DNA of 62,845 nt. It comes from a virus. Location of the stretch: IMG/VR virus record IMGVR_UViG_3300005528_000064, positions 1 through 62,845 of that record. One strand, given 5' to 3'. The notes under the pieces were generated by a model. The model made no database searches and was not told where the DNA came from. It saw nothing but the letters and a program-made list of their open reading frames with translations. Position numbers and translations under genes: made by a program. How positions within the stretch are numbered: position 1 is the stretch's first letter; each line of letters begins with the position of its first letter. Below are positions 1 to 62,845 of the stretch, in pieces.

Positions 1-904
1 TACCGTTGTAGACGCATCCGCCGCTAGACTCACATTTGGTAGTTCCATTGCAGAGAACGTCACTGCATTGGATTTAGTGTCCGCAAGCGCCGTATTTGGT
101 GCGATCACTTCAGAAACCGCAACTGCTCTGGATAGTGCCAGTTCTGCTCAGACGTTCATTACTGCGGTTTCTGAAACGGCCACGGCGCTTGATTCTGTCA
201 ATCAAGGGCAGATATTCACGAACACCGTAAGCGAGACAGCAGCAGCGGCAGACGCGGTCAGCGCAACAAGAAGTCTTGCAGCTTCCAGCAACGAAAACGC
301 AACTGCGCTAGATACGGTTGCTACCTCGGTTGTTCTGCTCTCCACCATAGTGGAAATAGGCACGGCGCAAGATGTCGTAACAAACATTGCGGTCATGTAC
401 GCCGATGTTTCCGAAGCTACACAAGCAGAAGATCTTTACACGGCAGGCCGTCTGTTCCTTGCAGACTTGATAGAGCAGGTAAGCGCGCTTGATGCGTTTT
501 TTGCTCGGCTGCGGTGGCAAGTCATTGTTGATACGCAGAGCCCAGACTGGCAGGACATCACAGACCAACAGGGCGCTGGCTGGCAGGTTATTCCCGACGC
601 GCAGACTCCTGTGTGGCAAGCGGTTTCAACGGTTCCTAGTGCCACATGGAGCCCTGTTGCTACAGCACAGCCTAGTGGGTGGACACCAGTGGGAACCGCA
701 CAGTCAAGTGGGTGGCAACCAGCGCCCTCGTCGCCGGGGCAGACATGGCAAAATACCCCAGCCGCTCCGGCCACGTTGTGGCCCGCAGTCAATAACACAA
801 CGCTTGACCTTTGGCAAGCGGTAGGCGATGATCCCGCTACTGTCTGGGACGATGTGAACACCGCCGACCCCACTGCCTGGGTTGATGTGGATACCAGCAA
901 CTAA
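1..904 (+). CDS. C-terminal part of a repetitive tail/virion protein (5' end outside)
   Basis: The frame is open from base 2 with no start in view, so the gene enters from upstream. The first part is a run of 20-residue repeats with core SETATALD and an F or L near position 16. From about base 510 it changes to 11-residue repeats, each beginning with Trp (W-Q/S/T-P/x-V and a Gly/Ser/Thr-rich tail). There is no Cys. The same 20-residue repeat occurs in the gene leaving the right end of the window, so the two are probably halves of one gene on a circular genome. Such repeat proteins next to an S74-type fibre gene are usually tail fibres or virion surface proteins; the exact role is inferred from position only. 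Confidence 0.75.
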   Translation, partial: TVVDASAARLTFGSSIAENVTALDLVSASAVFGAITSETATALDSASSAQTFITAVSETATALDSVNQGQIFTNTVSETAAAADAVSATRSLAASSNENATALDTVATSVVLLSTIVEIGTAQDVVTNIAVMYADVSEATQAEDLYTAGRLFLADLIEQVSALDAFFARLRWQVIVDTQSPDWQDITDQQGAGWQVIPDAQTPVWQAVSTVPSATWSPVATAQPSGWTPVGTAQSSGWQPAPSSPGQTWQNTPAAPATLWPAVNNTTLDLWQAVGDDPATVWDDVNTADPTAWVDVDTSN

Positions 905-915
905 CTGAGGTTCAA

Positions 916-2190
916 ATGCCTTCATACACCACAAGCCTTCGACTGGTTCAGCCTAGCACTGGAGAGTTTCCGGGAACCTGGGGCACGGAGGTCAACACCG
1001 GCCTGACGGCGCTGGTAGACGCTTCCATTGCGGGAACCTCCAGCATCACGATGACGGCGGCAAATTTCACGCTGACCACAGCCAACGGCGCATCGGATCA
1101 GTCACGGGCCATGTTCCTCGTGCTTGGCGGGACTCCGGGAGCTTCGTACGCAGTCATTGTCCCTTCGGTCAGCAAGCTGTACTTTGTGACCAACAACACG
1201 GGGTTTGCTCAGACGGTCAGAACTTCTGGCACGGGGATCTCGGTTCCCAACGGGGCTTCCATGACACTGCGGTGCGACGGCACGAACGTAGTGGTGGCGG
1301 AGAACTACTTCTTGTTTACGTCAGGATCTGCGGCGCTTCCTTCTGTCGCAATTAGTGGTGACGCGGATACAGGCATGTGGTCCCCTGCGGCCAACACGCT
1401 GGCGTGGAGCAACAACGGCGCTGAAACGATGCGCCTCGACTCCTCTGGCAACCTCGGCCTGGGGGTGACGCCGAGTGCTTGGGTAGGGGACAAATCCTAC
1501 CAAGTCAACTGGGGTTCTATCTCCAGTGGCTACGATTACGGCGTCAACTTGAATAGTGTTGCATATCGAAGCAACACAACGTGGTACTACCAAGTAACTG
1601 GCCAAGCGCCCGCTAGATACGAACAGCTTGGCGGCAACCATCGCTGGTTCAGCGCCCCCTCAGGCACCGCAGGGGGCGCCATCAGCTTCACGAATACTAT
1701 GACTTTGGATAGTTCCGGCAACCTCTTACGAGGTCAAACCTCTTCTGGAAACCTGAACTCAAGAGGCTTTTATTCGGACGCCGCTGGATATTTTGGGCAG
1801 AACCATCTAAATACAGATGCCAGCGGATCGTTCTATGCGTACTTTGGTTTTAACGGTGGCACGATTGGCTCTATCACCCAAAGCGGAACCACCGCCGTTC
1901 TCTACAACACCACCTCCGACCAGCGCCTCAAGACCAACATCGTTGACGCGCCTGATGCCGCCGCACTGATCGACAGCATCAAGGTCCGCAGCTTCGATTG
2001 GATCAGCGATGAGACGCACCAGCGTTACGGATTCATCGCGCAGGAACTTGTGGCCGTCGCGCCCGAGGCAGTCCATGCCCCGGCAGACCCTGACGAAATG
2101 ATGGCGGTGGACTACTCCAAGCTGGTCCCGATGCTCATCAAGGAAATCCAATCCCTCCGCGCCCGCGTGGCCGCTCTGGAGCAAGTATGA
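916..2190 (+). CDS. Tail fibre/tailspike with C-terminal Peptidase_S74 intramolecular chaperone
   Basis: 424 residues. The middle is a Gly/Ser/Thr-rich beta region with SSGNL-type repeats. The last ~90 residues match the S74 auto-cleaving chaperone of endosialidases and T5-type fibres: TSDQRLKTNI (Ser334 and Lys339 as the expected catalytic pair), FDWISDE, YGFIAQEL and a C-terminal coiled coil ending in LRARVAALEQ. In this family the domain trimerises the fibre and then cuts itself off just before the Ser. It lies directly after the repeat tail protein and just before the lysis cassette. The TGA overlaps the next ATG, which indicates translational coupling. Confidence 0.88.
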   Translation: MPSYTTSLRLVQPSTGEFPGTWGTEVNTGLTALVDASIAGTSSITMTAANFTLTTANGASDQSRAMFLVLGGTPGASYAVIVPSVSKLYFVTNNTGFAQTVRTSGTGISVPNGASMTLRCDGTNVVVAENYFLFTSGSAALPSVAISGDADTGMWSPAANTLAWSNNGAETMRLDSSGNLGLGVTPSAWVGDKSYQVNWGSISSGYDYGVNLNSVAYRSNTTWYYQVTGQAPARYEQLGGNHRWFSAPSGTAGGAISFTNTMTLDSSGNLLRGQTSSGNLNSRGFYSDAAGYFGQNHLNTDASGSFYAYFGFNGGTIGSITQSGTTAVLYNTTSDQRLKTNIVDAPDAAALIDSIKVRSFDWISDETHQRYGFIAQELVAVAPEAVHAPADPDEMMAVDYSKLVPMLIKEIQSLRARVAALEQV

Positions 2191-2519
2191 TCACGCTCAT
2201 CGCACTCGTGTTCGCGGCCAGCTACGGCCTGTGGATCTTCTACCTTGCCGTGATGAACCTGAAGCGCGTGCGCGACATGGGCAAGCTCGGTACCCTCTCC
2301 AAGGTGTTCGGTTATCCGGTGCTGCTGGTGGGCTACGCGCTGGATGTGCTGGTCAACGTCACGCTGATGACCGTGCTGTTCTTGGAAATCCCCCGAGAGA
2401 CAACTGTGACCGCAAGGCTCAAGCGCCACAACCGCACAGGCTCAGGCTGGCGTCAACGACTGGCTGCTTGGTTTGAGCCGTTGATCGACCCCTATGACCC
2501 CAGCGGGGATCACATTTAA
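2187..2519 (+). CDS. Small phage membrane protein of the lysis region
   Basis: 110 residues with an N-terminal membrane helix (about 2-24), a second hydrophobic stretch (about 43-68) and a polar tail ending in DPYDPSGDHI. I recognise this architecture and C-terminal signature from phage proteins encoded beside holin and endolysin genes, but I know no established function. It overlaps the fibre gene by 4 bases and precedes the holin-like gene by 8 bases with an AAGGA site between them. It could be an accessory holin or antiholin; that is inference from context. Confidence 0.7.
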   Translation: MITLIALVFAASYGLWIFYLAVMNLKRVRDMGKLGTLSKVFGYPVLLVGYALDVLVNVTLMTVLFLEIPRETTVTARLKRHNRTGSGWRQRLAAWFEPLIDPYDPSGDHI

Positions 2520-2527
2520 GGAACAAC

Positions 2528-3025
2528 ATGCTTGACATCCTCGGCGGGGGCCTTCTCGGGTCTATCTTTGGGGGCTTGTTCCGCCTTGCCCCGGAAGTGC
2601 TGAAGTTCTTTGACCGCAAGAATGAGCGTCAGCACGAACTCAAAATGTTTGAGCAGCAGTGCCAACTGGAGCAACTGCGCGGCGCTCAGAAGTTGCAAGA
2701 GATTGGCGCTCAGCATGGGATGGCCGTAGACACGGGCGTGCTGGATGCATTTAAGTCTGCGCTAGATCAGCAGACCGAGATGGTCAAAGTTGCAGGCGGC
2801 TGGGTAGCGTCCCTCAGCGCATCGGTGCGTCCGGTGGTGACCTACTGGATTCTGTTCATCTGGTCGTTTGTGCATATCTGGTTTGCGTGGAATGCTTGGC
2901 TGCAAGGCATGCCGCCAGTGGAAGTGTTCAAGACCGCTATGTCGCCTGACTTCTCAGCATTGGTTGCGGGAACGATTAACTTTTGGTTCCTTGATCGCGC
3001 CTTGAAGCAAAGGGGTCTTGCGTGA
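2528..3025 (+). CDS. Holin-like membrane protein (3TM gene-transfer-agent holin type)
   Basis: 165 residues. The N-terminus has a Gly-rich hydrophobic segment (4-20), followed by a charged Gln-rich coiled coil (about 25-65). The C-terminal third has two strong membrane segments (about 100-122 and 143-158) starting at SVRPVVTYW. This is the pattern of the GTA_holin_3TM family (PF11351), by recognition rather than by search. It is preceded by AAGGAACAAC before the ATG, and its stop overlaps the GTG of the lysozyme gene, as expected of a holin-endolysin pair. No separate Rz spanin gene is visible. Confidence 0.65.
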   Translation: MLDILGGGLLGSIFGGLFRLAPEVLKFFDRKNERQHELKMFEQQCQLEQLRGAQKLQEIGAQHGMAVDTGVLDAFKSALDQQTEMVKVAGGWVASLSASVRPVVTYWILFIWSFVHIWFAWNAWLQGMPPVEVFKTAMSPDFSALVAGTINFWFLDRALKQRGLA

Positions 3026-3504
3026 ACCTCGACGTAGCCGTTGCGCTGTGCAAGCAGTTTGAGGGGTTGCACCGTCTTGGAAAGGACGGACTGATCTATC
3101 CCTACATCTGCCCAGCAGGCTATCCCACCATTGGGTGGGGCACGGTCTACAAGCCTGATGGCTCCAAAGTCACGATGGAGCATCCGCCCATTACGCGAGA
3201 GACGGCTGACGCTTGGCTCATGGACGAACTGCGCCGGGTGTGTGCTTCGGCTGTGATGCGGCAGTGCCCGGAGCTTTTTGCGTGGAGCGTAACCAACGGA
3301 AACTGGCGGGCGTTCTGCGCTATTGCGGACTTCACGTACAACCTCGGGACGGGTAGACTACAGACCTCCACCCTGCGGCGCAAACTGCGTGCGCTTGACT
3401 GGGAAGGTGCCAAAGAACAATTGGCCCTATGGGTGCGTGGTGGCGGGCGTGTACTGCCCGGATTGGTAAAACGCAGAGCCGCAGAGATTGCGCTGCTGGA
3501 ATGA
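3022..3504 (+). CDS. Endolysin, GH24 lysozyme (muramidase)
   Basis: 160 residues of the T4/P21-type lysozyme family, which cuts the MurNAc-GlcNAc bond of peptidoglycan. Visible are the catalytic Glu14 in KQFEGL, and Cys30 and Thr36 in CPAGYPTIGWGT, giving the E...(D/C)-x5-T triad with Cys in place of Asp as in some P21-like enzymes. The later motif NWRAFCAIADFTYNLG also fits GH24. There is no signal-anchor segment, so release should depend on the holin. It starts with GTG in a 4-base overlap with the holin gene. Confidence 0.92.
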   Translation: MNLDVAVALCKQFEGLHRLGKDGLIYPYICPAGYPTIGWGTVYKPDGSKVTMEHPPITRETADAWLMDELRRVCASAVMRQCPELFAWSVTNGNWRAFCAIADFTYNLGTGRLQTSTLRRKLRALDWEGAKEQLALWVRGGGRVLPGLVKRRAAEIALLE

Positions 3505-3508
3505 TGCA

Positions 3509-5392
3509 ATGCCTCTGAAAAAATTCCTTCCCGCGCCCGGTGTCAACCGTGAAAATTCACGCTACACCAACGAAGGCCGCTGGTTTTCCTGCGACAAGGT
3601 GCGGTTTCGCCAGGGCACGCCTGAAAAAATTGGTGGCTGGCAGCAGGTACTGAACAATCAGTTTCTAGGAATTTGCCGTTCACTGTGGGCGTGGTCATCT
3701 CTAGGTGGTGCGAGGTATGTCGGGCTTGGAACGAACCTCAAATACTACATCGCCCTAGCTAACGGGGGAATGTACAACGACGTTACCCCAATCAGGGAAA
3801 CCGCTACCCTGAATAACCCGTTTGTTGGCAACGGAACCACGACGGTTACAGTTACTGATGTCGCTCATGGGGCGGTTACTGGGGACTATGTAACCTACAG
3901 CGGAGCAACTGGAACTTACGCCAGCACGTTCAACGCTGAGTTCCAAGTGACAGTTTTAACGACAGACACGTACACCATCTCAACTGGCTCAGCTATTCTT
4001 GCTGGAACTTACGGCGGCGCATCTGTTTCTGCGGCGTACCAGATCAACACTGGTGATGTGCTGCAAAACACCGTAAGCGGCTGGGGTGGTGGCGGCTGGG
4101 GACTTGGTGGATGGGGCGTTGGTCAATCATCAACAACGTCCCTTCGTGTATGGAACCACTACAACTTTGGTGAGGATTTGATTTTTGGCCCTAAAGACGG
4201 GCCGATGTACTACTGGGATCCAAGTGCCGGGCTGACAACTCGCGGGGTGGCTCTGACGTCTTTGCCGGGGGCGTCTGATGTTCCGACAGTGCAATCTTTG
4301 CTGATGGTGTCGGATGCCTCAAGGTTTGTGCTTGCCTTTGGTTGCAACGACTACGGATCGTCCACTCAAGACACCATGCTTATCCGGTGGTCTGAGCAGG
4401 AAAACGCAGCTAACTGGACACCAGCAGCTACCAACCAAGCGGGCAGTCTTCGTCTATCTCATGGATCAGCCATTGAGGCTGTAGCTCAAGTACGCCAAGA
4501 AATTTTGGTGTGGACAGATACTGCTTTGTACTCCCTTCAGTACCTTGGCCCTCCAATCGTATGGGGGTCACAACTGCTTGCTGATAGTATTTCCATCATC
4601 AGTGATCGAGCGTGGGGCAATGCTGCGGGCGTTACCTACTGGATGGGTAACGAGAAGTTCTATCTGTACGATGGCCGAGTGCAGTCTTTGGATTGTGATG
4701 TCCGCCAGTACGTGTTCAGTGACTTCAACTACTCTCAATCTCAACAAGTCTTTGGTGGGACTAACGAGCAGTTTGGTGAAGTCTGGTGGTTCTACTGTTC
4801 AGCAAGTAGTACGTCTATAAACAGATATGTAATCTACAACTACTTGGAAAAGGTGTGGTACTACGGCACTCTTGGCCGAACGGCTTGGATTGACACCAGC
4901 GTATCTAACACTGTTCCTATGGCAAGCGACTACAACAGCCGCCTGATCTACCACGAAACCGGGACAGACGATAACTCCACGACCACGACTCTTCCGATTG
5001 AGGCGTTTGTTACCTCAGCAGAGTTTGACATTGACGACGGGTATAACTTTGGTTTTATATGGCGAGTGCTGCCTGACGTAAATTTTACGGGCTCAACTTC
5101 TGAGAACCCCGTAATGAACTTGACCCTGTTGCCGTTGCAGAACTCAGGCTCAGGGTATACCCGAGGTGTTGATCCTGTTTCGTCTGTCACTGCAAATATG
5201 TCTGTGGCGGGGGAAAACTCATTTCCTGTGGTGCGCAGTGCTACGGTGCCTGTAGAAAAATTTACAGGGCAAGTCAACATCCGTGTTCGCGGGCGGCAGA
5301 TGTCTTTAAAGGCATCATCTGATGCGATTGGAGTTCAGTGGCAGCTTGGTTCGTGCCGACTCGATGTGCGGAATGACGGCAGGAAAAGCTGA
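3509..5392 (+). CDS. Virion structural protein (MPLKK...PGVNRENSRYTNEG family)
   Basis: 627 residues from the ATG at 3509; the frame is open 21 bases further upstream, but the family normally begins at MPLKKF. The N-terminus PGVNRENSRYTNEGRW and KVRFRQGTPEKIGGW is typical of a structural protein common in uncultured podovirus-like phages. A middle Gly/Trp-rich loop (GWGGGGWGLGGWGVG) is followed by beta-rich sequence. It is probably part of the tail or its connector. It is followed immediately by another structural gene with a TGATGA overlap. The function is not established. Confidence 0.75.
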   Translation: MPLKKFLPAPGVNRENSRYTNEGRWFSCDKVRFRQGTPEKIGGWQQVLNNQFLGICRSLWAWSSLGGARYVGLGTNLKYYIALANGGMYNDVTPIRETATLNNPFVGNGTTTVTVTDVAHGAVTGDYVTYSGATGTYASTFNAEFQVTVLTTDTYTISTGSAILAGTYGGASVSAAYQINTGDVLQNTVSGWGGGGWGLGGWGVGQSSTTSLRVWNHYNFGEDLIFGPKDGPMYYWDPSAGLTTRGVALTSLPGASDVPTVQSLLMVSDASRFVLAFGCNDYGSSTQDTMLIRWSEQENAANWTPAATNQAGSLRLSHGSAIEAVAQVRQEILVWTDTALYSLQYLGPPIVWGSQLLADSISIISDRAWGNAAGVTYWMGNEKFYLYDGRVQSLDCDVRQYVFSDFNYSQSQQVFGGTNEQFGEVWWFYCSASSTSINRYVIYNYLEKVWYYGTLGRTAWIDTSVSNTVPMASDYNSRLIYHETGTDDNSTTTTLPIEAFVTSAEFDIDDGYNFGFIWRVLPDVNFTGSTSENPVMNLTLLPLQNSGSGYTRGVDPVSSVTANMSVAGENSFPVVRSATVPVEKFTGQVNIRVRGRQMSLKASSDAIGVQWQLGSCRLDVRNDGRKS

Positions 5393-6762
5393 TGACTATC
5401 TGGTCAGCCATCATCAAGCGCTTCAAAGCGCCGTCACTCCCAAAGCCGACAGTGGAGTACGACAGGGCCTACATGGATGGGCTTGTCAACATCCTTCGCC
5501 TGTACTTTAACCAACTAGACAACCTACTGGGGCAGATCGTGGCAACTACTGGCAGTGCAGTCCCAGTCTCCATCGGAGGGACGAATGTTGACGCCTTTGG
5601 CCGGCTGCGAACTAGCGCACCGTACACCATCTTTGACTCTCAGAACCGCTACGCTATTGACAACCAGTTTGACACCAGCCTAGCTACTGGGGGCACAACA
5701 ACGTACCTGCCCAACGAATCATCGGTGCGGATGGATGTCACTACCTCCAGTGGTTCTGAAGTTGTAAGGCAGACTTACAGGTGCATGCCGTACCAACCGG
5801 GTAAAGGACTGTTGCTGCTGGCTACGTTTGTTATGAACTCCCCCAAGACGGGGCTTCGTCAGCGGGTGGGGTACTTTGGAACCCAGAACGGCGTGTTTAT
5901 CCAGCAGGCAGATAGCACGGTTTCGTTTGTTCTGCGGTCTTACATCTCAGGTTCTGTCAGTGATGCGCGGGCGGTCAACCAAGCGGATTGGAACGGCGAC
6001 AAACTGGACGGAACAGGAGACTCAGGGTTTACCCTAGACCTGACCAAAGCACAAATTTTGTGGATGGACTTTGAGTGGCTCGGCGTAGGTTCAGTTCGCT
6101 GTGGGTTCATCATTGACGGGCAGTACATTGTTTGCCATACCTTTGAGAATGCAAACGACATCACTTCTGTCTACATGACCACGGCCATTCTGCCGATTAG
6201 GTATGAGATTACAAACACCGCAGCAACTGCAAGCGCTTCGTCCCTGAAGCAAATTTGCTCCTCGGTGGTTTCAGAAGGCGGGTACGAACAGACATCTATT
6301 GAGCACGTTGCCCGCAGGACAACGACCAGAACTTCGATTAGCACGACCTTTGTTCCTTTGGTGTCCATCCGGCTGGCTACTACGGCTCTAAACGCTGTGG
6401 TGTTACCTGTGAAATTTAACGTGATGCCGACCTCGGCGGGGGATGACTTTGAGGTTATCCTGACGAAGAACAGCACGGGCCTGACCGGGGCTTCCTGGGC
6501 TGCGGTGGCAAGCGATGCCAACGTAGAACAAGACACTTCCGCCACGGCTATGACGGTGGGCACCATCGTAGATATCCAGTACGTGAAAGCCACAAACCAG
6601 TCTAGCGGGACGATCAATCAACCTGCGGCGTACAACTGGGATCTTCAGTTGGGTTCCTCCTTGACGGGGACGAGTGATATCTATACGCTGGGCATCCGGG
6701 TGTTGTCTGGCTCCTCCGGTGCGGCCATCGGGTCTTTGACCTTCTACGATTTGACGCAGTGA
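5392..6762 (+). CDS. Virion structural protein (FGRLRTSAPYTIFDSQNRY family)
   Basis: 456 residues. A short helical N-terminus (1-50) is followed by a beta-rich body. The motif DAFGRLRTSAPYTIFDSQ around residues 67-85 is shared with structural proteins of cyanophages and other marine or freshwater phages. The gene overlaps the preceding structural gene at the stop codon, so the two probably form a pair in the virion. There are no catalytic motifs. A tail or baseplate-like role is an inference from neighbours. Confidence 0.7.
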   Translation: MTIWSAIIKRFKAPSLPKPTVEYDRAYMDGLVNILRLYFNQLDNLLGQIVATTGSAVPVSIGGTNVDAFGRLRTSAPYTIFDSQNRYAIDNQFDTSLATGGTTTYLPNESSVRMDVTTSSGSEVVRQTYRCMPYQPGKGLLLLATFVMNSPKTGLRQRVGYFGTQNGVFIQQADSTVSFVLRSYISGSVSDARAVNQADWNGDKLDGTGDSGFTLDLTKAQILWMDFEWLGVGSVRCGFIIDGQYIVCHTFENANDITSVYMTTAILPIRYEITNTAATASASSLKQICSSVVSEGGYEQTSIEHVARRTTTRTSISTTFVPLVSIRLATTALNAVVLPVKFNVMPTSAGDDFEVILTKNSTGLTGASWAAVASDANVEQDTSATAMTVGTIVDIQYVKATNQSSGTINQPAAYNWDLQLGSSLTGTSDIYTLGIRVLSGSSGAAIGSLTFYDLTQ

Positions 6763-6787
6763 TAGGTTAATACTTGGAACTGAAGCA

Positions 6788-8950
6788 ATGTCCTCAAATC
6801 TTGATCCGTCTTTGCAAAAGTATGTAAGTCCAGAAGCATGGGCTAGTCTTAATTCCTTGATGACTCCTGAGTTTACGGCAAACCTAAACTCTCTTTTTTC
6901 TAATGGGCCACTTTTTAGTGGGCCATTAAATATCGCCCCATCTCTTGAAGACATGGGCGTAAAAGTTACGCCATATGACCCCAGCATGGGGCCAATGGTT
7001 GTTCCTGCGCCGCCACCGCCTCCAAAGACAGACAATTTTTTGGGGGTAGACTGGTCAACTGCCGTTCATGGTGTGCCAATTACTATTGGCGACACGATGT
7101 ACATACCTCAGCGCGGGTATGTAATCGAGTCAGAAGCAAGTAGCGGCTACGAAGGACCCTTAGAGAAAATTCTTAGCCAAAAAGTTGATGCTCGTCCCGG
7201 AGAAACGCGCCAAATACTCGACCCGACCGGCAAGGTATTGGGGTATGACGCAGTTGAAGACCCGTCATCTAGTGGTTTTTTTGAGGATTTGTTTGACACT
7301 TCTCTTGGATTGGCAAAAGAGATTACTCCATTGGCAACTTTTGCTGTTGGTGCAGGTCCATTGGCTGGAATGCTTGGGGGTGCGGCGGCTAGTACGCTAG
7401 GAATTTCTGGGCTATCTGCTGCGCAGACTGCCGCGCTTGGCTCTGCAATAGCTGGAGGTGCAAACACGGCGCTGCAAGGCGGCGGCATCGGGGATATATT
7501 GAAGTCCGCAGTAATGACTGCGGCTCCATCTTTTGTAATTCCTCAGATTCCAACAACGGGCACACCAGCAGTAGATGCTGCGATCAAAGCAGCTACACAA
7601 ACTGCCATTCGTGGTGGAGATATAGGTAGTGCTGTTGCAGGATCGTTGTTGAATAGCGGCTTTGCAGGAATAACTGGCGACTTGGGGCTTGACCCTAAAC
7701 TTGTAAATTTTGCTGTTCAGGCCGCTCAATCTGGGGGCGACCCAAACAAGATTTTCAACGCCATCACAAAACTTGGTCCTGTGTTGGACAAGTCGTCTAC
7801 TGGTGGGTATGGCGGCGCTGAGACATCTGGCTTCTTTGATGCCGAGGAAGCGCAAGCGGTTCAGGATGATATTGATAGCTTGTTGGCTAGATATCCTGAG
7901 GCAGAGCCTTCTTTCTTTCCAGAGTTTGATGCACCTCTGTTGACGAAAGAGGCTGGGGAGCCGGTTGCCCTTGTTCCGGCAACGGAGCAAGCGCCGTTCC
8001 TTGAGGCCAACATTGAAGATCCGGCTACGGTTGAGAAATTGTTGCAAGAGCAGTACCCCGAACTGTTTGCTCCTACGCCAGATACGGGGGCGTACTACGC
8101 ACCTATGCCCGAAGAAGAGAAGTACGCTGAAGAAGATCGGCTACTTGCAAAGTACCCTGCGCCCGATCAAGTTGCCGAGCCAAAGACTTCAATGGACCCG
8201 GTGGAACTGAACAAGTTCCTAGAAGCGAACATTGACGATTCGGGAACTATTGAGACGTTGATGCAGGATTACTTCCCTGATTTGTACAAGCAGACCATTG
8301 ATGTAACAGGAAATCGTCCTGACACGGGGGCTTACTACGCCTCAAAGCCGGAAGAAGAGAAGTACGCTGATGAGGATAGATTGCTGGCAAAGTACCCTGC
8401 GCCAGTAGCAGAAAAACCTAGCACTAACATGGACCCGATGGAGCTTAACAAGTTCCTAGAGGCAAACATTCCTGAGCCGGAAACAGTTGAGCAACTGATG
8501 CAGGAGTATTTCCCAAATCTGCAAAACAACCCGGTTGACCAGACTATCACGGTGATAGGAAACAGGCCGCAAGAGGAGCAGTTCTTTGAGTTGCCTGAAG
8601 CGCCGGTAATGCAAGAGCCGATCTACGAACAGCCGCCGACGCCTGAGCCCGAGCCGATCTACGAACAGCCGCCAACCCCTGCGCCAACCCCCGCGCCCAC
8701 GCCGGCCCCATCGCCCGGACCAAGCCCCGCACCGGGACCAAGCCCCGCGCCGAGTCCGTCACCCAGCCCTGCGCCGTCTACGGCACAATCGGGCATGGAC
8801 TTGAGCGGCTTGTTTGCATTGTTGGGCATGATGAACCAAGGCCGGGATAAGCCTGATCCGTATCAGGTGGCGCAGATCAACGCACAAAGCCCGTTCGGAA
8901 GTATTTTTGACCAGCAGCAAGACCTGTTGCGTCTTATTGGAAGAGGTTGA
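6788..8950 (+). CDS. Large virion-associated protein with acidic repeats and a Pro-rich tail
   Basis: 720 residues. The N-terminus is polar. Residues about 170-300 form a Gly/Ala hydrophobic region with membrane-active look. Residues about 400-590 carry roughly two and a half copies of a ~79-residue unit: DTGAYY, PEEEKYA-EDRLLAKYPAP, MDP-ELNKFLEANI, LMQ-YFP and TGNRP. Next comes a low-complexity Pro/Ala/Ser stretch (about 620-675) and a short C-terminal domain. It is the first of five consecutive genes ending in the 2252-residue protein, and is probably an internal or ejected virion protein. I do not recognise a named family. Confidence 0.6.
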   Translation: MSSNLDPSLQKYVSPEAWASLNSLMTPEFTANLNSLFSNGPLFSGPLNIAPSLEDMGVKVTPYDPSMGPMVVPAPPPPPKTDNFLGVDWSTAVHGVPITIGDTMYIPQRGYVIESEASSGYEGPLEKILSQKVDARPGETRQILDPTGKVLGYDAVEDPSSSGFFEDLFDTSLGLAKEITPLATFAVGAGPLAGMLGGAAASTLGISGLSAAQTAALGSAIAGGANTALQGGGIGDILKSAVMTAAPSFVIPQIPTTGTPAVDAAIKAATQTAIRGGDIGSAVAGSLLNSGFAGITGDLGLDPKLVNFAVQAAQSGGDPNKIFNAITKLGPVLDKSSTGGYGGAETSGFFDAEEAQAVQDDIDSLLARYPEAEPSFFPEFDAPLLTKEAGEPVALVPATEQAPFLEANIEDPATVEKLLQEQYPELFAPTPDTGAYYAPMPEEEKYAEEDRLLAKYPAPDQVAEPKTSMDPVELNKFLEANIDDSGTIETLMQDYFPDLYKQTIDVTGNRPDTGAYYASKPEEEKYADEDRLLAKYPAPVAEKPSTNMDPMELNKFLEANIPEPETVEQLMQEYFPNLQNNPVDQTITVIGNRPQEEQFFELPEAPVMQEPIYEQPPTPEPEPIYEQPPTPAPTPAPTPAPSPGPSPAPGPSPAPSPSPSPAPSTAQSGMDLSGLFALLGMMNQGRDKPDPYQVAQINAQSPFGSIFDQQQDLLRLIGRG

Positions 8951-8952
8951 AT

Positions 8953-9666
8953 ATGGATGAGTACATTGACAACTATGTCCCCGATGAGCCGTCAGGTTAT
9001 GGAGACGACAACAACCCGTTTGATCCAAGTAATCCATATGGGGTGTATAGCAACTACGGCCAAGACACGCTTTCTGCGATGGGGGTTGCTAACGACACGA
9101 ACCCGTCCATGTCCTTGAGTGGCTTGTCAAAGCTGTTCTCAGGGCTGAAGAATTTTGGCGGTAAGGCGCTAGATTTTGCGGGCACCAACCAAGGCATCAT
9201 GGCAATCCTTGCTGCACTTGCTGCGGCATCGGATCGTCAGCGGGCAAGTGGTGGTGGAGCCGCTCAAGCCTACGCTGGACCTAAGCCTGTTAGTCGCACG
9301 ATGACGCAAGGCAGGTACGGCCCCATTGCTCGGTACGCTGCCAACGGTGGCTTGATGCAGGCTTACGCCCAAGGTGGCAGGGTGCAGATGGAAGACGGTG
9401 GGTTTGTAATGACCGAGAAAGCCGTCAAAGAAGCAGGAAAACTTGCAGCAGGGGGGATTACATCTCTCTTGCCCGGTGCGAAAATGATCCGTGGGCCGGG
9501 AACAGGAACAAGCGATTCCATCCCAGCGGTCATTCATGGGGCCAACAGTTCAACCCCTGCCAGAGTTTCTAACGGGGAAGCGTATGTCCCGAAGCATGTG
9601 GTTGACCAGAACGGCGGATCGCAACAAATGTACGCACTGATGAACAAGCTCCAGAGGAGAGTGTAA
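8953..9666 (+). CDS. Virion protein with tape-measure-like C-terminal motif
   Basis: 237 residues from the ATG at 8953; a TTG two codons upstream overlaps the previous stop and is an alternative. The N-terminus is acidic (MDEYIDNYVPDE). The middle is Gly/Ala-rich with repeated GG turns. The C-terminal 100 residues contain GAKMIRGPGTGTSDSIPAV and ARVSNGEAYVPKHVV, a motif seen at the ends of many phage structural and tape-measure proteins. It lies in the block of virion proteins before the 2252-residue gene. Its role is not established. Confidence 0.65.
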   Translation: MDEYIDNYVPDEPSGYGDDNNPFDPSNPYGVYSNYGQDTLSAMGVANDTNPSMSLSGLSKLFSGLKNFGGKALDFAGTNQGIMAILAALAAASDRQRASGGGAAQAYAGPKPVSRTMTQGRYGPIARYAANGGLMQAYAQGGRVQMEDGGFVMTEKAVKEAGKLAAGGITSLLPGAKMIRGPGTGTSDSIPAVIHGANSSTPARVSNGEAYVPKHVVDQNGGSQQMYALMNKLQRRV

Positions 9667-10505
9667 TGGCCGAAACCACCGCAATCAGCCCGTCGCAATC
9701 TACCCTCTCTCCCAATTTTGCGTCGTATGTCTATGACATGCTGGGCAAGGGGCAGGGGCTTGCTAGTCTGCCGTACCAAGAATTCACCGGCCAAAGGTTT
9801 GCTGGGCCGTCTCAGTTGCAGTCTCAGGCATTCCAAGGAATAGGTTCTCTTCAAACGCCGCAGCAGTTCCAGCAAGGTACGTCTCTAGTATCTCAAGCGG
9901 GGATGGGTTCTTTCACCGATCCAGGCGCTACGCAAGCGTTCATGTCTCCGTACATGCAGAACGTAGTTGACATCAACAAACGAGAAGCCCAGCGACAAGC
10001 GGACATTGCTGGCACTCAGCGGGGTGCAAAATTTGCACAGGCCGGAGCTTTCGGTGGAGCAAGACAAGCCATTGAGAACGCCGAGGCAGATCGAAACCTC
10101 CAGCAAAGGATGGGCGATATTCAGGTTACCGGCCTGCAAAGCGCCTTCGATCAGGCTCAGAAGCAGTACAACACCGAGCGTCAATCTCAGATTGCAGCGG
10201 GGCTGGGGCTTGGCTCACTGGGTACTCAACAGTTTGGTACGCAACTTCAGGGCTTGCAGCAGCAGCTTGGCGCGGGGCAAACTCAGCAGCAACTGAACCA
10301 GCAGCCGCTTGACTTTGGATATCAGCAGTTCCAAGAATCCATGAAGTATCCGTATCAACAAGCTACGTACATGCAAAGTCTGTTGCAAGGTCTACCTCTC
10401 CAAGCGCGGGCGTATGACGAAGGCCAGGGTATTCTGGGTTCACTGATGCAAGGCGGGTTGTCGGGCTTGGCGCTGTACAACTTGCTGAACAAGCCGGGGG
10501 GTTGA
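9666..10505 (+). CDS. Gln-rich internal virion protein candidate
   Basis: 279 residues, very rich in Gln, Gly and Ala, with the pattern AGAFGGARQAIENAEADRNL in the middle and long helical Gln-rich stretches. The ATG overlaps the previous TAA (TAATG). Similar proteins occur beside large ejected proteins in podovirus-like phages, so a DNA-ejection or internal-core role is plausible, but nothing in the sequence proves it. Confidence 0.6.
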   Translation: MAETTAISPSQSTLSPNFASYVYDMLGKGQGLASLPYQEFTGQRFAGPSQLQSQAFQGIGSLQTPQQFQQGTSLVSQAGMGSFTDPGATQAFMSPYMQNVVDINKREAQRQADIAGTQRGAKFAQAGAFGGARQAIENAEADRNLQQRMGDIQVTGLQSAFDQAQKQYNTERQSQIAAGLGLGSLGTQQFGTQLQGLQQQLGAGQTQQQLNQQPLDFGYQQFQESMKYPYQQATYMQSLLQGLPLQARAYDEGQGILGSLMQGGLSGLALYNLLNKPGG

Positions 10506-10506
10506 T

Positions 10507-12258
10507 ATGCAAGGAATCCAATCGCTGATGCCTGGGCAGGCTCAACAGGCTCCGCTCCCGGGGATGATGCCGCAGCAGAGTTCTTCTACGCCTAGTGCAG
10601 AAATTGCCCGATATAACGGGCTATCGCTACCGCAACTAACCGCGCTCTTTCAACGACAACCGTCAGGTGTTTTGCTACGCAAGATTACTGATGCGCTTGA
10701 AGTTGAAAAGACCCGTAAAGCCCAAGAGGGGCAAAACGCTATGGCAGCGGCAGCGCAGCAAACGGGTACGGTAAAAGATGATGTGATGGCAGCGGCAGCG
10801 GCAGCGCAAACGCCTATCATGGCAGCGTCAGGCGGCATCATGCAAGGCTACGCTGGTGGCGGTGCTGTGGCGTTTAGGCGCGGCGGCGATGTTCAGCACT
10901 TCAGTGATGGTTCAAAAGAGTTCGGTGTTGTAAGCGATCCAGAAGCCTATGCTTTGGATGCACTTCGTTCTGAACAGGAACAAAACAAGCAAAAGGTGCG
11001 TGATCTAGAAAACAGTTACTTCTACTTGTTGTCGCAAAACGACCCTCGTGCAGCACAGGTCAAACAACAGTTGGATGCGCTTTCTGGTCGCCCTTCTGTT
11101 ACTGCACGCCCAGCGCCTGCGCCCGCTCCTGTTATGTCGCCTGAAGCACAAGCATTGATGAGCAGGCAAGGCCCGCGTGGCATCATGGCCGTTGCTCCGC
11201 GTATATCGGCAGTAGGCGCACCGCCTGTAAGTCAACCGAAACAAACGCAACAGCGTCCTCAAACAGAAGTTGCGGCTCCTGTTGCGCCGTCAGATTTGAC
11301 GCCTGAAATGCTTAAAGCATACGCTGACCGTGAGGCACAAATGCGTGGCCGGCTGGTTCGGCCTGAATCTTTGACCCGAGCAGAAGAAGGTCTTGCTGCA
11401 CTGGCAAAGGCAAACATTGAAGCGCAACGTGCGGAAGCGGAAGCCTACGGGAAGGATATTCGTGCGGCGCGTGATGCCGCTATGGCAAGGTCTCAGCGTG
11501 GTTTGCTGGAAGATCCGCAAGCACTTCTTGCATTGGCCGGAAGCATTGACGCCCGTAGGGGGCAGGCTATTGGCTCACTAGCCCGTGGTGCCGCTGGTGT
11601 TATGGGGCAAAGGCAAGCCGCTGCTGAAGCCGCACGCAAGGAATTTACCCAAGCACAACGTGATGAGCGGACGATGCAGGCTAACCTGCGGCAGACGCAG
11701 ATGCTTGAGGCTCAGCGTCAAGTTGCTCTTGAGAAGGGTAAGTTGGATGAAGTCAATGACATCAATTACAAGTTGGCTCAACTGGGAATGGAGCGTGAAC
11801 AGTTCCGTCTGACCCGCGGCGATACGGCATTTGAGCAGGCAATAAAGGGCCGTCAGGTTGCGGCAACTGAACGTCAGGCGCGTGCTGCTGAAATCAGTGC
11901 TGGCAAGCCAAGCGAATTTGAACAGCGCGTTCGCTTGTATAGAGAAAATCCTGAGCAATACCGAACAATGTACGGCATTGACCCGAAGGAAAATTCTGTT
12001 CAGCTTCGCGCACTGAAGGATGAAGAGCAGCAGTTGCTGAAGAGACTTGAGGCTACTTACAGTTCACAAGAAAGAGCGCCAATCACCGCACGACTGGAAC
12101 AAATTAGCAGAGACCGTGTGAAGTTGATGGGCGGCACTCCTGCTACTGAACCTACTGGTGGCGTGGTAACTCCTAAGTCTCAAGCGGAATTTAATGCACT
12201 TCCCAAGGGAGCGCGTTACATTAACCCTGCAGACGGCAAAGAGTACATCAAGAACTGA
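10507..12258 (+). CDS. Internal virion protein candidate, coiled coil
   Basis: 583 residues. The N-terminus is rich in Gln, Met and Ala with alanine runs. A short Gly-rich segment (GGIMQGYAGGGAVAFRRGGDV) resembles the one in the gene at 8953. Residues about 260-540 are almost entirely charged coiled coil (repeated A-E-R-Q heptads). It sits one base after its neighbour and two bases before the 2252-residue gene, so these are surely co-translated. An ejected or core protein is the best guess from context. Confidence 0.6.
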   Translation: MQGIQSLMPGQAQQAPLPGMMPQQSSSTPSAEIARYNGLSLPQLTALFQRQPSGVLLRKITDALEVEKTRKAQEGQNAMAAAAQQTGTVKDDVMAAAAAAQTPIMAASGGIMQGYAGGGAVAFRRGGDVQHFSDGSKEFGVVSDPEAYALDALRSEQEQNKQKVRDLENSYFYLLSQNDPRAAQVKQQLDALSGRPSVTARPAPAPAPVMSPEAQALMSRQGPRGIMAVAPRISAVGAPPVSQPKQTQQRPQTEVAAPVAPSDLTPEMLKAYADREAQMRGRLVRPESLTRAEEGLAALAKANIEAQRAEAEAYGKDIRAARDAAMARSQRGLLEDPQALLALAGSIDARRGQAIGSLARGAAGVMGQRQAAAEAARKEFTQAQRDERTMQANLRQTQMLEAQRQVALEKGKLDEVNDINYKLAQLGMEREQFRLTRGDTAFEQAIKGRQVAATERQARAAEISAGKPSEFEQRVRLYRENPEQYRTMYGIDPKENSVQLRALKDEEQQLLKRLEATYSSQERAPITARLEQISRDRVKLMGGTPATEPTGGVVTPKSQAEFNALPKGARYINPADGKEYIKN

Positions 12259-12260
12259 TC

Positions 12261-15200
12261 ATGGCACTGGACTTCTCAAAATTTGGCACTCCGGTAGAGC
12301 AGACACCTGTTCTGGATTTTTCAAAGTTTGGGACTCCAGTCCAACCACCCGAAAAGCAAAGCGCCTTCCGTCAGATTGCAGACGTACCGCTCGGCATAGC
12401 CAAGGGCGCTGTTCAAGGCGTTCGCATGATTGCGGACGCTTTTGGCGCTGGGTCTGACACATCCAAGACCATTAAATCTGCTGAGACGTACCTTGCAGAT
12501 TTGATGTCTGCCCAAGCCAAGAACGACCAGCAAGAGATCTCACGCATCATGAAGGATGCGGAAGACAAGGGTGTTCTAGATCAGGTCAAGGCTGGTATCA
12601 AAGCCTTCACCATTGCTCCGGTTGATACGCTGAGCAGTGCTCTAGGAACTGCTGCGCCCGTCATTGCCGGTGCTCTGGGTGCAAAAATTTTGGGTGCTGG
12701 GGCGCTTGCAACCACTGGTGTTTCAGCACTGACCGGCGCGGGCATGGGTGCTGGAACTATCAAGGGTTCCATCTATGAGGAAACCAAGAACGCACTGAAG
12801 GAAGCTGGTGCTTCTGAGCAGGACGCTGAGGCGCGGGCAAAACTTGCGCAAGAGTACGGCGGCAAGAATCTTGACCAAATTTTGTTGGGCACTGTGCTGG
12901 GTGGCGCTGCTGCTGTTGGCCCGCTGGAAAAGGGCGGTGCGGCAATTTTGGCCCGCAGGATTCTTGGCAAGACTGATGTTACTGAAACCGTAGCAGGGCA
13001 AGCGGCCAAGGGTGCTGTTCGCCGCCGCCTAGAAGCCGGTGCGCTGGAAGCGGCTCCTGAATTTATCCAGGCAGGGCAAGAGCAAGTAGCGCAGAACATC
13101 GCTCTTCAGCGGGAAGGGTTTGATGTACCTACGTTCCGTGGGGCAGTGAGTTCTGCTACGTTGGAAGGTCTTGCTGGTGCTGGGCTTGGTGCTACGGTTG
13201 GTGGGGGTAAGCCTGCTGTTGCCCCCGAGGTGCCTCCGCCAGAAGCGCCGCCAGCCCCTCCTCCTGCTGCGCTGGAGTACAAGCCAGAGCCCTTTATCCA
13301 GTTCCCCGATGGGACGGTAGCCAAGCGCTCTGAAGTAGAGGCGTACATCAAAACGCTTCCTGAAGATCAGCAAATGGCGATGCGGGCCAAACTGCTCGGC
13401 CTTGCTCCTCAAGAAGCAGAAGCACCCCCTGCCGAACCTACCAAAGCGCTGGAGTTCAAGCCTGAACCTCTGATTGTTTACCCCGATGGTTCTGTTGCCC
13501 GCAGTAGCGAAGTAGACGCTTACATCCAAAGCCTGCCGGAAGATGAGCAGATTGCTGCCCGCGCAAAATTGTTGGGCATGGGTGAGGTGGCTACCCGCGT
13601 TACGCCTGAGATGCTGAGAAAACTTGGCATTCGTGGGCGGGCACCTGTCATCCAGCGGTTGTCTGGACTTGAGTTGACCGACCCCAAGGTTACGGAAGAA
13701 CTGACAAATTTTGCGTCACAACCTTACGCCTCTCCCGAAGTACGTGGAAACATCTTTGGTTTCCTGAACACCATCAAGCCCGTTGAAGCGCCGGTTGCCC
13801 CGCCTGTTGAGCCTGCCGCCGAGGCACCCGCTGCGCCCGTGGCAGAGGCAGCAGTTGAGCCTAGCGTTGCGGAAGATAGTGAACTCGTAACTCCTGCTCC
13901 GGTGGTAGAAGCCGCTGCGCCTGTGGAGCCGCCATCAAGAAATAGCGAGGCGTGGCGCACAGAAGGCAAAACGCCCGAACAACTGATGGCCGATAAGGTT
14001 GAGTCTGTCAGTTCAGAGCTTGCTGCACAAATTGCAGATGAGGCATCTGCTCAAGATTTTTCTCCGAACGAACTGCCAACAGCAATTCAGCAGTGGGCAT
14101 CTGACGCCAAGATTCCCGCAGATGATCTTCGTTTGAGTGTTATCAAAGCACTTGATAAGTTTGATATCAGCGATGCTCGTAAATCGCAAGTAAAGAAAGC
14201 GCTGAGCCCACTGCGTGCCGCCCCCGCAGCACCCACTGTAGAAGCCGCTGCGCCCAAAGCAGAAGCGCCTACGACAAAGCCAGCAAAAGCTGCCGCTCTC
14301 CGCAAGCAGCCCAATACTGTTATGGGCTCAACCATGTTGGCCGATGTCAGCAATCGGCTTGGTGGTCTTGATCTGTCTCTGTTGTCTGAGTTCTCCACAA
14401 AATTTATCACCAAGCGCAAGGATAAGTACGGTCGCCCATTGACCATGTGGCGCAACCCGATGGTTCCAGGCGTTGGCACTCTGTTCCGCAAGGGAGGCGA
14501 GAGTGACTACGTTCTGATTGCAACTATGCTAGAAGAGGCCGGATACCTTGAGCCGGGTTCTGTTGAGCGTGATTACAAAGAAGCTGGTGAACGCGCCAAG
14601 GACATGATCAAGGCGGCGCTTAACCGTGAAGAAGTTTTAACGCTTGAGCAGCAAGAAAGTCAAAGGCAAACCGACGAAGAAGCAAACCGTCAGGCTTGGC
14701 TTGAGCAACAAGAAGAACTGAAGGCTGAGCGTGACAACGCAGCGCGTGAAGCTGGCTTGACGCCCTATGAAGGTGACTTGCTTACGGATGAAGACATTGA
14801 TGTGTTTGCGCCTGCTAAGCCGCAGACAGATGAGCAATACGCAGCAGGAATGCGTGGGCTTGGATTTGACGAAACGGAGATAGCAGATGCAGTCCAAAAG
14901 AAGCAAGAGAGAGAACGTGCTCAGAAAACTGCTTCAGGCCGACCCGCAGAAGCGAGAGCGGTTCCTGAAACTGGAGAGGGCACTGAGGGGCTTGAGAGAT
15001 ACACCGCCGAAGAAGTAACTCGTAAACAAGAAGAAGCTGAGAAAGCCGCTGCCGAGGAAAAGAAAGCCAAGGCCGCTGAGCAAGAGCGTCTTCGCAAGGA
15101 GCAGCAAGCCAAGGAAGAGAAGGCTCGTGCAGATGAGTCTGTGAAAGACTTTGAGCTTGGCAAGAGCGCAGAAGAACAGATGACCGGCATGGGCGATCTG

Positions 15201-18200
15201 TTTGCTGAGTCGCCCAAACGAGAGCCACGCCAAGGCACACAGAAGCAACTGGAAACGGCAGACGGCCACGCCAAATCAACTGGTGGCACTGTTGTCTATC
15301 AAGATGGCGACATTGCGCTATTGCGTGGCTTCTCCATGCTGACAGGTCAACCTGTCTACGTGGTTACCAACGGTGACTATCGAGCCAAAATAGACATTGA
15401 GGGCTACACGGGCAATCTTGTAACGCCCGCACAAAAAGCGGATCTTGTCAAAGTCAAACAAGAACTTGAGGCAGAAGACAAGGTTAAGTTTGATAAGGCT
15501 CCTAGCATCAAATTTACCGGTGGCCTTGCCACTTCGGCAAACGTAAGCCCAGAGATAGCAGGCATCGTTCGCGGGTGGAAAGACTTGCTTGGCCTCAAGC
15601 CCAATCTGTACATCACGACGATTGATGATGCCGTTGCTGACCGCAACAAATTTACCGGGCCGCACCGTGCTATTGGTTCTGCTGGCCTTGATGCCAACGA
15701 AGCGGGTCAAGTAAGGCGTTTGCCTAACGGCGACTACTACATCGCTTTCAAGAAAAGCACCAGCAAAACCAAGATGCTGGAAGTGCTGGCCCATGAATTG
15801 GGGCACATGCACGAGCGTGAAGTATTCAACAGCGCAGATTCAGACACCAAGAAGAAGATCCGTGAGGAGCATGACAAGTGGCTCATGTCTCAGCAAGGCC
15901 GCTCTGCCCGTGAGTTGGTCCAATCTCTCCGCGCAAAAACTACCGGCAAGACTACCCGTGTTGAAAAGGGTATGCCTGCGGATCAGATGACGCCGTACTG
16001 GAAAAGTTTTGGCGAGTGGTATGCAGACCAAGTTTCTCGCTGGGCAGTTACCTCCGAGAAGCCTGTCAGTGTGGTGGAGAAGTTCTTCAGTCGGCTTGCT
16101 CAGGCGCTGAAGTCTTTCTATTCCAAGATCAAGAACGCTGGCTATCTGCCTAACGAGACATTTGTTCAGTACCTTGAGAAGACCCATCAGCCCTCTGGGC
16201 ACGTTATCTCAACCGATGACGGCACTGCGCAGCAAATGCTTGGTGAAGTTAAGGCCGCGCCATCCGGCAACCCCGGAGAGCAGGCTATCTCCATCGTGAA
16301 CTCTCTTGGCATGGGAGTGAAGCCACCTGAGCCTGGGCGGTTTGAGAAGGCCAAGAAAATCCTGAAGGACGCCGGAGACAACCCGTCTCTCACGAAGGAA
16401 TCAGCCAAGAAGACTCTGACCAAGTGGTTGGACTGGTTTGAGACCACGGTGTTCTCAAGCGACTCTGCGTTCAACAACAAAATTAGGCGTGGCATCATCA
16501 GTGACTTCAAGCAGAACCCTGAAGTTTTGGGGATGCTGCTTGAGGCTAGTCAATCTCAGACTGTTCACGCTGACGCGCTTGCCAGCCAGTTCATGATTGA
16601 CGGCGGGCTTCAGTACAACGACGATCTGAAGAAGTGGGAATCCGTCAAGAAGGACGACAATTTTGTCGCCTTGGCTAAGAAGATTGAAGACCTAGCCAAG
16701 AAGTACAACGTGACGAAGGATGAGATGGAGCGTATTGCTCACACGTACTTCGTTGCCAAGAGACTGCCGGGGATCATCAAGCGCAACGAAGAGTTGGACG
16801 CTGAGATCAAGGCAGAGCGTGCCACGGCCAAGCCTGATCGTAAGCAGATTGAAGAGTGGGAATCCCTGAAGGTTTTCGTCTCTGACGAGCAACTGGCGAT
16901 GATGGAGCCGGGGCTGTCTTTGGCGAAGACCATTCCTGAACTCAAGGAAGTGGTAGACATCTGGCAGGGCATCCGCAAGAACAACATTGATGTGATGGTG
17001 AACAGTGGCCTGTGGTCGCCTGAGTACGCAAACGCCATGTGGGACAACATGGACTATGTTCCGTACTACCGTGAGGAACAGCTTGAAGAAGGTGCAGGCC
17101 CGCAAGAATTTATCCGTGGTCTTCAGGTCAAGTCCAAGGAGTTCAAACTGAAGGGCTCCGGTGCGGCGGTGAATGATGTTTTTGACAACATGATCCGCTG
17201 GAGCCAGTACGCCATGAACCGTGCGATACGGGCGCACAAGGCAACGCAGATGATTGACGCGGCGCTGAAGATCGAGGTTGACGGTAAGCCGATGGCAACC
17301 AAAGTCACGGAACAAAAGCGCGGCATGAACATCGTGCGGGCGTTCCGGGATGGCAAGCAAGAGTTGTACGACATGGCTGACCCCCTGTTCGTGCCGGCGT
17401 TCTCGTCTATCCAGAACGTTTCCATTCCTACCTTGACGTTCATGGCTAAGCTGGCGAACGTACTGAGACAGTCGGTGGTTCTGTATCCTCTGTTCTCTGT
17501 TGCCCAGGTTCCTCAGGATTCCTTCGCGGCGATGTTCTCGTCTGGCCTGAAAACACAGCACGCCCTGAAGATTCCGTACCTTGCGGTGAAGGAGTTTGTG
17601 AAGACTCTTTCCAAGACAAGCCAGACTCACAATGAACTGAAGCGGTTTGGTGTTGTGGGGGTGAGAGATTTCTCCGCTACGGTGATCCGCGATGACGCTG
17701 AAATTTACGCTGGCTTGAAGCCTCCAAAGGGCGGATGGGGCAAGACCAAGGAGTTCTTGGAACACATTGCTATGTCTGCTGACAACGCCGTGCGGCAAGC
17801 GGTGTATGAGGCATCCATGCAGCAAGGACTGAAAAAGTCCGAGGCTCTTGAGAAGGCGTTTGAAATCATCAACTTCCGCCGTCGCGGAACCAGCAAGATG
17901 CTGAACGTGATGGGTCAAACCGTCCCGTTCTTCTATGCTTACCTCTCTGCTCAGCGAGTTGCTTATCGTGTTCTGTCTGGGGTGGGTATCTCTCCGTCAG
18001 ACAGGAAGGAAGCACTGACTACCCTTGCCACTACGTCTGCTGCCGTGGCGGCTTTGTCTGTGATCTACGCGATGGCGAACGGGGATGATGAGGACTACGC
18101 AGAAACCCCTGCTGCTATCCGTGACCGGACGTTGACCATTCCGGGTTCAGGTGGGGTGCGGATTCCTCTGCGGCCTGACTTCTTCTTGTTCCCCAAAATT

Positions 18201-19019
18201 GTTGCCGAGCACACTTACCTGATGCTCAGTGACAAAGGATATGAAGACGGAGCAAAATTTAGGAAGTCAATGGCAGATGCGCTTCTCAGCGCTGTTGCAA
18301 GCCCGACACCGTTCCCCACGGCTATAAAGCCCGCCATCGAAGTAGCCATCAACTACGACTTCTTCCAGGGTAAACCCTTGATCGGAACCTTTGAGAAGCA
18401 GAAGGACGTAGAGCGGCAATTCCGTGATTCAACTTCGGAGTTGGCGAAGATACTTTCCAATGTGCCGTTGTCCTACAGCTTAGAAAAAGGCAAGTTTGAA
18501 GGGATGTCACCGATTGCCATAGATCACATGATCCGTGGCATGCTGGGTTCGTTCGGTGGCTTGGTTCTGTTTGGGACCAATCAGTTCTTGCACTCTGACC
18601 CTGACGTTCCAAGGCCGGAGATGTCAGCGAACGAGATGCTTGCTGCGCTGCCGGGTACGTCCGGTTTGCTCAAGCGCCCGCAAGAATCTGCCCTGAAGAA
18701 CGACTTCTTCGTACTCCGCGATGCAGTAGAGAAAGCGGCTAACACCTTCAACGACATCAAGACTCGTAGCCCCGAAGGGATTGAAGCGTTCTTGGAAGAC
18801 GAGAAGAACGCCATCCGTCTAGGCATGGCTAAGGGCGTTGACAAAATTAACAGGCACTTGTCAGACATCCGTAGAAGGATGACCATCATCACGAACATGC
18901 CTGAGAGCCAGATGCCTGCTGATGAAAAGGCGCAGAACATCCGAGAACTGAGGGAACTGGAGCGTGAAATTTTGCGCTCAGTGAACGTCAAGGAACTGCG
19001 GGAGATGGCGAAGATTTAG
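12261..19019 (+). CDS. Giant virion protein with zincin motif and LPD38-like C-terminal region
   Basis: 2252 residues, the largest gene. The N-terminus has two copies of LDFSKFGTPV. Hydrophobic Ala/Gly helices follow (about 125-175). Two 59-residue-spaced copies of a KPEP...YPDG...AYI-LPED-Q...RAKLLG unit start near residues 337 and 396. A Pro/Ala linker and a highly charged coiled coil (about 790-1000) come next. A zinc-peptidase motif HELGH is at 1178-1182, with GEWYADQ at 1251-1257 as a possible third-ligand region. The last ~600 residues, including FFYAYLSAQRVAYRVL, resemble the large polyvalent-protein-associated domain LPD38. Such proteins are thought to be injected with the DNA. It converges on, and overlaps by 32 bases, the minus-strand gene at 18988. 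Confidence 0.8.
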   Translation: MALDFSKFGTPVEQTPVLDFSKFGTPVQPPEKQSAFRQIADVPLGIAKGAVQGVRMIADAFGAGSDTSKTIKSAETYLADLMSAQAKNDQQEISRIMKDAEDKGVLDQVKAGIKAFTIAPVDTLSSALGTAAPVIAGALGAKILGAGALATTGVSALTGAGMGAGTIKGSIYEETKNALKEAGASEQDAEARAKLAQEYGGKNLDQILLGTVLGGAAAVGPLEKGGAAILARRILGKTDVTETVAGQAAKGAVRRRLEAGALEAAPEFIQAGQEQVAQNIALQREGFDVPTFRGAVSSATLEGLAGAGLGATVGGGKPAVAPEVPPPEAPPAPPPAALEYKPEPFIQFPDGTVAKRSEVEAYIKTLPEDQQMAMRAKLLGLAPQEAEAPPAEPTKALEFKPEPLIVYPDGSVARSSEVDAYIQSLPEDEQIAARAKLLGMGEVATRVTPEMLRKLGIRGRAPVIQRLSGLELTDPKVTEELTNFASQPYASPEVRGNIFGFLNTIKPVEAPVAPPVEPAAEAPAAPVAEAAVEPSVAEDSELVTPAPVVEAAAPVEPPSRNSEAWRTEGKTPEQLMADKVESVSSELAAQIADEASAQDFSPNELPTAIQQWASDAKIPADDLRLSVIKALDKFDISDARKSQVKKALSPLRAAPAAPTVEAAAPKAEAPTTKPAKAAALRKQPNTVMGSTMLADVSNRLGGLDLSLLSEFSTKFITKRKDKYGRPLTMWRNPMVPGVGTLFRKGGESDYVLIATMLEEAGYLEPGSVERDYKEAGERAKDMIKAALNREEVLTLEQQESQRQTDEEANRQAWLEQQEELKAERDNAAREAGLTPYEGDLLTDEDIDVFAPAKPQTDEQYAAGMRGLGFDETEIADAVQKKQERERAQKTASGRPAEARAVPETGEGTEGLERYTAEEVTRKQEEAEKAAAEEKKAKAAEQERLRKEQQAKEEKARADESVKDFELGKSAEEQMTGMGDLFAESPKREPRQGTQKQLETADGHAKSTGGTVVYQDGDIALLRGFSMLTGQPVYVVTNGDYRAKIDIEGYTGNLVTPAQKADLVKVKQELEAEDKVKFDKAPSIKFTGGLATSANVSPEIAGIVRGWKDLLGLKPNLYITTIDDAVADRNKFTGPHRAIGSAGLDANEAGQVRRLPNGDYYIAFKKSTSKTKMLEVLAHELGHMHEREVFNSADSDTKKKIREEHDKWLMSQQGRSARELVQSLRAKTTGKTTRVEKGMPADQMTPYWKSFGEWYADQVSRWAVTSEKPVSVVEKFFSRLAQALKSFYSKIKNAGYLPNETFVQYLEKTHQPSGHVISTDDGTAQQMLGEVKAAPSGNPGEQAISIVNSLGMGVKPPEPGRFEKAKKILKDAGDNPSLTKESAKKTLTKWLDWFETTVFSSDSAFNNKIRRGIISDFKQNPEVLGMLLEASQSQTVHADALASQFMIDGGLQYNDDLKKWESVKKDDNFVALAKKIEDLAKKYNVTKDEMERIAHTYFVAKRLPGIIKRNEELDAEIKAERATAKPDRKQIEEWESLKVFVSDEQLAMMEPGLSLAKTIPELKEVVDIWQGIRKNNIDVMVNSGLWSPEYANAMWDNMDYVPYYREEQLEEGAGPQEFIRGLQVKSKEFKLKGSGAAVNDVFDNMIRWSQYAMNRAIRAHKATQMIDAALKIEVDGKPMATKVTEQKRGMNIVRAFRDGKQELYDMADPLFVPAFSSIQNVSIPTLTFMAKLANVLRQSVVLYPLFSVAQVPQDSFAAMFSSGLKTQHALKIPYLAVKEFVKTLSKTSQTHNELKRFGVVGVRDFSATVIRDDAEIYAGLKPPKGGWGKTKEFLEHIAMSADNAVRQAVYEASMQQGLKKSEALEKAFEIINFRRRGTSKMLNVMGQTVPFFYAYLSAQRVAYRVLSGVGISPSDRKEALTTLATTSAAVAALSVIYAMANGDDEDYAETPAAIRDRTLTIPGSGGVRIPLRPDFFLFPKIVAEHTYLMLSDKGYEDGAKFRKSMADALLSAVASPTPFPTAIKPAIEVAINYDFFQGKPLIGTFEKQKDVERQFRDSTSELAKILSNVPLSYSLEKGKFEGMSPIAIDHMIRGMLGSFGGLVLFGTNQFLHSDPDVPRPEMSANEMLAALPGTSGLLKRPQESALKNDFFVLRDAVEKAANTFNDIKTRSPEGIEAFLEDEKNAIRLGMAKGVDKINRHLSDIRRRMTIITNMPESQMPADEKAQNIRELRELEREILRSVNVKELREMAKI

Positions 19020-19449
19020 CACGCTTACGGGCCTGCTTCATGTCTTCGTCAACAGCGGCCTTATGTTCTACCGCCTTTCCCTTCCACACATGGTAGATGC
19101 TGATCGCTAATTTTTGGCGACGGCCATCCTCGTTGGTCTTGACCACAAGCCCAGCGTCAACAAGTTTGTTCAGATACCTGCTGAAGTTTGCGGAGTCCAT
19201 ACCGATCTGGTCTGCCATCTCGCGCTGACTGGCTTCAATCTTGTTGTGCCAATCGCAGTTCATGAGAAGCGCCATCCACACGCGCAAAGTGTTGCCGTCA
19301 AATTTACGGGCCAACAAAACTTGCCATGCTTCATTACTGACTGCAAGCCACATTTGGAAACCTACCTTGTGTTGCCTTGGCGTGTAGACCGGGACACCTT
19401 CAACAATCTCTCCAGTGTCAAGGTCAATGGTTGCAAAGTTCCTGCGCAT
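18988..19449 (-). CDS. RepL/MarR-like winged-helix protein under SOS-type boxes
   Basis: 153 residues. The centre (about 35-110) is a winged helix: FDGNTLRVWMALLM, ASQREMADQIGMDSANFSRYLNKLVDAGLVV and a basic wing. It resembles plasmid RepL initiators and MarR-type regulators; which of the two cannot be told by eye. A basic Lys/Ser/Pro tail follows. It is the last gene of the leftward block and converges on the giant virion gene. Its ATG is 8 bases downstream (in transcription direction) of two LexA-like boxes with an overlapping promoter, so it probably has its own damage-inducible transcript. Confidence 0.72.
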   Translation of the reverse strand: MRRNFATIDLDTGEIVEGVPVYTPRQHKVGFQMWLAVSNEAWQVLLARKFDGNTLRVWMALLMNCDWHNKIEASQREMADQIGMDSANFSRYLNKLVDAGLVVKTNEDGRRQKLAISIYHVWKGKAVEHKAAVDEDMKQARKRAKSSPSPAVP

Positions 19450-19457
19450 GTCAAGCC

Positions 19458-19542
19458 CTGTAGGTTTATACAGTGCGCATTGTAGCGGGCTACAGTAGGA
19501 AAGTGCAAGTTTCCCTCTATAACCCTTTTTTTCCCTCTATAT
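19458..19542 (-). promoter_or_regulatory. Leftward promoter with tandem LexA-like boxes
   Basis: Read on the minus strand: a -35-like TTGCAC (19508-19503), an 18-base spacer and a -10 TACAAT (19484-19479). Two SOS-box-like palindromes lie over and after the -10: CTGT-N8-ACAA/TTGT-N8-ACAG at 19480-19495 (7 of 8 conserved bases) and CTGT-N8-ACAG at 19458-19473 (8 of 8), their centres 22 bases apart. Upstream is a direct repeat TTTCCCTCTATA (plus-strand reading) at 19510-19521 and 19530-19541, 20 bases apart, of unknown role. Confidence 0.6.
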
Positions 19543-19544
19543 CT

Positions 19545-20102
19545 TTAACCCGGAGGAACAGCCGGAATGCAGGCCAGGGTGGAGTTCTTCGCACGCAGCT
19601 TTTCTTCCACTGCTTTGACACCCACGAAGCCGAGGGCTTTGTAGTAGTTGTGTTCTTCTTCTGTTAGCCCTTTCCAGGGTAGCAGTTTCCCTTGGAGGTT
19701 CTGCTCCCGCTTCGCTGCCATCGCAGCCCACCAGCCCGCGCAGTAAGCAATCTTCTCTGCTTCGGTCTGTGCCTCTGGTGGTGGTTTTACGTTATGACCT
19801 TTTATCTCGGGTTGGATAATTGGCTCACAGTAGCAGTACCCCGGCGCACAAGATTTATTGCATGGCTCAACCTGTAAGGATTGCTTACAAGTTGCATCAG
19901 CATGTGCCATCTGTGCTTGCGTAACGGTAAGCAGTTGTTCCACCAGCCAATGCTCAAAGGCTGCTTGGGATTTGTCTTCTCGATAGTCGAGGGCGGCTTC
20001 CAGCGCCCGTTCCGCATCGCAAGGTTGATGGCACCCGAGTTCACGGCGGTAACCCTTCAAAGAAGCTAGCGCCCGAAGGGCAGCAGTACGAAGATCAGTC
20101 AT
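19545..20102 (-). CDS. Phage early protein of the MTxLRxAA group, Cys-rich middle
   Basis: 185 residues. The N-terminus MTDLRTAALRALASLK is shared with the genes at 20095 and 28184. The middle has a cluster of Cys (CNKSCAPGYCYCEP) that could bind metal. The C-terminal half contains AYCAGWWAAMAAKREQ and KGLTEEEHNYYKALGF. The start has AAAGGAG eight bases upstream. It overlaps the next gene of the operon by 8 bases. Function unknown. Confidence 0.6.
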   Translation of the reverse strand: MTDLRTAALRALASLKGYRRELGCHQPCDAERALEAALDYREDKSQAAFEHWLVEQLLTVTQAQMAHADATCKQSLQVEPCNKSCAPGYCYCEPIIQPEIKGHNVKPPPEAQTEAEKIAYCAGWWAAMAAKREQNLQGKLLPWKGLTEEEHNYYKALGFVGVKAVEEKLRAKNSTLACIPAVPPG

Positions 20103-20301
20103 GGTTTGGCTCCTTTAGCTCAAAGGCATGGCGCGCTTCAGCACACGGTTTGCAGCACACGGCCCTTTTGTCGAGGTCACCCACCCATTTGCCGCAACGG
20201 CAGCACTTGCTCATGTAGTAGCCGGGCGCGTAGCCGTACCTCTTGAGGTGTATCCAGTCGGCCTGCTCCGGCTGCTGGGCAGCAGTACGAAGATTAGTCA
20301 T
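20095..20301 (-). CDS. Small zinc-ribbon protein of the MTxLRxAA group
   Basis: 68 residues. It begins MTNLRTAAQQPEQADWI and has a zinc-ribbon-like pattern CCRCGKWV...CCKPC. The first bases are a near-exact copy of the start of the gene at 19545: a 23-base repeat with one change spans each start codon. The QPEQ segment also recurs in the gene at 28184. This suggests that the short ORF arose by recombination among repeated N-terminal segments. Confidence 0.55.
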   Translation of the reverse strand: MTNLRTAAQQPEQADWIHLKRYGYAPGYYMSKCCRCGKWVGDLDKRAVCCKPCAEARHAFELKEPNHD

Positions 20302-20636
20302 ACATTCTCCTGCTTGTCTGTAGGGCGGTGTTCACGATTACCAAACGAATGCGCAACTCGAAACGGGCGCATCTGCGGCGTGTCTTGAATGGTCTCAATG
20401 GGGATCACTGCAGCAAGTTTGCCGTGGCGGTAGACCCTGCGGTTCATCGTAAAGCCGTCGTCGTACTCCCAAGAGTCGCCTGGGCCTAGAGGCTCCGGCT
20501 TGGCTAGAGCATCGCGCAGGGCGGTGATTGCTTGGACAGCGACTTCTTCGTCCTTGGTAGTCCGATTACCCAGCGGTTTGCGATAACTGTACAACGCCTC
20601 CAGCGCCTGCTCCAAAACTTTACGGTCTACTTGCAT
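20298..20636 (-). CDS. Hypothetical early phage protein
   Basis: 112 residues from the ATG at 20636, chosen because AGGA lies seven bases upstream; an ATG at 20657 has no such site. The N-terminal part is helical (VLEQALEALYSYRKPLG, AITALRDALAKPEP), like other members of this early group. The C-terminal part is more mixed. It overlaps its neighbours on both sides, in line with a coupled operon. No function recognised. Confidence 0.6.
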   Translation of the reverse strand: MQVDRKVLEQALEALYSYRKPLGNRTTKDEEVAVQAITALRDALAKPEPLGPGDSWEYDDGFTMNRRVYRHGKLAAVIPIETIQDTPQMRPFRVAHSFGNREHRPTDKQENV

Positions 20637-20898
20637 ACAGATTCCTGATGGTTTCATTGAGTACGGTCATCTCGGTTTTCTTCAGCGTTTTCCAGATTCG
20701 TGCTTGCCCATGCAATCCATTGAAAGAACCCTGATGACAATCCCGGCACAGAGGTATCACAAGTAGGTGGCTTTCTTGTTCAATGTGGTGGGCATCTGAA
20801 GGGGGCGGCGCATCGCACACCCCGCACGGCATCTCTTTGATGCGGGCTATGTGCATACGCTCTACGGCGGTCTTACTTTTGTGGTTCTTGCTGAACAT
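20620..20898 (-). CDS. HNH-like zinc protein (Ref/DUF968-like)
   Basis: 92 residues from the ATG at 20898, which has a GG-rich ribosome site just upstream; a GTG at 20919 is an alternative. CGVC and PPPSDAHHIEQ, then IPLCRDCHQGSFNGLHG, form the Cys4/His pattern of small HNH-type proteins such as Ref and the DUF968 group. These act as nucleases or recombination helpers on phage DNA. It sits in the recombination operon, which supports a DNA role. I cannot decide which subfamily it belongs to. Confidence 0.65.
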   Translation of the reverse strand: MFSKNHKSKTAVERMHIARIKEMPCGVCDAPPPSDAHHIEQESHLLVIPLCRDCHQGSFNGLHGQARIWKTLKKTEMTVLNETIRNLYASRP

Positions 20899-21055
20899 CT
20901 TCCACCCACCTAAGAACACCAGACAGTGCTCTCATGATGTCAGACACATGCTGGTCTACGCCATCAAATTTGTTGTGTAGACACTTGTCCTCCAGTTGCT
21001 TGAGGTTTCTCTCAGCTACTTGGAGGTAGTAGGAGTAGTCGTGGAATGGGGTCAT
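20873..21055 (-). CDS. Small helical phage protein
   Basis: 60 residues, mostly helical and amphipathic (YYLQVAERNLKQLEDKC, LRWVEDVQQEPQK). The ATG overlaps the upstream stop (ATGA) and its end overlaps the HNH-like gene by 26 bases. Function unknown. Confidence 0.55.
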   Translation of the reverse strand: MTPFHDYSYYLQVAERNLKQLEDKCLHNKFDGVDQHVSDIMRALSGVLRWVEDVQQEPQK

Positions 21056-21273
21056 TCTTGCCCCCTTGCACGGATGCGCTGTGCGAGGTGTTCGGCTGCG
21101 ACTAGCGCTTCATCGGTCCAACAGCAGGTGCAAACCTCCTGCTCACACACCTTAGCGCAGGCTTCTCTTTCATCTGCACGGACAAGGGCGGCGAAGAAAA
21201 TCAGGCGCTCATCTAACGAACCAAACTCATCAATCCCAGCCTCCCGCGCCCACTTGATGATGTCTTCGTTCAT
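21052..21273 (-). CDS. Small phage protein of the ADEREACAKVCE/RIRARG family
   Basis: 73 residues. IIKWAREAG, FAALVRADEREACAKVCE, a CTCC cluster, and an AAEHLAQRIRARG tail are characteristic of a small family common in phages of Burkholderiales. A divergent paralogue is encoded at 27772. It is coupled by ATGA overlaps to genes on both sides. Function unknown. Confidence 0.7.
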   Translation of the reverse strand: MNEDIIKWAREAGIDEFGSLDERLIFFAALVRADEREACAKVCEQEVCTCCWTDEALVAAEHLAQRIRARGQE

Positions 21274-21485
21274 GAAGTCTCCCGCTGGCTAAGCATGGCG
21301 TCGGCAACCGCGTAGGCGTTGTTGGCAAGCAATTGCGTATTCAGTTTTGACGCAATCAACGTCTCAACGCACAGCGCCTGCATCGCCTTGGCCGCGAAGT
21401 AATCGCGCAAGGTCATGCCGGTGTAGATGCAACGATCTGCGCTTTCGTTAGCGTTGATAGGGAACGCCGGTCCACCTGTGTTCAT
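21270..21485 (-). CDS. Small phage protein (GGPAFP...GMTLRDYFAAKAMQ family)
   Basis: 71 residues. The signature GGPAFP near the N-terminus and GMTLRDYFAAKAMQALC in the middle mark a very widespread family of short phage and prophage proteins of unknown function. The C-terminus is helical. It is coupled on both sides by 4-base overlaps. Confidence 0.75.
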   Translation of the reverse strand: MNTGGPAFPINANESADRCIYTGMTLRDYFAAKAMQALCVETLIASKLNTQLLANNAYAVADAMLSQRETS

Positions 21486-21676
21486 ACTGCCCCCTTATCC
21501 ATCATGTGCATAGCCTTACGCACGGCGTCGGTCAGATTGAGCCATTCGTTCCAGCCCACTGCCTGGAAAAACTCCACCTTGACCGCTGAGTCGTCAACGG
21601 CCACCACTGTTGCAACGAGGCGGTCGTTCTCCTTGTCAACGATCTCGATGCGGGTTGGTTGAACGGATAGTTTCAT
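21482..21676 (-). CDS. Hypothetical small protein
   Basis: 64 residues. It looks like a small beta barrel (IEIVDKENDRLVATVVAVDDSAVKVEF) with a helical C-terminus. ATGA overlaps link it to both neighbours. No family recognised. Confidence 0.6.
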   Translation of the reverse strand: MKLSVQPTRIEIVDKENDRLVATVVAVDDSAVKVEFFQAVGWNEWLNLTDAVRKAMHMMDKGAV

Positions 21677-21966
21677 ACGTTCACCTTCTGGCTAACGATC
21701 ATCTTCTCCAGTTCACCTACCAAGTGAGCCGCTATGGTTACCCCATCCACACCGATGGACTGGCACCATTGATCCTGCTCAACATGGGAGATCATGTCCC
21801 GAACTGCTTTGTTGTAGCCGCCGTTGAAGGAGTCATCACCTTCAATGATCATGGTGATGGCATCCCGAACCAAGGCCGATGCCTTGCGGCTACCAGCGGC
21901 CTCCTTCAGTTTGTTGTAGATGTCCTCCCGGAGATGAACCGAGTACGGGACTAGCCTTTTTTCCAT
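21673..21966 (-). CDS. Ribbon-helix-helix DNA-binding protein
   Basis: 97 residues. VPYSVHLREDIYNKLKEAAGS-KASALVRDAITMII is a typical Arc/CopG-type ribbon-helix-helix: one strand followed by two helices. Such dimers bind short palindromes and regulate phage or plasmid genes. The C-terminal half is helical. It is encoded inside the recombination operon and could regulate that operon; no target can be assigned from the sequence. Confidence 0.7.
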   Translation of the reverse strand: MEKRLVPYSVHLREDIYNKLKEAAGSRKASALVRDAITMIIEGDDSFNGGYNKAVRDMISHVEQDQWCQSIGVDGVTIAAHLVGELEKMIVSQKVNV

Positions 21967-22361
21967 GCTTGGAACTCCATGTTAATTTGACGCAGCTTCG
22001 CCGCAGCCGCTTGGTTGGTAGCCAGTTCCCGGCGCGATTCGATCTCGCAATGAGCCTTGATCCACGACGTAGCCTCATCCTCGTCGGCATCAAAGATGTG
22101 CCCTTCACCCAACAGCCACCGCTGAAACTCTGGGTTACGGGGAAGCATCCCGGCCAGCTTGACTACCTCGGAGAAGTTATCCCTGTTCAGGGGCTTCTCG
22201 TCGTCACCGATGCGGACCATGACCACTTGGTATCTGGCCCCACAGAAGTCCCGAAAAAGCTCCTCGGGCACGGAGTCCGGATGTACGCGGAGGGTCAGGA
22301 TGTACCCCTCCTTGTCCTGTTTAAGGGCGACCTTGATCGCCTCGTATTGAAGGGTTTCCAT
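21951..22361 (-). CDS. Hypothetical protein of the recombination operon
   Basis: 136 residues from the ATG at 22361, two bases after the stop of the SSB-like gene; the frame stays open upstream, but that stretch is low-quality sequence antisense to nothing conserved. YILTLRVHPDSVPEELFRD and GARYQVVMVRIGDDEKPLNR look like a small alpha/beta domain; the C-terminal half is helical. I have seen related proteins beside phage annealing proteins, but no function is known to me. Confidence 0.62.
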   Translation of the reverse strand: METLQYEAIKVALKQDKEGYILTLRVHPDSVPEELFRDFCGARYQVVMVRIGDDEKPLNRDNFSEVVKLAGMLPRNPEFQRWLLGEGHIFDADEDEATSWIKAHCEIESRRELATNQAAAAKLRQINMEFQAWKKG

Positions 22362-22362
22362 G

Positions 22363-22659
22363 TCAGAAGGGGATATCGTCGTCCATGTCGTCAAAGGCGC
22401 TGGGCTTCTTCGGCGCTGGTTTCGGTGCTGGCTTGGCTTCATCCGGTTTGCGGTAGGCATCGTAAGCAAGGGACAAGAACTCCCCGCTACGGCCTTCACG
22501 CTTCCACGCGGACAGCTTGATCTTGATGTTGTCCTCATCCGTCTCGGACAGGAGTTGCCTGAGAAGCGACCGCTCAAGGGTGATGTCGCCCTTCATGTCG
22601 GGCTGCTTGTCTTTCTTGTACTGGTTGGGGAACAGTGCCCCGGTGTTGGTGTAGTTCAT
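22363..22659 (-). CDS. SSB-like protein with acidic C-terminal tip
   Basis: 98 residues. The N-terminus MNYTNTGALFPN-YKKDKQPD, then IKLSAWKREGRSGEFLSL, and the extreme C-terminus DDMDDDIPF resemble single-stranded DNA-binding proteins, in which the acidic tip ending in IPF recruits other replication proteins. A Pro/Lys linker precedes the tip. The protein is short for a full OB fold, so it may be a related DNA-binding accessory (DUF736-like). Its place beside the DUF1071 annealing protein supports the role. Confidence 0.6.
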   Translation of the reverse strand: MNYTNTGALFPNQYKKDKQPDMKGDITLERSLLRQLLSETDEDNIKIKLSAWKREGRSGEFLSLAYDAYRKPDEAKPAPKPAPKKPSAFDDMDDDIPF

Positions 22660-22946
22660 TTCAGTTCTCCAGAAACAAAAGGTACTTCTTGGACCAATTC
22701 ATAGGTAGCCTGAAAGATGTCGGGCTTGCATGGGTAGAACTCGCCCGCCACACCTTTGATGATCCAGTCACCTTCGGTTGCTTTGTGATTCCCCTCAAGC
22801 GTTTCAATAGTCAAGTACCTTTCAACGTCCCAACACCAGTCGCCTGCTTTTCCGCCCTCACCATCAATCCAATGGATGAGGGGGAAAAGAGAGTCCTTGG
22901 TAAGTTGACAAGCCTCAATCACGACGGGCTTCTTGCGATACTTCAT
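22656..22946 (-). CDS. Small phage protein (MKYRKKPVVIEA family)
   Basis: 96 residues from the ATG at 22946, which overlaps the upstream stop. MKYRKKPVVIEACQ at the start and DWIIKGVAGEFYPCKPDIFQATYE near the end are the hallmarks of a widespread phage family of unknown function, thought to be a small beta protein. Position in the recombination operon is the only functional hint. Confidence 0.75.
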   Translation of the reverse strand: MKYRKKPVVIEACQLTKDSLFPLIHWIDGEGGKAGDWCWDVERYLTIETLEGNHKATEGDWIIKGVAGEFYPCKPDIFQATYELVQEVPFVSGELK

Positions 22947-23692
22947 TGGAAAGAATCCTTCTTGGTTTTGAAAGCGGACATCAGACCCTTGTGGCACTCG
23001 GGATCAATGTCCTTGACCTTATCAAACAAAGCCCGGTTGACCTGAAAGACCTGCATGACGTCAGCCTGAGACGTAGCCTGCTCCAGCGCAACAACAGCGG
23101 CCTCGGAAACAATGTTGATGAAGTCAGTATTCGTAGCGTCAGGCTTGGTCGTGACGGTGATCTGGAACCGTCCGGGTTCGCCTGCCATCTTGGCCGGGGG
23201 CTTCGATGGGAGAGCGGGCGGCTTCTCTGCCTTCGGCTTCGGAGGAGGCACCACGCCATCGTCTTCTGGCAAATCTTCCCCAGCGTAGATGTACAGACCA
23301 AGCCCGTGCATAGCCAGACACTTGGTAAGACACCGCATGATGGCTGTATTGACATTGAACGAGTCAAGCTCCTCAATTTTTTCGTTGCCGTACTTGTCCT
23401 TGTACTTCCGGCCTGCGATTTTGATCGGCTCATTCTTGGAGTTCATGACCGGCAGGAAACATGTCATCTCCTTACCGAACAGAGTGGTACGAACCCACAC
23501 CATCGCGGTTCCGTTGATGTCCATGTACGGGATGGTTGTCCCGTCCGCACGCTGGAACGTATCAACATGGAACGTGGCCGTAGGATCAGCCTTCAGGGCT
23601 TCTGCCCAGGCCCACGCCCAGCTAAGGTACGTGAGCCCGTTCTTCTTCTCAACGTGATCCTGTACGTTGAGTTTGAGGAGGTTTGCGATCAT
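22943..23692 (-). CDS. Single-strand annealing protein, DUF1071 (Sak3-like)
   Basis: 249 residues. NGLTYLSWAWAWAEALK, TAMVWVRTTLFGKEMTCFLPVMN and FNVNTAIMRCLTKCLAMHGLGLYIYAGEDLP form the DUF1071 core, assigned to the Rad52-like annealing proteins of phages. It would pair complementary single strands during phage recombination, together with the exonuclease at 23912. A Pro/Lys linker (about 150-175) joins a C-terminal helical domain. It is coupled by ATGA overlaps on both sides. Confidence 0.85.
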   Translation of the reverse strand: MIANLLKLNVQDHVEKKNGLTYLSWAWAWAEALKADPTATFHVDTFQRADGTTIPYMDINGTAMVWVRTTLFGKEMTCFLPVMNSKNEPIKIAGRKYKDKYGNEKIEELDSFNVNTAIMRCLTKCLAMHGLGLYIYAGEDLPEDDGVVPPPKPKAEKPPALPSKPPAKMAGEPGRFQITVTTKPDATNTDFINIVSEAAVVALEQATSQADVMQVFQVNRALFDKVKDIDPECHKGLMSAFKTKKDSFQ

Positions 23693-23931
23693 GCTGCTTG
23701 CTCAACAATTTTGACGACAGGCTTCTTCCCCGGCTTGCGCCCAGGCTTCTTGGCGGGACGGCCTGCCTTGGTGAGACGCACTGTGCCAGCGCTTGTGGCT
23801 TCCAGCATCTTATTGAGTGCAGTCACAGTCGTCACCGGCTTGGCTTCCAGCTTCGCCAGAATTTTGGCGGCAGATTCCTGCACGGCATGGGCAACGAACT
23901 TCACTTCAGATTCAGTCAGGTTGATCAACAC
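23689..23931 (-). CDS. Small basic protein with AT-hook-like tail
   Basis: 80 residues. The N-terminal half is helical. The C-terminal third is Lys/Arg/Pro-rich with two GR(P/K)-type hooks (AGRPAKKPGRKPGKKP), which usually bind the minor groove of AT-rich DNA. It lies between the annealing protein and the nuclease, so a DNA-compaction or recombination accessory role is likely but unproven. Confidence 0.6.
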   Translation of the reverse strand: MLINLTESEVKFVAHAVQESAAKILAKLEAKPVTTVTALNKMLEATSAGTVRLTKAGRPAKKPGRKPGKKPVVKIVEQAA

Positions 23932-24820
23932 TTTGGTTCTCCTTCAGGTAAGTTTGAAATTGGGAACAGAACTTGGACACTTGGCAGTAGGACTTGCACC
24001 GGGTTCTCTCGCCGGGGCGGATTTCGATCACAAATTTTTCGTTCTTCTTGGCAGACTTCTCAGCCTCCGCAAGCGCAGCGTTAGCTTCCTCTTCGCTTGA
24101 GTGAACTGACTTCGCTCTTACACCTCCTTCTTTCTTGATGGCCCAAGTCGTGGATTTCTCCCACATCTCTTCCGGTGAGCACTCAGGCAGTGAGCCCTCG
24201 GTGTCTGCCTCAAACATGGCCGAGGAGTGAGCGGTCAGGCGGGACTGAATGAACGCTTCCCTTTCCTCTGGCGACCACAATTTAATGGGGATGGTGACGA
24301 TGGGAGCTTGGGGATAACCCTCCTTCTGCGCTTCACGGGCCGACCAATCACGGATGATAGCCACGATGGACAGCTTGGTAACGGGGGCTTCCTTGACCTT
24401 CTCCACTAGATGAGCGTAGACGTTCAACTGGTGCGTCCAGTCGGCTTTCTCGTTCATCACCGCCCAGGCACTTGTCGTTTTGTAGTCGCTGATCTCAATC
24501 CCATCGGGCGTGACGGTCTGAAGATCAATGGCACCAGACAGAACCCAGCCCGAGAACTCTGCGAACAGACGCTCCTCGATGATGTGGTTGTCTCCCTTGC
24601 CATGCTCCAAAATATGGTGGATGGCCGAGCCGAACAGTTGCCACACCATCTCACTGGCGTCTTGCTCAATGTCTTCCCAATGCTTGCGCTTAAGCTGAAC
24701 AATCCGAGGACTGTTCAGCAACTCGGTACATGAGATGTGCGCATCGCCCTTGCTGTACGTTGGCCTGTGAAGTGCATTCAGTACCGAGTCGGGCAGGTGG
24801 TGCAAATTAGTTATGCGCAT
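23912..24820 (-). CDS. PD-(D/E)XK exonuclease, RecB/Cas4-like
   Basis: 302 residues from the ATG at 24820, which has CAAGGAG seven bases upstream. The nuclease core is visible as GAIDLQT (Asp99) and EISDYKTT (Asp112, Lys114), the D...(D/E)xK motif. Cys31 together with Cys275, Cys279 and Cys285 gives the one-plus-three Cys arrangement of the Fe-S clusters of AddB and Cas4 nucleases, with CxxxC rather than CxxC. With the DUF1071 protein it makes a phage recombination pair. The upstream GIY-YIG gene overlaps its first codons. Confidence 0.82.
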   Translation of the reverse strand: MRITNLHHLPDSVLNALHRPTYSKGDAHISCTELLNSPRIVQLKRKHWEDIEQDASEMVWQLFGSAIHHILEHGKGDNHIIEERLFAEFSGWVLSGAIDLQTVTPDGIEISDYKTTSAWAVMNEKADWTHQLNVYAHLVEKVKEAPVTKLSIVAIIRDWSAREAQKEGYPQAPIVTIPIKLWSPEEREAFIQSRLTAHSSAMFEADTEGSLPECSPEEMWEKSTTWAIKKEGGVRAKSVHSSEEEANAALAEAEKSAKKNEKFVIEIRPGERTRCKSYCQVSKFCSQFQTYLKENQSVDQPD

Positions 24821-25478
24821 TTTTTCTCCTTGTTTCCCAACCAATCTTTCTTGCTTCGGATCTTTTTTTCTTAGCTTCTTCAGACATAGCTTGTTCTGAA
24901 AGCCAGTAGTTGCGAATGGCCGCTTGTTTTTTTTCTTCGTATACACGCCCATTGTTAACGAGGGGGCTTTTTTCTCTTTGCATCTTTTTGCGCTCTTCAG
25001 ATGAGTAAGCCGCTTTCAATATCAGTGAGTGTTTTATCTTTTCCTCTTCTGTCCATCTTTTTTGTTGCGCAATAGAAGACTTTGTTCTTGACTCAGTACT
25101 CCACTGGTTTTGGCGGATTAACTTCATTCGTTGGATATTCTCTTCTTTTGACCAAAACTCTTTTGTGCGACGAGACATCAACTCCTTTGATTCGTTGGTG
25201 TGTCTGTAGCCAGACGGCCCATCTCCGCCAGCAGTTAAGTTAACAAGACGAAAACCTAGGTCGTTAAAGCACAGAATAAGAAACTTTTCATGTTCAAAGG
25301 CTTCATTCTCTGTTTTCCACTGGGCACAAATCTCAACTTCAAACCCGTGTTTTTTTGCAGTCTTATGCCACCAATCACTTCTATCAAAAGGCTTCCATGC
25401 TCGGTTGCCAGACCCTTTGCCCACATAAAAAATCCTACCGTCATCGGCTGTGCGATGTATGTACGTGTAAAACTTCAT
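24807..25478 (-). CDS. GIY-YIG nuclease, homing-endonuclease type
   Basis: 223 residues. The N-terminal domain has YTYIH, IFYVGKG and a later conserved Glu (FEHEKFLI), the GIY-YIG catalytic core that nicks DNA. The rest is a Lys/Glu-rich helical DNA-binding region with NUMOD3-like segments (S-ETK-K, RWTEEEK). The gene is visibly richer in A and T than its neighbours, a sign of separate origin. It is fully integrated into the operon: its start overlaps one stop and its end overlaps the next start. Confidence 0.85.
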   Translation of the reverse strand: MKFYTYIHRTADDGRIFYVGKGSGNRAWKPFDRSDWWHKTAKKHGFEVEICAQWKTENEAFEHEKFLILCFNDLGFRLVNLTAGGDGPSGYRHTNESKELMSRRTKEFWSKEENIQRMKLIRQNQWSTESRTKSSIAQQKRWTEEEKIKHSLILKAAYSSEERKKMQREKSPLVNNGRVYEEKKQAAIRNYWLSEQAMSEEAKKKRSEARKIGWETRRKNAHN

Positions 25479-25813
25479 GCTTGCTCCACCTTAGCCAACG
25501 CTTCCTTTGCCTGCTGCAATGCCGGATGCTCACCGTCTGCGTCCATCAAGCGGTTCTCCAGCGTGAAGCAGTAGCTGATAAGGCGGCGCACTGCAGCGCC
25601 GAGTTCTTTGCACTGGGCCTCGGCAATGTCACGCTCACGCTCGGCGTTTTCTGCGCGGACTTCATCGCGGTCACGCCACCTCTCGGACTCAACCAGTTCA
25701 GCATGCAACCGGCGCAGTTCCGCAGCCGCAGCATGTGATGCTTCTCTGTAGCCCCAAGTGGTTGTTGGGTCTTGCTCAATGATGTCGGCAAGACGATGTG
25801 CTTCTGATCTCAC
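25475..25813 (-). CDS. Hypothetical coiled-coil protein
   Basis: 112 residues from the GTG at 25813, which overlaps the upstream TGA (GTGA) and has GAGGAG seven bases before it; an ATG at 25831 is an alternative. It is almost all helical coiled coil (REASHAAAAELRRLHAELVE, ENAERERDIAEAQCKELG). Such proteins are common in early phage operons, with no known role. Confidence 0.6.
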   Translation of the reverse strand: MRSEAHRLADIIEQDPTTTWGYREASHAAAAELRRLHAELVESERWRDRDEVRAENAERERDIAEAQCKELGAAVRRLISYCFTLENRLMDADGEHPALQQAKEALAKVEQA

Positions 25814-26031
25814 TTCAGAACTCCTCTCCAAGGAAGTTGCTGATGGGGAGACTCCATAAACGCAAACTCATTACACATGGCTTCTTCTGCGGTTCTCTCC
25901 CCCATGCTCCAGCTTCTGCCATTCCAGTAGCAATGCTGAATCTGCTTGGATTTGCCATAGGTGTACTCCCGCTGATACACGCCCTTGCGAACGGGCTTGG
26001 CTGAGCCAGGGAACCAATCAGTGAGGTTCAT
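25810..26031 (-). CDS. Small phage protein (WFPGSAKPVRKGVYQR family)
   Basis: 73 residues. TDWFPGSAKPVRKGVYQR, YWNGRSWSMG and a C-terminal QLPWRG are typical of a small beta-rich family frequent in phages of Betaproteobacteria. Function unknown. Overlaps with both neighbours show coupling. Confidence 0.7.
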   Translation of the reverse strand: MNLTDWFPGSAKPVRKGVYQREYTYGKSKQIQHCYWNGRSWSMGERTAEEAMCNEFAFMESPHQQLPWRGVLK

Positions 26032-26264
26032 ACTTCCTCCGCACGCTCAAAGCCGTACCTCTCGGCCAGATCAACAATGTCAGCTTCCGGGAGTTTGGCG
26101 ACCATGCGAGATACGATCTCGGTCAAGGTGCGGAGATCCGCTTCCATTGATTCAATGGTGCCGTTGCTATGAAAGCTGGCTTGGTGGACGATAGCCTCAA
26201 CCAGCATTGATGGTTCAATGTGGTGAGGTTTACTTTCCCATGCGTACTTTCGTCTGAACTTCAT
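26028..26264 (-). CDS. Hypothetical small protein
   Basis: 78 residues, basic at the N-terminus (MKFRRKYAWES) and helical after residue 40. The ribosome site GGAGGGAGC is supplied by the last codons of the upstream gene (Lys-Ala-Glu-Gly-Ala-stop). No family recognised. Confidence 0.58.
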   Translation of the reverse strand: MKFRRKYAWESKPHHIEPSMLVEAIVHQASFHSNGTIESMEADLRTLTEIVSRMVAKLPEADIVDLAERYGFERAEEV

Positions 26265-26533
26265 GCTCCCTCCGCTTTCTTGATGGCGGCGCGGGCCGCG
26301 TCAAACTCGTCTGTCTTCCTGTCGGCAACACGGACAACGGCCTTAAGCGCCTCCAGCAGATCCGGCGCGGCTGCGATTAGGCGGGCATCTGCCCAGCACT
26401 GCTCATCGCCTTCGGCATCGAGCAGCCAGTTGAACGCCTGGGCAACAAGCATCGGCCCGGCGTGAACCTCGGCCCTCCCATTGGATTGGGTCGGCTTGTT
26501 TGCCGTCCACGGCCCCGGTGTGTGCTTGCTCAT
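26261..26533 (-). CDS. Small phage protein (HTPGPW...LIAAAPDLLEAL family)
   Basis: 90 residues. SKHTPGPWTA near the start and ADARLIAAAPDLLEALKA in the second half define a very common phage and prophage family of unknown function. It ends in ARAAIKKAEGA; the same peptide ends the gene at 28184, and its codons carry the ribosome site of the next gene. Confidence 0.75.
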   Translation of the reverse strand: MSKHTPGPWTANKPTQSNGRAEVHAGPMLVAQAFNWLLDAEGDEQCWADARLIAAAPDLLEALKAVVRVADRKTDEFDAARAAIKKAEGA

Positions 26534-26730
26534 AACTTCACCTTCATCTGCTTGATGCGCTTGGCCCTAAGATCAGGCTCAAGATCCATGATCAAATCCC
26601 AAACCAACACCTGAGCAACGCCAAATTTCACGGCCCACTGCTCCCCCGATGGGAGAGTGTCAAAATTCTTGTTGTACTTCCGAGCCTGTCGCTCGATGTA
26701 TGCTTCAACCTCATCTGTTTTGATGTGCAT
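26530..26730 (-). CDS. Hypothetical small protein, first gene of the recombination operon
   Basis: 66 residues from the ATG at 26730, preceded by CAGGAG seven bases upstream. A longer frame to 26781 would run through the promoter region and is unlikely. The protein is helical and charged (EVEAYIERQARKYNKNF, LEPDLRAKRIKQM). It is the first gene after the divergent control region at 26753-26797. Confidence 0.6.
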   Translation of the reverse strand: MHIKTDEVEAYIERQARKYNKNFDTLPSGEQWAVKFGVAQVLVWDLIMDLEPDLRAKRIKQMKVKL

Positions 26731-26752
26731 GTTGTGTTCTCCTGTGTGATGT

Positions 26753-26797
26753 ATTGGACCTGAACCTATCAGGTATGTCAACTAGGGGTTTACCCTA
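26753..26797 (-). promoter_or_regulatory. Divergent control region D: leftward promoter and operator
   Basis: On the minus strand, -35 TTGACA (26781-26776, consensus), 17 bases, then a weak -10 TCCAAT (26758-26753). Immediately upstream of the -35 is CCCTAGT inside an inverted repeat TAGGG-N5-CCCTA (26783-26797). The same AGGGG read on the plus strand is the ribosome site of the nuclease gene starting at 26797. Region C (29837-29885) shares CCCCTAGTTG and AGGTTCAG with this region, and region E (41970-42010) shares CCCTAGT. Confidence 0.55.
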
Positions 26798-27081
26798 TGA
26801 GAAGAGTTGCAAGGCGAGATGCCAATGAGAGAAGGGTGATCGACGCTCTACGGGCCTGTGGGGCTTACGTGAAGCAGATCAACGACGAAGGAGCCTTTGA
26901 TCTTCTGGTGTTCTACCGTGAACATACGCTATTGCTTGAGGTGAAGGACGGAGACAAACCGCCCTCGGCCCGAGCGCTTACGCCAGCAGAAGCTAAATTT
27001 CACGCTGAGTGGCCCGGCACAAATTTGTACATCGTCAACTCAGAGCATGAGGCGCTGGACATCCTGAAGCGTTGTGTGTAG
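26797..27081 (+). CDS. VRR-NUC-type PD-(D/E)XK nuclease
   Basis: 94 residues. Glu11 in ANERRVIDAL, Asp35 in GAFDLLVFY, and Glu48-x-Lys50 in LLLEVKDG form a compact nuclease core, followed by PPSARALTPAEAKFHAEW. Small VRR-NUC proteins of phages are thought to act on branched DNA, like Holliday-junction resolvases. It is the only plus-strand gene between two leftward blocks and has its own terminator. AGGGG lies eight bases before the ATG, so the transcript probably starts very close to the gene. Confidence 0.82.
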   Translation: MRRVARRDANERRVIDALRACGAYVKQINDEGAFDLLVFYREHTLLLEVKDGDKPPSARALTPAEAKFHAEWPGTNLYIVNSEHEALDILKRCV

Positions 27082-27136
27082 CATCGGGATGCCACGGTCC
27101 TCCCCCGTGGCTCTCCTGATCGGGCGTGTGCCCGTT
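27081..27136 (+). ncRNA. Hairpin cluster after the nuclease gene (candidate structured RNA)
   Basis: Three short stems follow the stop codon: GCATC-gg-GATGC (27081-27092), GCCACGG...CCGTGGC (27091-27111) and CGGGC-gtgt-GCCCG (27121-27134), directly followed by the terminator stem. The first two share bases and so are alternatives. They could be a processed 3' RNA, an anti-termination element or a compound terminator. No RNA family is recognised. Confidence 0.35.
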
Positions 27137-27166
27137 GAGCCCTGGGTGTCCGGGGCTCTTTTTTTA
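27137..27166 (+). terminator. Rho-independent terminator
   Basis: Stem GAGCCCTGG / CCGGGGCTC (one G-T pair, 9 pairs) around a three-base loop, followed by seven T. It ends the nuclease transcript just before the convergent minus-strand gene at 27169. Confidence 0.85.
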
Positions 27167-27168
27167 GA

Positions 27169-27393
27169 TCAGGGCTTCTCCAACGTCTTGAGCCTGGGCA
27201 TACGCGGATCGACGCGGGGAAGTGTTGACAACACATCCTCCTTCTTTATAGGAGTAGAGGAAAGGCCAACAATTCTTTCCTCCGTGTTGAACCTGTGCAG
27301 GTTTGCACACTGGTAGCGACGGCGGCGCGATCCATCTTTCCTGAGAACCGATTCCAGGACTTCCGTCCATGTTCCGCACTGAGGACATTTCAT
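27169..27393 (-). CDS. Zinc-ribbon protein (NrdR/Ogr-like N-terminus)
   Basis: 74 residues. MKCPQCGTWTEVLES, a basic RRRRYQC turn and HRFNTEE follow the order of the NrdR zinc ribbon (CPxCG...C...RF-T-E), with one Cys of the second pair replaced by His. A transcription-related role as in Ogr/NrdR proteins is possible. It is the last gene of its leftward operon and converges on the terminator at 27137. Confidence 0.68.
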   Translation of the reverse strand: MKCPQCGTWTEVLESVLRKDGSRRRRYQCANLHRFNTEERIVGLSSTPIKKEDVLSTLPRVDPRMPRLKTLEKP

Positions 27394-27402
27394 TCTCCTG
27401 CC

Positions 27403-27585
27403 TTATTCATAAACGGCTTTAATCTTCTGCTCTTCATTCTGCGGCTCTTCGCCATAGATGAAATCCATCAGTTCGCGCAACTCCTGAAGACCGTAGTGGT
27501 CGGCGTAATTCTTGTTCCGAGAACATATGTAATTACTTCCCATCTGCTTCTCAACAAACCGGGCGACTTCTTCTCGGGTTTTCAT
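27403..27585 (-). CDS. Small phage protein (MKTREEVARFVEKQMG family)
   Basis: 60 residues from the ATG at 27585, which has AAGGAG eight bases upstream. MKTREEVARFVEKQMG and YGLQELRELMDFIYG identify a small family that recurs in phages of Betaproteobacteria. Function unknown. Confidence 0.68.
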   Translation of the reverse strand: MKTREEVARFVEKQMGSNYICSRNKNYADHYGLQELRELMDFIYGEEPQNEEQKIKAVYE

Positions 27586-27586
27586 T

Positions 27587-27775
27587 TCATTCTCCTTCTT
27601 TCTCCACAAAATCCCCATTAGGACACGGACCATGCCCGGTCCACGGGCCGATCCACATTTGACGCTCTGCCTTGGGATGCACAGGGCTGTTGTTCACATT
27701 CCGTTGACAGGTCTTGCACTGCTCAAGCAACGGGTTGGTCATGCAGCGGGCGAAGTCTTGGGGTAGGTGGTTCAC
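27587..27775 (-). CDS. Small Cys-containing phage protein
   Basis: 62 residues with C...CKTCQRN and a later Cys in GPCPNG, flanking QMWIGPWTG. The spacing suggests a small metal site. It overlaps the upstream gene by 4 bases. Function unknown. Confidence 0.6.
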   Translation of the reverse strand: MNHLPQDFARCMTNPLLEQCKTCQRNVNNSPVHPKAERQMWIGPWTGHGPCPNGDFVEKEGE

Positions 27776-27984
27776 GCCTCTCCCCTTGCTCGAATACGCT
27801 CAACAATGCGCTGCGCCGTGCCGTCGTCCCTGGCCTCGGCGTTGCAGTCTTCAATGCAAGCTGCTCGCTCGGCAGCGGCTCCTGCGGCGTGGGCTAGGGC
27901 GGCGAAGCGGTCAAGGTCAATCAAGTCGAAGCTGCTCCATCCAGCCTGCCGCGCCCAGCGGATTGCTTCTTCGGGGGTCAGCAT
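27772..27984 (-). CDS. Paralogue of the RIRARG-family small protein
   Basis: 70 residues from the ATG at 27984, which has GGAGG four bases upstream. EEAIRWARQAG, DRFAALAHAAGAAAERAACIED and the tail QRIVERIRARG match the gene at 21052 in order, so the phage carries two divergent copies of this family. Function unknown. Confidence 0.66.
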   Translation of the reverse strand: MLTPEEAIRWARQAGWSSFDLIDLDRFAALAHAAGAAAERAACIEDCNAEARDDGTAQRIVERIRARGEA

Positions 27985-28187
27985 GTGACCTCCATCTTCG
28001 GCCAGGGCTTGCACGGGCAGGTCATGTTCATCGGTGCGTTACCGCGTCCGCAGGCGGGACAGAGCCAGCCGTGCTGGACGAACGGCGCGGGCTTTTGTGC
28101 GCGCTCTGCTTTCTCCGTCTCGTCTTTCCGTTTCCGCAAAGCCTCTAGCACCTCGTTGTTGATGGCTTCTCGTTCGTTGGGAGTCAT
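27978..28187 (-). CDS. Small zinc-ribbon protein
   Basis: 69 residues from the ATG at 28187. The N-terminal half is a charged helix (EREAINNEVLEALRKRKDE). The C-terminal half has CPACGRGNAP and CPC, a short zinc ribbon. The ribosome site GGAGGGG is formed by the last codons of the upstream gene. Function unknown. Confidence 0.62.
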   Translation of the reverse strand: MTPNEREAINNEVLEALRKRKDETEKAERAQKPAPFVQHGWLCPACGRGNAPMNMTCPCKPWPKMEVTC

Positions 28188-29086
28188 ACCTTCCCCTCCG
28201 CTTTCTTGATAGCTGCGCGGGCGTTGGCCTCGGCGGCCAGCTTGCGGTCGAGTTCCGTGTTCTGCTCTTGCAGCATCCACACCTCGCCAGTCAGCCGCCT
28301 GATCTCGATCTGGAAAGCATTGGCCTCGCAGGATCGTTCGCAGTGCGGCAGGCCGGTGCGGCGAGGTGGGTGGGTGTAGAGGGCGACCTTGACCACGCCC
28401 CGCATCTCCGGTTCGTCCGATGCGCACCAGAAGTCGACATCGGCTTCGGTGCCGACGAGTTCCGTTTGTAGCTCACCATTTTTGAAGCATGCCCACGCCA
28501 CCGGCTCCTGCTCCGGCTGCGCCAGCGCGGCGCGGTGCGCAGTAGCCGACTGCCAGCCGGCATCGTGCCCACGGATGAATGCTGCAGCGTGCGCCTGTGC
28601 TTGTTCGGTGGCATCAGGCTCCTGCTGCTCCAGCGCGGCCTGCCACGTTTCCCACATCAAGTGCGTGTGGCTGCTCCAGTAGCCGCCCTCGCGCCCCTCG
28701 CGTGTGTCCGGGTCCACGCTGTAACCTAGGCTCTTGGCGTGGCGCTCAAACGCGGCGCGCAGGAAGGCCGGCACGTCCTTCTGCTCCGGCTGCTCCAGCG
28801 CGGCCAGTTTTGCTTCTGCCGCTTTAGCCCGCTCGGCCCATTCGTGGATCGCGGCAATGTGCGCTTCATGCAGGGTGCATTGCTGCGTCTGGACATCGCC
28901 AACCCACCGACAGTTACAGGTCTGCTCCGGCTGCTCCAGCGCGGCGCTCAGGGCTGTGATGGCGACCGCAGTTTTCTGTGATGAATGCGCCATAAATCGA
29001 AGGTCGTCAAATTTTTCTTGGGTCGCATGCTGGCTTGTCTTCAACGCCTCCAGCGCTTGACGCGCAGCGTCTCTCAGGTCGGTCAT
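28184..29086 (-). CDS. Repeat-containing early phage protein with EPVAW domain
   Basis: 300 residues from the ATG at 29086. It begins MTDLRDAARQALEALK like the gene at 19545. It contains four copies of A-A/x-L-E/A-Q-P/Q-E-Q (ALEQPEQ type), encoded by near-identical DNA. A central part has SVDPDTREGREGGYW and WETWQAAL. The last third has EPVAWACFKNGEL...VALYTHPP, a recurrent phage domain, followed by a coiled coil ending in ARAAIKKAEG. It looks like a mosaic of modules joined by ALEQPEQ linkers. Function unknown. Confidence 0.65.
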   Translation of the reverse strand: MTDLRDAARQALEALKTSQHATQEKFDDLRFMAHSSQKTAVAITALSAALEQPEQTCNCRWVGDVQTQQCTLHEAHIAAIHEWAERAKAAEAKLAALEQPEQKDVPAFLRAAFERHAKSLGYSVDPDTREGREGGYWSSHTHLMWETWQAALEQQEPDATEQAQAHAAAFIRGHDAGWQSATAHRAALAQPEQEPVAWACFKNGELQTELVGTEADVDFWCASDEPEMRGVVKVALYTHPPRRTGLPHCERSCEANAFQIEIRRLTGEVWMLQEQNTELDRKLAAEANARAAIKKAEGKV

Positions 29087-29259
29087 ACCAACACCCCCAC
29101 AACGAACGCAATCGCACCAACAAGGACAACAACGCACAGCCCCAGCACCACCAGGGTGCCCAAGGATTCAGGGGCGTCGTCAACGCCGACCTCGGTTGCG
29201 GCTTCCGCCGCCTCGGGGTAGCGGCCTTGTTGGTCACAGCCTTTGGGGAGTTTCTTCAT
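29083..29259 (-). CDS. Small single-span membrane protein
   Basis: 58 residues from the ATG at 29259. A polar N-terminus is followed by one strong hydrophobic helix at the C-terminus (GTLVVLGLCVVVLVGAIAFV). It overlaps the next start by 4 bases. Role unknown. Confidence 0.55.
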   Translation of the reverse strand: MKKLPKGCDQQGRYPEAAEAATEVGVDDAPESLGTLVVLGLCVVVLVGAIAFVVGVLV

Positions 29260-29537
29260 GCCGCCTCCGATTTGTTCAGGAACACAGAAACATTCTCCAC
29301 CTTGCTCAGCGCGTACCCCGCAGAAAACGCTGCCCATCCGGCATGTGCGGCCTCCCATCTGCCATGTTCGGCATGCTTGCGGAACTCTGGATCACGCCAG
29401 CACAGCAAGTCCGCCACGGCTTCAGCAGTTTTGCGAGTGCGATCCTGGCACATCTGCTTCCACGCCGGCCCGTAGCCACGCTTGTCAGCGTAGGGTTGAT
29501 GCGCCTCAAGCCTCGCCCACATCTCATCAAGTGTCAT
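29256..29537 (-). CDS. Hypothetical helical phage protein
   Basis: 93 residues from the ATG at 29537, with GAGG five bases upstream. MTLDEMWARLEAHQPYADKRGYGPAWKQMC is followed by helices with RTRKTAEAVADLLCWRD and a C-terminal SVFLNKSEAA. No family recognised beyond being typical of phage early genes. Confidence 0.58.
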   Translation of the reverse strand: MTLDEMWARLEAHQPYADKRGYGPAWKQMCQDRTRKTAEAVADLLCWRDPEFRKHAEHGRWEAAHAGWAAFSAGYALSKVENVSVFLNKSEAA

Positions 29538-29692
29538 TGCACCCTCTGCACTTTCTTGTGAAGAAGCCACTTCTCGCACAACCTCTCAACGGCCCTGATC
29601 CACTTCCGAGCATTGGCCCGGTTCACTTCCCGTGGAACATGAGGCACGTTCCACAGCTTGAGGGCGTGCTTCATCAGTTGCATCTTGCTCAC
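29534..29692 (-). CDS. Small basic phage protein (MQLMKHALKLWNVPHVPR family)
   Basis: 52 residues from the GTG at 29692, chosen because CAGGAG lies seven bases upstream. MQLMKHALKLWNVPHVPREVNR, ARKWIRAVERLCEKWLL is a conserved helical family in phages of Burkholderiales, possibly DNA binding. It overlaps the upstream gene by 107 bases in another frame, which is unusual. Confidence 0.6.
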   Translation of the reverse strand: MSKMQLMKHALKLWNVPHVPREVNRANARKWIRAVERLCEKWLLHKKVQRVQ

Positions 29693-29816
29693 GTTGTTCT
29701 CCTGATAAAAATTTGGCACACTCCGGCAGCGCACAGAAGAAGCCACAGTTGATCCCAGCGTGGATGTGCCTCTCCAGCACAGCGATGCGCTCTCTCAACA
29801 CTTCAACTTCAGTCAT
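29586..29816 (-). CDS. Small early protein, 3' half overlapping the next gene
   Basis: 76 residues from the ATG at 29816, which has GGAGG six bases upstream. The first half (EVEVLRERIAVLERHIHAGINCGFFCALPEC) looks like a real protein. The second half runs in another frame through the gene at 29534 and has poor composition (Ser/Cys/Gly), so this may be a frameshifted or extended gene whose original stop was lost. First gene after control region C. Confidence 0.45.
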   Translation of the reverse strand: MTEVEVLRERIAVLERHIHAGINCGFFCALPECAKFLSGEQREQDATDEARPQAVERASCSTGSEPGQCSEVDQGR

Positions 29817-29836
29817 CTTGCACCTCCAGAGCCCCG

Positions 29837-29885
29837 ATGCTACACTGAACCTGCCTGATGACAACTAGGGGTTTATACCTAGTGC
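29837..29885 (-). promoter_or_regulatory. Divergent control region C: leftward promoter and operator
   Basis: On the minus strand, -35 TTGTCA (29864-29859), 16 bases, then -10 TAGCAT (29842-29837). CCCCTAGTTG abuts the -35 and lies in an inverted repeat CTAGG-N8-CCTAG (29865-29882). The AGGTTCAG in the spacer is shared with region D. On the plus strand the element precedes the gene at 29908. Confidence 0.55.
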
Positions 29886-29907
29886 ATTCGGGCAACAGGA
29901 GGTCAGA

Positions 29908-30072
29908 ATGAACGAGCAGATGAGGCATCTGGTGGCAGCGTTGTACCAGCACAGTGCATTGGTGCCAGCGGTGCAGGTGCCGAGTGAAGTGTTCCGCCGT
30001 CTGGTGGAAGTAGCAATGAAGCGGCCTGCCGAGGTGGAGGACGCAGTGATCATCAACAAGGAGAAGCAATGA
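29908..30072 (+). CDS. Small helical protein, first gene of the rightward early operon
   Basis: 54 residues with GGAGG six bases before the ATG. MNEQMRHLVAALYQHSAL, VPSEVFRRLVEVAMKRPAEV suggests two helices. Its TGA overlaps the next ATG. No family recognised. Confidence 0.6.
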   Translation: MNEQMRHLVAALYQHSALVPAVQVPSEVFRRLVEVAMKRPAEVEDAVIINKEKQ

Positions 30073-30296
30073 GCATTCAAAAACGGATTGGAGTGGTGTT
30101 TGGCGCGGCCTATTTCATCATCTTTGTGATCTGCTTCGGCCCAGCCACAGTGGACAGCGAGAGGGCTCAGCGAGAGCACAAGGCCGAATGCGAGCGCAAG
30201 GCACAGCAGCCGTGCGCCTGGGGTCCGAGCCCGGCAGACGGACTCTACAAGGCGATGTTTTGGCCGTTCTGGCTTTCTTACATGGCGGCCAAGTGA
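30069..30296 (+). CDS. Small membrane protein
   Basis: 75 residues. An N-terminal membrane helix (RIGVVFGAAYFIIFVICFGPA) is followed by a charged loop with two Cys and a second aromatic hydrophobic stretch (MFWPFWLSYMAA). It may be an early inner-membrane protein acting on the host. Function unknown. Confidence 0.6.
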   Translation: MSIQKRIGVVFGAAYFIIFVICFGPATVDSERAQREHKAECERKAQQPCAWGPSPADGLYKAMFWPFWLSYMAAK

Positions 30297-30300
30297 AGCG

Positions 30301-30317
30301 CCCTAACGTGAACAGGC
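30301..30317 (+). repeat. Intergenic repeat, copy 1 of 3 (CCTAACGTGAACAGG)
   Basis: CCCTAACGTGAACAGGC follows the stop codon of the membrane-protein gene. Copies 2 and 3 lie at 30526-30541 and 30797-30813, each right after a stop codon in this operon. Role unknown; a processing, binding or recombination site is possible. Confidence 0.7.
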
Positions 30318-30339
30318 TAAACATCAAGGAGAAGGAAAC

Positions 30340-30525
30340 ATGAAAAATGCAATGATCCTGAGTGCCGCGATTCTGTTGACCGGCTGCGGCTGGTTTGACC
30401 GCCAAGTGGCAACGGCGACCGGCTATGCCCGTGTGTGCGTGGATGGTGTTGAGTACCTGCAATTCACGAGCGGTGCGACTGTGGCCTACACACGAGACGG
30501 CAAGGTAAAGACCTGCGGCATCTGA
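30340..30525 (+). CDS. Small lipoprotein
   Basis: 61 residues. A short charged start, a hydrophobic stretch and the lipobox LLTGC (Cys16) form a lipoprotein signal. The mature part is only ~45 residues with two more Cys (ARVCVDG, VKTCGI). Phage-encoded lipoproteins often block superinfection at the envelope; that role is possible but unproven. AAGGAGAAGG lies just before the start. Confidence 0.75.
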   Translation: MKNAMILSAAILLTGCGWFDRQVATATGYARVCVDGVEYLQFTSGATVAYTRDGKVKTCGI

Positions 30526-30541
30526 CCCTAACGTGAACAGG
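30526..30541 (+). repeat. Intergenic repeat, copy 2 of 3
   Basis: CCCTAACGTGAACAGG immediately after the lipoprotein stop codon, identical to copy 1 over 16 bases. Confidence 0.7.
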
Positions 30542-30564
30542 CCCCATGCAACAGAGGAGAAGCA

Positions 30565-30795
30565 ATGAAGATAAGCGAACTGATCCATGCGCTTGAGCGC
30601 ATCAAAGCAGAGCACGGCGACCTAGATGTGGAGCGCACTGGCTGGGGTGGCTCCCGCGCACCTGTGCGGCCACCTGTGCTTGCGCATCGTGCAAAGCTGC
30701 GCGGTAGCGAAAGCAAGCCACGTTTTGCCGAGTGGTTTTCCTACGAGAACAACTACGAAAAAGAGCGCATTGGCGAAGCGGTGTGCCGCTTGTGA
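30565..30795 (+). CDS. Small phage protein (MKISELI-LE-IKAEHGDL family)
   Basis: 76 residues. MKISELIHALERIKAEHGDLDVE is the start of a widespread small phage family. The rest is basic and Trp/Tyr-containing. GAGGAGAAGC precedes the ATG. Function unknown. Confidence 0.68.
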   Translation: MKISELIHALERIKAEHGDLDVERTGWGGSRAPVRPPVLAHRAKLRGSESKPRFAEWFSYENNYEKERIGEAVCRL

Positions 30796-30796
30796 G

Positions 30797-30813
30797 TCTT
30801 AACGTGAACAGGC
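30797..30813 (+). repeat. Intergenic repeat, copy 3 of 3
   Basis: TCTTAACGTGAACAGGC right after the stop codon at 30795; 14 bases (TAACGTGAACAGGC) match copy 1, and the 13 through TAACGTGAACAGG match both copies. Confidence 0.65.
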
Positions 30814-30843
30814 CGCACGCCTTCGGCCTAACTTTTGAACACC

Positions 30844-31635
30844 ATGAAAAAACTCAACATCCAATCAATCATCATCGACAAGGGCACCCAGAGCAGGGCT
30901 TCGATCAGCGAGGACACCGTTACCGACTACGCTGAGGCGATGCAAGCGGGCGACGAGTTCCCGCCTGTCATCGCGTTCTTCGACGGGGTTGAGTGTTACT
31001 TGGCCGATGGCTTCCACCGTCTGCATGCCGTCAAGCGCCTGGGCAAAACAAGCATCCAAGCCGATGTGCGGACGGGAACTCTGAGGGATGCCATCCTCTA
31101 TAGCCTGGGCGCGAACCGGGACCACGGCCTGCGTCGGAGCAATGCAGACAAGCGCAAGTGCGTGCAGACCCTGCTGGATGATTTCGAGTGGGGCGACCTA
31201 TCCGTCAACGAGATGGCCCGCATCTGTGGAGTGAGCCCTCAGCTTGTCCTGGCCGTCAAGGCAGAGATGGACGGTGGCGAGAAGGTTTCCACCGTTAAAA
31301 CTAACGCTCCGAAGAAGCCTGCCAAGTTGAACAACGTGGTTGAAGCCCCGTTGGAACCGACAAATTTAACGCCCGAGCGGGACGAAGCGGTTCAAGAACT
31401 GGTGGCCGAGAACCAGCGCCTGAGCGACCGGCTTGCGGTGGAAGCGATGGAAGCAACGCCAGAGGAAAAGGTTGCCGCATCTGAAACCATCGCAGAACTG
31501 CGGGAGCAGATCAGGATTCTGGAGATTGAGAACCAGTCCCTCAAAATTTCACGGGACACCTTCCAGCGGGAGAACGGTGAACTGAAGAAGACCGTGGCAT
31601 CCCTGCAGCGCAAGCTGAAGAAGGAGGAAGTGTGA
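30844..31635 (+). CDS. ParB/Sulfiredoxin-fold DNA-binding protein with coiled coil
   Basis: 263 residues from the ATG at 30844 (a TTG at 30835 is possible). The N-terminal ParB-like domain shows DGFHRLHAVKRLG (Asp55-Gly67), the phosphate-binding box, and SLGANRDHGLRRSNADKR. A helix-turn-helix follows (LSVNEMARICGVSPQLVLAVKAEM). The last ~90 residues are coiled coil. ParB-type proteins bind DNA and CTP; in phages they serve partition, or act as nucleases or regulators. No ParA partner is visible nearby, so partition is not shown. Confidence 0.78.
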   Translation: MKKLNIQSIIIDKGTQSRASISEDTVTDYAEAMQAGDEFPPVIAFFDGVECYLADGFHRLHAVKRLGKTSIQADVRTGTLRDAILYSLGANRDHGLRRSNADKRKCVQTLLDDFEWGDLSVNEMARICGVSPQLVLAVKAEMDGGEKVSTVKTNAPKKPAKLNNVVEAPLEPTNLTPERDEAVQELVAENQRLSDRLAVEAMEATPEEKVAASETIAELREQIRILEIENQSLKISRDTFQRENGELKKTVASLQRKLKKEEV

Positions 31636-31913
31636 ACACAGAAGATTTGAGCGCCGCCGTTCGTGGGTCCGGGTTCAGCGCCGGACTGGGTGCCGTGGTG
31701 GCATTTGAGCGCCGCGACGGCGGCATGGCTATGTGCTCTTGGCTGGGCGAAACAGTGGCGGCCTGGGCGAAGTTCGACGTTGAGTGTCCGCAAGAACTGC
31801 CTATTTCGCGGATGCGTGAACACATTGTTGAGGCGATGCCTCGCGGGCTTGCCGAGCGGCCTGGCCCTGACTTCTGGAAGGTGATCTGCTTCAAGGCGCG
31901 TAACCTGAAATAG
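31632..31913 (+). CDS. Hypothetical protein
   Basis: 93 residues. A Gly-rich N-terminal half (GSGFSAGLGAVVAFERRDGG) is followed by a mixed C-terminal half with PISRMREHIVEAMPRGL and FWKVICFKARNL. It is coupled to the ParB-like gene by a 4-base overlap. No family recognised. Confidence 0.55.
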   Translation: MNTEDLSAAVRGSGFSAGLGAVVAFERRDGGMAMCSWLGETVAAWAKFDVECPQELPISRMREHIVEAMPRGLAERPGPDFWKVICFKARNLK

Positions 31914-31924
31914 ACCACGCCCAC

Positions 31925-31944
31925 GCCAGCGGGCTAGTGCTGGC
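31925..31944 (+). other. Intergenic hairpin before the helicase gene
   Basis: GCCAGC-N8-GCTGGC, a 6-pair stem just upstream of the ribosome site of the helicase gene. No T-run follows, so it is not a simple terminator; it may stabilise or gate the downstream message. Confidence 0.4.
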
Positions 31945-31958
31945 AGCGGAGAACCTAA

Positions 31959-33422
31959 TTGAAACTAGAACTGAGAGAGAAGCAAGTCCTCGCCATTGAG
32001 CTACTGCGAGAAGGATTTGCACAAGGCCACCGCGCTCAAATACTTGCCGCGCCTGTCGGTTTTGGGAAGACTGAAGTAGCCATTGCCTTGCTTGAGGCGG
32101 CAAAAAAAAAGGGCACAAGATCATCAATGATCCTTGACCGCATAGTTCTGTGCGATCAAACGTCCCAGCGACTTGATAAATACGGCATAGATCATGGCGT
32201 ACTCCAGTCAGGACATTGGCGCTACAGGCCCAGCGAATACATACAGGTGTGCTCCGCGCAAACCTTGGAAGCAAGGGGATCTGTACCAGATACCAAGCTG
32301 CTTATCATAGATGAATGCCATTGTTCCCGCAAAGCCACCAACGAACTCATCAAGAATAACCCGCATATTAAAGTTGTTGGGTTATCTGCAACACCGCTAA
32401 CTAAGGGGCTTGGACAGATTTATTCCAAGGTGATTAACCCAGTCACAACGAAAGAACTTGTAGAGAAAAAGCTACTTACCCCGCTAAAAGTATTTATCTC
32501 CAAGGAGATTGATATGAAAGGGGCGAAGAAAGTTGCGGGGGAATGGTCAGATGCAGAGGCTTCTTCAAGAGCGATGAAAATCGTTGGCGATGTAGTTGCC
32601 GAATGGGTAAAGAAGACTCACGAAATATACGGCAAGCCTGTCAAAACAATCGTATTCTGTGCTGGCGTTGAGCACGGTGCAGAGTTAGCCAGTAGGTTCC
32701 GTGAGCAAGGATATAACTTCGTAAGTATTTCTTACAGAGATGACGATCAGTTTAAAAAGGACGTCATTGAAGACTTCTCAAAACCTGATACAGAGATACA
32801 CGGTATCTGTGCCGTAGACATACTTACCAAGGGTTTCTCGGTTGACGATGTGCATATCGGAATATCTGCCAGACCATTCTCAAAGTCTTTGTCATCACAT
32901 ATTCAGCAAATGGGCAGAGTTATGCGGACGCATAGCACAAAACAATTTGCAACGTGGCTTGACTTTTCGGGAAACTATTTAAGGTTCAGAGAAGACTGGG
33001 AGAAGATATACGACAGCGGTATTGATGAGCTTGATGATGGCGCTGAAAAAGCCAAGCAGGAACCCGACGAGAAGGAGAAGAAAGAATCCAAGTGCCCCGC
33101 CTGCGGTGCCCTGTGGCCGCGTGGTTCTGATACTTGTACGAACTGCGGGCATGTGCGGGAGCGCAAATCTGCGGTGGTATCTGTCCCCGGCCAGATGGAA
33201 GAACTGGGTTCCATGTCACGCGATGACAAACAAGCGTGGTGGAGCATGGCGCAGTACAAAGTACAGACTGGATCGTGGACAGACAAACGTGCTCTTGCGA
33301 ATTACCGCGAGAAGTTTGGTGTGTGGCCAAAAGGTTTGAATGACACACCGCTACCACCTACGCGGGCGTTTGAGAGCTTTGCAATCAAGAGCATCAGGAA
33401 GTACCTGAAGGGCAAGCGATGA
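31959..33422 (+). CDS. Superfamily 2 DEAD/H-box helicase with zinc ribbon
   Basis: 487 residues, starting at TTG with GGAG seven bases upstream. Visible motifs: Walker A APVGFGKT (31-38), DECH (118-121), GLSATP (141-146) and QMGRVMRTH near residue 325. A zinc ribbon follows (Cys379/382 and 393/396), then a Trp-rich C-terminus. It resembles phage RecQ/UvsW-type replication and recombination helicases. It overlaps the TOPRIM primase gene by 4 bases, so the two are probably made together. The gene is somewhat AT-rich compared with its upstream neighbours. Confidence 0.88.
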   Translation: MKLELREKQVLAIELLREGFAQGHRAQILAAPVGFGKTEVAIALLEAAKKKGTRSSMILDRIVLCDQTSQRLDKYGIDHGVLQSGHWRYRPSEYIQVCSAQTLEARGSVPDTKLLIIDECHCSRKATNELIKNNPHIKVVGLSATPLTKGLGQIYSKVINPVTTKELVEKKLLTPLKVFISKEIDMKGAKKVAGEWSDAEASSRAMKIVGDVVAEWVKKTHEIYGKPVKTIVFCAGVEHGAELASRFREQGYNFVSISYRDDDQFKKDVIEDFSKPDTEIHGICAVDILTKGFSVDDVHIGISARPFSKSLSSHIQQMGRVMRTHSTKQFATWLDFSGNYLRFREDWEKIYDSGIDELDDGAEKAKQEPDEKEKKESKCPACGALWPRGSDTCTNCGHVRERKSAVVSVPGQMEELGSMSRDDKQAWWSMAQYKVQTGSWTDKRALANYREKFGVWPKGLNDTPLPPTRAFESFAIKSIRKYLKGKR

Positions 33423-34255
33423 ACTTCCTAGACTTTTGCCGAGCGCACGGTATCCTGATCGAGCACTTGCCTCCCGTCGGTCTGTGGAGGCGGTATCCCA
33501 CGGAGGACAAACCGCGCCACAAAAACGGAGCAGTCAAGTGGATGCTTGACCACGGCTTCTGTCAAAACCACGCCACTGAGGTAACTGTTTCCGTCTGGCG
33601 ACCTGATGAGCCCGTAAAAATTAACAGGCGTGACCTAGCCGAGCAGGCCCGCAGAGCAGAGCAGGATACTCTGCGAAGGCAAGCAGAAGCGGCCAAGAAA
33701 GCCGCTTGGATACTTCACCAATGTCAGTACGCATCGCATCCATACCTCAAGGCCAAGGGTTTCCCTGACGAAGTTGGAAATGTTTGGGTACGTGAGGGTG
33801 AGCATCTGCTGGTGATCCCCATGAGAATTGGAAACCGGCTGGTGGGCGTTCAACTGATCGACTCCGAGGGCAAGAAGAATTTCCTGTCGGGTCAGGTCAC
33901 GGGCGGCGCGGAGTATGTGATAGATAACCGAGGAGTGAACATACTGGCAGAGGGGTACGCGACCGCGCTCTCCGTAAGGAAAATTATGAAGAGCCTGAAG
34001 ATGCGTTACAAAATAAGAGTGACGTTCTCAGCAGGTAATCTACTGAAAGTTGCCAGAACTCTAGACTCTGCATTGGTGATCGCAGACAACGATGTCAGTG
34101 GTGTGGGGCAAAAGACCGCTATTGAGACGGGCTTCCCATACTGGATCAGTGATACCGTTGGAGAAGACTTCAATGACTACCATCTAAGGGTAGGTATATT
34201 CAAAGCCACTCAGGCCATATACAAAGTGCTTCAACAACACAAGCTAACAAGTTAG
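33419..34255 (+). CDS. TOPRIM-domain DNA primase
   Basis: 278 residues. A short N-terminal domain (GLWRRYPTEDKPRHKNGAV) and a helical linker precede a TOPRIM core: ILAEGYATALS (Glu178), VTFSAGNLLKVA, and LVIADNDVSG (Asp223, Asp225). The ending SDTVGEDFNDYH is typical of phage primases of this type. It would make RNA primers for replication, with the helicase just upstream. No polymerase gene follows. Confidence 0.85.
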   Translation: MNFLDFCRAHGILIEHLPPVGLWRRYPTEDKPRHKNGAVKWMLDHGFCQNHATEVTVSVWRPDEPVKINRRDLAEQARRAEQDTLRRQAEAAKKAAWILHQCQYASHPYLKAKGFPDEVGNVWVREGEHLLVIPMRIGNRLVGVQLIDSEGKKNFLSGQVTGGAEYVIDNRGVNILAEGYATALSVRKIMKSLKMRYKIRVTFSAGNLLKVARTLDSALVIADNDVSGVGQKTAIETGFPYWISDTVGEDFNDYHLRVGIFKATQAIYKVLQQHKLTS

Positions 34256-34342
34256 AATTAGGGGTGGCTACCTTTAGCGGGGGAAAAGCAGACTGAACCA
34301 CTGCCTGCCACAACTATCCTGGTTCATCATGAGGGGTTCATC

Positions 34343-35080
34343 ATGAAAACTTGTACTAAGTGTAAACAAGAGAAACCGTTTAGTGAGTTTCATAAAGATA
34401 AAACATCAAAAACAGGGTTCAGATCACGATGCAAAGTTTGTTGCGCGGAAGATAGTTCAAATAGATACTATGAAAATCCACAAAAACACATAGCAATAGC
34501 GCGCAAATGGCAAGATAAAAATAAAGAAAAAGTAGTGGCAACCAGAAAAGCACGCTACAAAAACAACAAAGAAAAGTTAAAAGAAGTTAGTCGTAAATAC
34601 AGAGAACAAAACCCAGATAAAACATGGGAACACAATAAAAAGTATTACGAACAGAATAAGGAGAGAGAAAAACTTAGAGCAAAAATATATAGGCAACAAA
34701 ATCCTGACAAAGTTAAAGAAATACAAAGATCCTATATTTTAAGAAACAAAGAAAAAGTTAAACAAGCAAGACTAAAGTACAAAAAAGAAAATCCTGAAAT
34801 ATTTAAAAGAATAAATCAGAACAGAAGAGCAAGAAAACTAGCATCAAATGGCAAGTTATCTTCTGGGCTGGCGCAAAAGTTATATACGCTGCAAAACGGC
34901 AAATGCGCTTGTTGTAAGAAGCCTCTAGGTGACAACTACCATATGGATCACATCATGCCATTAGCACTGGGTGGATCAAACACAGATGACAACATTCAAC
35001 TTCTTAGGGCGCAGTGCAATAACCAAAAATACAGCAAGCACCCTGTAGATTTCATGCAGGAAAGAGGCTACCTGCTTTAG
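34343..35080 (+). CDS. HNH endonuclease, AT-rich insertion
   Basis: 245 residues. An N-terminal zinc finger (CTKCKQEKPFSEF, C-VCC) is followed by a long Lys/Asn/Glu-rich helical region with repeated YREQNPDK and KYKKENPE units. The C-terminal HNH has CACCKKPL, HMDHIMPLALGGSN and CNNQK. Base composition is far more AT-rich than the flanks, which marks recent transfer of a free-standing homing endonuclease. The 87 bases before it hold a direct repeat GGTTCATCATGA (twice), the second containing its ATG. Confidence 0.85.
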   Translation: MKTCTKCKQEKPFSEFHKDKTSKTGFRSRCKVCCAEDSSNRYYENPQKHIAIARKWQDKNKEKVVATRKARYKNNKEKLKEVSRKYREQNPDKTWEHNKKYYEQNKEREKLRAKIYRQQNPDKVKEIQRSYILRNKEKVKQARLKYKKENPEIFKRINQNRRARKLASNGKLSSGLAQKLYTLQNGKCACCKKPLGDNYHMDHIMPLALGGSNTDDNIQLLRAQCNNQKYSKHPVDFMQERGYLL

Positions 35081-35088
35081 GGCAAAAT

Positions 35089-35280
35089 CTAGTGCTTCCC
35101 AGCACTCAGGGTGGGCATGTCCACCGTGAAGATTTCGGGGTGCTGCATTTCCAGATAGGACAGATGCCCCAAAATTTGCAGGCCGAGCGCCAGGACTTGC
35201 TCATCCCGGCCCACGGCATCTGATCGAATCGTGATCTGGTCACCCTCTTGTACGAGGGTAATTGTGACTAGCGTTGTCAA
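35089..35280 (-). CDS. Hypothetical small protein
   Basis: 63 residues from a TTG at 35280 that overlaps the upstream TGA (TTGA). LVTITLVQEGDQITIRSDAVGRDEQVLALGLQILGHLSYLE suggests a beta hairpin followed by a helix. It converges on the HNH gene. The weak start makes this call moderate. Confidence 0.5.
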   Translation of the reverse strand: MTTLVTITLVQEGDQITIRSDAVGRDEQVLALGLQILGHLSYLEMQHPEIFTVDMPTLSAGKH

Positions 35281-35441
35281 TTGCAAGTCACATCGCACCG
35301 ACGAAGAGCCCCACTTCCGTAGCAGCACTCAGAGCAGTAAACGGTGCGACCGTTCATCGTCATGGTGTAGTACCGGCACGAATAGGCCAGGGCAGCAGTG
35401 GCGAAGAGGGTAGCGGCGAGGAAAGCGACAGTCTTTTTCAT
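35277..35441 (-). CDS. Small secreted Cys-rich protein behind SOS-type boxes
   Basis: 54 residues from the ATG at 35441, with CAGGAG six bases upstream. MKKTVAFLAATLFATAALA is a clear signal peptide with predicted cleavage after Ala19. The mature peptide of 35 residues has six Cys (22, 36, 39, 40, 49, 53), so it probably folds by disulfides in the periplasm. Two strong LexA-like boxes lie upstream. The function is unknown; an envelope-acting or host-interaction role is a guess. Confidence 0.68.
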   Translation of the reverse strand: MKKTVAFLAATLFATAALAYSCRYYTMTMNGRTVYCSECCYGSGALRRCDVTCN

Positions 35442-35504
35442 GGGATTCTCCTGTTTGCCGAAAGTGGCAGTGAATGTTGCCATGCCTTAGCGTGTAGTGC
35501 AACA

Positions 35505-35584
35505 CTGTGAATTTTTACAGTGTGTCTACTACTCCAAAATGGTGGAAGTAGGAAACCGTTCGGCAATACTGTAAATTTTTACAG
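35505..35584 (-). promoter_or_regulatory. Two strong LexA-like boxes
   Basis: CTGTGAATTTTTACAG at 35505-35520 (inside the 22-base palindrome ACACTGT-N8-ACAGTGT) and CTGTAAATTTTTACAG at 35569-35584 (8-base arms around TT). Both fit CTGT-N8-ACAG exactly. The second covers the stop codon of the HNH gene at 35579. On the minus strand a weak -10 TAAAAA lies inside the first box. They are best placed to control the secreted Cys-rich gene at 35277. Confidence 0.68.
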
Positions 35585-36157
35585 TGGTCGCCAATCCGTT
35601 TGGTCCCAGTTCCCTTTGCCGTGGTTGCACTCATGGCATAGAACTTGAAGGTTATCAACGTCCAAGGCCAGATGGGGGAACAATTTTCGGGGCTTGATAT
35701 GGTCAACGTGGATGACTGCGCCTGTTGCGGGAGTAGCGCCGCAGCATTGGCAGCGGGCACCGTACTTCTTCAGGGCCACCATGCGCGTCTTGCGCCATTC
35801 ATATGTGGATAGAAACTCAGTAGTCGTGACATCAATACCGGCAACCGTTTGTGGTGCCAGCTTGGTGCTCAATGCCTTGGATTTCCTTGGCATCAACCCC
35901 TTGGCGCGGCGCTCCGCAAGTTTTGCTCGGTGCTTCTGCCGTTTTGTCAGTTTTTTCTGAACTGGCTCCACTACAGCGGGCGCTTTCTTTTCAACGACAG
36001 GAGGAACTTTCGCCGCAATCTTCGCCTTGCGTTCTTCCTTCTTCTTGATGTCTTTTGCAATACGAGCGTTGGCTCTAATCTTTGATAGGAAAGCCCGCCT
36101 TCTTTCTGGCGTGGCTTTCTGCCATTCTTCAGACTTGAACAGGTCTTCTTCTTCCAT
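35579..36157 (-). CDS. HNH nuclease with basic N-terminal region
   Basis: 192 residues. The first ~110 residues are charged and Lys/Ala/Pro-rich (coiled coil and linker). The HNH domain has RCQCCGA, HVDHIKPRKLFPHLALDVDNLQVLCHEC-HGKGN, complete with two CxxC pairs and the catalytic His. Its ATG is 3 bases after the RepL-like stop, so they share an operon. Phage HNH proteins next to replication or packaging genes can be nicking enzymes; here it might nick near the iterons, but that is conjecture. Confidence 0.82.
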   Translation of the reverse strand: MEEEDLFKSEEWQKATPERRRAFLSKIRANARIAKDIKKKEERKAKIAAKVPPVVEKKAPAVVEPVQKKLTKRQKHRAKLAERRAKGLMPRKSKALSTKLAPQTVAGIDVTTTEFLSTYEWRKTRMVALKKYGARCQCCGATPATGAVIHVDHIKPRKLFPHLALDVDNLQVLCHECNHGKGNWDQTDWRPL

Positions 36158-36159
36158 CG

Positions 36160-36684
36160 TTACTCAGCCGAGACAGAAATGCTCCGGCCTTCCTCTGAGT
36201 ATTCAATCTGCATCTTGATCTTCCGCAGATCGTTGAACTTGCGGCGGTTCTCCAGCACTCTCGGGTCAGTACCTACCGCAAAGATATGAGGGTCAATCAT
36301 GTAGACGCCATTGACCACGCGCATGAGCAGGCCGCTTCCGATGAGTTCCCGCGTGGCGTTGTAGATCACTTGGTTCTTCAGGCCGGTGCGCTCCGTGATT
36401 TCCTTACGCTCTACCGGGGTGATGATGACATGGTTCTGATCGTCTCTGACCATCGAACCAAGTTCAATGAACAGAACCATCGCAGACCGAGACAGACCGT
36501 AGAGTCGGCATAGGTCAGCGTAGAACATTTTGGTGAACGTCAGATGCGTAGCACCTTCCTTGCGCGTCACCTCTTTGACAACCTCGGTTGCCCGCAAAAT
36601 TTCGCCCGTCTCGGCGTCAGTTGTCAGCGTCCGCTCCAGGCTACTGTAGACCGCACGGGCTTGCTTGCTCATCACATCACGCAT
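36160..36684 (-). CDS. RepL-like winged-helix replication initiator
   Basis: 174 residues from the ATG at 36684, which has AGGAGG five bases upstream. FTKMFYADLCRLYGLSRSAMVLFIELGSM, ERKEITERTGLKNQVIYNATRELIGSGLLMRVVNGVYMIDPHIFAVG follow the RepL/IncFII-type winged helix, including the conserved NxY-F-G-like end. Five 19-base iterons lie ~90-180 bases upstream, and an extra half site overlaps its -35. It probably starts phage replication at the iterons and represses itself. It is distinct in sequence from the winged-helix protein at 18988. Confidence 0.75.
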   Translation of the reverse strand: MRDVMSKQARAVYSSLERTLTTDAETGEILRATEVVKEVTRKEGATHLTFTKMFYADLCRLYGLSRSAMVLFIELGSMVRDDQNHVIITPVERKEITERTGLKNQVIYNATRELIGSGLLMRVVNGVYMIDPHIFAVGTDPRVLENRRKFNDLRKIKMQIEYSEEGRSISVSAE

Positions 36685-36702
36685 AACTACCTCCTGATCT
36701 GG

Positions 36703-36732
36703 ATGATAGCATCTAACGGAAAACAAGTAAAG
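36703..36732 (-). promoter_or_regulatory. Promoter of the RepL-like gene with iteron half site in the -35
   Basis: Minus strand: -35 TTTACT (36732-36727), 18 bases, -10 TATCAT (36708-36703), then AGGAGG and the ATG at 36684. The -35 region TTTACTTG is the conserved half of the iterons at 36771, which suggests autorepression. Confidence 0.5.
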
Positions 36733-36770
36733 ACCTACTGAAGTCATCTACTCAAAAATGTATACGTTTA

Positions 36771-36868
36771 CTTGCTACGAGTAAACTTACTTGTCACGAG
36801 TAAACTTACTTGCTACGAGTAAAGTTCCTTGTAGTGAGTAAATTTGTTACTCGCTATGAGTAAACGCA
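36771..36868. repeat. Five 19-bp iterons, candidate replication origin
   Basis: Units start at 36771, 36790, 36809, 36828 and 36850; the first four are strictly tandem, the fifth follows after 3 bases. Consensus acttgctacgagtaaactt. Units 1-3 differ by one to three bases, units 4-5 by more. Within each, TTACT...AGTAA forms an inverted repeat; around unit 1 it reaches GTTTACT-N7-AGTAAAC. The region is AT-rich and stands before the RepL-like gene. Confidence 0.75.
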
Positions 36869-37084
36869 CTACTCCCCACATGAGTGACCCCTAGCATTCA
36901 TGCGGGTTCCAGGCCGATTGCTCTTTTCTTCTCTTTGCGTAGCGTAGTGGTGTGCGTAGCTTCTTGGCCAGGGGAATGAGTGATGGGTCAGTCCTCCGCT
37001 ATGGCAGCGCAGCGTCTACCCGTGCGCTCCACCTCTCTGTCGTATCGTGCCCGCTCGGTTTTCGAGAGCAGCGTAGCAGGGGCG
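36869..37084. other. Non-coding stretch between iterons and terminator
   Basis: About 215 bases with no convincing gene on either strand. It contains a pyrimidine-rich run (CTCTTTTCTTCTCTTTGCG near 36922) and CGTAGCGTAGTGGTGTGCGTAG, a short imperfect repeat. It could be part of an origin (duplex-unwinding or primase-loading side), but nothing specific is seen. Confidence 0.4.
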
Positions 37085-37108
37085 TAAAAAAGCCCGCCGA
37101 AGCGGGCT
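37085..37108 (-). terminator. Strong rho-independent terminator
   Basis: On the minus strand AGCCCGC-TTCG-GCGGGCT followed by five T: a 7-pair GC stem with a stable UUCG loop. It ends the leftward operon just after the gene at 37112 and isolates it from the iteron region. Confidence 0.9.
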
Positions 37109-37111
37109 GGG

Positions 37112-37471
37112 TCACTTTTTCGCTAGTTCCCTGCCGTGTCTGTGCAGTTCATCTTTTATGTAGGCCAATCCTTTCCTGCCCATGTTGGGGATACGGAGGA
37201 CTCTGTTCTCTGTCATGGAGCACAGTTGGTCAATCGTCCTTACGTCCTCAAAACGCAGGCAGTTCAGAACTCTGCAGGGCAAGTCCAGATCGTCAACCAT
37301 AACGTCAATTTCGGCTTGCGTTTCTTCCTTGGCCTTGAGAAATGCGACTTCTCTCTCGTATTCCTGCAGCATTTTGTAGGCAAGCTGGACGCGGAGGTGG
37401 ACCCCTCCCGTGCTCGCTGGCGCTTGGCCGTGCATCATGGTGAACAGTTGCCAGAGTCGTTCTTCGTTCAT
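37112..37471 (-). CDS. RNA polymerase alpha C-terminal-domain-like protein
   Basis: 119 residues from the ATG at 37471, two bases after the upstream stop. The N-terminal half is helical. Residues about 58-117 (VDDLDLPCRVLNCLRFEDVRT, IDQLCSMTENRVLRIPNMGRKGLAYIKDELHRHGREL) follow the bacterial RpoA C-terminal domain (VDDLELTVRSANCLKAE..., LLKTPNLGKKSL-EIKD-L) in order and spacing. That domain binds UP-element DNA and activators. A free copy could redirect or compete with host transcription. It is the last gene before a strong terminator. Confidence 0.75.
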   Translation of the reverse strand: MNEERLWQLFTMMHGQAPASTGGVHLRVQLAYKMLQEYEREVAFLKAKEETQAEIDVMVDDLDLPCRVLNCLRFEDVRTIDQLCSMTENRVLRIPNMGRKGLAYIKDELHRHGRELAKK

Positions 37472-37472
37472 G

Positions 37473-37724
37473 TCATACCCCAATTTTGTTGAGGAAGTTC
37501 CGCGCCTTGGTCAGCCGTGCGCGGTCCATGCCGACGTCACCATGCTCAAGGATATGAAACGCCAGGGAGTCCACGACAGAGCGCAGATGCTGCTCCAGTT
37601 CATCGCGCTCGGCTCGCAGTTCTTTGAAAGCGATGTTGTCGCGGGCGCGGGCCTGCTCCAGTTCGATCACGCGGTCGATTCCGTTGCGGGCGATATCAAT
37701 TACGCCCTGAACACCAGTTTCCAT
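37473..37724 (-). CDS. Hypothetical coiled-coil protein
   Basis: 83 residues from the ATG at 37724, with CAGGAG six bases upstream. It is helical and charged (DRVIELEQARARDNIAFKELRAERDELEQHLRSV is the kind of heptad pattern seen). The region just upstream (37742-37758) is a truncated copy of the terminator stem at 37085. Function unknown. Confidence 0.6.
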   Translation of the reverse strand: METGVQGVIDIARNGIDRVIELEQARARDNIAFKELRAERDELEQHLRSVVDSLAFHILEHGDVGMDRARLTKARNFLNKIGV

Positions 37725-37759
37725 AGGTTTCTCCTGTTTAGAAAGCCCGCCGAAGCGGT

Positions 37760-38257
37760 TCACTCCACCTGTGCCACAAGTAGCGATCCATACCTGTCCA
37801 GATAGTTAATCTCTAGACCATGCTTGTCTGCGTAGTCCATGACGAACTGCTCGGCCTTCTCGCCTCCCAGGCGGCGGTACTCCACCCGTTTCTCCACCGG
37901 ATCGCCCCGTGAGTTCTGGCCCACCAGCATGTTGATCGCAACCTCGCCGGGGTTCAGCAGTTCCTCCAGCTCATCTCGTCCTATGGGCTGGCCGTTGTGC
38001 TCTATCGCCCAATAGATCGGCTCAAGGTCCGGGTCATCATCGCGCATGGTGCCGTCGCTAGACCAGCCGTCCACCATTGCAAAGTAGATCGTGTCCACGA
38101 TGCCACCGGGCCAATCCTCCCAATGGTTGTGGTCAATTTCCTCTGAGACTTCCTGAGTCACGCGGGGCAGGATGCTAGTGCGCCATCCCCCATCGTGCCA
38201 TTCCACCGGGGCAGTCACCATCGGATAGTGGTTGTCGTTTATGCGAAGCGTGAACAT
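37760..38257 (-). CDS. Hypothetical early protein
   Basis: 165 residues, acidic. MFTLRINDNHYPMVTAPVEWHDGGW and several Trp/Asp-rich segments (HNHWEDWPGG, DGTMRDDDPDLEP) are followed by a helical C-terminus (KAEQFVMDYADKHGLEINYLD). The ribosome site and the upstream stop are fused in GAGGAGTGACCTATG. No family recognised. Confidence 0.62.
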   Translation of the reverse strand: MFTLRINDNHYPMVTAPVEWHDGGWRTSILPRVTQEVSEEIDHNHWEDWPGGIVDTIYFAMVDGWSSDGTMRDDDPDLEPIYWAIEHNGQPIGRDELEELLNPGEVAINMLVGQNSRGDPVEKRVEYRRLGGEKAEQFVMDYADKHGLEINYLDRYGSLLVAQVE

Positions 38258-38260
38258 AGG

Positions 38261-38431
38261 TCACTCCTCTGCGACGGAGATGTCGCACTCGTAATTATCG
38301 GGATCACGGTCTGGGTTGGTGCCCCATTCCGTATGTGCGAGGTTTTCAATCTCATCATCATCGGCCCCATCGGGTACCTCGAAACTGATGACGTAGGTCA
38401 CTGTCTCTGTCACGGTAGCAGTTCGTTTCAT
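38261..38431 (-). CDS. Small acidic protein
   Basis: 56 residues. MKRTATVTETVTYVISFEVPDGADDDEIENLA has the look of a beta strand pair plus helix. The tail is acidic and ends in Glu-Glu, whose codons (GAGGAG) form the ribosome site of the next gene. Good codon pattern and neat junctions on both sides support it although it is short. Confidence 0.6.
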   Translation of the reverse strand: MKRTATVTETVTYVISFEVPDGADDDEIENLAHTEWGTNPDRDPDNYECDISVAEE

Positions 38432-38432
38432 G

Positions 38433-38594
38433 TCAAGCCCTCCACCATTGCGGTGCTTTTTGGTTAGGCCCGAAAGCGCGGGCCTCGTCGCTTACTTCAT
38501 CGTGCCGTGGGCAATCGTCACTGGTGCAGAGTCCGGTGACAAGTTCCTCGTCCTCAAGATCGCGCCCGCAGTGTGGGCAAGTCGGTTGGTCCAT
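38433..38594 (-). CDS. Small zinc-ribbon protein
   Basis: 53 residues. CPHCGRDLEDEEL and C-SDDCPRHD give a four-Cys zinc ribbon, followed by a polar tail with WWRA. The ATG follows the GAGGAGTGACC junction. It ends one base before the next ATG. Function unknown. Confidence 0.6.
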   Translation of the reverse strand: MDQPTCPHCGRDLEDEELVTGLCTSDDCPRHDEVSDEARAFGPNQKAPQWWRA

Positions 38595-38597
38595 AGG

Positions 38598-38852
38598 TCA
38601 CTCCTCTGTAGCCCGTGCGATAGCTGCGCGGGCTCGGTGCATATCGTCAGCCAGTGAGCATCCGCCAGCGTCTGCGGGTATATGCCGCATGACACGGCGC
38701 AGTGCGTCCAGCAGTTCCGCGTTCACTGTGCTCAGCCGGTACAGTTCTGCAGCGGATAGCCGCACGTCGTCTGTGTAGTGGGTATGGTCAATTTCGCCTG
38801 CAAGGCCGGTGAGATATTCAGCCAGTCTCTCGGCTTTGGTTTGTTCAGTCAT
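38598..38852 (-). CDS. Small helical phage protein
   Basis: 84 residues. RLAEYLTGLAGEIDHTHYTDDVRLSAAELYRLSTVNAELLDALRRV and the ending RARAAIARATEE resemble the ARAAIKKAEG-ending proteins at 26261 and 28184. The last codons again make the ribosome site for the next gene. Function unknown. Confidence 0.62.
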   Translation of the reverse strand: MTEQTKAERLAEYLTGLAGEIDHTHYTDDVRLSAAELYRLSTVNAELLDALRRVMRHIPADAGGCSLADDMHRARAAIARATEE

Positions 38853-39061
38853 GTTCCCTCCTTAGGCATACGGGCAAAGAACCTCCCGCCCGCAAAAATT
38901 ATGCGCCGTTCAGTGGTTCCGTCCACTAGGGGACAACCCCGAAACCGCACTTCCTCTCCGTTGCGGATGGCTTCGCGTTCGGAGCGGGTCAGTCCTGAGA
39001 CACGGCGGGCACCCTTTTCAGCGCCCCAGCGGGCGCAACGGGCAGTCTGGGAATAGATCAT
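38849..39061 (-). CDS. Hypothetical small basic protein
   Basis: 70 residues, basic (CARWGAEKGARRVSGLTRSEREAIRNGEE). A 4-base overlap couples it to the next gene. Function unknown. Confidence 0.58.
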   Translation of the reverse strand: MIYSQTARCARWGAEKGARRVSGLTRSEREAIRNGEEVRFRGCPLVDGTTERRIIFAGGRFFARMPKEGT

Positions 39062-39064
39062 CGG

Positions 39065-39271
39065 TCAGTCCTCCTCGGTTGACCAGTAATCGGCAAGCGC
39101 ATCTTGCATTGCGAGCCTATCTGACACCCACACAACATCGGCGTCAGGGTATGCGTTTAAACACTGTTCTTCGGCATGGTCGCCATCGTCGGCATAACAC
39201 TTAAAACCGAAAGGCGCATCCTCGGGGCACATGATGCTTTCAATTCGATAGAGCACAATGTAGTGGTTCAT
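39065..39271 (-). CDS. Small phage protein (MNHYIVLYRIESI family)
   Basis: 68 residues. MNHYIVLYRIESIMCPEDAPFGFKC and EEQCLNAYPDADVVWV look like a small alpha/beta protein that recurs in related phages. Ends in Glu-Glu-Asp with the fused ribosome-site junction. Confidence 0.62.
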   Translation of the reverse strand: MNHYIVLYRIESIMCPEDAPFGFKCYADDGDHAEEQCLNAYPDADVVWVSDRLAMQDALADYWSTEED

Positions 39272-39274
39272 AGG

Positions 39275-39496
39275 TCAGTCCTCCAAAAGGGACCAAGCAT
39301 CCGCCATCGCGGCCTGATGGTCCGGGCAAAGATCGTCTTCGATTTGTTCAAGAGCCCACCGAAGGGCAGTTTCCAGGCGCTCCACATGGGCACGGGTGCG
39401 AACGCGGGCACGGCGCCTCTCCCAGGCTTCATCGGCCAGTTCTGAGGGGGTGAGAGGCCGGTCGGGATCAAGGCAGGGGTTCATGATTGGATTCAT
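39275..39496 (-). CDS. Hypothetical small protein
   Basis: 73 residues, helical (TPSELADEAWERRRARVRTRAHVERLETALRWALEQIEDD in outline). The 66-base hairpin repeat lies directly upstream, its edge providing AGGAGA. Ends in LLED with the fused junction. Function unknown. Confidence 0.6.
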   Translation of the reverse strand: MNPIMNPCLDPDRPLTPSELADEAWERRRARVRTRAHVERLETALRWALEQIEDDLCPDHQAAMADAWSLLED

Positions 39497-39505
39497 GGTG
39501 TCGGT

Positions 39506-39571
39506 TCTCCTGATTGTGTAGCGGGCAACATGCCCCCATAGCCCCCGAGTGAGGGGCTATAGGTGCCGGTC
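39506..39571 (-). repeat. Hairpin repeat H1, copy 1
   Basis: A ~65-base element with two stems (minus strand: ATAGCCCC...GGGGGCTAT and GGGCA...TGCCC) ending in the ribosome site AATCAGGAGA of the gene at 39275. A second copy with only a few differences is at 40048-40111. Confidence 0.75.
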
Positions 39572-39572
39572 G

Positions 39573-39839
39573 TTACGCTGGCGCATCCATCGGCACGGGG
39601 TCCGCCGGCCATCGGTTCTGTAACCACCTGTTGCGCATGGTTTGCGGGTCATACGGTAACCATCCCGTGCGGCTCATTCGAGCGTTATCCGGTCCGGTAT
39701 GGTTCCGGCATTCATCGCACCTTAGACACCAGTATTCCCGCCACATTTCAGGGTTCTGGAGCTTCTGGCCCCATGTTGCGGGTTTGCCGCACTCATGCCC
39801 CCATGTGCCGGGGTGGGCGTATCTGCAGGTTCCGGGCAT
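39573..39839 (-). CDS. Cys/Trp-rich small protein
   Basis: 88 residues with six Cys and four His (CRYAHPGTWGHECGKPATWG, CLRCDECRNH), probably one or two zinc sites, and many Trp. The C-terminus is Pro-rich. Function unknown; a nucleic-acid-binding zinc protein is possible. Confidence 0.6.
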   Translation of the reverse strand: MPGTCRYAHPGTWGHECGKPATWGQKLQNPEMWREYWCLRCDECRNHTGPDNARMSRTGWLPYDPQTMRNRWLQNRWPADPVPMDAPA

Positions 39840-39842
39840 AGG

Positions 39843-40040
39843 TCAGTCTCCCTTCAAAGACACAATCTCAACGGTCCGGCGATTACCCGGCACAGAGTCC
39901 AGCGCCCGCAGGAGTGAGGCCATGGGGTTATGCTGCCAGACAGAGAACCAGCGTTCAAAGCGCGGCCCGATAACCTGCCATTCGAGCCCGTGCCGGTAGA
40001 CTTTGAAAAGTCCGTTTTCGGTCTTAATGAAAGCATTCAT
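39843..40040 (-). CDS. Hypothetical small protein
   Basis: 65 residues. FIKTENGLFKVYRHGLEWQVIGPRFERWFSVWQHNP suggests a beta-rich domain. Preceded by hairpin repeat copy 2 and the junction GGAGATTGACCTATG; ends SLKGD with the same fused junction. Confidence 0.6.
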   Translation of the reverse strand: MNAFIKTENGLFKVYRHGLEWQVIGPRFERWFSVWQHNPMASLLRALDSVPGNRRTVEIVSLKGD

Positions 40041-40047
40041 AGGTCAA

Positions 40048-40111
40048 TCTCCTGATTGTGTAGGGCAACATGCCCCCATAGCCCCCGCGTGAGGGGCTAT
40101 AGGGGCCGGTC
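40048..40111 (-). repeat. Hairpin repeat H1, copy 2
   Basis: Near-identical to 39506-39571 (two bases shorter, two substitutions in the hairpin part). It overlaps the last codon of the gene at 40110 and supplies the ribosome site of the gene at 39843. Confidence 0.75.
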
Positions 40112-40505
40112 AGTGCTTAGTCGGGCGAAGGCGGATGCAGATTCCGGGCGATCCCCGCCCGTACCATTCGCGCCCGTGGACATCCCGCACCCTGACGGAC
40201 TGGTAATACTTACCATGTGTGTACGATGGCCGAGTCAGTTCGCAAGAATTGGAATCGATTACGTGGCCTAGGGTGTTGCCCTTCCATCCAGTCAGGCGCT
40301 TCCCGTCGCTCGACAGATAGCCCGTGAAGGGGCGGGAACGGTCCAGCAGTGCCCGGACTTCGCGCAGGTGTACGCCTTCGTCTGAGAACACTTCTCCGGC
40401 GTCGTTTCTGGCGTAGTTTGTCGTGAACCCGTCAGATGCCCCGATGAATTGCTTTCCGGTTTCTGCGCACGTCAGGGTGCGGCCGATCAAAGATTCGGTT
40501 TGCAT
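40110..40505 (-). CDS. Hypothetical early protein
   Basis: 131 residues. LIGRTLTCAETGKQFIGASDG, YARNDAGEVFSDEGVHLREVR and a basic tail GREWYGRGSPGICIRLRP. A small beta-type domain is likely. The start follows GAGGATTGACCT. No family recognised. Confidence 0.6.
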   Translation of the reverse strand: MQTESLIGRTLTCAETGKQFIGASDGFTTNYARNDAGEVFSDEGVHLREVRALLDRSRPFTGYLSSDGKRLTGWKGNTLGHVIDSNSCELTRPSYTHGKYYQSVRVRDVHGREWYGRGSPGICIRLRPTKH

Positions 40506-40540
40506 AGGTCAATCCTCAGCGCGCATGGCGCGCAGCAGTG

Positions 40541-40615
40541 TTAAATGACCCCCAGCAGCGCCAGCAGCAGTGCCACTAGGGAAACGAGAACAATGGCTTT
40601 GTCTTCAGTGGTCAC
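40541..40615 (-). CDS. Candidate 24-residue membrane peptide
   Basis: GTG at 40615 overlaps the upstream TGA (GTGA). The peptide starts with MTTEDKA, followed by a 17-residue hydrophobic helix of Val, Leu and Ala ending in GVI. It is too short for certainty, but the coupled start and the clean single helix make a small membrane peptide plausible. Confidence 0.4.
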   Translation of the reverse strand: MTTEDKAIVLVSLVALLLALLGVI

Positions 40616-40812
40616 AACGTCACCCGATCCGCCAGGGCATCGGATATCTGCCCGTCACGGTGCAGTGAGTCCACAAAGTCTACAAACGTGCACCGGACGG
40701 TAGCGCAGTGGAAGTTTTGTGGCTTGCTCAGAATCCCGGCCTCCCTTGCTTGCTCTGCTAGGTGCGGATATGCGGCCCAGAATGCGGCCCGGACTTGTTT
40801 CTGTGTTGTCAT
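40612..40812 (-). CDS. Small phage protein (QVRAAFW...FVDFVDSLHRDGQIS family)
   Basis: 66 residues from the ATG at 40812. KQVRAAFWAAYPHL, RCTFVDFVDSLHRDGQISDALADRVTL are typical of a conserved small family in phages of Proteobacteria. It overlaps the stop of the gene at 40824 region by operon layout. Function unknown. Confidence 0.7.
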   Translation of the reverse strand: MTTQKQVRAAFWAAYPHLAEQAREAGILSKPQNFHCATVRCTFVDFVDSLHRDGQISDALADRVTL

Positions 40813-40823
40813 GGTTTGCCCCT

Positions 40824-41255
40824 TCAGTAAACACAAACACCGTTGGTGTAGCAGGAATCAGCGCGAGACCCTGCGGGAATATCACCAGGGCGCAGGATGT
40901 AAAGACAAGCTCCGCGCGGATCGGTCTGAATGTAATAGTTCAGTGCCTCACTCCCTGAACTTGTCCGGGCCTTGTTGCATGCGTCGATGATGCGGGCCAA
41001 GCGCTTTTTTGCTCCGGCTTCACGATCAGGCACGGGGCGGCTATAACGCTTGCCCTTGTGTTCCCAGTAAAAACGGGGCTTGTCCGTTTCATCGTCCCTC
41101 TCGATAGCGCCGTGGTCGGTCCCAGCTTCGTGCAGATACCACCTTTGCAGGGTGTTCGAGATACGCCGCAGGGCGGTGGCTTCGTCGGAAGTGAAACCGA
41201 GGGCGCGCAGGGTGTTTTCAAGCGCCGTCAGGCGCAGCAGTTCTTTCTTAGTCAT
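40824..41255 (-). CDS. Hypothetical phage protein (IQTDPRGACLYI family)
   Basis: 143 residues. An N-terminal helical half (LGFTSDEATALRRISNTLQRWYLHEAG) precedes a domain with PRFYWEHKGKRYSRPVPDREAGAKKRLARII and YYIQTDPRGACLYILRPGD, a signature I know from many phage genomes without assigned function. Its leader holds a hairpin (41303-41321). Confidence 0.68.
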   Translation of the reverse strand: MTKKELLRLTALENTLRALGFTSDEATALRRISNTLQRWYLHEAGTDHGAIERDDETDKPRFYWEHKGKRYSRPVPDREAGAKKRLARIIDACNKARTSSGSEALNYYIQTDPRGACLYILRPGDIPAGSRADSCYTNGVCVY

Positions 41256-41302
41256 TTGGTTTCTCCTGATAGGTTTGATGTCCAGGGCTGGCGCATCCCA
41301 TA

Positions 41303-41321
41303 GGGTCCGAAAGACCCTAGG
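41303..41321 (-). other. Intergenic hairpin before the gene at 40824
   Basis: TAGGGTC-N5-GACCCTA, a 7-pair stem in the gap between the genes at 41330 and 40824. It occupies the same relative place as repeat H1 before two other genes of this operon. No T-run. Confidence 0.5.
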
Positions 41322-41329
41322 CGGATAGG

Positions 41330-41665
41330 TCAGGTGTCCATCGTTTCCCGTTCCTGACGGGCCAGGATCGCGGCTTCATAGTCGGGGGTTTCGTCAATCC
41401 TCACGGGCTTGTAAGTGCTGACGCCGTAGGGTTGACCCTTGAGGGCGGCTTGTGCGGCTTTGGTGTAGCCCTTGAATGCTGGCCGTCCGTGGTAGTCGGT
41501 GGAGCGAATGACCACGTAACCCGCAACGTTCAAGGCATCATGTAGCCACGCATGCGAAGGGATGAAAGACCATCCGTTGTTCCCGGCTTGAATGTCCGTC
41601 ATGGTGCGGAGGATGATGGCGGATTGTTCCGGGGTGAAGAAACGAGCGGCAGCGAGAGCAGGCAT
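41330..41665 (-). CDS. Hypothetical phage protein
   Basis: 111 residues. LAAARFFTPEQSAIILRTMTDIQAG, WSFIPSHAWLHDALNVAGYVVIRS and a basic region GRPAFKGYTKAAQAAL. Second gene of the operon driven from region E. Function unknown. Confidence 0.6.
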   Translation of the reverse strand: MPALAAARFFTPEQSAIILRTMTDIQAGNNGWSFIPSHAWLHDALNVAGYVVIRSTDYHGRPAFKGYTKAAQAALKGQPYGVSTYKPVRIDETPDYEAAILARQERETMDT

Positions 41666-41688
41666 GTCTGGTTCTCCTTATGTGTAGG

Positions 41689-41928
41689 TCAACGGCCACG
41701 GGCATAAGCCCGCAAAGCCCGCAGATAGTCCAGCTTTGCTGCGCGGTTCCCCTGACTGCGGGTGTTCCCTTGCCACGCAACGACCACTGTGCCGCTAGGC
41801 TTGACGCCCAGGAAGCGGCCCATGCTGTTGGGCTCTCGTGTCCCCGCGTAAACCCATTGTCCAGGTTGAGCGTGGGCCAGCAATTCTGTAGGGGTTGACC
41901 AAATGTTGAAGGCGGGAAGGAATCGCAT
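41689..41928 (-). CDS. Hypothetical small protein, first gene of the operon
   Basis: 79 residues from the ATG at 41928, with CAGGAG seven bases upstream. TELLAHAQPGQWVYAGTREPNSMGRFLGVKPSGTVVVAWQGN suggests a small beta barrel; the C-terminus is basic (AAKLDYLRALRAYARGR). It could bind nucleic acid. Confidence 0.6.
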   Translation of the reverse strand: MRFLPAFNIWSTPTELLAHAQPGQWVYAGTREPNSMGRFLGVKPSGTVVVAWQGNTRSQGNRAAKLDYLRALRAYARGR

Positions 41929-41969
41929 CTGTGTTCTCCTGAGCACTACACCGTGCAGTGCATGGGGAG

Positions 41970-42010
41970 ACTGTAGGCCCTTGTCTGGCCCTTGTCACTA
42001 GGGACAAACC
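41970..42010 (-). promoter_or_regulatory. Leftward promoter and operator, region E
   Basis: Minus strand: -35 GTGACA (41998-41993), 17 bases, -10 TACAGT (41975-41970). CCCTAGT abuts the -35, within AGGG-N5-CCCT on the plus strand (42000-42012 area). The spacer repeats AAGGGCCAGAC / AAGGGCC. Same plan as regions C and D. Confidence 0.58.
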
Positions 42011-42013
42011 CTC

Positions 42014-42130
42014 ATGTATAAACGTACAGTGCGAGTGCTGGTGCGGTGCCGGAGCCCGCCCGCAGTGAGCGAAGCGAGCAGCAGTCTCTTGCATTCCTCA
42101 TCTGTTCCCCTATACTGTATAGAACCCCAG
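42014..42130 (+). promoter_or_regulatory. Candidate late promoter with LexA-like boxes
   Basis: Plus strand: -35 TTGCAT (42089-42094), 16 bases, -10 TATACT (42111-42116). The box TACTGT-N8-CCAGTA (core 42115-42130) overlaps the -10 and differs from the SOS consensus at one conserved base. A second box ATGT-N8-ACAG is at 42014-42029, also one mismatch. The promoter faces the terminase-small-like gene at 42145 and thus the whole late operon. Confidence 0.55.
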
Positions 42131-42144
42131 TAGGACAAACACCT

Positions 42145-42816
42145 ATGAAGCTATCAAGAAAGACTCTAGAGAAAGCAGCTAAGGAACTGCCCCCGAGTGC
42201 TTACCTCGGTAAAGCCGTTTCCGATGGACTCACGACAAAGCAAAGAAACTTCGCACGGGCTGTAGCTATGGGAGCCACTAAAGCAGATGCTTTCAGGGCC
42301 AGCTATGACGCCACCAGTAAGCACACATTGACCCGCCACCCGTACATGCTTATGCGCGACGAAAGAATACAAAAAGAAATCGACGCCTATGCCCTGGCAA
42401 TAGAGGCAGCGAAGCATAGAACCCCTGCCGCTTTGCGTGATCTTGTCATTCAGGGACTAGTGCAAGTGGCCCTAGCAGAAGACACAAAAGACAGTGTACG
42501 GGTGCAAGCATTGAAGACCCTTGGCACAGTAACCGAGGTGGCAGCGTTCACTGAGCGTAAGGAAGTCCGCAGCATTACCAGCAGCGATGATGCGCGAGCC
42601 CGTGTCATGTCTGAGCTTCGCACACTGCTTACCGCACAAGCTCAGGACGCGACCGTCATCGAGGCCGAGGCAGATTCCCTGCTGCGGGAACTGAGCGGGA
42701 CGAGTGAGCCTAGCGTTAATTTTAACGGCGACGCCACGGACAACGAGGTGGCGCAGGACGCAGACCCACCCACCGGGCACCCCCCCGATGCAGCAGCAGG
42801 AGTCCCGCTGCCTTGA
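42145..42816 (+). CDS. Terminase small subunit-like protein
   Basis: 223 residues from the ATG at 42145. SDGLTTKQRNFARAVAMGATKADAFRASYDA, then HPYMLMRDERIQKEIDAYA and a helical region with SVRVQALKTLGTVTEVAAFTERKEV, follow the layout of small terminase subunits, which bind DNA and present it to the large subunit. The C-terminus is acidic and Pro-rich. Its DNA carries one of the TTAA palindromes (42714). It is the first gene of the late operon, with three small genes between it and TerL. Confidence 0.7.
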   Translation: MKLSRKTLEKAAKELPPSAYLGKAVSDGLTTKQRNFARAVAMGATKADAFRASYDATSKHTLTRHPYMLMRDERIQKEIDAYALAIEAAKHRTPAALRDLVIQGLVQVALAEDTKDSVRVQALKTLGTVTEVAAFTERKEVRSITSSDDARARVMSELRTLLTAQAQDATVIEAEADSLLRELSGTSEPSVNFNGDATDNEVAQDADPPTGHPPDAAAGVPLP

Positions 42817-43139
42817 ACATACTATTCCACTCAAACTGCCCCTACCTCGCACCGATTCCACTCAAACGACTCTATGCCCCAATGAACGCCGTTAAATTTA
42901 ACGCTCCCCTGCCATTAAATTTAACGCTAGCACCAGACCCCACCCCCTAAATCTGGCGACACCCCCCCGGTCAGTCTTTCTACAAAAAGTGGTGGGGGGA
43001 AGTACCAAAAATTTTGGGACTAAATTTTGGTGCCGTTAAATTTAACGGATGACATAAACTGGTTTAACAAACGTGGCTAAGTTGTTGATTTGTAACGATT
43101 TTTGTTAGGCTGCCTTACCGGAAGCAAAAGGGCCGAAGA
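42817..43139 (+). other. Non-coding stretch with TTAAATTTAA palindromes
   Basis: About 320 bases with no convincing gene. It holds CGTTAAATTTAACG (42890-42903), a variant ATTAAATTTAACG (42914-42926) and the perfect 16-base palindrome CCGTTAAATTTAACGG (43033-43048). Two CATTCCACTCAAAC-like direct repeats lie near 42825-42868 (ATTCCACTCAAAC twice). A leader element GCTAAGTTGTTGATTT (43077-43092) precedes the next gene. Confidence 0.6.
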
Positions 43140-43508
43140 ATGTTAAACATGCTAAAAGACCCGGCAAAACGCGCAGAGTGGGTGTATGGGCAGTCGATGG
43201 CTCCGTGCCCAAAATGCGGCAGTTACAACATGAAGCCGCAAATGCCAATTGCGATGGAGACAACCGGAAATGAAACGGTGCCACAACTTGTGGGCAAGTG
43301 GGCGCGTGCCACAAAGGCCGGAGCTACGCCGCTGCAAGGCCCGGCCTACTACGCATGCTGGGACTGTTTCCACAAGGGGCCAGCCGTGGATTGCACCGGT
43401 CGCACTAGCGAGGACTGCCGCGCCGACCGCGCATTGAATACCGAGATGAAGCGACTGTGGAACGCGCAGACGCCAAACGTGCCGTTAAAATTAACGGAAG
43501 TAAAGTGA
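43140..43508 (+). CDS. Lar-like restriction-alleviation / zinc-ribbon protein
   Basis: 122 residues. PCPKCGSYNMKP and YYACWDCFHKGPAVDC form the two-knuckle ribbon of the Lar family (CPxCGs...C..C...GP), with the family's ending EMKRLWN. Lar of Rac prophage relieves type I restriction. The insert between the knuckles (about 33-70) is longer than usual, so this is a probable but not certain member. Another palindrome CCGTTAAAATTAACGG (43482-43497) lies in its last codons. Confidence 0.6.
   Translation: MLNMLKDPAKRAEWVYGQSMAPCPKCGSYNMKPQMPIAMETTGNETVPQLVGKWARATKAGATPLQGPAYYACWDCFHKGPAVDCTGRTSEDCRADRALNTEMKRLWNAQTPNVPLKLTEVK
43482..43497. repeat. TTAA palindrome at the end of the Lar-like gene
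   Basis: CCGTTAAAATTAACGG, one of five related palindromes between 42714 and 43497. Confidence 0.65.
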
Positions 43509-43552
43509 TGCTTTAAGAGTGTGCGCTAAGTTGTTGATTTTTAAGGGTTTTT

Positions 43553-43933
43553 ATGAACAAGTGGCTTGACAGAAGAATTTCAGCGCCGGGGCCGTATCTC
43601 ACTTTGTGTTTAAGTGAGAAGGAGTATGAGGGTGCTATGAAGGCGCTGAAGGTCAAGCACTACGGTCCGTGGATCTCTACGCCGCAGGCATCTGCGACGA
43701 CGCACAACTTGAGTAATGAGGATGGGAACCTGTGTGCGGTGGTGTGCTTAAGTGACTATGCTGGCCGAAATCCCGTCGAAGTAGCAGGGCTTCTGGTCCA
43801 TGAAGCAGTGCATGTGTGGCAGGAGTACTGTGACTTCTACGGCGAGAAGTTTCCTGGCCGTGAGCAAGAGGCGTATGCAGTGCAGTCGCTGGCGCAAGAA
43901 CTGATGGCAGAGTTTGCGCGGCGAAATGGATAA
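43553..43933 (+). CDS. Zincin-like metallopeptidase-fold protein
   Basis: 126 residues. VEVAGLLVHEAVHVWQEY has the HExxH zinc motif (HEAVH, near residue 83), followed by GEKFPGREQEAYAVQSLAQELM with a Glu in the right place for a third ligand. Small proteins of this type are common before phage terminase genes, with unknown substrate. Its leader repeats the GCTAAGTTGTTGATTT element seen before the Lar-like gene. Confidence 0.72.
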   Translation: MNKWLDRRISAPGPYLTLCLSEKEYEGAMKALKVKHYGPWISTPQASATTHNLSNEDGNLCAVVCLSDYAGRNPVEVAGLLVHEAVHVWQEYCDFYGEKFPGREQEAYAVQSLAQELMAEFARRNG

Positions 43934-44006
43934 GAAGTGGCGCACGAAGAAGGTATTGCAGAGTCCTCTGAGGAAGGTGTATGGGTCCAAGGAGGAGGTA
44001 TTGGAG

Positions 44007-44237
44007 ATGGGGATGACTGAGGCTCAGAAGGAAGTGTTTTTGGCTATAGATGTGTGGTGGTGCCGGTTTGGGTACGGCCCGAGTCTGCGGAACATTTGTG
44101 AGTTGAGGGGTAAGCCTGGGCTTGGGAGCACGAAGAAGATCGTGGATAGGTTGGTGAAGCTGGGTGCTCTCAAGAGGGTTGAGGGGATGGGAAGGTCTGT
44201 GCGGCCGACGTACATCAGCTTTAGGAATATGGAATGA
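44007..44237 (+). CDS. Stand-alone LexA-type winged-helix DNA-binding protein
   Basis: 76 residues from the ATG at 44007, chosen because GGAGGAGG lies eight bases upstream; an ATG at 43926 would add 27 residues and overlap the previous gene. MTEAQKEVFLAIDVWWCRFGYGPSLRNICE, GSTKKIVDRLVKLGALKRVEG-GRSVRP matches the LexA N-terminal domain in order (TARQQEVFDLIRDHI...G-PPT-AEIA, SP-AAEEHLKALARKG, SRGIR). The S24 protease half and the Ala-Gly cleavage site are absent. Its stop overlaps the TerL ATG. It may bind the LexA-like boxes of this genome, or serve as a small-terminase-like DNA binder. Confidence 0.78.
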   Translation: MGMTEAQKEVFLAIDVWWCRFGYGPSLRNICELRGKPGLGSTKKIVDRLVKLGALKRVEGMGRSVRPTYISFRNME

Positions 44238-45724
44238 AGTTGGATGATCTAGTGGCGAGTCTGTCTCCTGCGGATCAGGAGAAGCTGTTACAGCAGGTAC
44301 AAGATTACAAGGATGCTGTGGACAGGGAGAAGTGTCAGAAGAGCTTCATGGCGTACGTAAAGAAGATGTGGCCGGGGTTTATTCATGGCCGACACCATGC
44401 GGTGATGGCTAAGAAGTTTGAGGAGATCGCGGAAGGTAAGTTGAAGAGGCTGTGTATCTCTTTGCCACCGAGGCACAGCAAGAGCGAGATGGGATCGTTC
44501 TTGTTCCCGGCGTGGTTTCTTGGCCGGTTTCCAAATAAAAAAATCATTCAAGCATCCAACACGGCAGAGCTTGCTGTAAGTTTTGGACGCAAAGTTAGAA
44601 ACTTAGTGCTATCAGATGAGTACCAAAAAATCTTTCCTGGCGTAACTTTGCGGCAAGACTCCAAAGCAGCGGGCCGCTGGAGCACAAGCCAAGGGGGGGA
44701 GTCATTTAGTATCGGCGTTGGCGGCACGATGACTGGCCGTGGCGCTGATCTGATGATAATTGATGATCCGCACAACGAGGGCGAGGCCGCGCTTGCCGCG
44801 TTTCAGCCGGAGATTTACGACAAGTCTTACGAGTGGTTTACTTCTGGTCCCCGTCAGCGTCTCCAGCCTGGAGGGGCTATTGTCATCATCGCCACTAGGT
44901 GGTCCAAGAGAGACTTGATTGGACGCGTGCTCAAGGCGGCGGGCGAGCTAGGAAAAGAAGAAGAGTGGGAAGTCATTGAACTCCCGGCGATCATGCCTTC
45001 GGGTAAACCCTTATGGCCTGAGTTTTGGTCGCTGGAGGAACTGTCTGCGCTAAGGGACGAACTCCCACCGGGTAAGTGGAACGCTCAGTACCAGCAAAAT
45101 CCCACCGCCGAAGAAGGTGCTATTGTTAAACGGGAGTGGTGGAAGATTTGGGAGAAGGAGAAGCCTCCTTCATGTGAGTTCATCATCCAGTCTTGGGACA
45201 CTGCCTTTACTAAGGTTGAGCGAAACGACTACTCCGCTTGTACTACGTGGGGTGTGTTCCACATGAACGAAGATGAAAAGGATGTCAATATCATCTTGTT
45301 GGACTGTTTTCAGAAGCGGATGGAGTTCCCTGAGCTTAAAGAAAAGGCACTTGCTCACTATAGAGAGTGGGAGCCTGACTCGTTTATTGTGGAAGCCAAG
45401 GCCGCAGGCGCTCCGTTGATCTTTGAACTGCGGGCGATGGGCATTCCGGTGTCTGAATACACCCCAAGCAGGGGGAATGACAAGTTTGTCCGTATCAATT
45501 CTGTGGCAGACCTGTTCCAATCAGGTAAAGTCTGGGCTCCAGACACCCGGTGGGCTAGAGAACTCATCGAAAACATGGCCGCTTTTCCGAACGCACCCCA
45601 CGACGACGATGTGGACAGTGCCGTACAAGCGTTGATCCGCTTCCGGCAGGGTGGTTTCCTGCGTCTACAGACAGACGAACAGGACGAAATGCGGTCTTTC
45701 AAGCGCAAAGTAGCGTTTTACTGA
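44234..45724 (+). CDS. terL: Terminase large subunit
   Basis: 496 residues. ATPase: Walker A-like PPRHSKSE (78-85) and Walker B LMIIDDPH (173-180). A coupling motif IIATRWS follows. Nuclease: SWDTAF (Asp322), VEAKAAG (Glu387) and the HDDDVDS cluster (457-461). The nuclease has the RNase H-like order expected of packaging motors that cut concatemers and pump DNA into the prohead. It is translationally coupled to the LexA-like gene. Confidence 0.95.
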   Translation: MKLDDLVASLSPADQEKLLQQVQDYKDAVDREKCQKSFMAYVKKMWPGFIHGRHHAVMAKKFEEIAEGKLKRLCISLPPRHSKSEMGSFLFPAWFLGRFPNKKIIQASNTAELAVSFGRKVRNLVLSDEYQKIFPGVTLRQDSKAAGRWSTSQGGESFSIGVGGTMTGRGADLMIIDDPHNEGEAALAAFQPEIYDKSYEWFTSGPRQRLQPGGAIVIIATRWSKRDLIGRVLKAAGELGKEEEWEVIELPAIMPSGKPLWPEFWSLEELSALRDELPPGKWNAQYQQNPTAEEGAIVKREWWKIWEKEKPPSCEFIIQSWDTAFTKVERNDYSACTTWGVFHMNEDEKDVNIILLDCFQKRMEFPELKEKALAHYREWEPDSFIVEAKAAGAPLIFELRAMGIPVSEYTPSRGNDKFVRINSVADLFQSGKVWAPDTRWARELIENMAAFPNAPHDDDVDSAVQALIRFRQGGFLRLQTDEQDEMRSFKRKVAFY

Positions 45725-45733
45725 GGATTACAG

Positions 45734-48211
45734 ATGGCAACGAACTTCGACCCCGCGATGATGCCCCTTGACATGGGGATCATGACCGAAGAACCGGCTC
45801 TTGAGATTGAAATTGAAGACCCGGAGAGCGTAAAAATTGGGATTGACGGAGTTGAGATTGAACTGATGCCGGAAACTGAGACGGCTGAAGACTTTGACGC
45901 CAATCTTGCGGAGTACATGGAGGAAGGGGAGCTTCAATCCCTGGCTTCTGACCTTATTTCCCTCGTAGATGCAGACATCAACAGTCGCAAAGACTGGACA
46001 GATATGTTTGTCAAGGGCCTAGAAGTCCTTGGCATGAAGTACGAAGAGCGTACTGAGCCGTGGAACAAAGCTTGTGGGGTTTACTCACCGCTTTTGACCG
46101 AAGCGGCAATCCGTTTTCAGTCGGAGATGATCACTGAAACCTTCCCGGCGCAAGGTCCTGTCAAGACTCAGATCATCGGGGCGATTGACCGGCTGAAAGA
46201 GGAGGCGGCAGAGCGAGTTCGTGACGACATGAACTACATGCTGACCGAGCGGATGATTGATTACAGGTCCGAACATGAGCGGATGCTGTACTCCCTTGGC
46301 CTTGCTGGGTCGGCGTTTAAGAAAATCTACCCGAACCCGAATACTGAACTACCTGCGGCTCCGCTTGTCCCGGCTGAAGACCTCATCATGCCTTACGGGG
46401 CGTCAAACGTGTACACAGCAGAGCGTGTGACCCACGTGATGCGCAAGACCGAGAATGAGATCAAGAAGCTACAGGTAGCAGGGTTCTACAAAGACGTAGA
46501 TTTGGGCGAACCTATCAGGTTTTTCACTGACATTGAAAAGAAAAAGGCCGAAGAGCAAGGGTATACCCTAACCGATGATGATCGGTATCAGGTTTTGGAA
46601 ATTCACGTTGACTGGAACTTGAAAGGGTACGAAGACAAAGATGGTGACGAAGAAACGGGGATTGCGCTTCCGTATGTGGTCACGGTTGAGAAGGGCACTC
46701 AGACTGTTTTGTCTATCCGCAGGAACTGGGAAGAGAACGACAAGAAGAAACTCAAACGTCAACATTTTGTTCAGTACACGTACATCCCTGGTTTTGGGGC
46801 TTACGGGCTTGGTTATATCCACTTGATCGGTGGATACGCCCGCGCAGGGACTTCTATCATCCGTCAGTTGGTGGATGCTGGAACTCTGTCAAATCTGCCG
46901 GGTGGCCTGAAGTCTCGCGGGCTTCGGATCAAGGGCGACGACACTCCTATTGCTCCAGGCGAGTTCAGGGATGTGGATGTTCCTTCGGGAAGTGTGCGTG
47001 ACAACATCATGCCGCTTCCTTACAAGGAGCCGAGCCAAGTTTTGTCGATGCTGCTTGAGCGCATCACAGAAGAGGGCCGACGCCTTGCGGCTATTGCGGA
47101 CTTGAAGGTCAGCGATATGTCAGCCCAGGCTCCGGTGGGAACTACGCTGGCAATTTTGGAGCGGCAACTCAAGACCATGAGCGCCGTCCAAGCGCGGGTT
47201 CATGCTTCGCTTCGGATGGAGTTCAAACTCCTAAAGGGAATCATTCGAGACTTTCTGCCTAGTGAGTATCCATACACCCCGGAAGGCGGGGATCGGTCGG
47301 TTAAGCAAGCTGACTACGATGTAGTTGAGGTAATTCCTGTCAGTGATCCAAACGCCGCCACGATGGCGCAGCGGATCATGCAGTACCAAGCTGCACTTCA
47401 ACTGGCCCAAGGTGCGCCACAAATTTATGACTTGCCTCAGCTTCACCGGCAGATGTTGGAAGTTCTGGGGATTAAGAACGCTGACAAACTTGTTGCCATC
47501 CCGGAGGATCAGAAGCCTCAAGACCCGGTGACGGAGAACATGAATGTTTTGAGAGGCAAGCCTATCAAGGCTTTTTCTTATCAAGACCATGAAGCTCACA
47601 TGATGACGCACCAGTCGTTCATGCAAGACCCAAAGGTTATGTCCACCCTTGGACAGAACCCTATGGCGCAGGGAATGATGGCCGCACTCATGGCGCACAT
47701 GGCAGAACATGCAGCGTTTGCATACCGGGCTCAAGTTGAGATGGCTTTGGGCGTACCCCTTCCTACGCTGGATGGGAATAACGAAGCACCTATTGCACCT
47801 GAAGATGAAAAAGCCTTGGCTCCGCTGATTGCCGCAGCGGCGCAAAGGACGATGGTGCAAAACCAAGCAATGGCCGCGCAAGCACAGGCCCAGCAGCAAG
47901 CTCAAGACCCGACGATCCAAATGCAACAGGCTGAGTTGCAGTTGAAGGCTGAAGAGTTGAAGCGCAAAGAAGCGGATAGTGTCCGTGACTTCCAAATTGC
48001 TCAAGGCAAGTTGCAAATTGAACAGGCAAGACTTGCACTGGAGGCACAAAAGAATAAGGGCGATGACCCTCGGCTAAAGGCTGTCATGGCCCAGCAGGAC
48101 ATGATTCATAAGGAACAGTCTCATCAACAGAAAATGAGGCAGCAGGCACAGCAAGCAGCCCAGCGGGCGCAGCAACAAGCACAGAAACCTCGTTCAAAAA
48201 CTAAGGAGTAA
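45734..48211 (+). CDS. Portal protein (large, P22-like)
   Basis: 825 residues. An acidic N-terminus precedes the portal core: DADINSRKDWTDMFVKGLEVLGMKYEERTEPW, VYSPLLTEAAIRFQSEMITETFP, and HVDWNLKGYEDKDG, VTVEKGTQTVLSIRRNW in the wing. QHFVQYTYIPGFGAYGLGYIHLIG lies before a long stem helix. The last ~150 residues are Gln/Ala coiled coil, like the barrel of P22 gp1. The portal forms the dodecameric DNA channel at one capsid vertex. It follows TerL by nine bases. Confidence 0.9.
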   Translation: MATNFDPAMMPLDMGIMTEEPALEIEIEDPESVKIGIDGVEIELMPETETAEDFDANLAEYMEEGELQSLASDLISLVDADINSRKDWTDMFVKGLEVLGMKYEERTEPWNKACGVYSPLLTEAAIRFQSEMITETFPAQGPVKTQIIGAIDRLKEEAAERVRDDMNYMLTERMIDYRSEHERMLYSLGLAGSAFKKIYPNPNTELPAAPLVPAEDLIMPYGASNVYTAERVTHVMRKTENEIKKLQVAGFYKDVDLGEPIRFFTDIEKKKAEEQGYTLTDDDRYQVLEIHVDWNLKGYEDKDGDEETGIALPYVVTVEKGTQTVLSIRRNWEENDKKKLKRQHFVQYTYIPGFGAYGLGYIHLIGGYARAGTSIIRQLVDAGTLSNLPGGLKSRGLRIKGDDTPIAPGEFRDVDVPSGSVRDNIMPLPYKEPSQVLSMLLERITEEGRRLAAIADLKVSDMSAQAPVGTTLAILERQLKTMSAVQARVHASLRMEFKLLKGIIRDFLPSEYPYTPEGGDRSVKQADYDVVEVIPVSDPNAATMAQRIMQYQAALQLAQGAPQIYDLPQLHRQMLEVLGIKNADKLVAIPEDQKPQDPVTENMNVLRGKPIKAFSYQDHEAHMMTHQSFMQDPKVMSTLGQNPMAQGMMAALMAHMAEHAAFAYRAQVEMALGVPLPTLDGNNEAPIAPEDEKALAPLIAAAAQRTMVQNQAMAAQAQAQQQAQDPTIQMQQAELQLKAEELKRKEADSVRDFQIAQGKLQIEQARLALEAQKNKGDDPRLKAVMAQQDMIHKEQSHQQKMRQQAQQAAQRAQQQAQKPRSKTKE

Positions 48212-48213
48212 AC

Positions 48214-48408
48214 ATGGCCACTGCGTTTGACGTGGTTATTAAGGAACTGGAAGAGCGCCGCGAGTCCATCGCGCAGGCGCTTATCTCAGGTGCGGCAAAA
48301 GACTTTGCCGAGTACAAATCTTGTGCGGGTGAAATCCGGGGTCTTTCACTTGCGCATTCCTTTATCACCGACCTCGTGCGAAAAATGGAGCAATCTGAAG
48401 ATGAGTGA
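48214..48408 (+). CDS. Small head-region protein
   Basis: 64 residues. VVIKELEERRESIAQALISGAAKDFAEYK, EIRGLSLAHSFITDLVRKMEQSEDE is a conserved helical protein found right after portal genes in related phages. It overlaps the next gene by 8 bases. Role unknown; it may act in head assembly. Confidence 0.75.
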   Translation: MATAFDVVIKELEERRESIAQALISGAAKDFAEYKSCAGEIRGLSLAHSFITDLVRKMEQSEDE

Positions 48409-48799
48409 ACTACTCCTGAGCGATGGCAAAAACACCACCGTGTTGCCGCAAACTGACGAGGAAAAAGCCCGACAAGTGCCTGATCCTGTGACCTACCACT
48501 TGCTCTGCATGCTGCCCAAAGCAGAAGAAGAGTACGAAAGTGGACTGGTTAAAGCGGGCCAGACCATGCATTTTGAAGAAGTGATGAGCCCTGTTCTGTT
48601 TGTTGCCAAGATGGGGCCAGACTGCTACAAAGACCCTCTGCGGTTTCCTAGCGGGCCATCTTGCAAGGTGGGGGACTTTGTGCTGGTACGTCCCAATTCT
48701 GGTACGCGGCTAAAGATTCACGGTACTGAGTGGCGCTTGGTTAATGACGACTCAGTAGAGGCAGTCGTGATGGACCCTCGCGGCATCAAGCGTGCATAA
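48401..48799 (+). CDS. GroES-like co-chaperonin candidate
   Basis: 132 residues from the ATG at 48401. YHLLCMLPKAEEEYESGLVKAGQTMHFEEVMSPVLFVAKMGPDCY, then GPSCKVGDFVLVRPNSGTRLKIHGTEWRLVNDDSVEAVVMDP follows the Cpn10 order (positions for the mobile loop, VGD-V-...G-, and the closing V-DD/I strand). A phage co-chaperonin next to head genes would help the host GroEL fold the capsid protein, as gp31 does in T4. The similarity is moderate. Confidence 0.6.
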   Translation: MSELLLSDGKNTTVLPQTDEEKARQVPDPVTYHLLCMLPKAEEEYESGLVKAGQTMHFEEVMSPVLFVAKMGPDCYKDPLRFPSGPSCKVGDFVLVRPNSGTRLKIHGTEWRLVNDDSVEAVVMDPRGIKRA

Positions 48800-48809
48800 G
48801 GAGTAGAAC

Positions 48810-49736
48810 ATGACGGAATTCCAATTTCCAGACGAGATCAAGGCTGAGAAGAAGGAAGCGCCTGAAGAGCTTCAGGTTGAAGTTGAGGGCGAAGCTGAGA
48901 TTGAAGTCGTAGACGATACTCCTCCAGAGGACCGCAACCGAACTCCAATGAAGGAGGCCCCTGCAGAAGTTACTGAAGATGAACTGTCTCAGTATTCCGA
49001 AGGGGTGAAAAAGCGCATCCAGCACTTTTCCAAAGGGTATCACGAAGAGCGTAGGGCAAAAGAGTCTGCGCTGCGTGAGCGGGAAGAAGCAGTGCGGCTG
49101 GCTCAAACTCTTGTAGAAGAAAACAAACGCCTTCAAGGTAGTTTGGGCCAAGGTCAACAGGCTTTGCTGGAACAAGCCAAGAAGGTTGTTGCCAATGAAG
49201 TAGAACAGGCCAAGGCCAAATACAAGCAGGCATATGAAGCGGGTGATTCAGACGCACTTGTGGCGGCTCAGGAAGAATTGACTGCTGCTAAAATTAAGGC
49301 AGAGCGTGTCAATAACTTCAAGCCTGTTGCAAAGCCTGAAGAAACTGTGGTACAACCCGCTCCAAGCCCTGCTGTACCCAAGGTGGATCAAAAGGCCCGT
49401 GCGTGGCAAGAAGCCAATCCGTGGTTTTTGACAAACCGGAAGATGACGGCAGTGGCGATGGAAGTTCATAATGAACTTGTGGAGAGTGGTGTAGATACCA
49501 ACAGTGATGAGTATTACCAGCGCATCAATCAAGAGGTGCGCCAAATCTTCCCAGATGCTTTCCCCTCTGAGAAGCCGGTAAGGAAGTCCCCAGTGGTAGC
49601 TCCTGCAACGCGAAGCACAGCGCCCAAAAAGATCGTGCTGACGCAATCACAAGTTCAAATCGCCAAGCGGCTGGGACTGACCAATGAGCAGTACGCCCGT
49701 GCGGTTGCTGAAGAAATGAGGAAACAAAATGGCTGA
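48810..49736 (+). CDS. Scaffolding protein
   Basis: 308 residues, highly charged. The N-terminus is acidic (EELQVEVEGEAEIEVVDD). The middle is long coiled coil (YSEGVKKRIQHFSKGYHEERRAKES, REEAVRLAQTLVEENKRLQ). The C-terminus has ANPWFLTNRKMTAVAMEVHNEL and a helical end. Position between portal and capsid genes and this composition are typical of an internal scaffold. Confidence 0.82.
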   Translation: MTEFQFPDEIKAEKKEAPEELQVEVEGEAEIEVVDDTPPEDRNRTPMKEAPAEVTEDELSQYSEGVKKRIQHFSKGYHEERRAKESALREREEAVRLAQTLVEENKRLQGSLGQGQQALLEQAKKVVANEVEQAKAKYKQAYEAGDSDALVAAQEELTAAKIKAERVNNFKPVAKPEETVVQPAPSPAVPKVDQKARAWQEANPWFLTNRKMTAVAMEVHNELVESGVDTNSDEYYQRINQEVRQIFPDAFPSEKPVRKSPVVAPATRSTAPKKIVLTQSQVQIAKRLGLTNEQYARAVAEEMRKQNG

Positions 49737-50175
49737 ACGTAACCCCCGTGAACTTGATACCCGCGCAAAGACCGAACGGCCCAAGCAGTGGATGGTTCCC
49801 GATGTACTCCCTCATGTGAATGAGGAGCCTGGATACGCCTTCCGTTGGATTCGGGTAAGTACCCTCGGGAACTCCGATCCTCGCAATGTTTCCATGAAGC
49901 TGCAAGAGGGCTGGGAGCCCGTCAAAGCCAGCGATCACCCTGAGACGTATGTTGCGGAAACCGGCGCGGGCCGCTTCCCGGACAGCATTCAGATCGGCGG
50001 GCTCATGCTTTGCAAAACACCAAAAGAGTTTGTTGACCAGCGCAATTCTTTCTTCCAGCGTCAAGCTGATGGACAGATGGCGTCTGTGGACAACAATTAC
50101 ATGCGCGAGAACGATCCTCGTATGCCTCTGTTCCGAGAGCGCAAGTCTGAGGTTTCGTTCGGACGCGGTTCGTAA
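49729..50175 (+). CDS. Conserved head-region protein
   Basis: 148 residues. KQWMVPDVLPHVNEEPGYAFRWIR, NVSMKLQEGWEPVKASDHPE and DSIQIGGLMLCKTPKEFVDQRNSFF, then NNYMRENDPRMPLFRERKS. I know this from the head operons of related phages, between scaffold and capsid; its function is unknown. It overlaps the scaffold gene by 8 bases. Confidence 0.75.
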   Translation: MAERNPRELDTRAKTERPKQWMVPDVLPHVNEEPGYAFRWIRVSTLGNSDPRNVSMKLQEGWEPVKASDHPETYVAETGAGRFPDSIQIGGLMLCKTPKEFVDQRNSFFQRQADGQMASVDNNYMRENDPRMPLFRERKSEVSFGRGS

Positions 50176-50190
50176 TTCAAGGAGTCAGAA

Positions 50191-51018
50191 ATGGCATACC
50201 CTTTTGTTGATGCCCCTTACGGGTACAAGCCCGTAAATCTATTGGGCGGTCAGGTGTTCTCGGGTTCTACCCGTGAGTACCCGATTGCCTACAACTACGG
50301 CACGTCAATTTTTTGCGGCGACCCGGTGACCATCACCGCTGGTTTTGCCGTGATTGCGACTGCGCCGATTAACACCACCAATACCACGGTCGGTGTGTTC
50401 TTGGGTTGCTCGTTTACCGATCCGGTAACCAAGCAAAAGCGCTTCTCTCAGTTCTACCCCGCCAACACGCTGGCCGGTGACATTCGCGCCATTGTGTGCG
50501 ATGACCCGGATACGGTGTTCCGCATTGCGGTTGTGACTGCTGCTGGTGCAACAACCATCGGCTCCATGTCGCAACTGGTTGTGGGTGTGAACGCTGCTGG
50601 TACGACGAACGTCGGTTCTGCTGCCACCGGCAACAGTCTGGCGGGTGTTGTGAACGCTACTGCAACGACGGCCAACGCAGGATTCCGTATCCTGAGTCTG
50701 GTGCCGGACACGCAGATTGCCAGTCAAGCAACCTACGTTTCGGGCACGGGTACTACCACGTTGACCGTCTCTGGTTTGACTGTTGGTCAAGTCCTGCCCA
50801 TCGGCACGGACGTGTTCCAGTTGGTTCCCGCCACGGGGCAGTTGCAGTTTACGGGCTCGACCCTGACCGCTGCGGCAACCGTGACGACCACGGGCAGCAC
50901 GGCCCTGACGGTGACGGCTTCGACCGTGACCATCGCTGGCCCGAACTTGGCGTTGGTTCAGAGCCCGGAAGTCCTGGCAAAGATCAACTTCAACGTCCAT
51001 CGTTACAACATCGCCTAA
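50191..51018 (+). CDS. Head decoration / capsid-associated protein
   Basis: 275 residues. It begins APYGYKPVNLLGGQVFSGSTREYPI and TSIFCGDPVTI, a signature of proteins encoded just before the capsid gene in this phage group. The rest is rich in Thr, Ala, Val and Gly beta sequence. A decoration or capsid-fibre role is likely from position. Confidence 0.72.
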   Translation: MAYPFVDAPYGYKPVNLLGGQVFSGSTREYPIAYNYGTSIFCGDPVTITAGFAVIATAPINTTNTTVGVFLGCSFTDPVTKQKRFSQFYPANTLAGDIRAIVCDDPDTVFRIAVVTAAGATTIGSMSQLVVGVNAAGTTNVGSAATGNSLAGVVNATATTANAGFRILSLVPDTQIASQATYVSGTGTTTLTVSGLTVGQVLPIGTDVFQLVPATGQLQFTGSTLTAAATVTTTGSTALTVTASTVTIAGPNLALVQSPEVLAKINFNVHRYNIA

Positions 51019-51029
51019 AGGAGTGAATC

Positions 51030-51938
51030 ATGGCAATTTCACGTGCCCAACTACTGAAGGAACTCCTGCCCGGCTTGAACGCTTTGTTTGGCTTGGAGTA
51101 CAAGAGCTACGGCGAAGAGCACAAAGAGATTTACGAAACGGAAACCTCTGAGCGCTCGTTTGAAGAAGAAACCAAACTGTCTGGTTTCTCTGCCGCCCCG
51201 GTGAAGAACGAAGGTGCAGCCATTGCGTATGACAACGCGCAAGAAGCCTGGACCGCTCGTTACAACCACGAGACTATCGCTATGGGTTTCTCCATCACCG
51301 AAGAGGCGATGGAAGACAACCTGTACGACAGTCTGTCTGCGCGGTACACCAAGTCCCTTGCACGGGCTATGGCGTACACCAAGCAGGTGAAGGCGGCGGC
51401 TATCCTGAACAACGGCTTCAATGCGTCCTTCACCTACGGTGACGGCCAAGCCCTGTTCTCGACGGCTCACCCGCTGGTGTCTGGTGGCTTCAACAGCAAC
51501 CGTCCTGCGACGGCGGCTGACCTGAACGAAACGTCCCTCGAAGCGGCTGTGATCCAGATCGCTGGTTGGACCGACGAACGTGGTCTGCTGATCGCTGCCA
51601 AGCCTCGCAAGCTGATTGTTCCCCCGCAACTCCAGTTCGTCGCAACCCGACTGCTGGAAACGTCGCTGCGTGTCGGCACCACCGATAACGACATCAACGC
51701 GATCAAGAACAACGGCAGTATTCCCGAAGGCTACACCGTCAACCACTTCTTGACCGACACCAACGCTTGGTTCCTCAAGACTGACGTGCCCAACGGTCTG
51801 AAGAACTTTGAACGTGTCCCCTTGACCACTTCTATGGACCAAGATTTTGACACGGGCAACTCTAGGTTTAAAGCAAGGGCTAGGTACAGCTTCGGGGTGA
51901 GCGATCCGCTTGGCGCGTGGGGCAGTCCTGGGGCTTGA
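51030..51938 (+). CDS. Major capsid protein (HK97 fold, Mu gpT-like)
   Basis: 302 residues. LLKELLPGLNALFGLEYKSY, TERSFEEETKLSGFSAAPVKNEGAAIAYDNAQEAWTARYNHETIAMGFSITEEAMEDNLYD and LFSTAHPLVSGG follow the Mu major head protein family. Then PRKLIVPPQLQFVATRLLETSLR, and NHFLTDTNAWFLKTDVPNGLKNFERVPL matches the closing beta region. There is no long N-terminal extension; the scaffold is separate. It is followed by a strong terminator. Confidence 0.92.
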   Translation: MAISRAQLLKELLPGLNALFGLEYKSYGEEHKEIYETETSERSFEEETKLSGFSAAPVKNEGAAIAYDNAQEAWTARYNHETIAMGFSITEEAMEDNLYDSLSARYTKSLARAMAYTKQVKAAAILNNGFNASFTYGDGQALFSTAHPLVSGGFNSNRPATAADLNETSLEAAVIQIAGWTDERGLLIAAKPRKLIVPPQLQFVATRLLETSLRVGTTDNDINAIKNNGSIPEGYTVNHFLTDTNAWFLKTDVPNGLKNFERVPLTTSMDQDFDTGNSRFKARARYSFGVSDPLGAWGSPGA

Positions 51939-51962
51939 CCTAAGTCCTTGTCCTACCTAACA

Positions 51963-51983
51963 AAAGGGGCTTCGGCCCCTTTC
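51963..51983 (+). terminator. Rho-independent terminator after the capsid gene
   Basis: AAAGGGGC-TTCG-GCCCCTTT followed by CTTATTTCTT: an 8-pair stem with a UUCG loop and a T-rich tail. It probably limits read-through into the next genes so that capsid mRNA is in excess. Confidence 0.82.
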
Positions 51984-52029
51984 TTATTTCTTCTGTGGTA
52001 CACTATCGGTTGATAACACCGGAGGCCAC

Positions 52030-52875
52030 ATGGGCATCATTTACCGCATCACTTGCACGGCAAACAACAAGTTCTATATCGGCAGCACAGTCAACAAGGC
52101 CCAGCGCTGGGCAAGGCATCGCAAGCAACTCCGTGACGGTACGCATCCTAACAAGCGTATGGCGGCGGCCTGGGCCAAATACGGAGAAACTGCGTTTCTG
52201 TTTGAGGTGTTGGAATATGTTGCTGAACCCGCCGCATTGTTTGCTGCAGAGCAAAAGTATCTTGATGAGCATGCCGGAAAAGACTACTGCTTTAACTGGT
52301 CTTTGTACGCAGGCGCTCCTATGCGTGGGAAAAGTGGGGCTGATACACCAAATTTTGGTAAGCGCATGCCAGAAAGTGTGCGCCAAAAAATACGTGAAAA
52401 AGTATCTGGTCCGTTAAGCCCGACCTATGGCGTACCTGTTCCAGAAGAACGTAAACAAAGGATTCGTGAAGCAAATCTTCGCTACCCCCACAAAGAGCGT
52501 AAACATACGCCAGAAGCCATAGCCAAGATTGCTGCTGCCAGCAAAGGCAGGCCCGTGTCAGATGAAACACGCGCCAAGCGATCTGCAGCCCTTAAAGGTC
52601 GAGAGATATCGCTTGATCAACGTCTGCGCATCAGCAAAACGCTCAGCGGTGCAGGCAATTTTTGGTATGGCAAAGAACGCCCTGACTCGTTCAAGGAGAA
52701 GATTCGTAAGGCCGTAGAAGTGACACTTCCATCTGGCGAAGTGCAGCGACATGCCAGCATTCAGGCGTTGCGAGAGGCCACGGGCCTGAAGGCCCCAACA
52801 ATTAATCGTGCGCTCAAGTCTGGGCAAGCGCTTGCCAAAGGACCATTTAAGGGATGGGCGTTTAAATACGCTTGA
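52030..52875 (+). CDS. GIY-YIG homing endonuclease with NUMOD motifs
   Basis: 281 residues. The catalytic domain has GIIYRITC and KFYIGSTVNKAQRWARHR, with a conserved Glu in FAAEQKYLD. The DNA-binding region contains several NUMOD3 units (TPNFGKRMPES, HTPEAIAKIAAASKGRP) and a NUMOD1-like helix-turn-helix at the end (ASIQALREATGLKAPTINRAL). It lies between the capsid terminator and the next structural gene, a usual site for a free-standing homing gene. It has no role in the virion. Confidence 0.9.
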   Translation: MGIIYRITCTANNKFYIGSTVNKAQRWARHRKQLRDGTHPNKRMAAAWAKYGETAFLFEVLEYVAEPAALFAAEQKYLDEHAGKDYCFNWSLYAGAPMRGKSGADTPNFGKRMPESVRQKIREKVSGPLSPTYGVPVPEERKQRIREANLRYPHKERKHTPEAIAKIAAASKGRPVSDETRAKRSAALKGREISLDQRLRISKTLSGAGNFWYGKERPDSFKEKIRKAVEVTLPSGEVQRHASIQALREATGLKAPTINRALKSGQALAKGPFKGWAFKYA

Positions 52876-52986
52876 CTACCCCATCTTGCTGTGCTACCCT
52901 CTTGTAAACCGAGCTTTACCACAGCCCGCCGACTGACTCGGCAGACTTCTCCTCAGAGACGACGGGCGCAGATTTGAGGAAATATC

Positions 52987-53481
52987 ATGGGTTGGTCTAC
53001 TCTGTCCGGGCCGGTTCGTTTTGGTACTCAGCGTTACGGCGCTGCTGCGAACACCGGCCTGCCTGTTCTGACGCAATCGGCTAACGTGCCGTTCTCTGTG
53101 ATGCTGGGTTCGCCCGCAGCGCAGAATTTGTTCACGTTGCCTGCTGGTTCCAAGATTCTTCGTTTCACGGTTGAGAAGACCACTGCCATCTCCGGTGGCT
53201 CGGTGTCTGCTGTGAACACCACGTTCGGGCGCGCGGGCTCGGCCAACGCTTTTCAGACTACGATTGACATTGGCTTGACCACGGCTCAAACCGCTCGGGC
53301 TACGCTGGACGCGGCGCTGGTTTCCTCGGCCACCAACAATGTTGGCACGACTGATGTGGCGGTGACTGGGACGTTCACTGCTGCTGGTGGTAACCCGACC
53401 GCTGGTGCGGTGGTGGTGACGGTTGAGTACATCCAGCGTGCTGACGACGGTTCGCAGGCTCCGACCACGTTCCAGAACTGA
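52987..53481 (+). CDS. Virion structural protein
   Basis: 164 residues, beta-rich and Thr/Ala/Val-rich, starting GWSTLSGPVRFGTQRYGA and with VEYIQRADDGSQAPTTF at the end. The pattern is of a small capsid or tail surface protein. The 110 bases upstream (52876-52986) hold no gene, only the ribosome site TTGAGGAAATATC. Confidence 0.65.
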   Translation: MGWSTLSGPVRFGTQRYGAAANTGLPVLTQSANVPFSVMLGSPAAQNLFTLPAGSKILRFTVEKTTAISGGSVSAVNTTFGRAGSANAFQTTIDIGLTTAQTARATLDAALVSSATNNVGTTDVAVTGTFTAAGGNPTAGAVVVTVEYIQRADDGSQAPTTFQN

Positions 53482-53485
53482 TGAC

Positions 53486-53501
53486 GGGGGCTTCGGCCCC
53501 C
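53486..53501 (+). other. GC hairpin between structural genes
   Basis: GGGGGC-TTCG-GCCCCC directly after the stop codon, like the capsid terminator but without a T-run. It may be a weak terminator or an mRNA-stabilising stem. Confidence 0.5.
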
Positions 53502-53515
53502 ATTAAGGAGTCGGC

Positions 53516-53851
53516 ATGCGCCCAGTAGTTGTAAGCGTAGGTGCCCTTGGGTCATCTGCGGTGGTCCCGTTGGATCACTATAAGCAGCCGTTCAATGTGG
53601 GTGTAGGCGTAGTTCTGTCTGCTGGCGCTACGCTGACCTACACGGTGGAGCATACTTTCAGCGATCCGTTTGACAGTAGCTTTTCTGCCGCGACAGCAAC
53701 ATGGTTCCCCAACACGGGCTTGAGCGCCAAGACGGCATCGTCTGACGGAAACTATGCGTATCCTGTCGGGGCAGTGCGCCTGACAATCACCGCGTATACG
53801 TCGGGTACTGCAACCATGACGCTGATTCAAGCCGGTATGCCTGGAAGGTAA
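53516..53851 (+). CDS. Small structural protein
   Basis: 111 residues. VVVSVGALGSSAVVPLDHYKQPFNVGVGVVLSAGATLTYTVEHTFSDPF is followed by AVRLTITAYTSGTATMTLIQAG. It is all beta, typical of small decoration or tail proteins in related phages. Function by position only. Confidence 0.68.
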   Translation: MRPVVVSVGALGSSAVVPLDHYKQPFNVGVGVVLSAGATLTYTVEHTFSDPFDSSFSAATATWFPNTGLSAKTASSDGNYAYPVGAVRLTITAYTSGTATMTLIQAGMPGR

Positions 53852-53854
53852 GCT

Positions 53855-54373
53855 ATGAGCATTAGCATCGGTGAACTGCGAAAGTTCCAAGACGTTTGGG
53901 GTCCGGTAATTGCCGCCATCCCTGCGGTCATCAACATGGTTGAGAAGGAAGCAGATCTCGACCGTGCTTTGGTGAAGAAGCGCCAAGAGTTTGAGGCTGC
54001 TGAGAAAAGTATCGCCTCGGCTTTTGAAGAAGCGGACAAGCGCCTGGAAAAAGTCAATCAAGAACTTGAAGCCGTGGTCAAAGAGAAGCAGGCTTTGAGG
54101 GAAGAGATGGACAAGACCCGCGCTAATTTTGCTGCGCAGGCAAAGCAGATTGAAGCAGATCGTGATGCTTCTCTGAGCCGCATCCAGGCGGCTATTTCTG
54201 AGGCGCAGAGCAAAGCAACGCAGGCCATCCAAGAGGCAGAGGCAAGCGTTGCAAAAGCCCAGGCGGATGCGGCGGCTCAGAAGGCTGAGATGGAAGCGGA
54301 GATCAAAGACCTTGAGAAGCGCAAGGCGACTGCAGAAAAGGCGTTGGATACGCTTCGTGCAAAGTTGGGGTAA
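53855..54373 (+). CDS. Coiled-coil protein of the head-tail region
   Basis: 172 residues. A short N-terminal part (ELRKFQDVWGPVIAAIPAVINMV) leads into ~135 residues of unbroken heptad coiled coil. It may be an assembly chaperone, a length-setting or an internal protein. It starts 4 bases after its neighbour. Confidence 0.62.
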   Translation: MSISIGELRKFQDVWGPVIAAIPAVINMVEKEADLDRALVKKRQEFEAAEKSIASAFEEADKRLEKVNQELEAVVKEKQALREEMDKTRANFAAQAKQIEADRDASLSRIQAAISEAQSKATQAIQEAEASVAKAQADAAAQKAEMEAEIKDLEKRKATAEKALDTLRAKLG

Positions 54374-54376
54374 GCC

Positions 54377-54634
54377 GTGTCTGTTACTGGAGTAGCGCAC
54401 CTATTCCCACCAAACAGTTATTACCTCAACAACTTTGTTGATGGCGATCCGCTGTATGTTGGGAAGGTGACTGACTCTGGTGGGCGGTGGTTGATTCAAA
54501 GATTTAGCACGAGCACAGGTGCGATGGGATGGGCTAACGTGTCCAACAATCCTAGTTACACAACGTATGCATCGGCATGGGCGAATAGGTTAACGCTGAC
54601 GTATTCGCAGTTCCAAGAACTGAGTAATGTGTAG
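54377..54634 (+). CDS. Hypothetical small structural-region protein
   Basis: 85 residues, GTG start. TGVAHLFPPNSYYLNNFVDGDPLYVGKV, GGRWLIQRFSTSTGAMGWANVSNN is a small beta protein that recurs in phage structural clusters. Function unknown. Confidence 0.65.
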   Translation: MSVTGVAHLFPPNSYYLNNFVDGDPLYVGKVTDSGGRWLIQRFSTSTGAMGWANVSNNPSYTTYASAWANRLTLTYSQFQELSNV

Positions 54635-54643
54635 GAGTGATTT

Positions 54644-55084
54644 ATGTCCATGACCAACGCAGCAGAAGCAAATCTGCTGAACCTGCTGTTCGTAAACATA
54701 GACTGGGCCAACATCGGTGATGCTGCGGGCCTGCAAAACTCTGCTACGGCGGGGTCTTTCTATGTGTCATTGCACACCGCTGACCCCGGTGAAACGGGGA
54801 CGCAAAGCACCAGCGAGGTGGCGTACACAAGCTATGCGCGAGTGGCTGTGGCGCGGTCTGCCGGTGGTTGGACGCTGACGGCGCAGACAATCTCCAACAC
54901 GGCTTTGGTGCAGTTTCCAACGGCTACGGGCGGTACGGCTACTGCAACGTACTTTGGTATCGGGACCGACCTGAGCGGGGCCGGTAACTTGCTGATGTCG
55001 GGTGCCTTGACATCTTCGCTGTCCATTTCCAACGGCATTCAGCCTCAGTTTGCCGCAGGAGCGCTCACCGTTACGGTGGACTAA
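54644..55084 (+). CDS. Phage structural protein (beta-sandwich type)
   Basis: 146 residues. FYVSLHTADPGETGTQSTSEVAYTSYARVAVARSAGGWT and NTALVQFPTATGGTATATYFGIG are hallmarks of a widespread phage tail/head surface family (gp80-like). GAGTGATTT precedes the ATG. A virion role is very likely, the exact place is unknown. Confidence 0.72.
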   Translation: MSMTNAAEANLLNLLFVNIDWANIGDAAGLQNSATAGSFYVSLHTADPGETGTQSTSEVAYTSYARVAVARSAGGWTLTAQTISNTALVQFPTATGGTATATYFGIGTDLSGAGNLLMSGALTSSLSISNGIQPQFAAGALTVTVD

Positions 55085-55085
55085 T

Positions 55086-55235
55086 ATGGTGTACCGCTGC
55101 GCCCACTGCCGCGCGCTGCTGACGCTGACTGACGACAAGCTGTCGCAGTGCGCAGAGCACCCCAACGGGGCCGTGGAGTGGGCGCCCTCCGAAGAGGTGG
55201 AGTTGATACCGCCGGAGAACCCTGATGTCGTTTAG
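55086..55235 (+). CDS. Small zinc-ribbon-like protein
   Basis: 49 residues from the ATG at 55086, one base after the upstream stop. VYRCAHCRALLTL and CAEHPNG give a CxxC...C pattern; the end is acidic and Pro-rich. It overlaps the next gene by 11 bases. Function unknown. Confidence 0.55.
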   Translation: MVYRCAHCRALLTLTDDKLSQCAEHPNGAVEWAPSEEVELIPPENPDVV

Positions 55236-56085
55236 GGACGTGCGCCAACTGGCTGATGCCGTGGCCACAGATGGCCGCGAGTGGCAATCGTTTTTCTTCA
55301 AAAACGCTGTGCCCAACGGCGGAACTGGGCGCTGGGTAGACGGCAGCGTGGGCTCCGGCATCCCGCTCTACAACGCCTACGTCGGCATCCCGCTGGAAGC
55401 CACGCCGTTGACGGGCGTCGGCAACCGTGGCATCTACGTCGGGCCGGACCCTGAAGCCGGTCAAGAAAAGTATTTGCACGTTATGCAGGCCGTGAGCAAC
55501 AGCGCTGGCGTGCCGGTTTACATGCTGCTGGCTGACTACCTGATGTTCTACCCGCTGATCGACGGAGACTCCACCGACCAGCAAAACATGGACAACCCGA
55601 TCAGTTTGCCAAGGTACACAACTGGCGAGGGGGTGCAGTGCATGATCGTGGTGGCGTCTCCGATGACGCAAAACGGCACGGTGAGCGTCAGCTACACCAA
55701 CTCCAACGGAGTGTCGGGGCGCACATCAAGCGCCAGTTTGCTTCTGAGCACGGTGATTGGCAGCATCGCCAACACCACCGCTGCCACGGCCGACGCCAAT
55801 GCGGTGTCGCCGTTCATTCCACTAGCCAACGGTGACCGGGGCATCCGCAGCATTGAGTCGGTCACGGTGTCCGGCTCGCCCGGTGGCCTTTTCAATGCCG
55901 TGCTGGTCAAGCCTCTGGCGCATCTGCAGCTTCGAGAGGCTTCCACAGCGGCAGAGAAGGTGATGGTGCCGAATTCGGCATCGTGCCCAAAGATCGAATC
56001 TGGTGCGTATCTGAACTGGATACTCAACAACGGGAGCGCGACGCAACCGTCGTTGCGCGGCTTACTGCAATTTGCCTGGGGATAA
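55225..56085 (+). CDS. Structural protein, first of a tandem duplicated pair
   Basis: 286 residues. A helical start (FRDVRQLADAVATDGREW) is followed by a beta-rich body ending in PFIPLANGDRGIRSIESVTVSGSPGGLFNAVLVKPLAHLQL and a final FAWG. The C-terminal 90 residues align with those of the next gene (PFLPLASGDTGVSNVATVTFS..., FGWG), so the two are paralogues. Probably virion surface or tail proteins. Confidence 0.65.
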   Translation: MSFRDVRQLADAVATDGREWQSFFFKNAVPNGGTGRWVDGSVGSGIPLYNAYVGIPLEATPLTGVGNRGIYVGPDPEAGQEKYLHVMQAVSNSAGVPVYMLLADYLMFYPLIDGDSTDQQNMDNPISLPRYTTGEGVQCMIVVASPMTQNGTVSVSYTNSNGVSGRTSSASLLLSTVIGSIANTTAATADANAVSPFIPLANGDRGIRSIESVTVSGSPGGLFNAVLVKPLAHLQLREASTAAEKVMVPNSASCPKIESGAYLNWILNNGSATQPSLRGLLQFAWG

Positions 56086-56087
56086 CC

Positions 56088-56969
56088 ATGCCTTTCTCAT
56101 CAATGGACGATCTCATCAACGAGATCACAAGCGGTAAGTTCATCCGCGCCGACTGGAACAAGATCACGGGTAGCGGCACCCTTACGGCGGGGCGCTGGTA
56201 TGACTTCAGCGGCTTGGCTGGCACCCCGGTGGCGAACGCCTGGGCTGGTACTGCGCTGGCCTGGAGGTCGTGCGACGAAACGACGGGCAACGGCACGCAG
56301 ATATTCGGCCTGCCGCACGGTGGCAACGTCTCGCCTGACACCAAGCATGCGTTGAACGTGTCAGCCGTTACCGCCGTGGCTACGGGCGTGCCTGGACAGC
56401 TCATGTTGGTGGACTTGCAAGGGTACTGGCCCGGTATCAGCAACAACACGGCCTCACCTCAAACACTTACCGGCACACCCACGTTGCGGTACACCAACGG
56501 CGCAGGATGTCGCTTGTTCTGGGTGCAGACAACAGGAAACGGCGCGACGGCGCAGAACATCTCTGTCAGTTATTCCAACACGGTGCCAACTTCGGGCAGG
56601 TCGTTGCCGGTGACGGTGGCGATGACGGCGAGTTCGCCCATCACGAGTTTCATCGGCCACTCGGGTACGGCGGCGAACAACTACGGGCCGTTCCTGCCTT
56701 TGGCCTCGGGCGATACTGGCGTGTCCAACGTCGCCACGGTGACCTTCAGCGCGGCCAACACCGGCTCGGGTGCTTTGTGCCTTGCCCGCCCGTTGTTGAC
56801 GCTGCCGCTGACCACGGTGTCCGTCGCTGCCGAGCGCGATCTGCTCAACCAACTGCCGAGCCTGCCCCGCATCATGGACGGCGCCTGCCTCACGTGGCTG
56901 TACTTCGCGGGCGCGGCGACGGCTGGCAATACCAACTTCTACGGCGCGGCTGAGTTCGGCTGGGGCTGA
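56088..56969 (+). CDS. Structural protein, second of a tandem duplicated pair
   Basis: 293 residues from the ATG at 56088, two bases after the upstream stop. SSMDDLINEITSGKFIRADWNKITG starts a beta-rich body with FWVQTTGNGATAQNISVSYSNTVPTSGRSLPVTV, ending in the shared FGWG. The N-terminal ~100 residues differ from the paralogue, so the two probably occupy related but distinct sites. Confidence 0.65.
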   Translation: MPFSSMDDLINEITSGKFIRADWNKITGSGTLTAGRWYDFSGLAGTPVANAWAGTALAWRSCDETTGNGTQIFGLPHGGNVSPDTKHALNVSAVTAVATGVPGQLMLVDLQGYWPGISNNTASPQTLTGTPTLRYTNGAGCRLFWVQTTGNGATAQNISVSYSNTVPTSGRSLPVTVAMTASSPITSFIGHSGTAANNYGPFLPLASGDTGVSNVATVTFSAANTGSGALCLARPLLTLPLTTVSVAAERDLLNQLPSLPRIMDGACLTWLYFAGAATAGNTNFYGAAEFGWG

Positions 56970-56982
56970 TCGGCTGGGGCTG

Positions 56983-57747
56983 ATGGCACTCAAGCAGAAC
57001 ACCACGCTCTTGGCGCAGCTTCCCCTGCGCCAGATCGGCGGCGACCCCGGCACGCTGCGTTCCATGTGGGGGCGTGGTGACCGGATGAACCAGTCGGTGG
57101 GCGAGGGCATTACGTCCAAGCTGGCGGGCATCCCCAGCGGGCACCTCGCGCCATCGTCATGGGTGCTGCCCTACAAGCCGGGGGCGATGTCAGCGTTTAC
57201 GTTTGTCGGTGCAACGGTAGATGTAAACCCGCTTGCTGTGTCCGCAGGCAAAAACGCCGTTGGCAGTACTGACATCACGTTCACGGTTGGGCCTTCCCAG
57301 TTAAATCTGGTTGTCTCTGCGGTTGGTAACGCAGCCATCACGTTCACGCTGACGGGCCTGCTGCAGTCTGTCGCCCCTGCTTCGGGCAATGCGGATATCA
57401 ACTTCACGGTTGGCCCTGCAACGCTAGGTGCGTTGGCGGGTGTTTTTGGCAATGTCACAGTCACGATTGCGGCAGACGGCACCATCCGAGCGATTGGCAA
57501 CCTAGAAGGCGCGATCACACCGTACACTGAACTCAGCCCGCAAAATTTGGCGGCAGCGGTGTGGCAAGCTATTGCAGCGGACTACAACGATACTGGCACG
57601 ATGGGCAACAAGTTGAACCTTGCTTCGTCAGGCGGGATAGACTACGATACGCTTGCGCAAGCTGTGTGGACCTATGTGAGCCGCACGCTAACCTCGGGCA
57701 GCAACGACTGCCTGACTCTCCCCCAGTTCCTGGCTCTGAAGGACTGA
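56983..57747 (+). CDS. Structural protein with repeated beta units
   Basis: 254 residues. The middle has three to four repeats of GNA-ITFT(L/V)-G...L. The C-terminus AAVWQAIAADYNDTGTMGNKLNLASSGGIDYDTLAQAVW is a motif found at the ends of phage fibre and head-fibre proteins. Its tail overlaps the DUF6321 gene. Probably a virion fibre or surface protein. Confidence 0.65.
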   Translation: MALKQNTTLLAQLPLRQIGGDPGTLRSMWGRGDRMNQSVGEGITSKLAGIPSGHLAPSSWVLPYKPGAMSAFTFVGATVDVNPLAVSAGKNAVGSTDITFTVGPSQLNLVVSAVGNAAITFTLTGLLQSVAPASGNADINFTVGPATLGALAGVFGNVTVTIAADGTIRAIGNLEGAITPYTELSPQNLAAAVWQAIAADYNDTGTMGNKLNLASSGGIDYDTLAQAVWTYVSRTLTSGSNDCLTLPQFLALKD

Positions 57748-58004
57748 TGATGGCTAAGACCCCGGCGTGGCAGCGCAAGGAAGGTAAATCCGAGGCTGGT
57801 GGCCTCAACGCCAAAGGGCGGGCTTCCTACAACCGTGCCAACCCTGGCAAGCCTGGACTCAAAGCCCCTCAGCCCGAAGGTGGTTCGCGCCGTGATTCAT
57901 TCTGTGCCCGCATGAAAGGCATGAAGAATAAGCTCACCAGCGAGAAGACGGCTAAAGATCCCAATTCTCGTATCAATAAGTCTTTGCGCGCATGGGACTG
58001 CTGA
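57747..58004 (+). CDS. DUF6321 small basic protein
   Basis: 85 residues (ATG at 57747 or 57750, the latter better spaced from AAGGA). KEGKSEAGGLNAKGRASYNRANPG, LKAPQPEGGSRRDSFCARMKGM and the end NKSLRAWDC define DUF6321, a Lys/Arg-rich domain frequent in phages and also found in eukaryote proteins. Function unknown; DNA or nucleic-acid binding is likely from charge. Confidence 0.8.
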   Translation: MMAKTPAWQRKEGKSEAGGLNAKGRASYNRANPGKPGLKAPQPEGGSRRDSFCARMKGMKNKLTSEKTAKDPNSRINKSLRAWDC

Positions 58005-58005
58005 A

Positions 58006-58251
58006 ATGGAAGGCGTAGCTATCTGGAACCTGCTCCTGACCGTATTGTTGGGGGTGATCGGCTTTTTCATGGCGTCCAAGTTCAAAGAGCTTGACCGGCT
58101 CAGTGTGCTGCTTAACCGCACTCGGGAAGAGGTAGCCCGAGACCACATTACGCGGGCAGAGTTCCGGCAGGACATGAAGCAGTTGATAGAGCGACTGGAC
58201 AACCTCAGCATTAAACTGGACACGCTACGAGAGCGCAGGGTGAATTCATAA
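58006..58251 (+). CDS. Membrane-anchored coiled-coil protein
   Basis: 81 residues. One N-terminal membrane helix (IWNLLLTVLLGVIGFFMA) is followed by a coiled coil (ELDRLSVLLNRTREEVARDHITRAEFRQDM, LIERLDNLSIKLDTLRER). The same family is common in phages of this group. A spanin-like or holin-like role is possible, though it lies among head-tail genes. TGCCAG follows directly. Confidence 0.65.
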   Translation: MEGVAIWNLLLTVLLGVIGFFMASKFKELDRLSVLLNRTREEVARDHITRAEFRQDMKQLIERLDNLSIKLDTLRERRVNS

Positions 58252-58598
58252 TGCCAGTCCAGTCTGAAAAGCAGCGCAGGTTTATGTATGCTTCACTTGC
58301 AGGCAAGACTGACGTCCCGCCGAGCGTAGCGAAGAAGTTTGTTGGTCCCAAAGCCCATGCCGAAGGAGGCAGTATGAAAGAGTCCAAGGAAATGATGAAC
58401 AAGGAAGTGGCCTTCATGAAGAAGAAGGGCGCTCCGAAGTCAATGCTCAAGCACGAGATGAAGGAAGCCAAGGGCTACGCCAAGGGCGGTGGTATTGAGT
58501 CCAAGGGCAAGACCAAGAGCGCAATGGTCAAGATGGCCAAGGGCGGAGCCATTGACGGTTGCGCTATGCGTGGTAAGACCAAAGGCAAGTACATCTAA
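58251..58598 (+). CDS. Small basic protein (SEKQRRFMYA family)
   Basis: 115 residues. It starts VQSEKQRRFMYASLAG, has Gly/Lys-rich KGG repeats and ends CAMRGKTKGKYI. The SEKQRR start is shared with DUF3008-type proteins. The ending resembles that of the gene at 59531 (RGKTRGKFV). Probably a minor virion or DNA-binding protein. Confidence 0.65.
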   Translation: MPVQSEKQRRFMYASLAGKTDVPPSVAKKFVGPKAHAEGGSMKESKEMMNKEVAFMKKKGAPKSMLKHEMKEAKGYAKGGGIESKGKTKSAMVKMAKGGAIDGCAMRGKTKGKYI

Positions 58599-58828
58599 TG
58601 CTCGCCAGTCGTGGCATGGGCGCTATCCGCAAGGGTGTGGTAAAGAAGCGCCGTGACAACACAAACTTTACCGAGTACGCAGAAGGCGGAGAAGTCGGTC
58701 TGTACGCCAACATTAACGCCAAGCGCAAGCGGATTGCCGCTGGATCGGGTGAAACCATGCGCAAGCCGGGTTCTCCCGGCGCTCCTACTGCCAAAGCCTT
58801 CAAGCGTTCTGCGCTGACTGCGAAGTAA
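58598..58828 (+). CDS. Small basic protein (GLYANINAKRKRIAAGSGE family)
   Basis: 76 residues. GLYANINAKRKRIAAGSGETMRKPGSPGAPTAKAFKRSALTAK is a conserved C-terminal signature in freshwater and marine phages (quoted here only as a pattern). Very basic; its ATG overlaps the previous stop. Function unknown. Confidence 0.7.
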   Translation: MLASRGMGAIRKGVVKKRRDNTNFTEYAEGGEVGLYANINAKRKRIAAGSGETMRKPGSPGAPTAKAFKRSALTAK

Positions 58829-58831
58829 GCT

Positions 58832-59527
58832 ATGTCTACATCCGGCACCGCTACGTTTAATCTTGACCTCAATGAAGTGGTCGAAGAATCCTTTGAGCGT
58901 TGCGGTGCTGAGTTGCGTACTGGTTACGACCTTCGTACAGCACGTCGGTCGTTAAATTTGTTGCTGACGGACTGGGCAAACCGGGGGGTGAACCTGTGGA
59001 CTGTGGAACAAGGACAACAAGTTCTAACACACGGCACAAACACGTACACACTTCCCGCTGACACGGTAGACCTGATTGAGCATGTCATTCGCACGGGCGC
59101 GGGGAATGTCTCCACGCAGACTGATCTGACAATCACGCGCATCAGTGTTTCTACATACTCGTCCATTCCGAACAAGCTCCAATCTGCAAGGCCGATCCAA
59201 ATTTGGATTAATCGACAAGCAGAAGCGCCGCAGTTTACGGTGTGGCCTACGCCTGACAATTCTCAGACATACACGCTGGTGTACTGGCGTTTGCGTAGGA
59301 TTCAGGATGCGGGCGCAGGAGGAACATACACACAAGATATCCCGTTCCGTTTCCTAAACGCGCTGGTAGCAGGGCTGGCTTACTACCTGTCCATGAAGAT
59401 TCCTGGTGCTATGGAGCGAATGCAGGTATTGAAGGCTCAATATGATGAAGCCTGGGACCTTGCTTCAACGGAAGACCGTGAGAAGGCCGCTATTCGGCTT
59501 GTCCCAAGACAAATGTTCATAGGATAA
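58832..59527 (+). CDS. Head-tail adaptor / DNA-stabilisation protein candidate
   Basis: 231 residues. DLNEVVEESFERCGAELRTGYDLRTARRSLNLLLTDWANRGVNLW is followed by TLPADTVDLIEHVIR and a C-terminal helical region (PFRFLNALVAGLAYYLSMK, AQYDEAWDLASTEDR). This layout (helices, small beta domain, helices) is that of gp4-type adaptors beneath the portal. The gene at 60673 has a similar layout and may be a second ring. Confidence 0.66.
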   Translation: MSTSGTATFNLDLNEVVEESFERCGAELRTGYDLRTARRSLNLLLTDWANRGVNLWTVEQGQQVLTHGTNTYTLPADTVDLIEHVIRTGAGNVSTQTDLTITRISVSTYSSIPNKLQSARPIQIWINRQAEAPQFTVWPTPDNSQTYTLVYWRLRRIQDAGAGGTYTQDIPFRFLNALVAGLAYYLSMKIPGAMERMQVLKAQYDEAWDLASTEDREKAAIRLVPRQMFIG

Positions 59528-59530
59528 GCC

Positions 59531-59896
59531 ATGCCGTACCGCAAGAAGCATTTTCTGGAGATGTCTGACCGAGAGCGTGAGTCTCGGCGTGCGGCGGACA
59601 TGAACCGCAATGGGCGGGATGCTATTGACGGGTACTACCCTGAAGTTGGCATGCTGTTACCGATTAGCAGAACTCCAAACATCCTGCGGGCGGGCGGGCC
59701 TGTTAGGATGGTGAAGCCTGACCGAGGAGTCAGTGAAGCCAAAGAAGCGGCCAACAAGATCAAGTACGACACCTTGCTGCGACAAATTGTGCAGGAAAAG
59801 CCCGAAGAAGAAAAAGAGTACAAGAAGGGTGGAGTTGTAAAAATTCGTGGCAGTGGGTGTGAGAAACGAGGCAAGACGCGGGGTAAGTTTGTATGA
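59531..59896 (+). CDS. Small basic protein with RGKTRGK end
   Basis: 121 residues. Basic and polar, with EYKKGGVVKIRGSGCEKRGKTRGKFV-type ending shared in part with the gene at 58251 (RGKTKGKYI). The middle has a charged helix (EAKEAANKIKYDTLL). A minor virion or assembly protein is likely by context. Confidence 0.62.
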   Translation: MPYRKKHFLEMSDRERESRRAADMNRNGRDAIDGYYPEVGMLLPISRTPNILRAGGPVRMVKPDRGVSEAKEAANKIKYDTLLRQIVQEKPEEEKEYKKGGVVKIRGSGCEKRGKTRGKFV

Positions 59897-60285
59897 GCAA
59901 CCGCTTTGCAAACGGCGCAAAGGCATTTGGCTACTGCGATCTTTGCTCTTTTAGATTTCCGCTAAAGAAGCTCAAGAATCTTGTAGTCAAGACAAAGCAA
60001 ACTGAGATTAAAGCCTGTCCTGCTTGCTGGGTTCCAGATCAACCTCAGCTTCAGCTTGGCATGTATCCCGTTTCGGACCCCCAGGCTATCCGCAATCCTC
60101 GGCCTGACACGAACACTTGGTACTCATCTGGCGTGACTGCTACGGGCTCGTTTGGTGGTGGTAGCAGGGTGATTGAGTGGGGCTGGAATCCAGTTGGAGG
60201 TTCTAGAAGTTTTGATGCCGCCTTGACGCCAAATGCCTTGGCACCAAGGGGTTTAGTCGGTACAGTAAACGTATCCGTTTCCTAA
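59893..60285 (+). CDS. Zinc-ribbon structural protein
   Basis: 130 residues. FGYCDLCSFRFPLKKLKN and ACPACWVPDQPQLQLG give two CxxC pairs of a zinc ribbon, then PVSDPQAIRNPRPD. The C-terminal half is Gly/Ser-rich beta. It is a recurrent protein of head-tail clusters in related phages. Possibly part of the connector. Confidence 0.72.
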   Translation: MSNRFANGAKAFGYCDLCSFRFPLKKLKNLVVKTKQTEIKACPACWVPDQPQLQLGMYPVSDPQAIRNPRPDTNTWYSSGVTATGSFGGGSRVIEWGWNPVGGSRSFDAALTPNALAPRGLVGTVNVSVS

Positions 60286-60291
60286 GGAGCG

Positions 60292-60447
60292 ATGATGAAA
60301 ATGACGCCTCAAAAGGCCGTGGCAAAGCATGAAAAGCGCATGCACCCCGGCAAGACGCCTTCCTTCAAGAAGGGCGGTCCTACCACTGAGGACCGTATGA
60401 AGATGGGCAAAAATATGTCCCGCGTGATGAACCAGAAGACGGGGTGA
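60292..60447 (+). CDS. Small basic protein, 51 residues
   Basis: MMKMTPQKAVAKHEKRMH, then TPSFKKGGPTTEDRMKMG and a Met/Lys-rich end. AAGGAGC lies just upstream. Its size and composition match the other small basic proteins of this cluster. Function unknown. Confidence 0.65.
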   Translation: MMKMTPQKAVAKHEKRMHPGKTPSFKKGGPTTEDRMKMGKNMSRVMNQKTG

Positions 60448-60450
60448 AAC

Positions 60451-60642
60451 ATGGGCAAGATCAAGCAACTTCCTCCTGCCAAGTCGGAATATCCTCAAGG
60501 CCCGGTCAACCCGCGTGACCTGTGCATGGTGCTGGGCAACATTTCCAAGGAGTCCGCTCCGGGGCCAAAGACCACGGGTATTAAGCAACGTGGGTCCGGT
60601 GCAGCTACTCGCGGGTTCATGTCCCGCGGGCCGATGGCGTAA
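60451..60642 (+). CDS. Small basic protein (GAATRGFMSRGPMA end)
   Basis: 63 residues. PQGPVNPRDLCMVLGNI and the ending KTTGIKQRGSGAATRGFMSRGPMA-type pattern are conserved in related phages. Three bases separate it from the previous stop. Function unknown. Confidence 0.68.
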   Translation: MGKIKQLPPAKSEYPQGPVNPRDLCMVLGNISKESAPGPKTTGIKQRGSGAATRGFMSRGPMA

Positions 60643-60672
60643 TTTGGAAAAATTTGGCGGGAAGCCCAAAAA

Positions 60673-61323
60673 GTGAATTACACCGAGTTGCGTACTGCCG
60701 TTCAAAATGCGTGCGAGAACACGTTTTCTGACACAGACTTTAAAAACCTGGTTCAGCTAAGCGAACAACGTATCTACAACTCTGTACAGCTTCCTGCACT
60801 GCGCAAGAACGTCACGGGCACGCTGACCAACGGGAATCAGTACCTCTCGGCTCCTACAGATTTCCTGTCTGTGTTCAGCCTTGCGGTCATTGATGGGTCT
60901 GGAAACTACGAGTATCTTTTAAACAAGGATGTGAACTTCATCCGCTCGGCGTTCCCGAACCCCAGCACGACCGGAACTCCAAAGTACTACGCCCTGTTTG
61001 GCCCTGACTCGTCAAATTTAACGGAGTTGACCTTCATCCTCGGTCCTACTCCTTCTGCTGGGTTGACGGCAGAACTGCACTACTTCTACTACCCGGTGAG
61101 CATCGTGACTGCGGGTACGTCTTGGCTGGGTGACAACTTTGACTCCGCGCTGTTCAACGCGGTGATGGTCGAAGCGGCTCGATTCATGAAGCAAGAGCAA
61201 GACATCGTGCAGATGATGGACAAGGAATACGCCCAGTCGCTGGTTCTGCTGAAGAACCTTGGCGATGGCAAGCAGCGACAGGATGCGTATCGCAGCGGCC
61301 AAGTCAGAACAAAGGTGGTCTAA
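60673..61323 (+). CDS. Second adaptor-like protein (SU10-adaptor-like)
   Basis: 216 residues, GTG start. NYTELRTAVQNACEN, FSDTDFKNLVQLSEQRIYNSVQLPALRKN, TLPA-like APTDFLSVFSLAV and a C-terminal helix pair (LFNAVMVEAARFMKQEQDIVQMMDKEYAQSL) match phage head-tail adaptors. Together with the protein at 58832 it may build the neck. Confidence 0.7.
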   Translation: MNYTELRTAVQNACENTFSDTDFKNLVQLSEQRIYNSVQLPALRKNVTGTLTNGNQYLSAPTDFLSVFSLAVIDGSGNYEYLLNKDVNFIRSAFPNPSTTGTPKYYALFGPDSSNLTELTFILGPTPSAGLTAELHYFYYPVSIVTAGTSWLGDNFDSALFNAVMVEAARFMKQEQDIVQMMDKEYAQSLVLLKNLGDGKQRQDAYRSGQVRTKVV

Positions 61324-61737
61324 ATGGCCCTGGTGCAGACGATGTGTTCTTCGTTCAAGCGGGAGTCATGGCTGGCTATCCACGACTTGGACACTGATGT
61401 GTTGAAGATGGCGCTCTATATGAGCGATGCCTCCCTTGGCGCGGACACTACGGTCTACACGGTCACAGGTGAAGTTGTGGGTACAGGCTACACCGCAGGC
61501 GGTGAAGTGCTTGTGAATGTTCAGGTGTTGCTCTCTGGCACAACGGCCTACGTCACGTTTGACAACCCTGCATGGGCTGGCGCAGGCTTTACGGCCCGTG
61601 GTGCGCTGATCTACAACACATCCAAAGCCAACCGCGCTATTGCCGTGCTAGATTTTGGCTCGGACAAAACAGCCAACCCTTTCATTGTGCAACTGCCAGC
61701 ACCTTCAGCCACCACGGCGCTTCTTCGGTTTAGTTAA
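61324..61737 (+). CDS. Phage structural protein
   Basis: 137 residues. SSFKRESWLAIHDLDTDVLKMALYMSDASLGADTTVYT, YTAGGEVLVNVQVLLSGTTAYVTFDNPAWAGAGFTARGALIYN is a beta-sandwich family found in many tailed phages as a tail or head surface protein. It follows the adaptor directly. Confidence 0.72.
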   Translation: MALVQTMCSSFKRESWLAIHDLDTDVLKMALYMSDASLGADTTVYTVTGEVVGTGYTAGGEVLVNVQVLLSGTTAYVTFDNPAWAGAGFTARGALIYNTSKANRAIAVLDFGSDKTANPFIVQLPAPSATTALLRFS

Positions 61738-61746
61738 GGAACGACC

Positions 61747-62328
61747 ATGTCCAACGAAAACGCAAAGTCCCAAGACCTTGTGGCAAGTGCCCTGTCTACC
61801 GCCAAACGCGCTACGGATGCCGCCAAGGCTGGCGGTGTATACCGCATGGAGTGCGTCGGCGCTGACGGTCAAGTCAAGTGGGTTGCCGAATGCCCGAACC
61901 TTGTGGTGAACGTCGGCCTGCAAGACATGAACGCCAAGTACTTCAGTGGCAGTGCTTACACCGCTACGTGGTTCATTGGCCTGTATGGCGCAGGCGCGTC
62001 GAACACGCCTGCTGCAGGCGATACCGCTGCTTCCCACGCGGGCTGGACTGAGGTGGTCCCTTACAGCAACGCCACTCGCCCCACGGCGACCTTTGGCACG
62101 GCAACCACGGCAGACCCCTCAGTCATCAGCAACTCCGCATCTCCTGCGGCGTTTACCATCAACGCTACGGCCACGGTTGGTGGGGCTTTCCTGATCAGCA
62201 ACAGCACGAAGAGCGGCACCACGGGGATTTTGTTCTCGGCGTCGGACTTCCAGTCTCCAGGGGACCGTGCAGTGGTTTCTGGTGACACACTGAACGTCAC
62301 GTACACGTTCAACCTCGATGCTGTTTAA
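61747..62328 (+). CDS. Phage structural protein
   Basis: 193 residues. A helical N-terminus (LVASALSTAKRATDAAKAGGVYRMEC) precedes a beta body: ECPNLVVNVGLQDMNAKYFSG, FIGLYGAG and VISNSASPAAFTINATATVGGAFLISN. It resembles tail-surface proteins in which the NLVVNVGLQ strand is conserved. Function unknown. Confidence 0.68.
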   Translation: MSNENAKSQDLVASALSTAKRATDAAKAGGVYRMECVGADGQVKWVAECPNLVVNVGLQDMNAKYFSGSAYTATWFIGLYGAGASNTPAAGDTAASHAGWTEVVPYSNATRPTATFGTATTADPSVISNSASPAAFTINATATVGGAFLISNSTKSGTTGILFSASDFQSPGDRAVVSGDTLNVTYTFNLDAV

Positions 62329-62338
62329 GGAGTAGAAC

Positions 62339-62518
62339 ATGGCTTTCAAAAAAGGTGACGTTGTAGCGCTCAAGGCGGTTGTGCCCACGGGGCCGATCCT
62401 GTCGATGCGCATGAACGAAGACGGTGAGGTTTCCTGCCTCGTTGAGTGGCAAGATCTGGAAGGCGATACCCAGCAGCGTTGGTTCAAGGCCGACGAATTG
62501 CAAGCGGTGGAGTCCTGA
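62339..62518 (+). CDS. YodC/DUF2158-like small protein
   Basis: 59 residues with AAGGAG seven bases upstream. FKKGDVVALKAVVPTGPILSM, GEVSCLVEWQD and WFKADELQ follow the DUF2158 order (GDVV-LKSGGP-MTV...W...F-D-L). A small SH3-like barrel is expected. It precedes the repeat tail gene by a TGATGAATG junction. Confidence 0.68.
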   Translation: MAFKKGDVVALKAVVPTGPILSMRMNEDGEVSCLVEWQDLEGDTQQRWFKADELQAVES

Positions 62519-62521
62519 TGA

Positions 62522-62845
62522 ATGTCCAATGGGGGCTGGGGCTCTGGCTCCTGGGGGCAGGTTGGCTGGGGACTGTCGGTATTTGATACCGCCGTTTCCG
62601 AGACTGCCAACGCCTCTGATACCGTCTCAAGAACAGGGACGTTAAATTCAGCAGTTTCTGAGACTGCTACTGCCACTGACACGATCAGTTCGCTACGCAC
62701 ATTACCTGCCGCAGTCTCAGAAACAGCCACTGCACTAGACACGGTTAGTGCGACAGAGACGCTACCTGCGGCGGTCTCTGAGTCTTCTACAGCCGCCGAT
62801 ACGGCCAACACCCAACAAGTCTTCGACGCACAGATTGGTGCGGCG
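62522..62845 (+). CDS. N-terminal part of the repetitive tail/virion protein (runs off the end)
   Basis: 108 residues seen from the ATG at 62522. A Gly/Trp-rich start (MSNGGWGSGSWGQVGWG) leads into the same 20-residue repeats (SETATALD core, F or L at position 16) found at the left end of the window. Joining the two ends with two missing bases (giving Asp as GAT) keeps the repeat length exactly 20. An ATG at 62518 is in another frame and stops after 22 codons. Confidence 0.75.
   Translation, partial: MSNGGWGSGSWGQVGWGLSVFDTAVSETANASDTVSRTGTLNSAVSETATATDTISSLRTLPAAVSETATALDTVSATETLPAAVSESSTAADTANTQQVFDAQIGAA

Follow-up and report, generated by a model that had tools for sequence, protein, structure and literature searches.

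LexA-type boxes at a winged-helix gene, a small secreted-protein operon and the terminase promoter of an uncultured tailed phage

A Set of LexA-Type Boxes in a Phage Genome

In an uncultured phage, the two LexA-type boxes that precede a winged-helix gene appear from the sequence to belong to a wider set, which includes the promoter of the terminase genes and which the original prediction had missed. The window, that is the whole 62,845-base stretch analysed (an IMG/VR virus record, 54.5% GC), carries such boxes at three places: upstream of the winged-helix gene, upstream of a small secreted-protein operon and at the late/terminase promoter (Table 1), an early and late arrangement comparable to that of the phage GIL01. 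CTGT-N8-ACAG is the LexA motif of beta- and gammaproteobacteria, and the boxes fit this consensus. They are probably operators for the LexA of the host, which would gate an SOS-dependent programme like that of GIL01.

The proteins matched in the window include a terminase large subunit, a portal, a helicase, a primase, a Sak-like annealing protein and an exonuclease and therefore indicate a tailed phage, which we presume, from the kind of collection, to belong to a freshwater group. The viral collection contains 370 terminase relatives, the best 80 of which were kept. As their records are mostly fragments, genes that seem absent from them are weak evidence. A host search via the terminase relatives returned 25 loci, all on MAG contigs of many phyla, and gave no host. 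The window and 20 relatives gave no match to Peptidase_S24, the domain used as the sign of a self-cleaving repressor of the CI/LexA type; neither a tyrosine integrase (PF00589) nor a tRNA was found in the window, and no lysogen was seen.

Table 1. Features of the window. Box matches are counted over the CTGT and ACAG ends.
Feature	Position	Strand	Remarks
Winged-helix protein, 153 aa	18988..19449	-	MarR_2; weak matches to O-like replication initiators (PHROGs)
LexA-type box 1 CTGTAGGTTTATACAG	19458..19473	.	CTGT-N8-ACAG dyad, 8/8
-10-like TACAAT	19479..19484	-	by sequence; not confirmed by consensus scan
LexA-type box 2 TTGTAGCGGGCTACAG	19480..19495	.	7/8; overlaps -10
-35-like TTGCAC	19503..19508	-	18-nt spacer; 3/6 by eye
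Tandem TATAGAGGGAAA	19510..19541 (copies 19510-19521, 19530-19541)	-	upstream edge of cassette common to four promoters
Small Cys-rich ORF	35277..35441	-	signal-peptide-like start MKKTVAFLAATLFATAALA...; no PHROG match
LexA-type box CTGTGAATTTTTACAG	35505..35520	.	8/8; ~79 nt before small secreted ORF
LexA-type box CTGTAAATTTTTACAG	35569..35584	.	8/8; none found in G010 at this location
RepL-type gene	36160-36747		RepL match
LexA-type box ATGTATAAACGTACAG	42014..42029	.	7/8; ~100 bp before terminase promoter; 8/8 in L025, L031
LexA-type box CTGTATAGAACCCCAG	42115..42130	.	7/8; overlaps terminase -10 TATACT (42111-42116); 8/8 in L013, L014, L061, L041
Terminase small subunit-like	42145..42816	+	first gene of packaging block; weak domain match
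Mini-LexA, 103 aa	43926..44237	+	LexA DNA-binding domain without protease domain; directly before terminase large subunit
Terminase large subunit	44234..45724	+	

Boxes at the Three Places

The pair of boxes upstream of the winged-helix gene (8/8 and 7/8, centres 22 bp apart) is present as originally predicted. Of the -10 and start region of the gene, said to be covered by the pair, box 2 overlaps the -10-like TACAAT and box 1 covers the expected transcription start, but the start codon is left uncovered. Box 1, located 24 nt before the ATG, also extends over the leader and into the ribosome-binding region. A promoter scan gave no site at 9/12 upstream of the gene, so that the putative promoter is weak by consensus. 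Cooperative binding to the pair, for which the spacing had been considered suitable, was not taken as given, LexA being described as binding neighbouring boxes of GIL01 independently in the excerpts of the GIL01 study consulted (PMC4551915). When the 95-bp gap that holds the pair was subjected to 20,000 dinucleotide shuffles, any 8/8 box arose in 0.115% of them and an 8/8 box with a second one of at least 7/8 in none (0/20,000).

At the secreted-protein operon, a box lies at -78 to -80 ahead of every variant of the small ORF that was found; weaker 7/8 matches at greater distances upstream were left out. In the relative G021, no copy of this ORF was seen, and the box lies before the following gene, a relative of 35089-35328.

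Two sites lie near the terminase genes. The one located about 100 bp before the promoter reads ATGTATAAACGTACAG in 30 loci including the window, CTGTGTTTTCATACAG in L025 and CTGTATGAACGTACAG in L031. The other starts within the -10 itself (TATACTGT..., with the variant CTGTAAAAAACTACAG in L041); among 45 loci anchored on this promoter, 43 have a match of at least 7/8 and four reach 8/8, the anchor itself fixing the left CTGT. In a more distant group, the terminase promoter region was without a box by eye in 14 loci, and in three members of this wider group (L068, L069 and L072) a partial match, judged by eye to be 6/8, lies at a similar distance from the terminase. A TGTTCC-like element, a possible activator site, is found just upstream of the terminase -10 (42104-42109 in the window) and is conserved in many phages of both groups.

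The motif was compared with that of bacterial lexA genes, using 24 lexA-type loci of the order to which a Rhodocyclaceae MAG belongs. A script run on the 200 bp upstream of these betaproteobacterial genes found an 8/8 box in 9 of the 24 and at least 7/8 in 14; with two edge cases (L177 and L181), whose 8/8 box sits at the edge of the gene and outside the reach of the script, these counts become 11/24 and 16/24. The lexA box of L190, read on one strand (CTGTATAAACGTACAG), is one base away from two of the phage sites, which may be a coincidence.

A LexA-Like Protein Encoded by the Phage

The mini-LexA belongs to PHROG 3502, to which no function is assigned, and is present in most of the relatives checked; tblastn gave no match in named phages. 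Its LexA_DNA_bind score is just below the cut-off (20.7 against 23.7 bits), and this domain is matched by 11 of 12 members of its family (best E 7.4e-8). The predicted fold (pLDDT 76) has LexA structures as its best matches, namely 3jso (E 2.1e-3) and 1lea (TM-score 0.83 by length of 1lea). Judging from this model, it would be a truncated LexA of the same kind as gp6 of GIL01.

The main alternative to the host LexA is that mini-LexA itself binds the boxes, as a repressor or an activator encoded by the phage, their likeness to host boxes then being due to common ancestry. The domain and fold matches argue for such a role, as does the fact that the gene belongs to the block that follows a boxed promoter; the Foldseek E-values, just above 0.001, do not favour it. 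The recognition helix also differs: at the positions corresponding to S39, N41, A42, E44 and E45 of E. coli LexA, which we take to be base contacts, mini-LexA has G, G, S, K and K, whereas the LexAs of the Burkholderiales order mostly have the pattern S-x-N-A-A-E-E/D. Furthermore, the family also occurs in phages whose terminase promoter is without a box. Because of these two observations, we think that mini-LexA would read a sequence other than the box, as gp6 does, and binding of the boxes by this protein seems unlikely. By the same analogy with gp6, mini-LexA is a candidate second regulator of the late genes. As for the protein encoded by 27169-27393, annotated as a transcriptional regulator in PHROGs, it is an unlikely box binder, being a zinc ribbon of the NrdR/Ogr type.

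The Winged-Helix Gene and Its Cassette

The product of 18988-19449 had been described as a regulator of RepL/MarR type. The MarR half of this description stands, since MarR_2 scores above its Pfam threshold (29.8 against 27 bits; MarR PF01047 remains below its own), but RepL PF05732 falls short of the one set for it (16.3 against 20.3 bits) and the RepL-type gene of the window is another one (Table 1). The AlphaFold2 model (mean pLDDT 71) has only loose ArsR/MarR-type fold matches. Given these results and the weak O-like matches, the product can safely be called a winged-helix DNA-binding protein, which could be either a regulator or a replication initiator. The two winged-helix genes of the window are not close paralogues (BLASTP E 11). 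Searches for the gene in named phages by blastn and tblastn found nothing, nor did a single-sequence scan of viral sequences, and a profile scan recovered only three loci that were already known.

The slot occupied by this gene was compared in seven relative loci, found via relatives of the terminal part of the giant gene next to it. In three of them (L160, L161 and L164), the slot holds a winged-helix gene, whose product is 27-41% identical to that of the window. An 8/8 box precedes the gene in all four loci (window included), at a distance of 24 or 56 nt from the ATG: CTGTATAAACCTACAG at -24 in the window, CTGTATGTCCATACAG at -24 in L164, at the same position as in the window with a different spacer, and CTGTATGCACTTACAG at -56 in both L160 and L161, whose promoters are identical and count as one promoter sequence. 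None of the four loci with another gene in the slot has an 8/8 box there (best matches 6, 7, 7 and 6 of 8). The LexA-type boxes proposed upstream of the winged-helix gene are conserved with it and repeated at other promoters of the phage. The four winged-helix promoters share about 40 upstream bases, including the tandem TATAGAGGGAAA (two copies in the whole window against 0.07 expected), and then diverge; for this reason, the box, the promoter and the winged-helix gene look like one exchangeable cassette. By eye, the slot is occupied by a PAPS-reductase-like gene in L159 (4522-5394) and L162 (4637-5593).

Small winged-helix regulators often autoregulate, and the box and the gene travel together at the slot. 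The boxes at 19458-19495 could thus be autoregulatory operators of the winged-helix protein rather than sites for LexA. However, G021 has the box at other promoters, its slot is filled by a PAPS-reductase-like gene and the winged-helix gene was not found in its 51 kb, which may be incomplete. Furthermore, the recognition-helix region has strongly diverged between the homologues while the box ends have not changed. Autoregulation is therefore improbable.

Conservation and Abundance of the Boxes

The case for the boxes rests on their position and conservation and not on their abundance. For the four site types, the mean pairwise difference of the CTGT/ACAG ends and of the spacer is 0.062/0.521, 0/0.362, 0.109/0.241 and 0.125/0.400, respectively, from site lists entered by hand; the fourth comparison uses five hand-picked variants, including those of L025 and L031, and leaves out loosely anchored sequences that are not the site. 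Thus, the ends are kept in relatives while the spacer drifts, a pattern that suggests LexA-type boxes.

The whole window contains four 8/8 sites, against a mean of 1.27 after shuffling, and at least four were obtained in 7 of 200 shuffles, so that the excess over chance is only moderate. An 8/8 site paired with one of at least 7/8 appeared anywhere in the window in 11 of 200 shuffles. In 38 relatives, the raw forward-strand matches of the box are fewer than those of a reversed control pattern (18 against 42). Abundance was consequently dropped as evidence. The 8/8 site at 37210 was left out because it lies inside the ORF 37112-37483. That the boxes are chance palindromes without any regulator, as the background of about 1.3 8/8 sites per shuffled window and this intragenic site might suggest, is already disfavoured and very improbable, given ends conserved beside drifting spacers at four site types and the repeated placement of the boxes on upstream regions.

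A Putative SOS-Gated Programme

Operators for the host LexA thus remain the preferred reading. In an undamaged cell, the host LexA would sit on the -10 and start region and silence the winged-helix gene. RecA-driven cleavage of LexA upon DNA damage would free this gene and, as the same operator is found at the terminase promoter and the small secreted-protein operon, packaging and late functions may follow the same signal. Since neither a protease repressor of the CI/LexA type nor a tyrosine integrase was detected, the host LexA itself could be the damage sensor of the phage, resulting in an SOS-gated lytic switch or a lytic delay. The outcome could be lysogeny, a plasmid-like state or simply a later lysis. 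Several points count against this reading: box 2 and both terminase-region boxes are only 7/8, the winged-helix promoter is weak by consensus, raw box counts fall short of the reversed control, the phage has a LexA-fold protein that could bind and the wider group has boxless terminase promoters.

Beta/gammaproteobacterial-type LexA boxes are known on promoters of the Vibrio cholerae phage CTX and of 186 and SPC32H, two phages with antirepressors under LexA control. All of them also have a repressor of their own, which is supplemented by LexA or countered by such an antirepressor, whereas no Peptidase_S24-type repressor was detected in the window. The nearest comparison is GIL01, a temperate, extrachromosomal phage of Bacillus thuringiensis. 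According to the excerpts consulted, LexA guards its early and late promoters, acting with the LexA-binding co-repressor gp7 at P1 and alongside gp6 at P3 (PMC6182141, PMC4551915), and gp6 is a truncated LexA that activates the late promoter and reads a sequence other than that of LexA (PMC6182141). As far as these excerpts go, both phages have host-LexA-type boxes at several promoters including a late one and a small protein reduced to the DNA-binding domain of LexA, and no CI-type repressor was detected here. However, GIL01 belongs to the tectiviruses and has a Gram-positive host, whose LexA uses another motif and has been proven to bind, whereas the phage described here is tailed and its CTGT-N8-ACAG boxes are known from the sequence. 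In the same way, the CtrA-box phages borrow sites of a host regulator on their promoters, a strategy termed lytic deferment in the part of the report consulted (PMC9437464), though with another regulator and in another host group.

A broader picture can be proposed with some hesitation, as it is rather less probable than the operators themselves. Uncultured tailed phages of fresh water, forming a widespread group without a repressor of their own, might let the host LexA gate the terminase/late promoter, the operon of the small secreted protein and an accessory winged-helix regulator, with mini-LexA as a second late regulator, the design of GIL01 having been reached independently in Gram-negative hosts. 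If so, common aquatic phages would read host DNA damage directly via LexA at their packaging promoter and not via a repressor of their own, and SOS-linked lysis timing would become testable in phages otherwise taken as strictly lytic. It would also be a second, independent case of a phage pairing the host LexA with its own truncated LexA. A literature search among open-licence papers found no prior report of LexA boxes in this phage group.

Other Features of the Window

Together with several 19-bp iteron-like repeats TTACTTGCTACGAGTAAAC just upstream of it, the RepL-type gene takes up 36160-36884, and an HNH gene adjoins. Among the window, G010, G021, G034 and G036, this gene with its repeats is found in the window only; it looks like a plasmid-type replicon.

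The window also has a ParB-like match in PHROGs. A recurrent palindrome, GCCGTTAAATTTAACG, is located around and inside the terminase small subunit gene (42712-42928 and 43032-43048), with a less exact copy in the ParB-like gene (31291-31373), and is a possible operator or partition site. Finally, several small genes on the minus strand are preceded by a common sequence for ribosome binding and the start codon, seen as CATAGGTCACTCCTC-like blocks repeated at 38255, 38592 and 40503.

Follow-up and report, generated by a model that had tools for sequence, protein, structure and literature searches.

The locus examined here raises the question of which protein reads a LexA-like palindrome standing before a small cysteine-rich peptide gene in a phage, and of what that peptide would do. 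It lies on the virus record IMGVR_UViG_3300005528_000064, a 62.8-kb contig that encodes terminase, portal and head proteins, all 62,845 nucleotides of which were analysed and are referred to as the window. A first-pass annotation had reported two LexA-like palindromes 64 bases apart, together with a 54-residue ORF with a signal-peptide-like start and six cysteines in 35 residues. Both observations were borne out, in that the palindromes are exact and their ACTGT-N8-ACAGT form is commoner than chance would give, and the ORF has an ATG at 35441, an A-L-A motif and conserved cysteines.

Organization of the cassette

On the minus strand, a RepL-like gene is followed in order by an HNH gene, the distal box, the proximal box, a putative promoter, the peptide gene and a 63-residue gene:

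36160..36747, minus strand: RepL-like winged-helix protein (PF05732, 2.8e-7, above the cut-off)
35579..36157, minus strand: HNH endonuclease gene, upstream of the cassette (PHROG HNH families, best 5.9e-20)
35569..35584, minus strand: distal palindrome, CTGTAAATTTTTACAG (minus strand CTGTAAAAATTTACAG)
35505..35520, minus strand: proximal operator-like palindrome, CTGTGAATTTTTACAG (minus strand CTGTAAAAATTCACAG), exact ACTGT-N8-ACAGT
35497..35502, minus strand: -35-like TTGCAC as read from the sequence, two bases downstream of the proximal box
35474..35479, minus strand: putative -10-like CAACAT with TGG before it (extended -10), spacer 17, with a predicted start site
35448..35452, minus strand: ribosome-binding site AGGAG (CGGCAAACAGGAG preserved in nearly all leaders)
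35277..35441, minus strand: 54-residue exported-type peptide, a 19-residue signal-like segment and a 35-residue mature part
35089..35280, minus strand: 63-residue second operon gene, its TTG start overlapping the peptide stop

The CTGT-N8-ACAG core of the LexA (SOS) box is exact at both the proximal and the distal position, which lie 64 bp apart start to start with 48 bp between them, and the distal box includes the TAA stop codon of the upstream HNH gene. The 16-bp pattern alone is not rare in the window, where four exact sites were counted against 1.24 expected (at least four in 38 of 1000 simulations). The 18-bp form ACTGT-N8-ACAGT occurs exactly at 35504-35521 and 35568-35585 and nowhere else in the window, two copies where 0.06-0.07 would be expected (3 of 1000 simulations reached that number), and a 16-mer pair less than 100 bp apart arose in 2 of 1000. 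The distal box matched E. coli TACTGTATATATATACAGTA at 16 of 20 positions and the proximal box at 14 of 20. A further site at 37210, within an alpha-CTD-like gene, was taken as chance. We regard conservation among relatives, described below, as stronger evidence for the box than these simulated odds.

Downstream of the proximal box, the minus strand reads TG, TTGCAC, 17 bp, CAACAT, AGGAG (35452-35448) and the ATG at 35441, which is the most likely peptide start. The -10 of this promoter matches at three of six positions, and a consensus scan found no promoter above threshold at the cassette, hence the promoter would be weak; the proximal box appears to abut the -35 of such a weak sigma-70 promoter. 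If transcription starts 7 bp after CAACAT, as we presume, the box centre lies at approximately -45, a position that beside a weak promoter would suit an activator as well as a repressor. A simple scan of 35000-35700 found no terminator-like site.

The peptide had been proposed as the only well-placed target of the boxes, a view that overlooked the 63-residue gene (35280..35089) with its TTG start overlapping the peptide stop. This gene is also located 3' of the peptide in many relatives, and its product had no PHROG match. The HNH gene is likely to be mobile; in the related contig L025 the RepL-like gene stands directly before the box and the HNH gene is absent.

Conservation and exchange of the cassette in relatives

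Relatives were retrieved from IMG/VR by peptide, profile and DNA-pattern scans, yielding approximately 20 related contigs with the same box and leader. DNA patterns that include the half-sites force these in some of the contigs found; peptide-based scans, which are free of this bias, gave the same half-site conservation. A leader-only pattern found one contig and was too strict to be useful.

The CTGT and ACAG half-sites were invariant in the peptide-type leaders, whilst the N8 centre took several forms (AAAAATTC, AGAAATTC, AAAGAATC and AAGAAATT, with ACGGAATC in peptide-less relatives), as would be expected if a dimer reads CTGT/ACAG. They were also kept in the peptide-less L234 and L236, both found with a half-site pattern and L234 by another search too. 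The distance from box start to ATG was 78-80 bp in most relatives and 77-82 bp across the peptide-type relatives, and TTGC, the extended -10 (CRTG-NN-AMCAT, even where the remainder of the leader diverges) and the CGGCAAACAGGAG segment were likewise preserved. At least six different upstream contexts stop right at the box, and the upstream stop codon falls within it in the window and in L034 (the HNH gene), as well as in L006, L007 and L011 (another gene). Since half-sites and ATG spacing are kept whilst the centre and the upstream genes change, the proximal box is very likely a functional operator that borders an exchangeable promoter cassette.

What lies downstream also differs. In L021 (7387-7644) the same box and leader precede a different gene (MTNLTINGIEYTP..., MTNLTINGIEYTPVKP...), cut by the contig end, whilst in L221/L234 (a 51-kb contig) and L236 the box stands directly before the 63-residue gene and both peptide and leader are absent. 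In the more distant phage G023, a ParB-like gene is preceded by CTGTACAAAATTACAG, again with the TATTGC tail, and by TAGAAT at 17-bp spacing, and the prophage-like contigs L226 and L233 have the same palindrome and TATTGC tail before an XRE-type repressor gene. These XRE cases warn that the half-sites would not be unique to LexA and do not name the binding protein. With a promoter of its own (as predicted from the DNA), exchangeability, different upstream genes and a peptide that may be present or absent before the 63-residue gene, the cassette appears to be a moron-like exchangeable promoter unit able to serve other genes.

The earlier proposal of paired boxes stands in so far as both are exact in the window, but conservation in other phages extends to the proximal box only, no relative having the distal one as a second box. 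L034 has a single box, which is of the distal type and immediately follows the HNH gene; in L033 and L236 the segment that follows the distal box is present without that box. The distal box resembles a junction left by recombination through TATTGC.

A family of exported-type six-cysteine peptides

The 19-residue signal-like segment ends in A-L-A (an A-x-A site), and the 35-residue mature peptide has its six cysteines in the arrangement C-x13-C-x2-CC-x8-C-x3-C. Altogether 25 distinct mature sequences could be aligned gap-free within this pattern, with 12 positions invariant, namely the six cysteines and T9, T14, E19, G23, G25 and R28. The median pairwise dN/dS was 0.21 over 408 pairs, an approximate value given that the pairs are non-independent and the median dS is 1.1, and the peptide is under purifying selection. 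Most of the precursors read had, by rule, the Sec/SPase I design of a basic start, a hydrophobic stretch and an A-x-A site, and are predicted to be exported. No lipobox, in which Cys would follow L/V/I at -3 and G/A/S at -1, was present; in the main types the first cysteine is preceded by AYS, QAN, QAE or YAS.

AF2 modelling with the 25 sequences produced three beta strands (pLDDT 90, pTM 0.46). A fold search with the 35-mer returned no match with E < 0.001; the best viral structure match in BFVD, A0A6J5M8Q5 (49 residues, 44% identity over 34 columns, TM 0.69, E 0.079), is a likely relative of the family. This protein of an uncultured Caudovirales phage is named 'lipoprotein', whereas the peptide family members read have no lipobox. 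Assignment to a known family was rejected, there being no Pfam match of note and only a weak PHROG match (phrog_21551, 1.1e-4), covering residues 2-36 and thus partly the signal segment. Searches of GenBank phages and plasmids gave no significant match, and the peptide was not found in 84,980 GTDB genomes. Another small exported-type protein may be encoded at 30340-30525 (plus strand), a 61-residue ORF with the lipobox LTGC and a weak match to the phage lipoprotein family PF24052 (0.012).

Peptide homologues occur in three other phage contexts without the box, comprising an operonic group (L104-L116 and L123), a group with another leader (L045-L055) and L056/L136. These homologues, together with the two contigs in which the box precedes the 63-residue gene only, argue against a general damage-induced peptide. 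A dedicated pair of LexA and peptide would be too narrow a picture, as the box seems to serve other genes and the peptide family exists without it.

Lifestyle and host

The ORFs scanned, a non-exhaustive set, included no recognisable integrase or CI-type repressor, and the phage is probably a virulent tailed phage. Relatives of its large terminase (TerL) include that of the lake phage DSL-LC04 (55%), for which a Pseudomonas host and a virulent lifestyle are predicted (PMC10611076). Neither tRNA nor near DNA matches indicated a host, and the only TerL match in bacterial genomes was to a Geobacteraceae MAG (55%). Elsewhere in the window, only residues ~1526-1909 of a 2252-residue ORF at 12261-19019 (plus strand) resemble proteins of 54-65-kb phages, PTXU04, CF418P1 and Pag-Yong1 among them, and a 97-residue ORF at 21673-21966 (minus strand) is ribbon-helix-helix-like by eye, with no Pfam match.

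Candidate binders of the box

The box has the form of the 16-bp CTGT(at)4ACAG site of beta- and gamma-proteobacterial LexA (PMC3108266). It shares with SOS boxes of these bacteria the CTGT-N8-ACAG arrangement, the AT-rich centre and the location at a promoter, and differs from them in lying beside rather than over the promoter and in that the central AT alternation is not retained. LexA of a host of this type is the best candidate binder, at a likelihood we would put only slightly short of even. Several points weigh against it: SOS control would be unusual in a lineage whose relative DSL-LC04 is predicted to be virulent, the box centre at approximately -45 beside a weak promoter also fits an activator, and the XRE-type repressor genes of L226 and L233 stand behind the same palindrome.

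Three further features of the window bear on a binder encoded by the phage itself:

18988..19449, minus strand: RepL/MarR-like winged-helix protein (MarR_2, 6.7e-7)
19458..19473, minus strand: exact CTGT-N8-ACAG, CTGTATAAACCTACAG, adjoining the start of the 18988-19449 gene
43914..44237, plus strand: LexA-DBD-like protein of 107 residues, directly before the TerL gene

The proteins of 18988-19449 and 36160-36747 share a TGE-type N-terminal motif and are likely RepL-like winged-helix paralogues within one phage. The former is a candidate box binder or box target, and its homologues in G001 and G002 also have an exact box just upstream, in repressor-like positions as in the window; G001 and G002 are nearly identical at this box and make, with the window, two independent cases. 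The 43914-44237 protein matched PF01726 at E 3.6e-4 and 20.7 bits, below the curated 23.7, and by Pfam matches the DNA-binding domain only, the S24 protease domain being absent. LexA chains were among the top folds for its moderate model (Z 5.5-6.2, 57-61 residues, 22% identity), a range in which unrelated folds also score. Homologues with 49-100% identity are present in 80 IMG/VR contigs, and the GSTKKIVDRL helix is strongly conserved among them.

Control by the 18988-19449 or the 43914-44237 protein, as an activator at approximately -45 or as a repressor/activator, is the principal alternative to host LexA, and we consider it possible yet doubtful. The weak -10 (3/6) and -35, with no consensus promoter found, would suit it, as would the exact boxes before the winged-helix gene and the presence of the LexA-DBD-like protein in all nine box-bearing records that reach TerL. 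There are also precedents. GIL01, a temperate Bacillus phage under host LexA control, encodes gp6, a truncated LexA homologue (PMC6182141, PMC4551915) that activates late genes (PMC6182141); it likewise combines LexA-type boxes with a phage-encoded LexA-DBD-like protein, whereas the candidate found here matches the domain weakly (20.7 bits) and occurs independently of the box. At Mu Pm, Mor binds at -43.5 (PMC4390567), and the two promoters share 5-bp inverted repeats, a short element near -44 and a weak or missing -35; the spacer is G/C-rich in Mu and AT-rich here, and the likeness is one of geometry. No Mor match was found among the ORFs scanned.

The phage candidates nevertheless fit less well than host LexA, because the winged-helix homologue was not found in the 51-kb G015, which keeps the cassette box (the contig may be incomplete), and because the LexA-DBD-like protein is uncoupled from the box and varies in its recognition helix. 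It also occurs in G016-G022 without an exact box, which is weak evidence against it as several of these are fragments of 13-29 kb, and the GSTKKIVDRL helix is replaced by SRANVHRIMN in G023, which also has the box at a promoter, whilst the half-sites stay constant. Boxes are moreover not enriched elsewhere in these genomes: a phage-wide CTGT-N8-ACAG regulon was rejected, since counts outside the cassette hardly exceeded a reversed-pattern control.

Other candidates were set aside. A 123-residue protein at 37112-37483 (minus strand) has an RNA polymerase alpha C-terminal domain (PF03118, 3.9e-16), in which what we take to be the equivalents of E. coli R265, N268, G296 and K298 appear by eye to be kept; it was rejected as box binder, not being found in 11 related records tested (several of them fragments). 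The small terminase gene is preceded by box-like sites (42014, 42102 and 42115), which were also rejected, as an alignment of nine leaders keeps TGTTCCCCTATACTGTA... and not the dyad, with an exact box only in G008. The TGTTCCCCTATACTGTA element itself (42102-42135, plus strand) is invariant in the nine leaders and is probably a promoter or operator.

Discussion

The reading we prefer is that of a LexA-controlled, moron-like cassette whose exported peptide acts at the envelope or in superinfection, although as a whole it is held tentatively and at rather less than an even chance. The cassette would comprise an operator, a weak sigma-70 promoter and a leader, followed by one small gene or two. 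LexA of a beta- or gamma-proteobacterial host would most likely read the operator and hold the promoter down until DNA damage during infection. The peptide would then leave via Sec and, under the oxidising conditions of the periplasm, form a small three-stranded sheet stabilised by disulfides; there it would most likely target the envelope or incoming phage (superinfection exclusion), like T4 Spackle. The data establish the palindrome with its placement and conservation, the gene order and modularity, and a cysteine-rich family with signal-like starts under purifying selection, and conservation marks operator and peptide as functional elements. We infer that LexA is the binder, that timing follows the SOS response, that the peptide is exported with its disulfides paired, and that it has the superinfection role.

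Periplasmic superinfection exclusion is the peptide role that we favour, by a working analogy with Spackle, likewise a small phage protein acting in the periplasm (PMC7677548); our model is three-stranded beta, and the analogy implies no sequence or fold relation. A role outside the cell or in lysis, bacteriocin-like or lysis-aiding, is unlikely. LexA boxes are typical of colicin genes, and the peptide is small, exported-type and cysteine-rich; its neighbours, however, include no recognised gene for lysis, release or immunity, and the family is spread over several phage contexts, the majority of them lacking the box. It is likewise improbable that a lytic lineage runs the peptide via its own protease-less LexA-like protein, or via competition of that protein with host LexA, as an SOS-style switch uncoupled from damage. 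Improbable too is a box that serves chiefly as a recombination seam, where unrelated genes are joined at a brief stretch of common sequence and regulation is fortuitous or residual, for although the upstream contexts stop exactly at it, some with their stop codon inside, and the distal box resembles a junction product, simple homology would not keep a dyad whose centre varies whilst both half-sites and the promoter spacing stay fixed, and the box recurs before the ParB-like gene of the distant G023 with the same spacing to the -35.

The combination described here is new, as is the unnamed peptide family. A compact exchangeable promoter unit is joined to a family of at least 25 distinct six-cysteine exported-type peptides that is common to different phage groups. 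If LexA reads the box, a probably virulent lineage would use the damage sensing of its host to time an envelope protein, and not to time exit from lysogeny.

Follow-up and report, generated by a model that had tools for sequence, protein, structure and literature searches.

A tandem dyad array upstream of a RepL-like gene as the probable replication origin of a phage

The viral DNA analysed here, a stretch of 62,845 bases that we call the window, carries on its minus strand a repL-like gene that is preceded by a promoter-like site and a tandem array of short palindromes, and followed almost immediately by a nuclease gene. The locus comprises the following features.

35579-36157, minus strand: HNH nuclease gene abutting repL (PF01844, E 9.8e-9)
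36160-36684, minus strand: repL-like initiator gene, 174 amino acids, with a predicted winged-helix core (PF05732)
36690-36695, minus strand: ribosome binding site AGGAGG, recognised from the sequence
36703-36708, minus strand: -10 hexamer TATCAT, from the promoter scan
36726-36731, minus strand: -35 hexamer TTTACT in the half site TTTACTTG, a putative operator half site; TTTACT is kept in the related contig L006
36700-36874: A+T-rich stretch and possible unwinding region (A+T 0.62-0.68, against 0.46 for the window)
36767-36864, minus strand: five tandem dyads, putative RepL sites and origin core, from pattern and repeat scans
36768-36784: dyad 1, exact TTACT-N7-AGTAA
36787-36803: dyad 2, exact TTACT-N7-AGTAA
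36806-36822: dyad 3, exact TTACT-N7-AGTAA
36825-36841: dyad 4, with a single mismatch, in one arm
36847-36863: dyad 5, exact, 22 bp from dyad 4
36880-36929: conserved block past the array, with a minus-strand polypurine tract; 82% identical to L006

A preliminary description of this DNA had assigned the gene to the RepL type, and family membership is borne out by a match to the PF05732 profile well above its cut-off (31.1 bits against 20.3; E 2e-7). Of the possible starts, the ATG at 36684 is the better one, being preceded by AGGAGG and kept in L006; the longest open reading frame starts at 36747. A tblastn search with the protein at E <= 0.01 returns 38 plasmid records and 3 phage records, the top matches being RepL genes on plasmids from Klebsiella, Aeromonas and Arsenophonus, whose products are about 33% identical to it (best E 6e-14).

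The same description had read the upstream DNA as five direct 19-base repeats. Five copies are present, but the 19-bp register is held by four of them, the fifth lying 22 bp on (dyad centres are spaced 19, 19, 19 and 22 bp), and each unit is more aptly described as a palindrome with a 7-bp centre, TTACT-N7-AGTAA. The minus strand of one copy reads AGGAA in place of AGTAA. The 19-mer quoted earlier has a single exact copy, and in the 19-bp register the similarity between array copies is 84-87%. If up to one mismatch is allowed, TTACT-N7-AGTAA occurs at 5 sites in the 62845 bases, all inside the array; shuffled sequences average 0.76 such sites, and none of 100 reaches five. The 19-mer form, at up to three mismatches, is likewise confined to the array, with 4 places in the window's record. 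A permutation test for dyad symmetry at the level of the single unit is weak, with p = 0.10 for the window and p < 0.05 in 9 of 40 RepL loci.

The resemblance to an iteron plasmid, which had also been proposed, is partial. Tandem repeats beside an initiator gene and an A+T-rich neighbourhood agree with it; the palindromic units and the lack of a DnaA or IHF box do not. The best 165-bp A+T value at the array and promoter ranks among the highest 0.65% of the window, and near 34.3 kb there are stretches just as rich in A+T. DnaA and IHF boxes with up to one mismatch are absent from 36600-37600, including the block at 36880-36929, and an exact DnaA box is absent from the whole window, which also yields no Rfam or tRNA match. 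Classical iterons are repeated in direct orientation, lack dyad symmetry and are bound by Rep as a monomer. Unlike these, the palindromic units seem suited to a dimeric winged-helix protein.

Conservation in close relatives follows the boundaries of these features. An initial near-identity search yielded no phage match, while viral contigs include two relatives, L005 (99%) and L006 (RepL 84% identical), and searching viral contigs for the dyad-array pattern retrieved nothing beyond these two. The window, L005 and L006 each have five dyads with a spacing of 22, 19, 19 and 19 towards the gene. Identity between the window and L006 amounts to 86% in the array, 90% in the promoter (36703-36731) and 82% in the block at 36880-36929, and stands at 46% in the outer intergenic DNA (37000-37111). 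Within the dyads, 49 of 50 arm positions match L006, compared with 26 of 35 positions in the centres (Fisher p 0.0012). Such stronger conservation of arms than of centres looks like the pattern of binding sites with variable spacers.

How general is this arrangement? We surveyed 40 RepL-like loci, picked for diversity among genes that resemble a RepL protein or match the RepL profile of Pfam; repeats were no criterion of the selection, which was not random. Repeats of period 16-26 were sought in 400 bp, with 300 Markov shuffles for each locus and significance at p < 0.01, and the proteins were grouped at 60% identity (27 clusters for the 40 loci). Tandem arrays stand upstream of repL in 33 of the 40 loci, or 20 of the 27 clusters, and downstream of the same genes in 0 of 37, three stretches being too short. 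The commonest period is 22 (19 loci), followed by 21 (7 loci) and 19 (3 loci, all from the clade of the window), the rest being 16 (2 loci), 23 and 25; the two positives with a 16-bp period are doubtful among the 33, their DNA being A+T-rich. Seven loci have no significant upstream array (L012, L020, L029, L031b, L040, L042 and L063), although in L029 dyads are visible by eye, yet p = 0.07.

The sequence of the unit varies by clade: TTACT..AGTAA in the window, TCACT..AGTGA in the Aeromonas and Arsenophonus plasmids, TTCCTCCAGTGGAGGAA in a Priestia plasmid and TCCTC..GAGGA in phage LS-2018a. One candidate for a universal RepL half site, TAC-N9-GTA, was seen 43 times across 15 of 28 loci, compared with 0-17 times for spacers of 7, 8, 10 and 11, and was rejected on account of its absence from most later loci, where L061 has 4 copies, L062 (a near copy of L016) has 3 and the other RepL loci tested have none. 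Given this scarcity we regard it as a clade-level motif. The plasmids L010, L022, L024 and L035 (2.3-2.8 kb) have repL and a mobilisation gene as their only recognised functions, the relaxase of L024 being assigned from a plasmid typing line and the list of open reading frames. Rfam RNAs such as RNAI have no matches in 9 RepL plasmid loci.

The conserved module of RepL gene and array is thus real, and it is of a type known from plasmids; what is new here are the 19-bp dyads and the phage setting. The regularity of the layout across RepL loci is more interesting than the single phage case. A family-wide dyad array is undescribed in the literature that we searched on RepL with iterons, repeats or phage, a search in which subscription journals are thinly covered. 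A Campylobacter RepL plasmid of 1.3 kb is described without tandem iterons and is suspected of rolling-circle replication (PMC11389370).

The array might alternatively be a multi-operator control region, with the RepL-like protein acting only as a phage transcription regulator of the MarR fold and replication beginning elsewhere. The predicted structure lends itself to such a role. The AlphaFold model has a mean pLDDT of 63.6 with a well-predicted winged-helix core at about residues 50-130, and its likeness to other winged-helix proteins includes the MarR, Fur and Crp regulators. For this low-pLDDT model the best Foldseek E is 0.022 and VIA gives Z scores that reach 8.9 against a variety of winged-helix proteins, among which no solved plasmid or phage initiator is prominent. 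Moreover, the array adjoins a promoter-like site, and SEN1990 provides a precedent for a RepL-annotated regulator; a RepL-annotated Salmonella protein is reportedly dispensable for the replication of its island (PMC10655114). The closest annotated relatives, however, are the RepL proteins of small plasmids, which have no other recognised initiator and have the upstream array too, whereas control genes with weaker matches to the Pfam RepL profile have arrays upstream in 0 of 16 cases (downstream in 2 of 15). We consider a purely regulatory role unlikely.

A regulatory function in addition to initiation is another matter. The promoter-like site, TTTACT-17-TATCAT, extends from 36731 to 36703 on the minus strand, with TG preceding the -10. 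The promoter scan of 2.2 kb finds 1 such site and shuffled sequences contain 1.2, so that the site alone is not above chance. The -35 does carry the array half site, as had been noticed before (TTTACT within TTTACTTG), a coincidence of little weight when taken alone: beyond the array, TTTACT(C/T)G occurs just at 36731 and 14194, and since about 2.7 occurrences are expected in the window, we treat the half site as suggestive. The survey adds a more general signal. Array 7-mers recur between the array and the start codon in 18 of 19 loci, where 7.0 are expected and the maximum of 300 shuffles is 12; 20 loci were entered, one being dropped for its short leader, and some of the recurrences are extra array copies. 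For the leader of the window alone, p = 0.15. In the leaders of L024, L032, L033, L061, L007, L008 and L010 an isolated dyad whose spacer is wider stands about 30-90 bp before the repL start. These lone dyads, whose arms are like the array arms in several loci, are likely operators, and it is plausible that RepL of the phage represses the repL promoter by way of the -35 half site.

Several known replicons offer points of comparison. On the Aeromonas (NZ_LT635658) and Arsenophonus (NZ_CP123756) plasmids, a RepL about 33% identical to ours is preceded by dyads in tandem, some 140 bp ahead of its start codon; these are three copies of TCACT-N5-AGTGA at a 22-bp period, whereas the phage has five copies of TTACT-N7-AGTAA, mostly at 19 bp. 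The closest precedent, which lowers the novelty of our observation, is Paracoccus plasmid pMOS6, described as having a RepL-type rep with an upstream oriV and two 18-bp iteron-like repeats 3 bp apart (PMC3832669), that is, a 21-bp period. A minimal replicon is reported there, with the authors' data not shown (PMC3832669). pMOS6 resembles the phage in its RepL-type rep with iteron-like repeats upstream, and differs in having two copies and an IHF-like box and in being a plasmid. Among phages, Pseudoalteromonas phage HS5 and Sodalis phage phiSG1 have RepL-like genes with upstream tandem arrays of periods 21 and 22, which differ from the window in dyad sequence and period; for these stretches the annotation tables of both phages list no array.

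In phage lambda, the initiator O binds tandem dyadic repeats beside A+T-rich DNA. Unlike in the window, these repeats are located within the initiator gene, O does not belong to RepL, and the phage itself supplies the helicase loader P. RepL of phage P1 shares with ours its name and a role in lytic replication. It has no PF05732 match and pairs with the RepL of the window at 26% over 73 amino acids (pairwise E 2e-4), the scan upstream of P1 repL gives p 0.96, and a period-19 repeat signal appears in the first half of the gene. A published account places P1 oriL inside P1 repL (PMC9948254). With no Pfam match, a short 26% alignment and no upstream array, P1 RepL was set aside as a model.

Taking the locus and its comparisons together, we find it quite probable that the segment 36703-36930 and repL constitute a RepL-dependent origin of replication for the phage, be it the only one or one of several, with probable autoregulation. 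The RepL-linked origin already suggested for this array gains comparative support from the 33 of 40 upstream arrays and a published precedent in pMOS6. The gene order also speaks for it: in L006, which retains the ParB-like gene too, repL again adjoins a nuclease gene in the vicinity of primase- and helicase-like genes, and phage HS5 has the order repL-nuclease-toprim. An initiator of the plasmid type, leaning on its host, is also in keeping with the gene content, as a profile search of the window finds no match to DNA_pol_A, DNA_pol_B or DnaB_C. GC skew, suggested earlier as a check for an origin at 36.8 kb, is uninformative: across the window it tracks gene direction, and GC3 skew in plus-strand genes (0.077 at about 1-19 kb, 0.019 at 31-35 kb and 0.070 at 44-62 kb) shows no switch.

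What could be the mechanism of initiation at such an origin? From the arrangement of the sites we infer that a RepL dimer would bind each dyad and fill the tandem array, and that the filled array would strain the adjoining A+T-rich DNA. The complex of RepL and array may then recruit the host replicative helicase or replication machinery, a step proposed because searches of the window for DNA polymerase A or B and for a DnaB helicase domain came back empty, while RepL would damp its own promoter through the -35 half site. A period of 21 bp amounts to whole helical turns and one of 19 bp does not, so that neighbouring dimers in this clade would be rotated relative to each other. Theta replication, also put forward in the preliminary description, is one possible mode for the phage.

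RepL replicons are common on small plasmids. A review groups them with the rolling-circle replicons and describes the pSN2 class as less studied (PMC5703833). If that held for the phage, RepL or a partner would nick a double-strand origin and the repeats would merely position the nicking protein, a scheme for which the filing of the staphylococcal RepL (pSN2) class in that review speaks (PMC5703833). None of the 40 RepL proteins has an HUH motif, however, tandem phased arrays are an origin-binding layout, and the RepL plasmid pBAS2 is described without observed single-stranded DNA or an obvious nick site (PMC5779722). Rolling-circle replication strikes us as improbable here.

Nicking could also be provided by the adjoining HNH nuclease, which would take part in initiation near the RepL-marked array. 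The HNH gene abuts repL by 2 bp, L006 retains an HNH-like reading frame after repL (5028-5696), and phage HS5 has a GIY-YIG nuclease in this place. Yet no recognised nuclease gene adjoins repL in plasmids such as L022 and L024, HNH and GIY-YIG genes commonly occur as homing elements, and the window has a second HNH at 34343-35080. We deem participation of the nuclease very improbable indeed.

Returning to initiation by RepL at its array, a broader proposition seems to us an even bet: the RepL family would consist of dimeric winged-helix initiators that load onto tandem dyads lying upstream of repL at intervals of about two helical turns and open the DNA without nicking it, and the rolling-circle label would be wrong for much of the family. 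Phages would have adopted such modules repeatedly, the present clade having moved to a tighter 19-bp array of rotated sites. A dyad array conserved in plasmids as well as phages marks where RepL is likely to bind and predicts targets for footprinting and deletion. If the origin reading is true, the module represents a compact origin for a phage and hints at the exchange of replication modules between plasmids and phages.

The lifestyle of the phage, described earlier as lytic-looking, is less clear-cut. The window has no matches to tyrosine or serine recombinases, which agrees with that description; it also encodes a ParB-like protein and a LexA-type domain, so that a plasmid-like temperate phase is conceivable. 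The LexA-type DNA-binding domain (43914-44237, plus strand; E 3.8e-4, below the cut-off) adjoins the terminase gene. A second winged-helix protein is encoded at 18988-19449 on the minus strand (MarR_2 E 6.7e-7; RepL E 0.007, below the cut-off).

Helicase-like and primase-like genes lie at 31959-34255. A 2252-residue protein (12261-19019, plus strand) matches only the phage families phrog_18222 and phrog_9854, which have no known function. The window further contains a recombination pair at 22943-23692 and 23912-24952, both on the minus strand, consisting of a Sak-type single-strand annealing protein (E 2.8e-40) and a PD-(D/E)XK nuclease. Just upstream of the array, at 37112-37483 on the minus strand, lies the gene for a 123-residue protein with an RNA polymerase alpha C-terminal domain (PF03118 E 3.9e-16; rpoA model 4.3e-15), possibly a factor for hijacking transcription.
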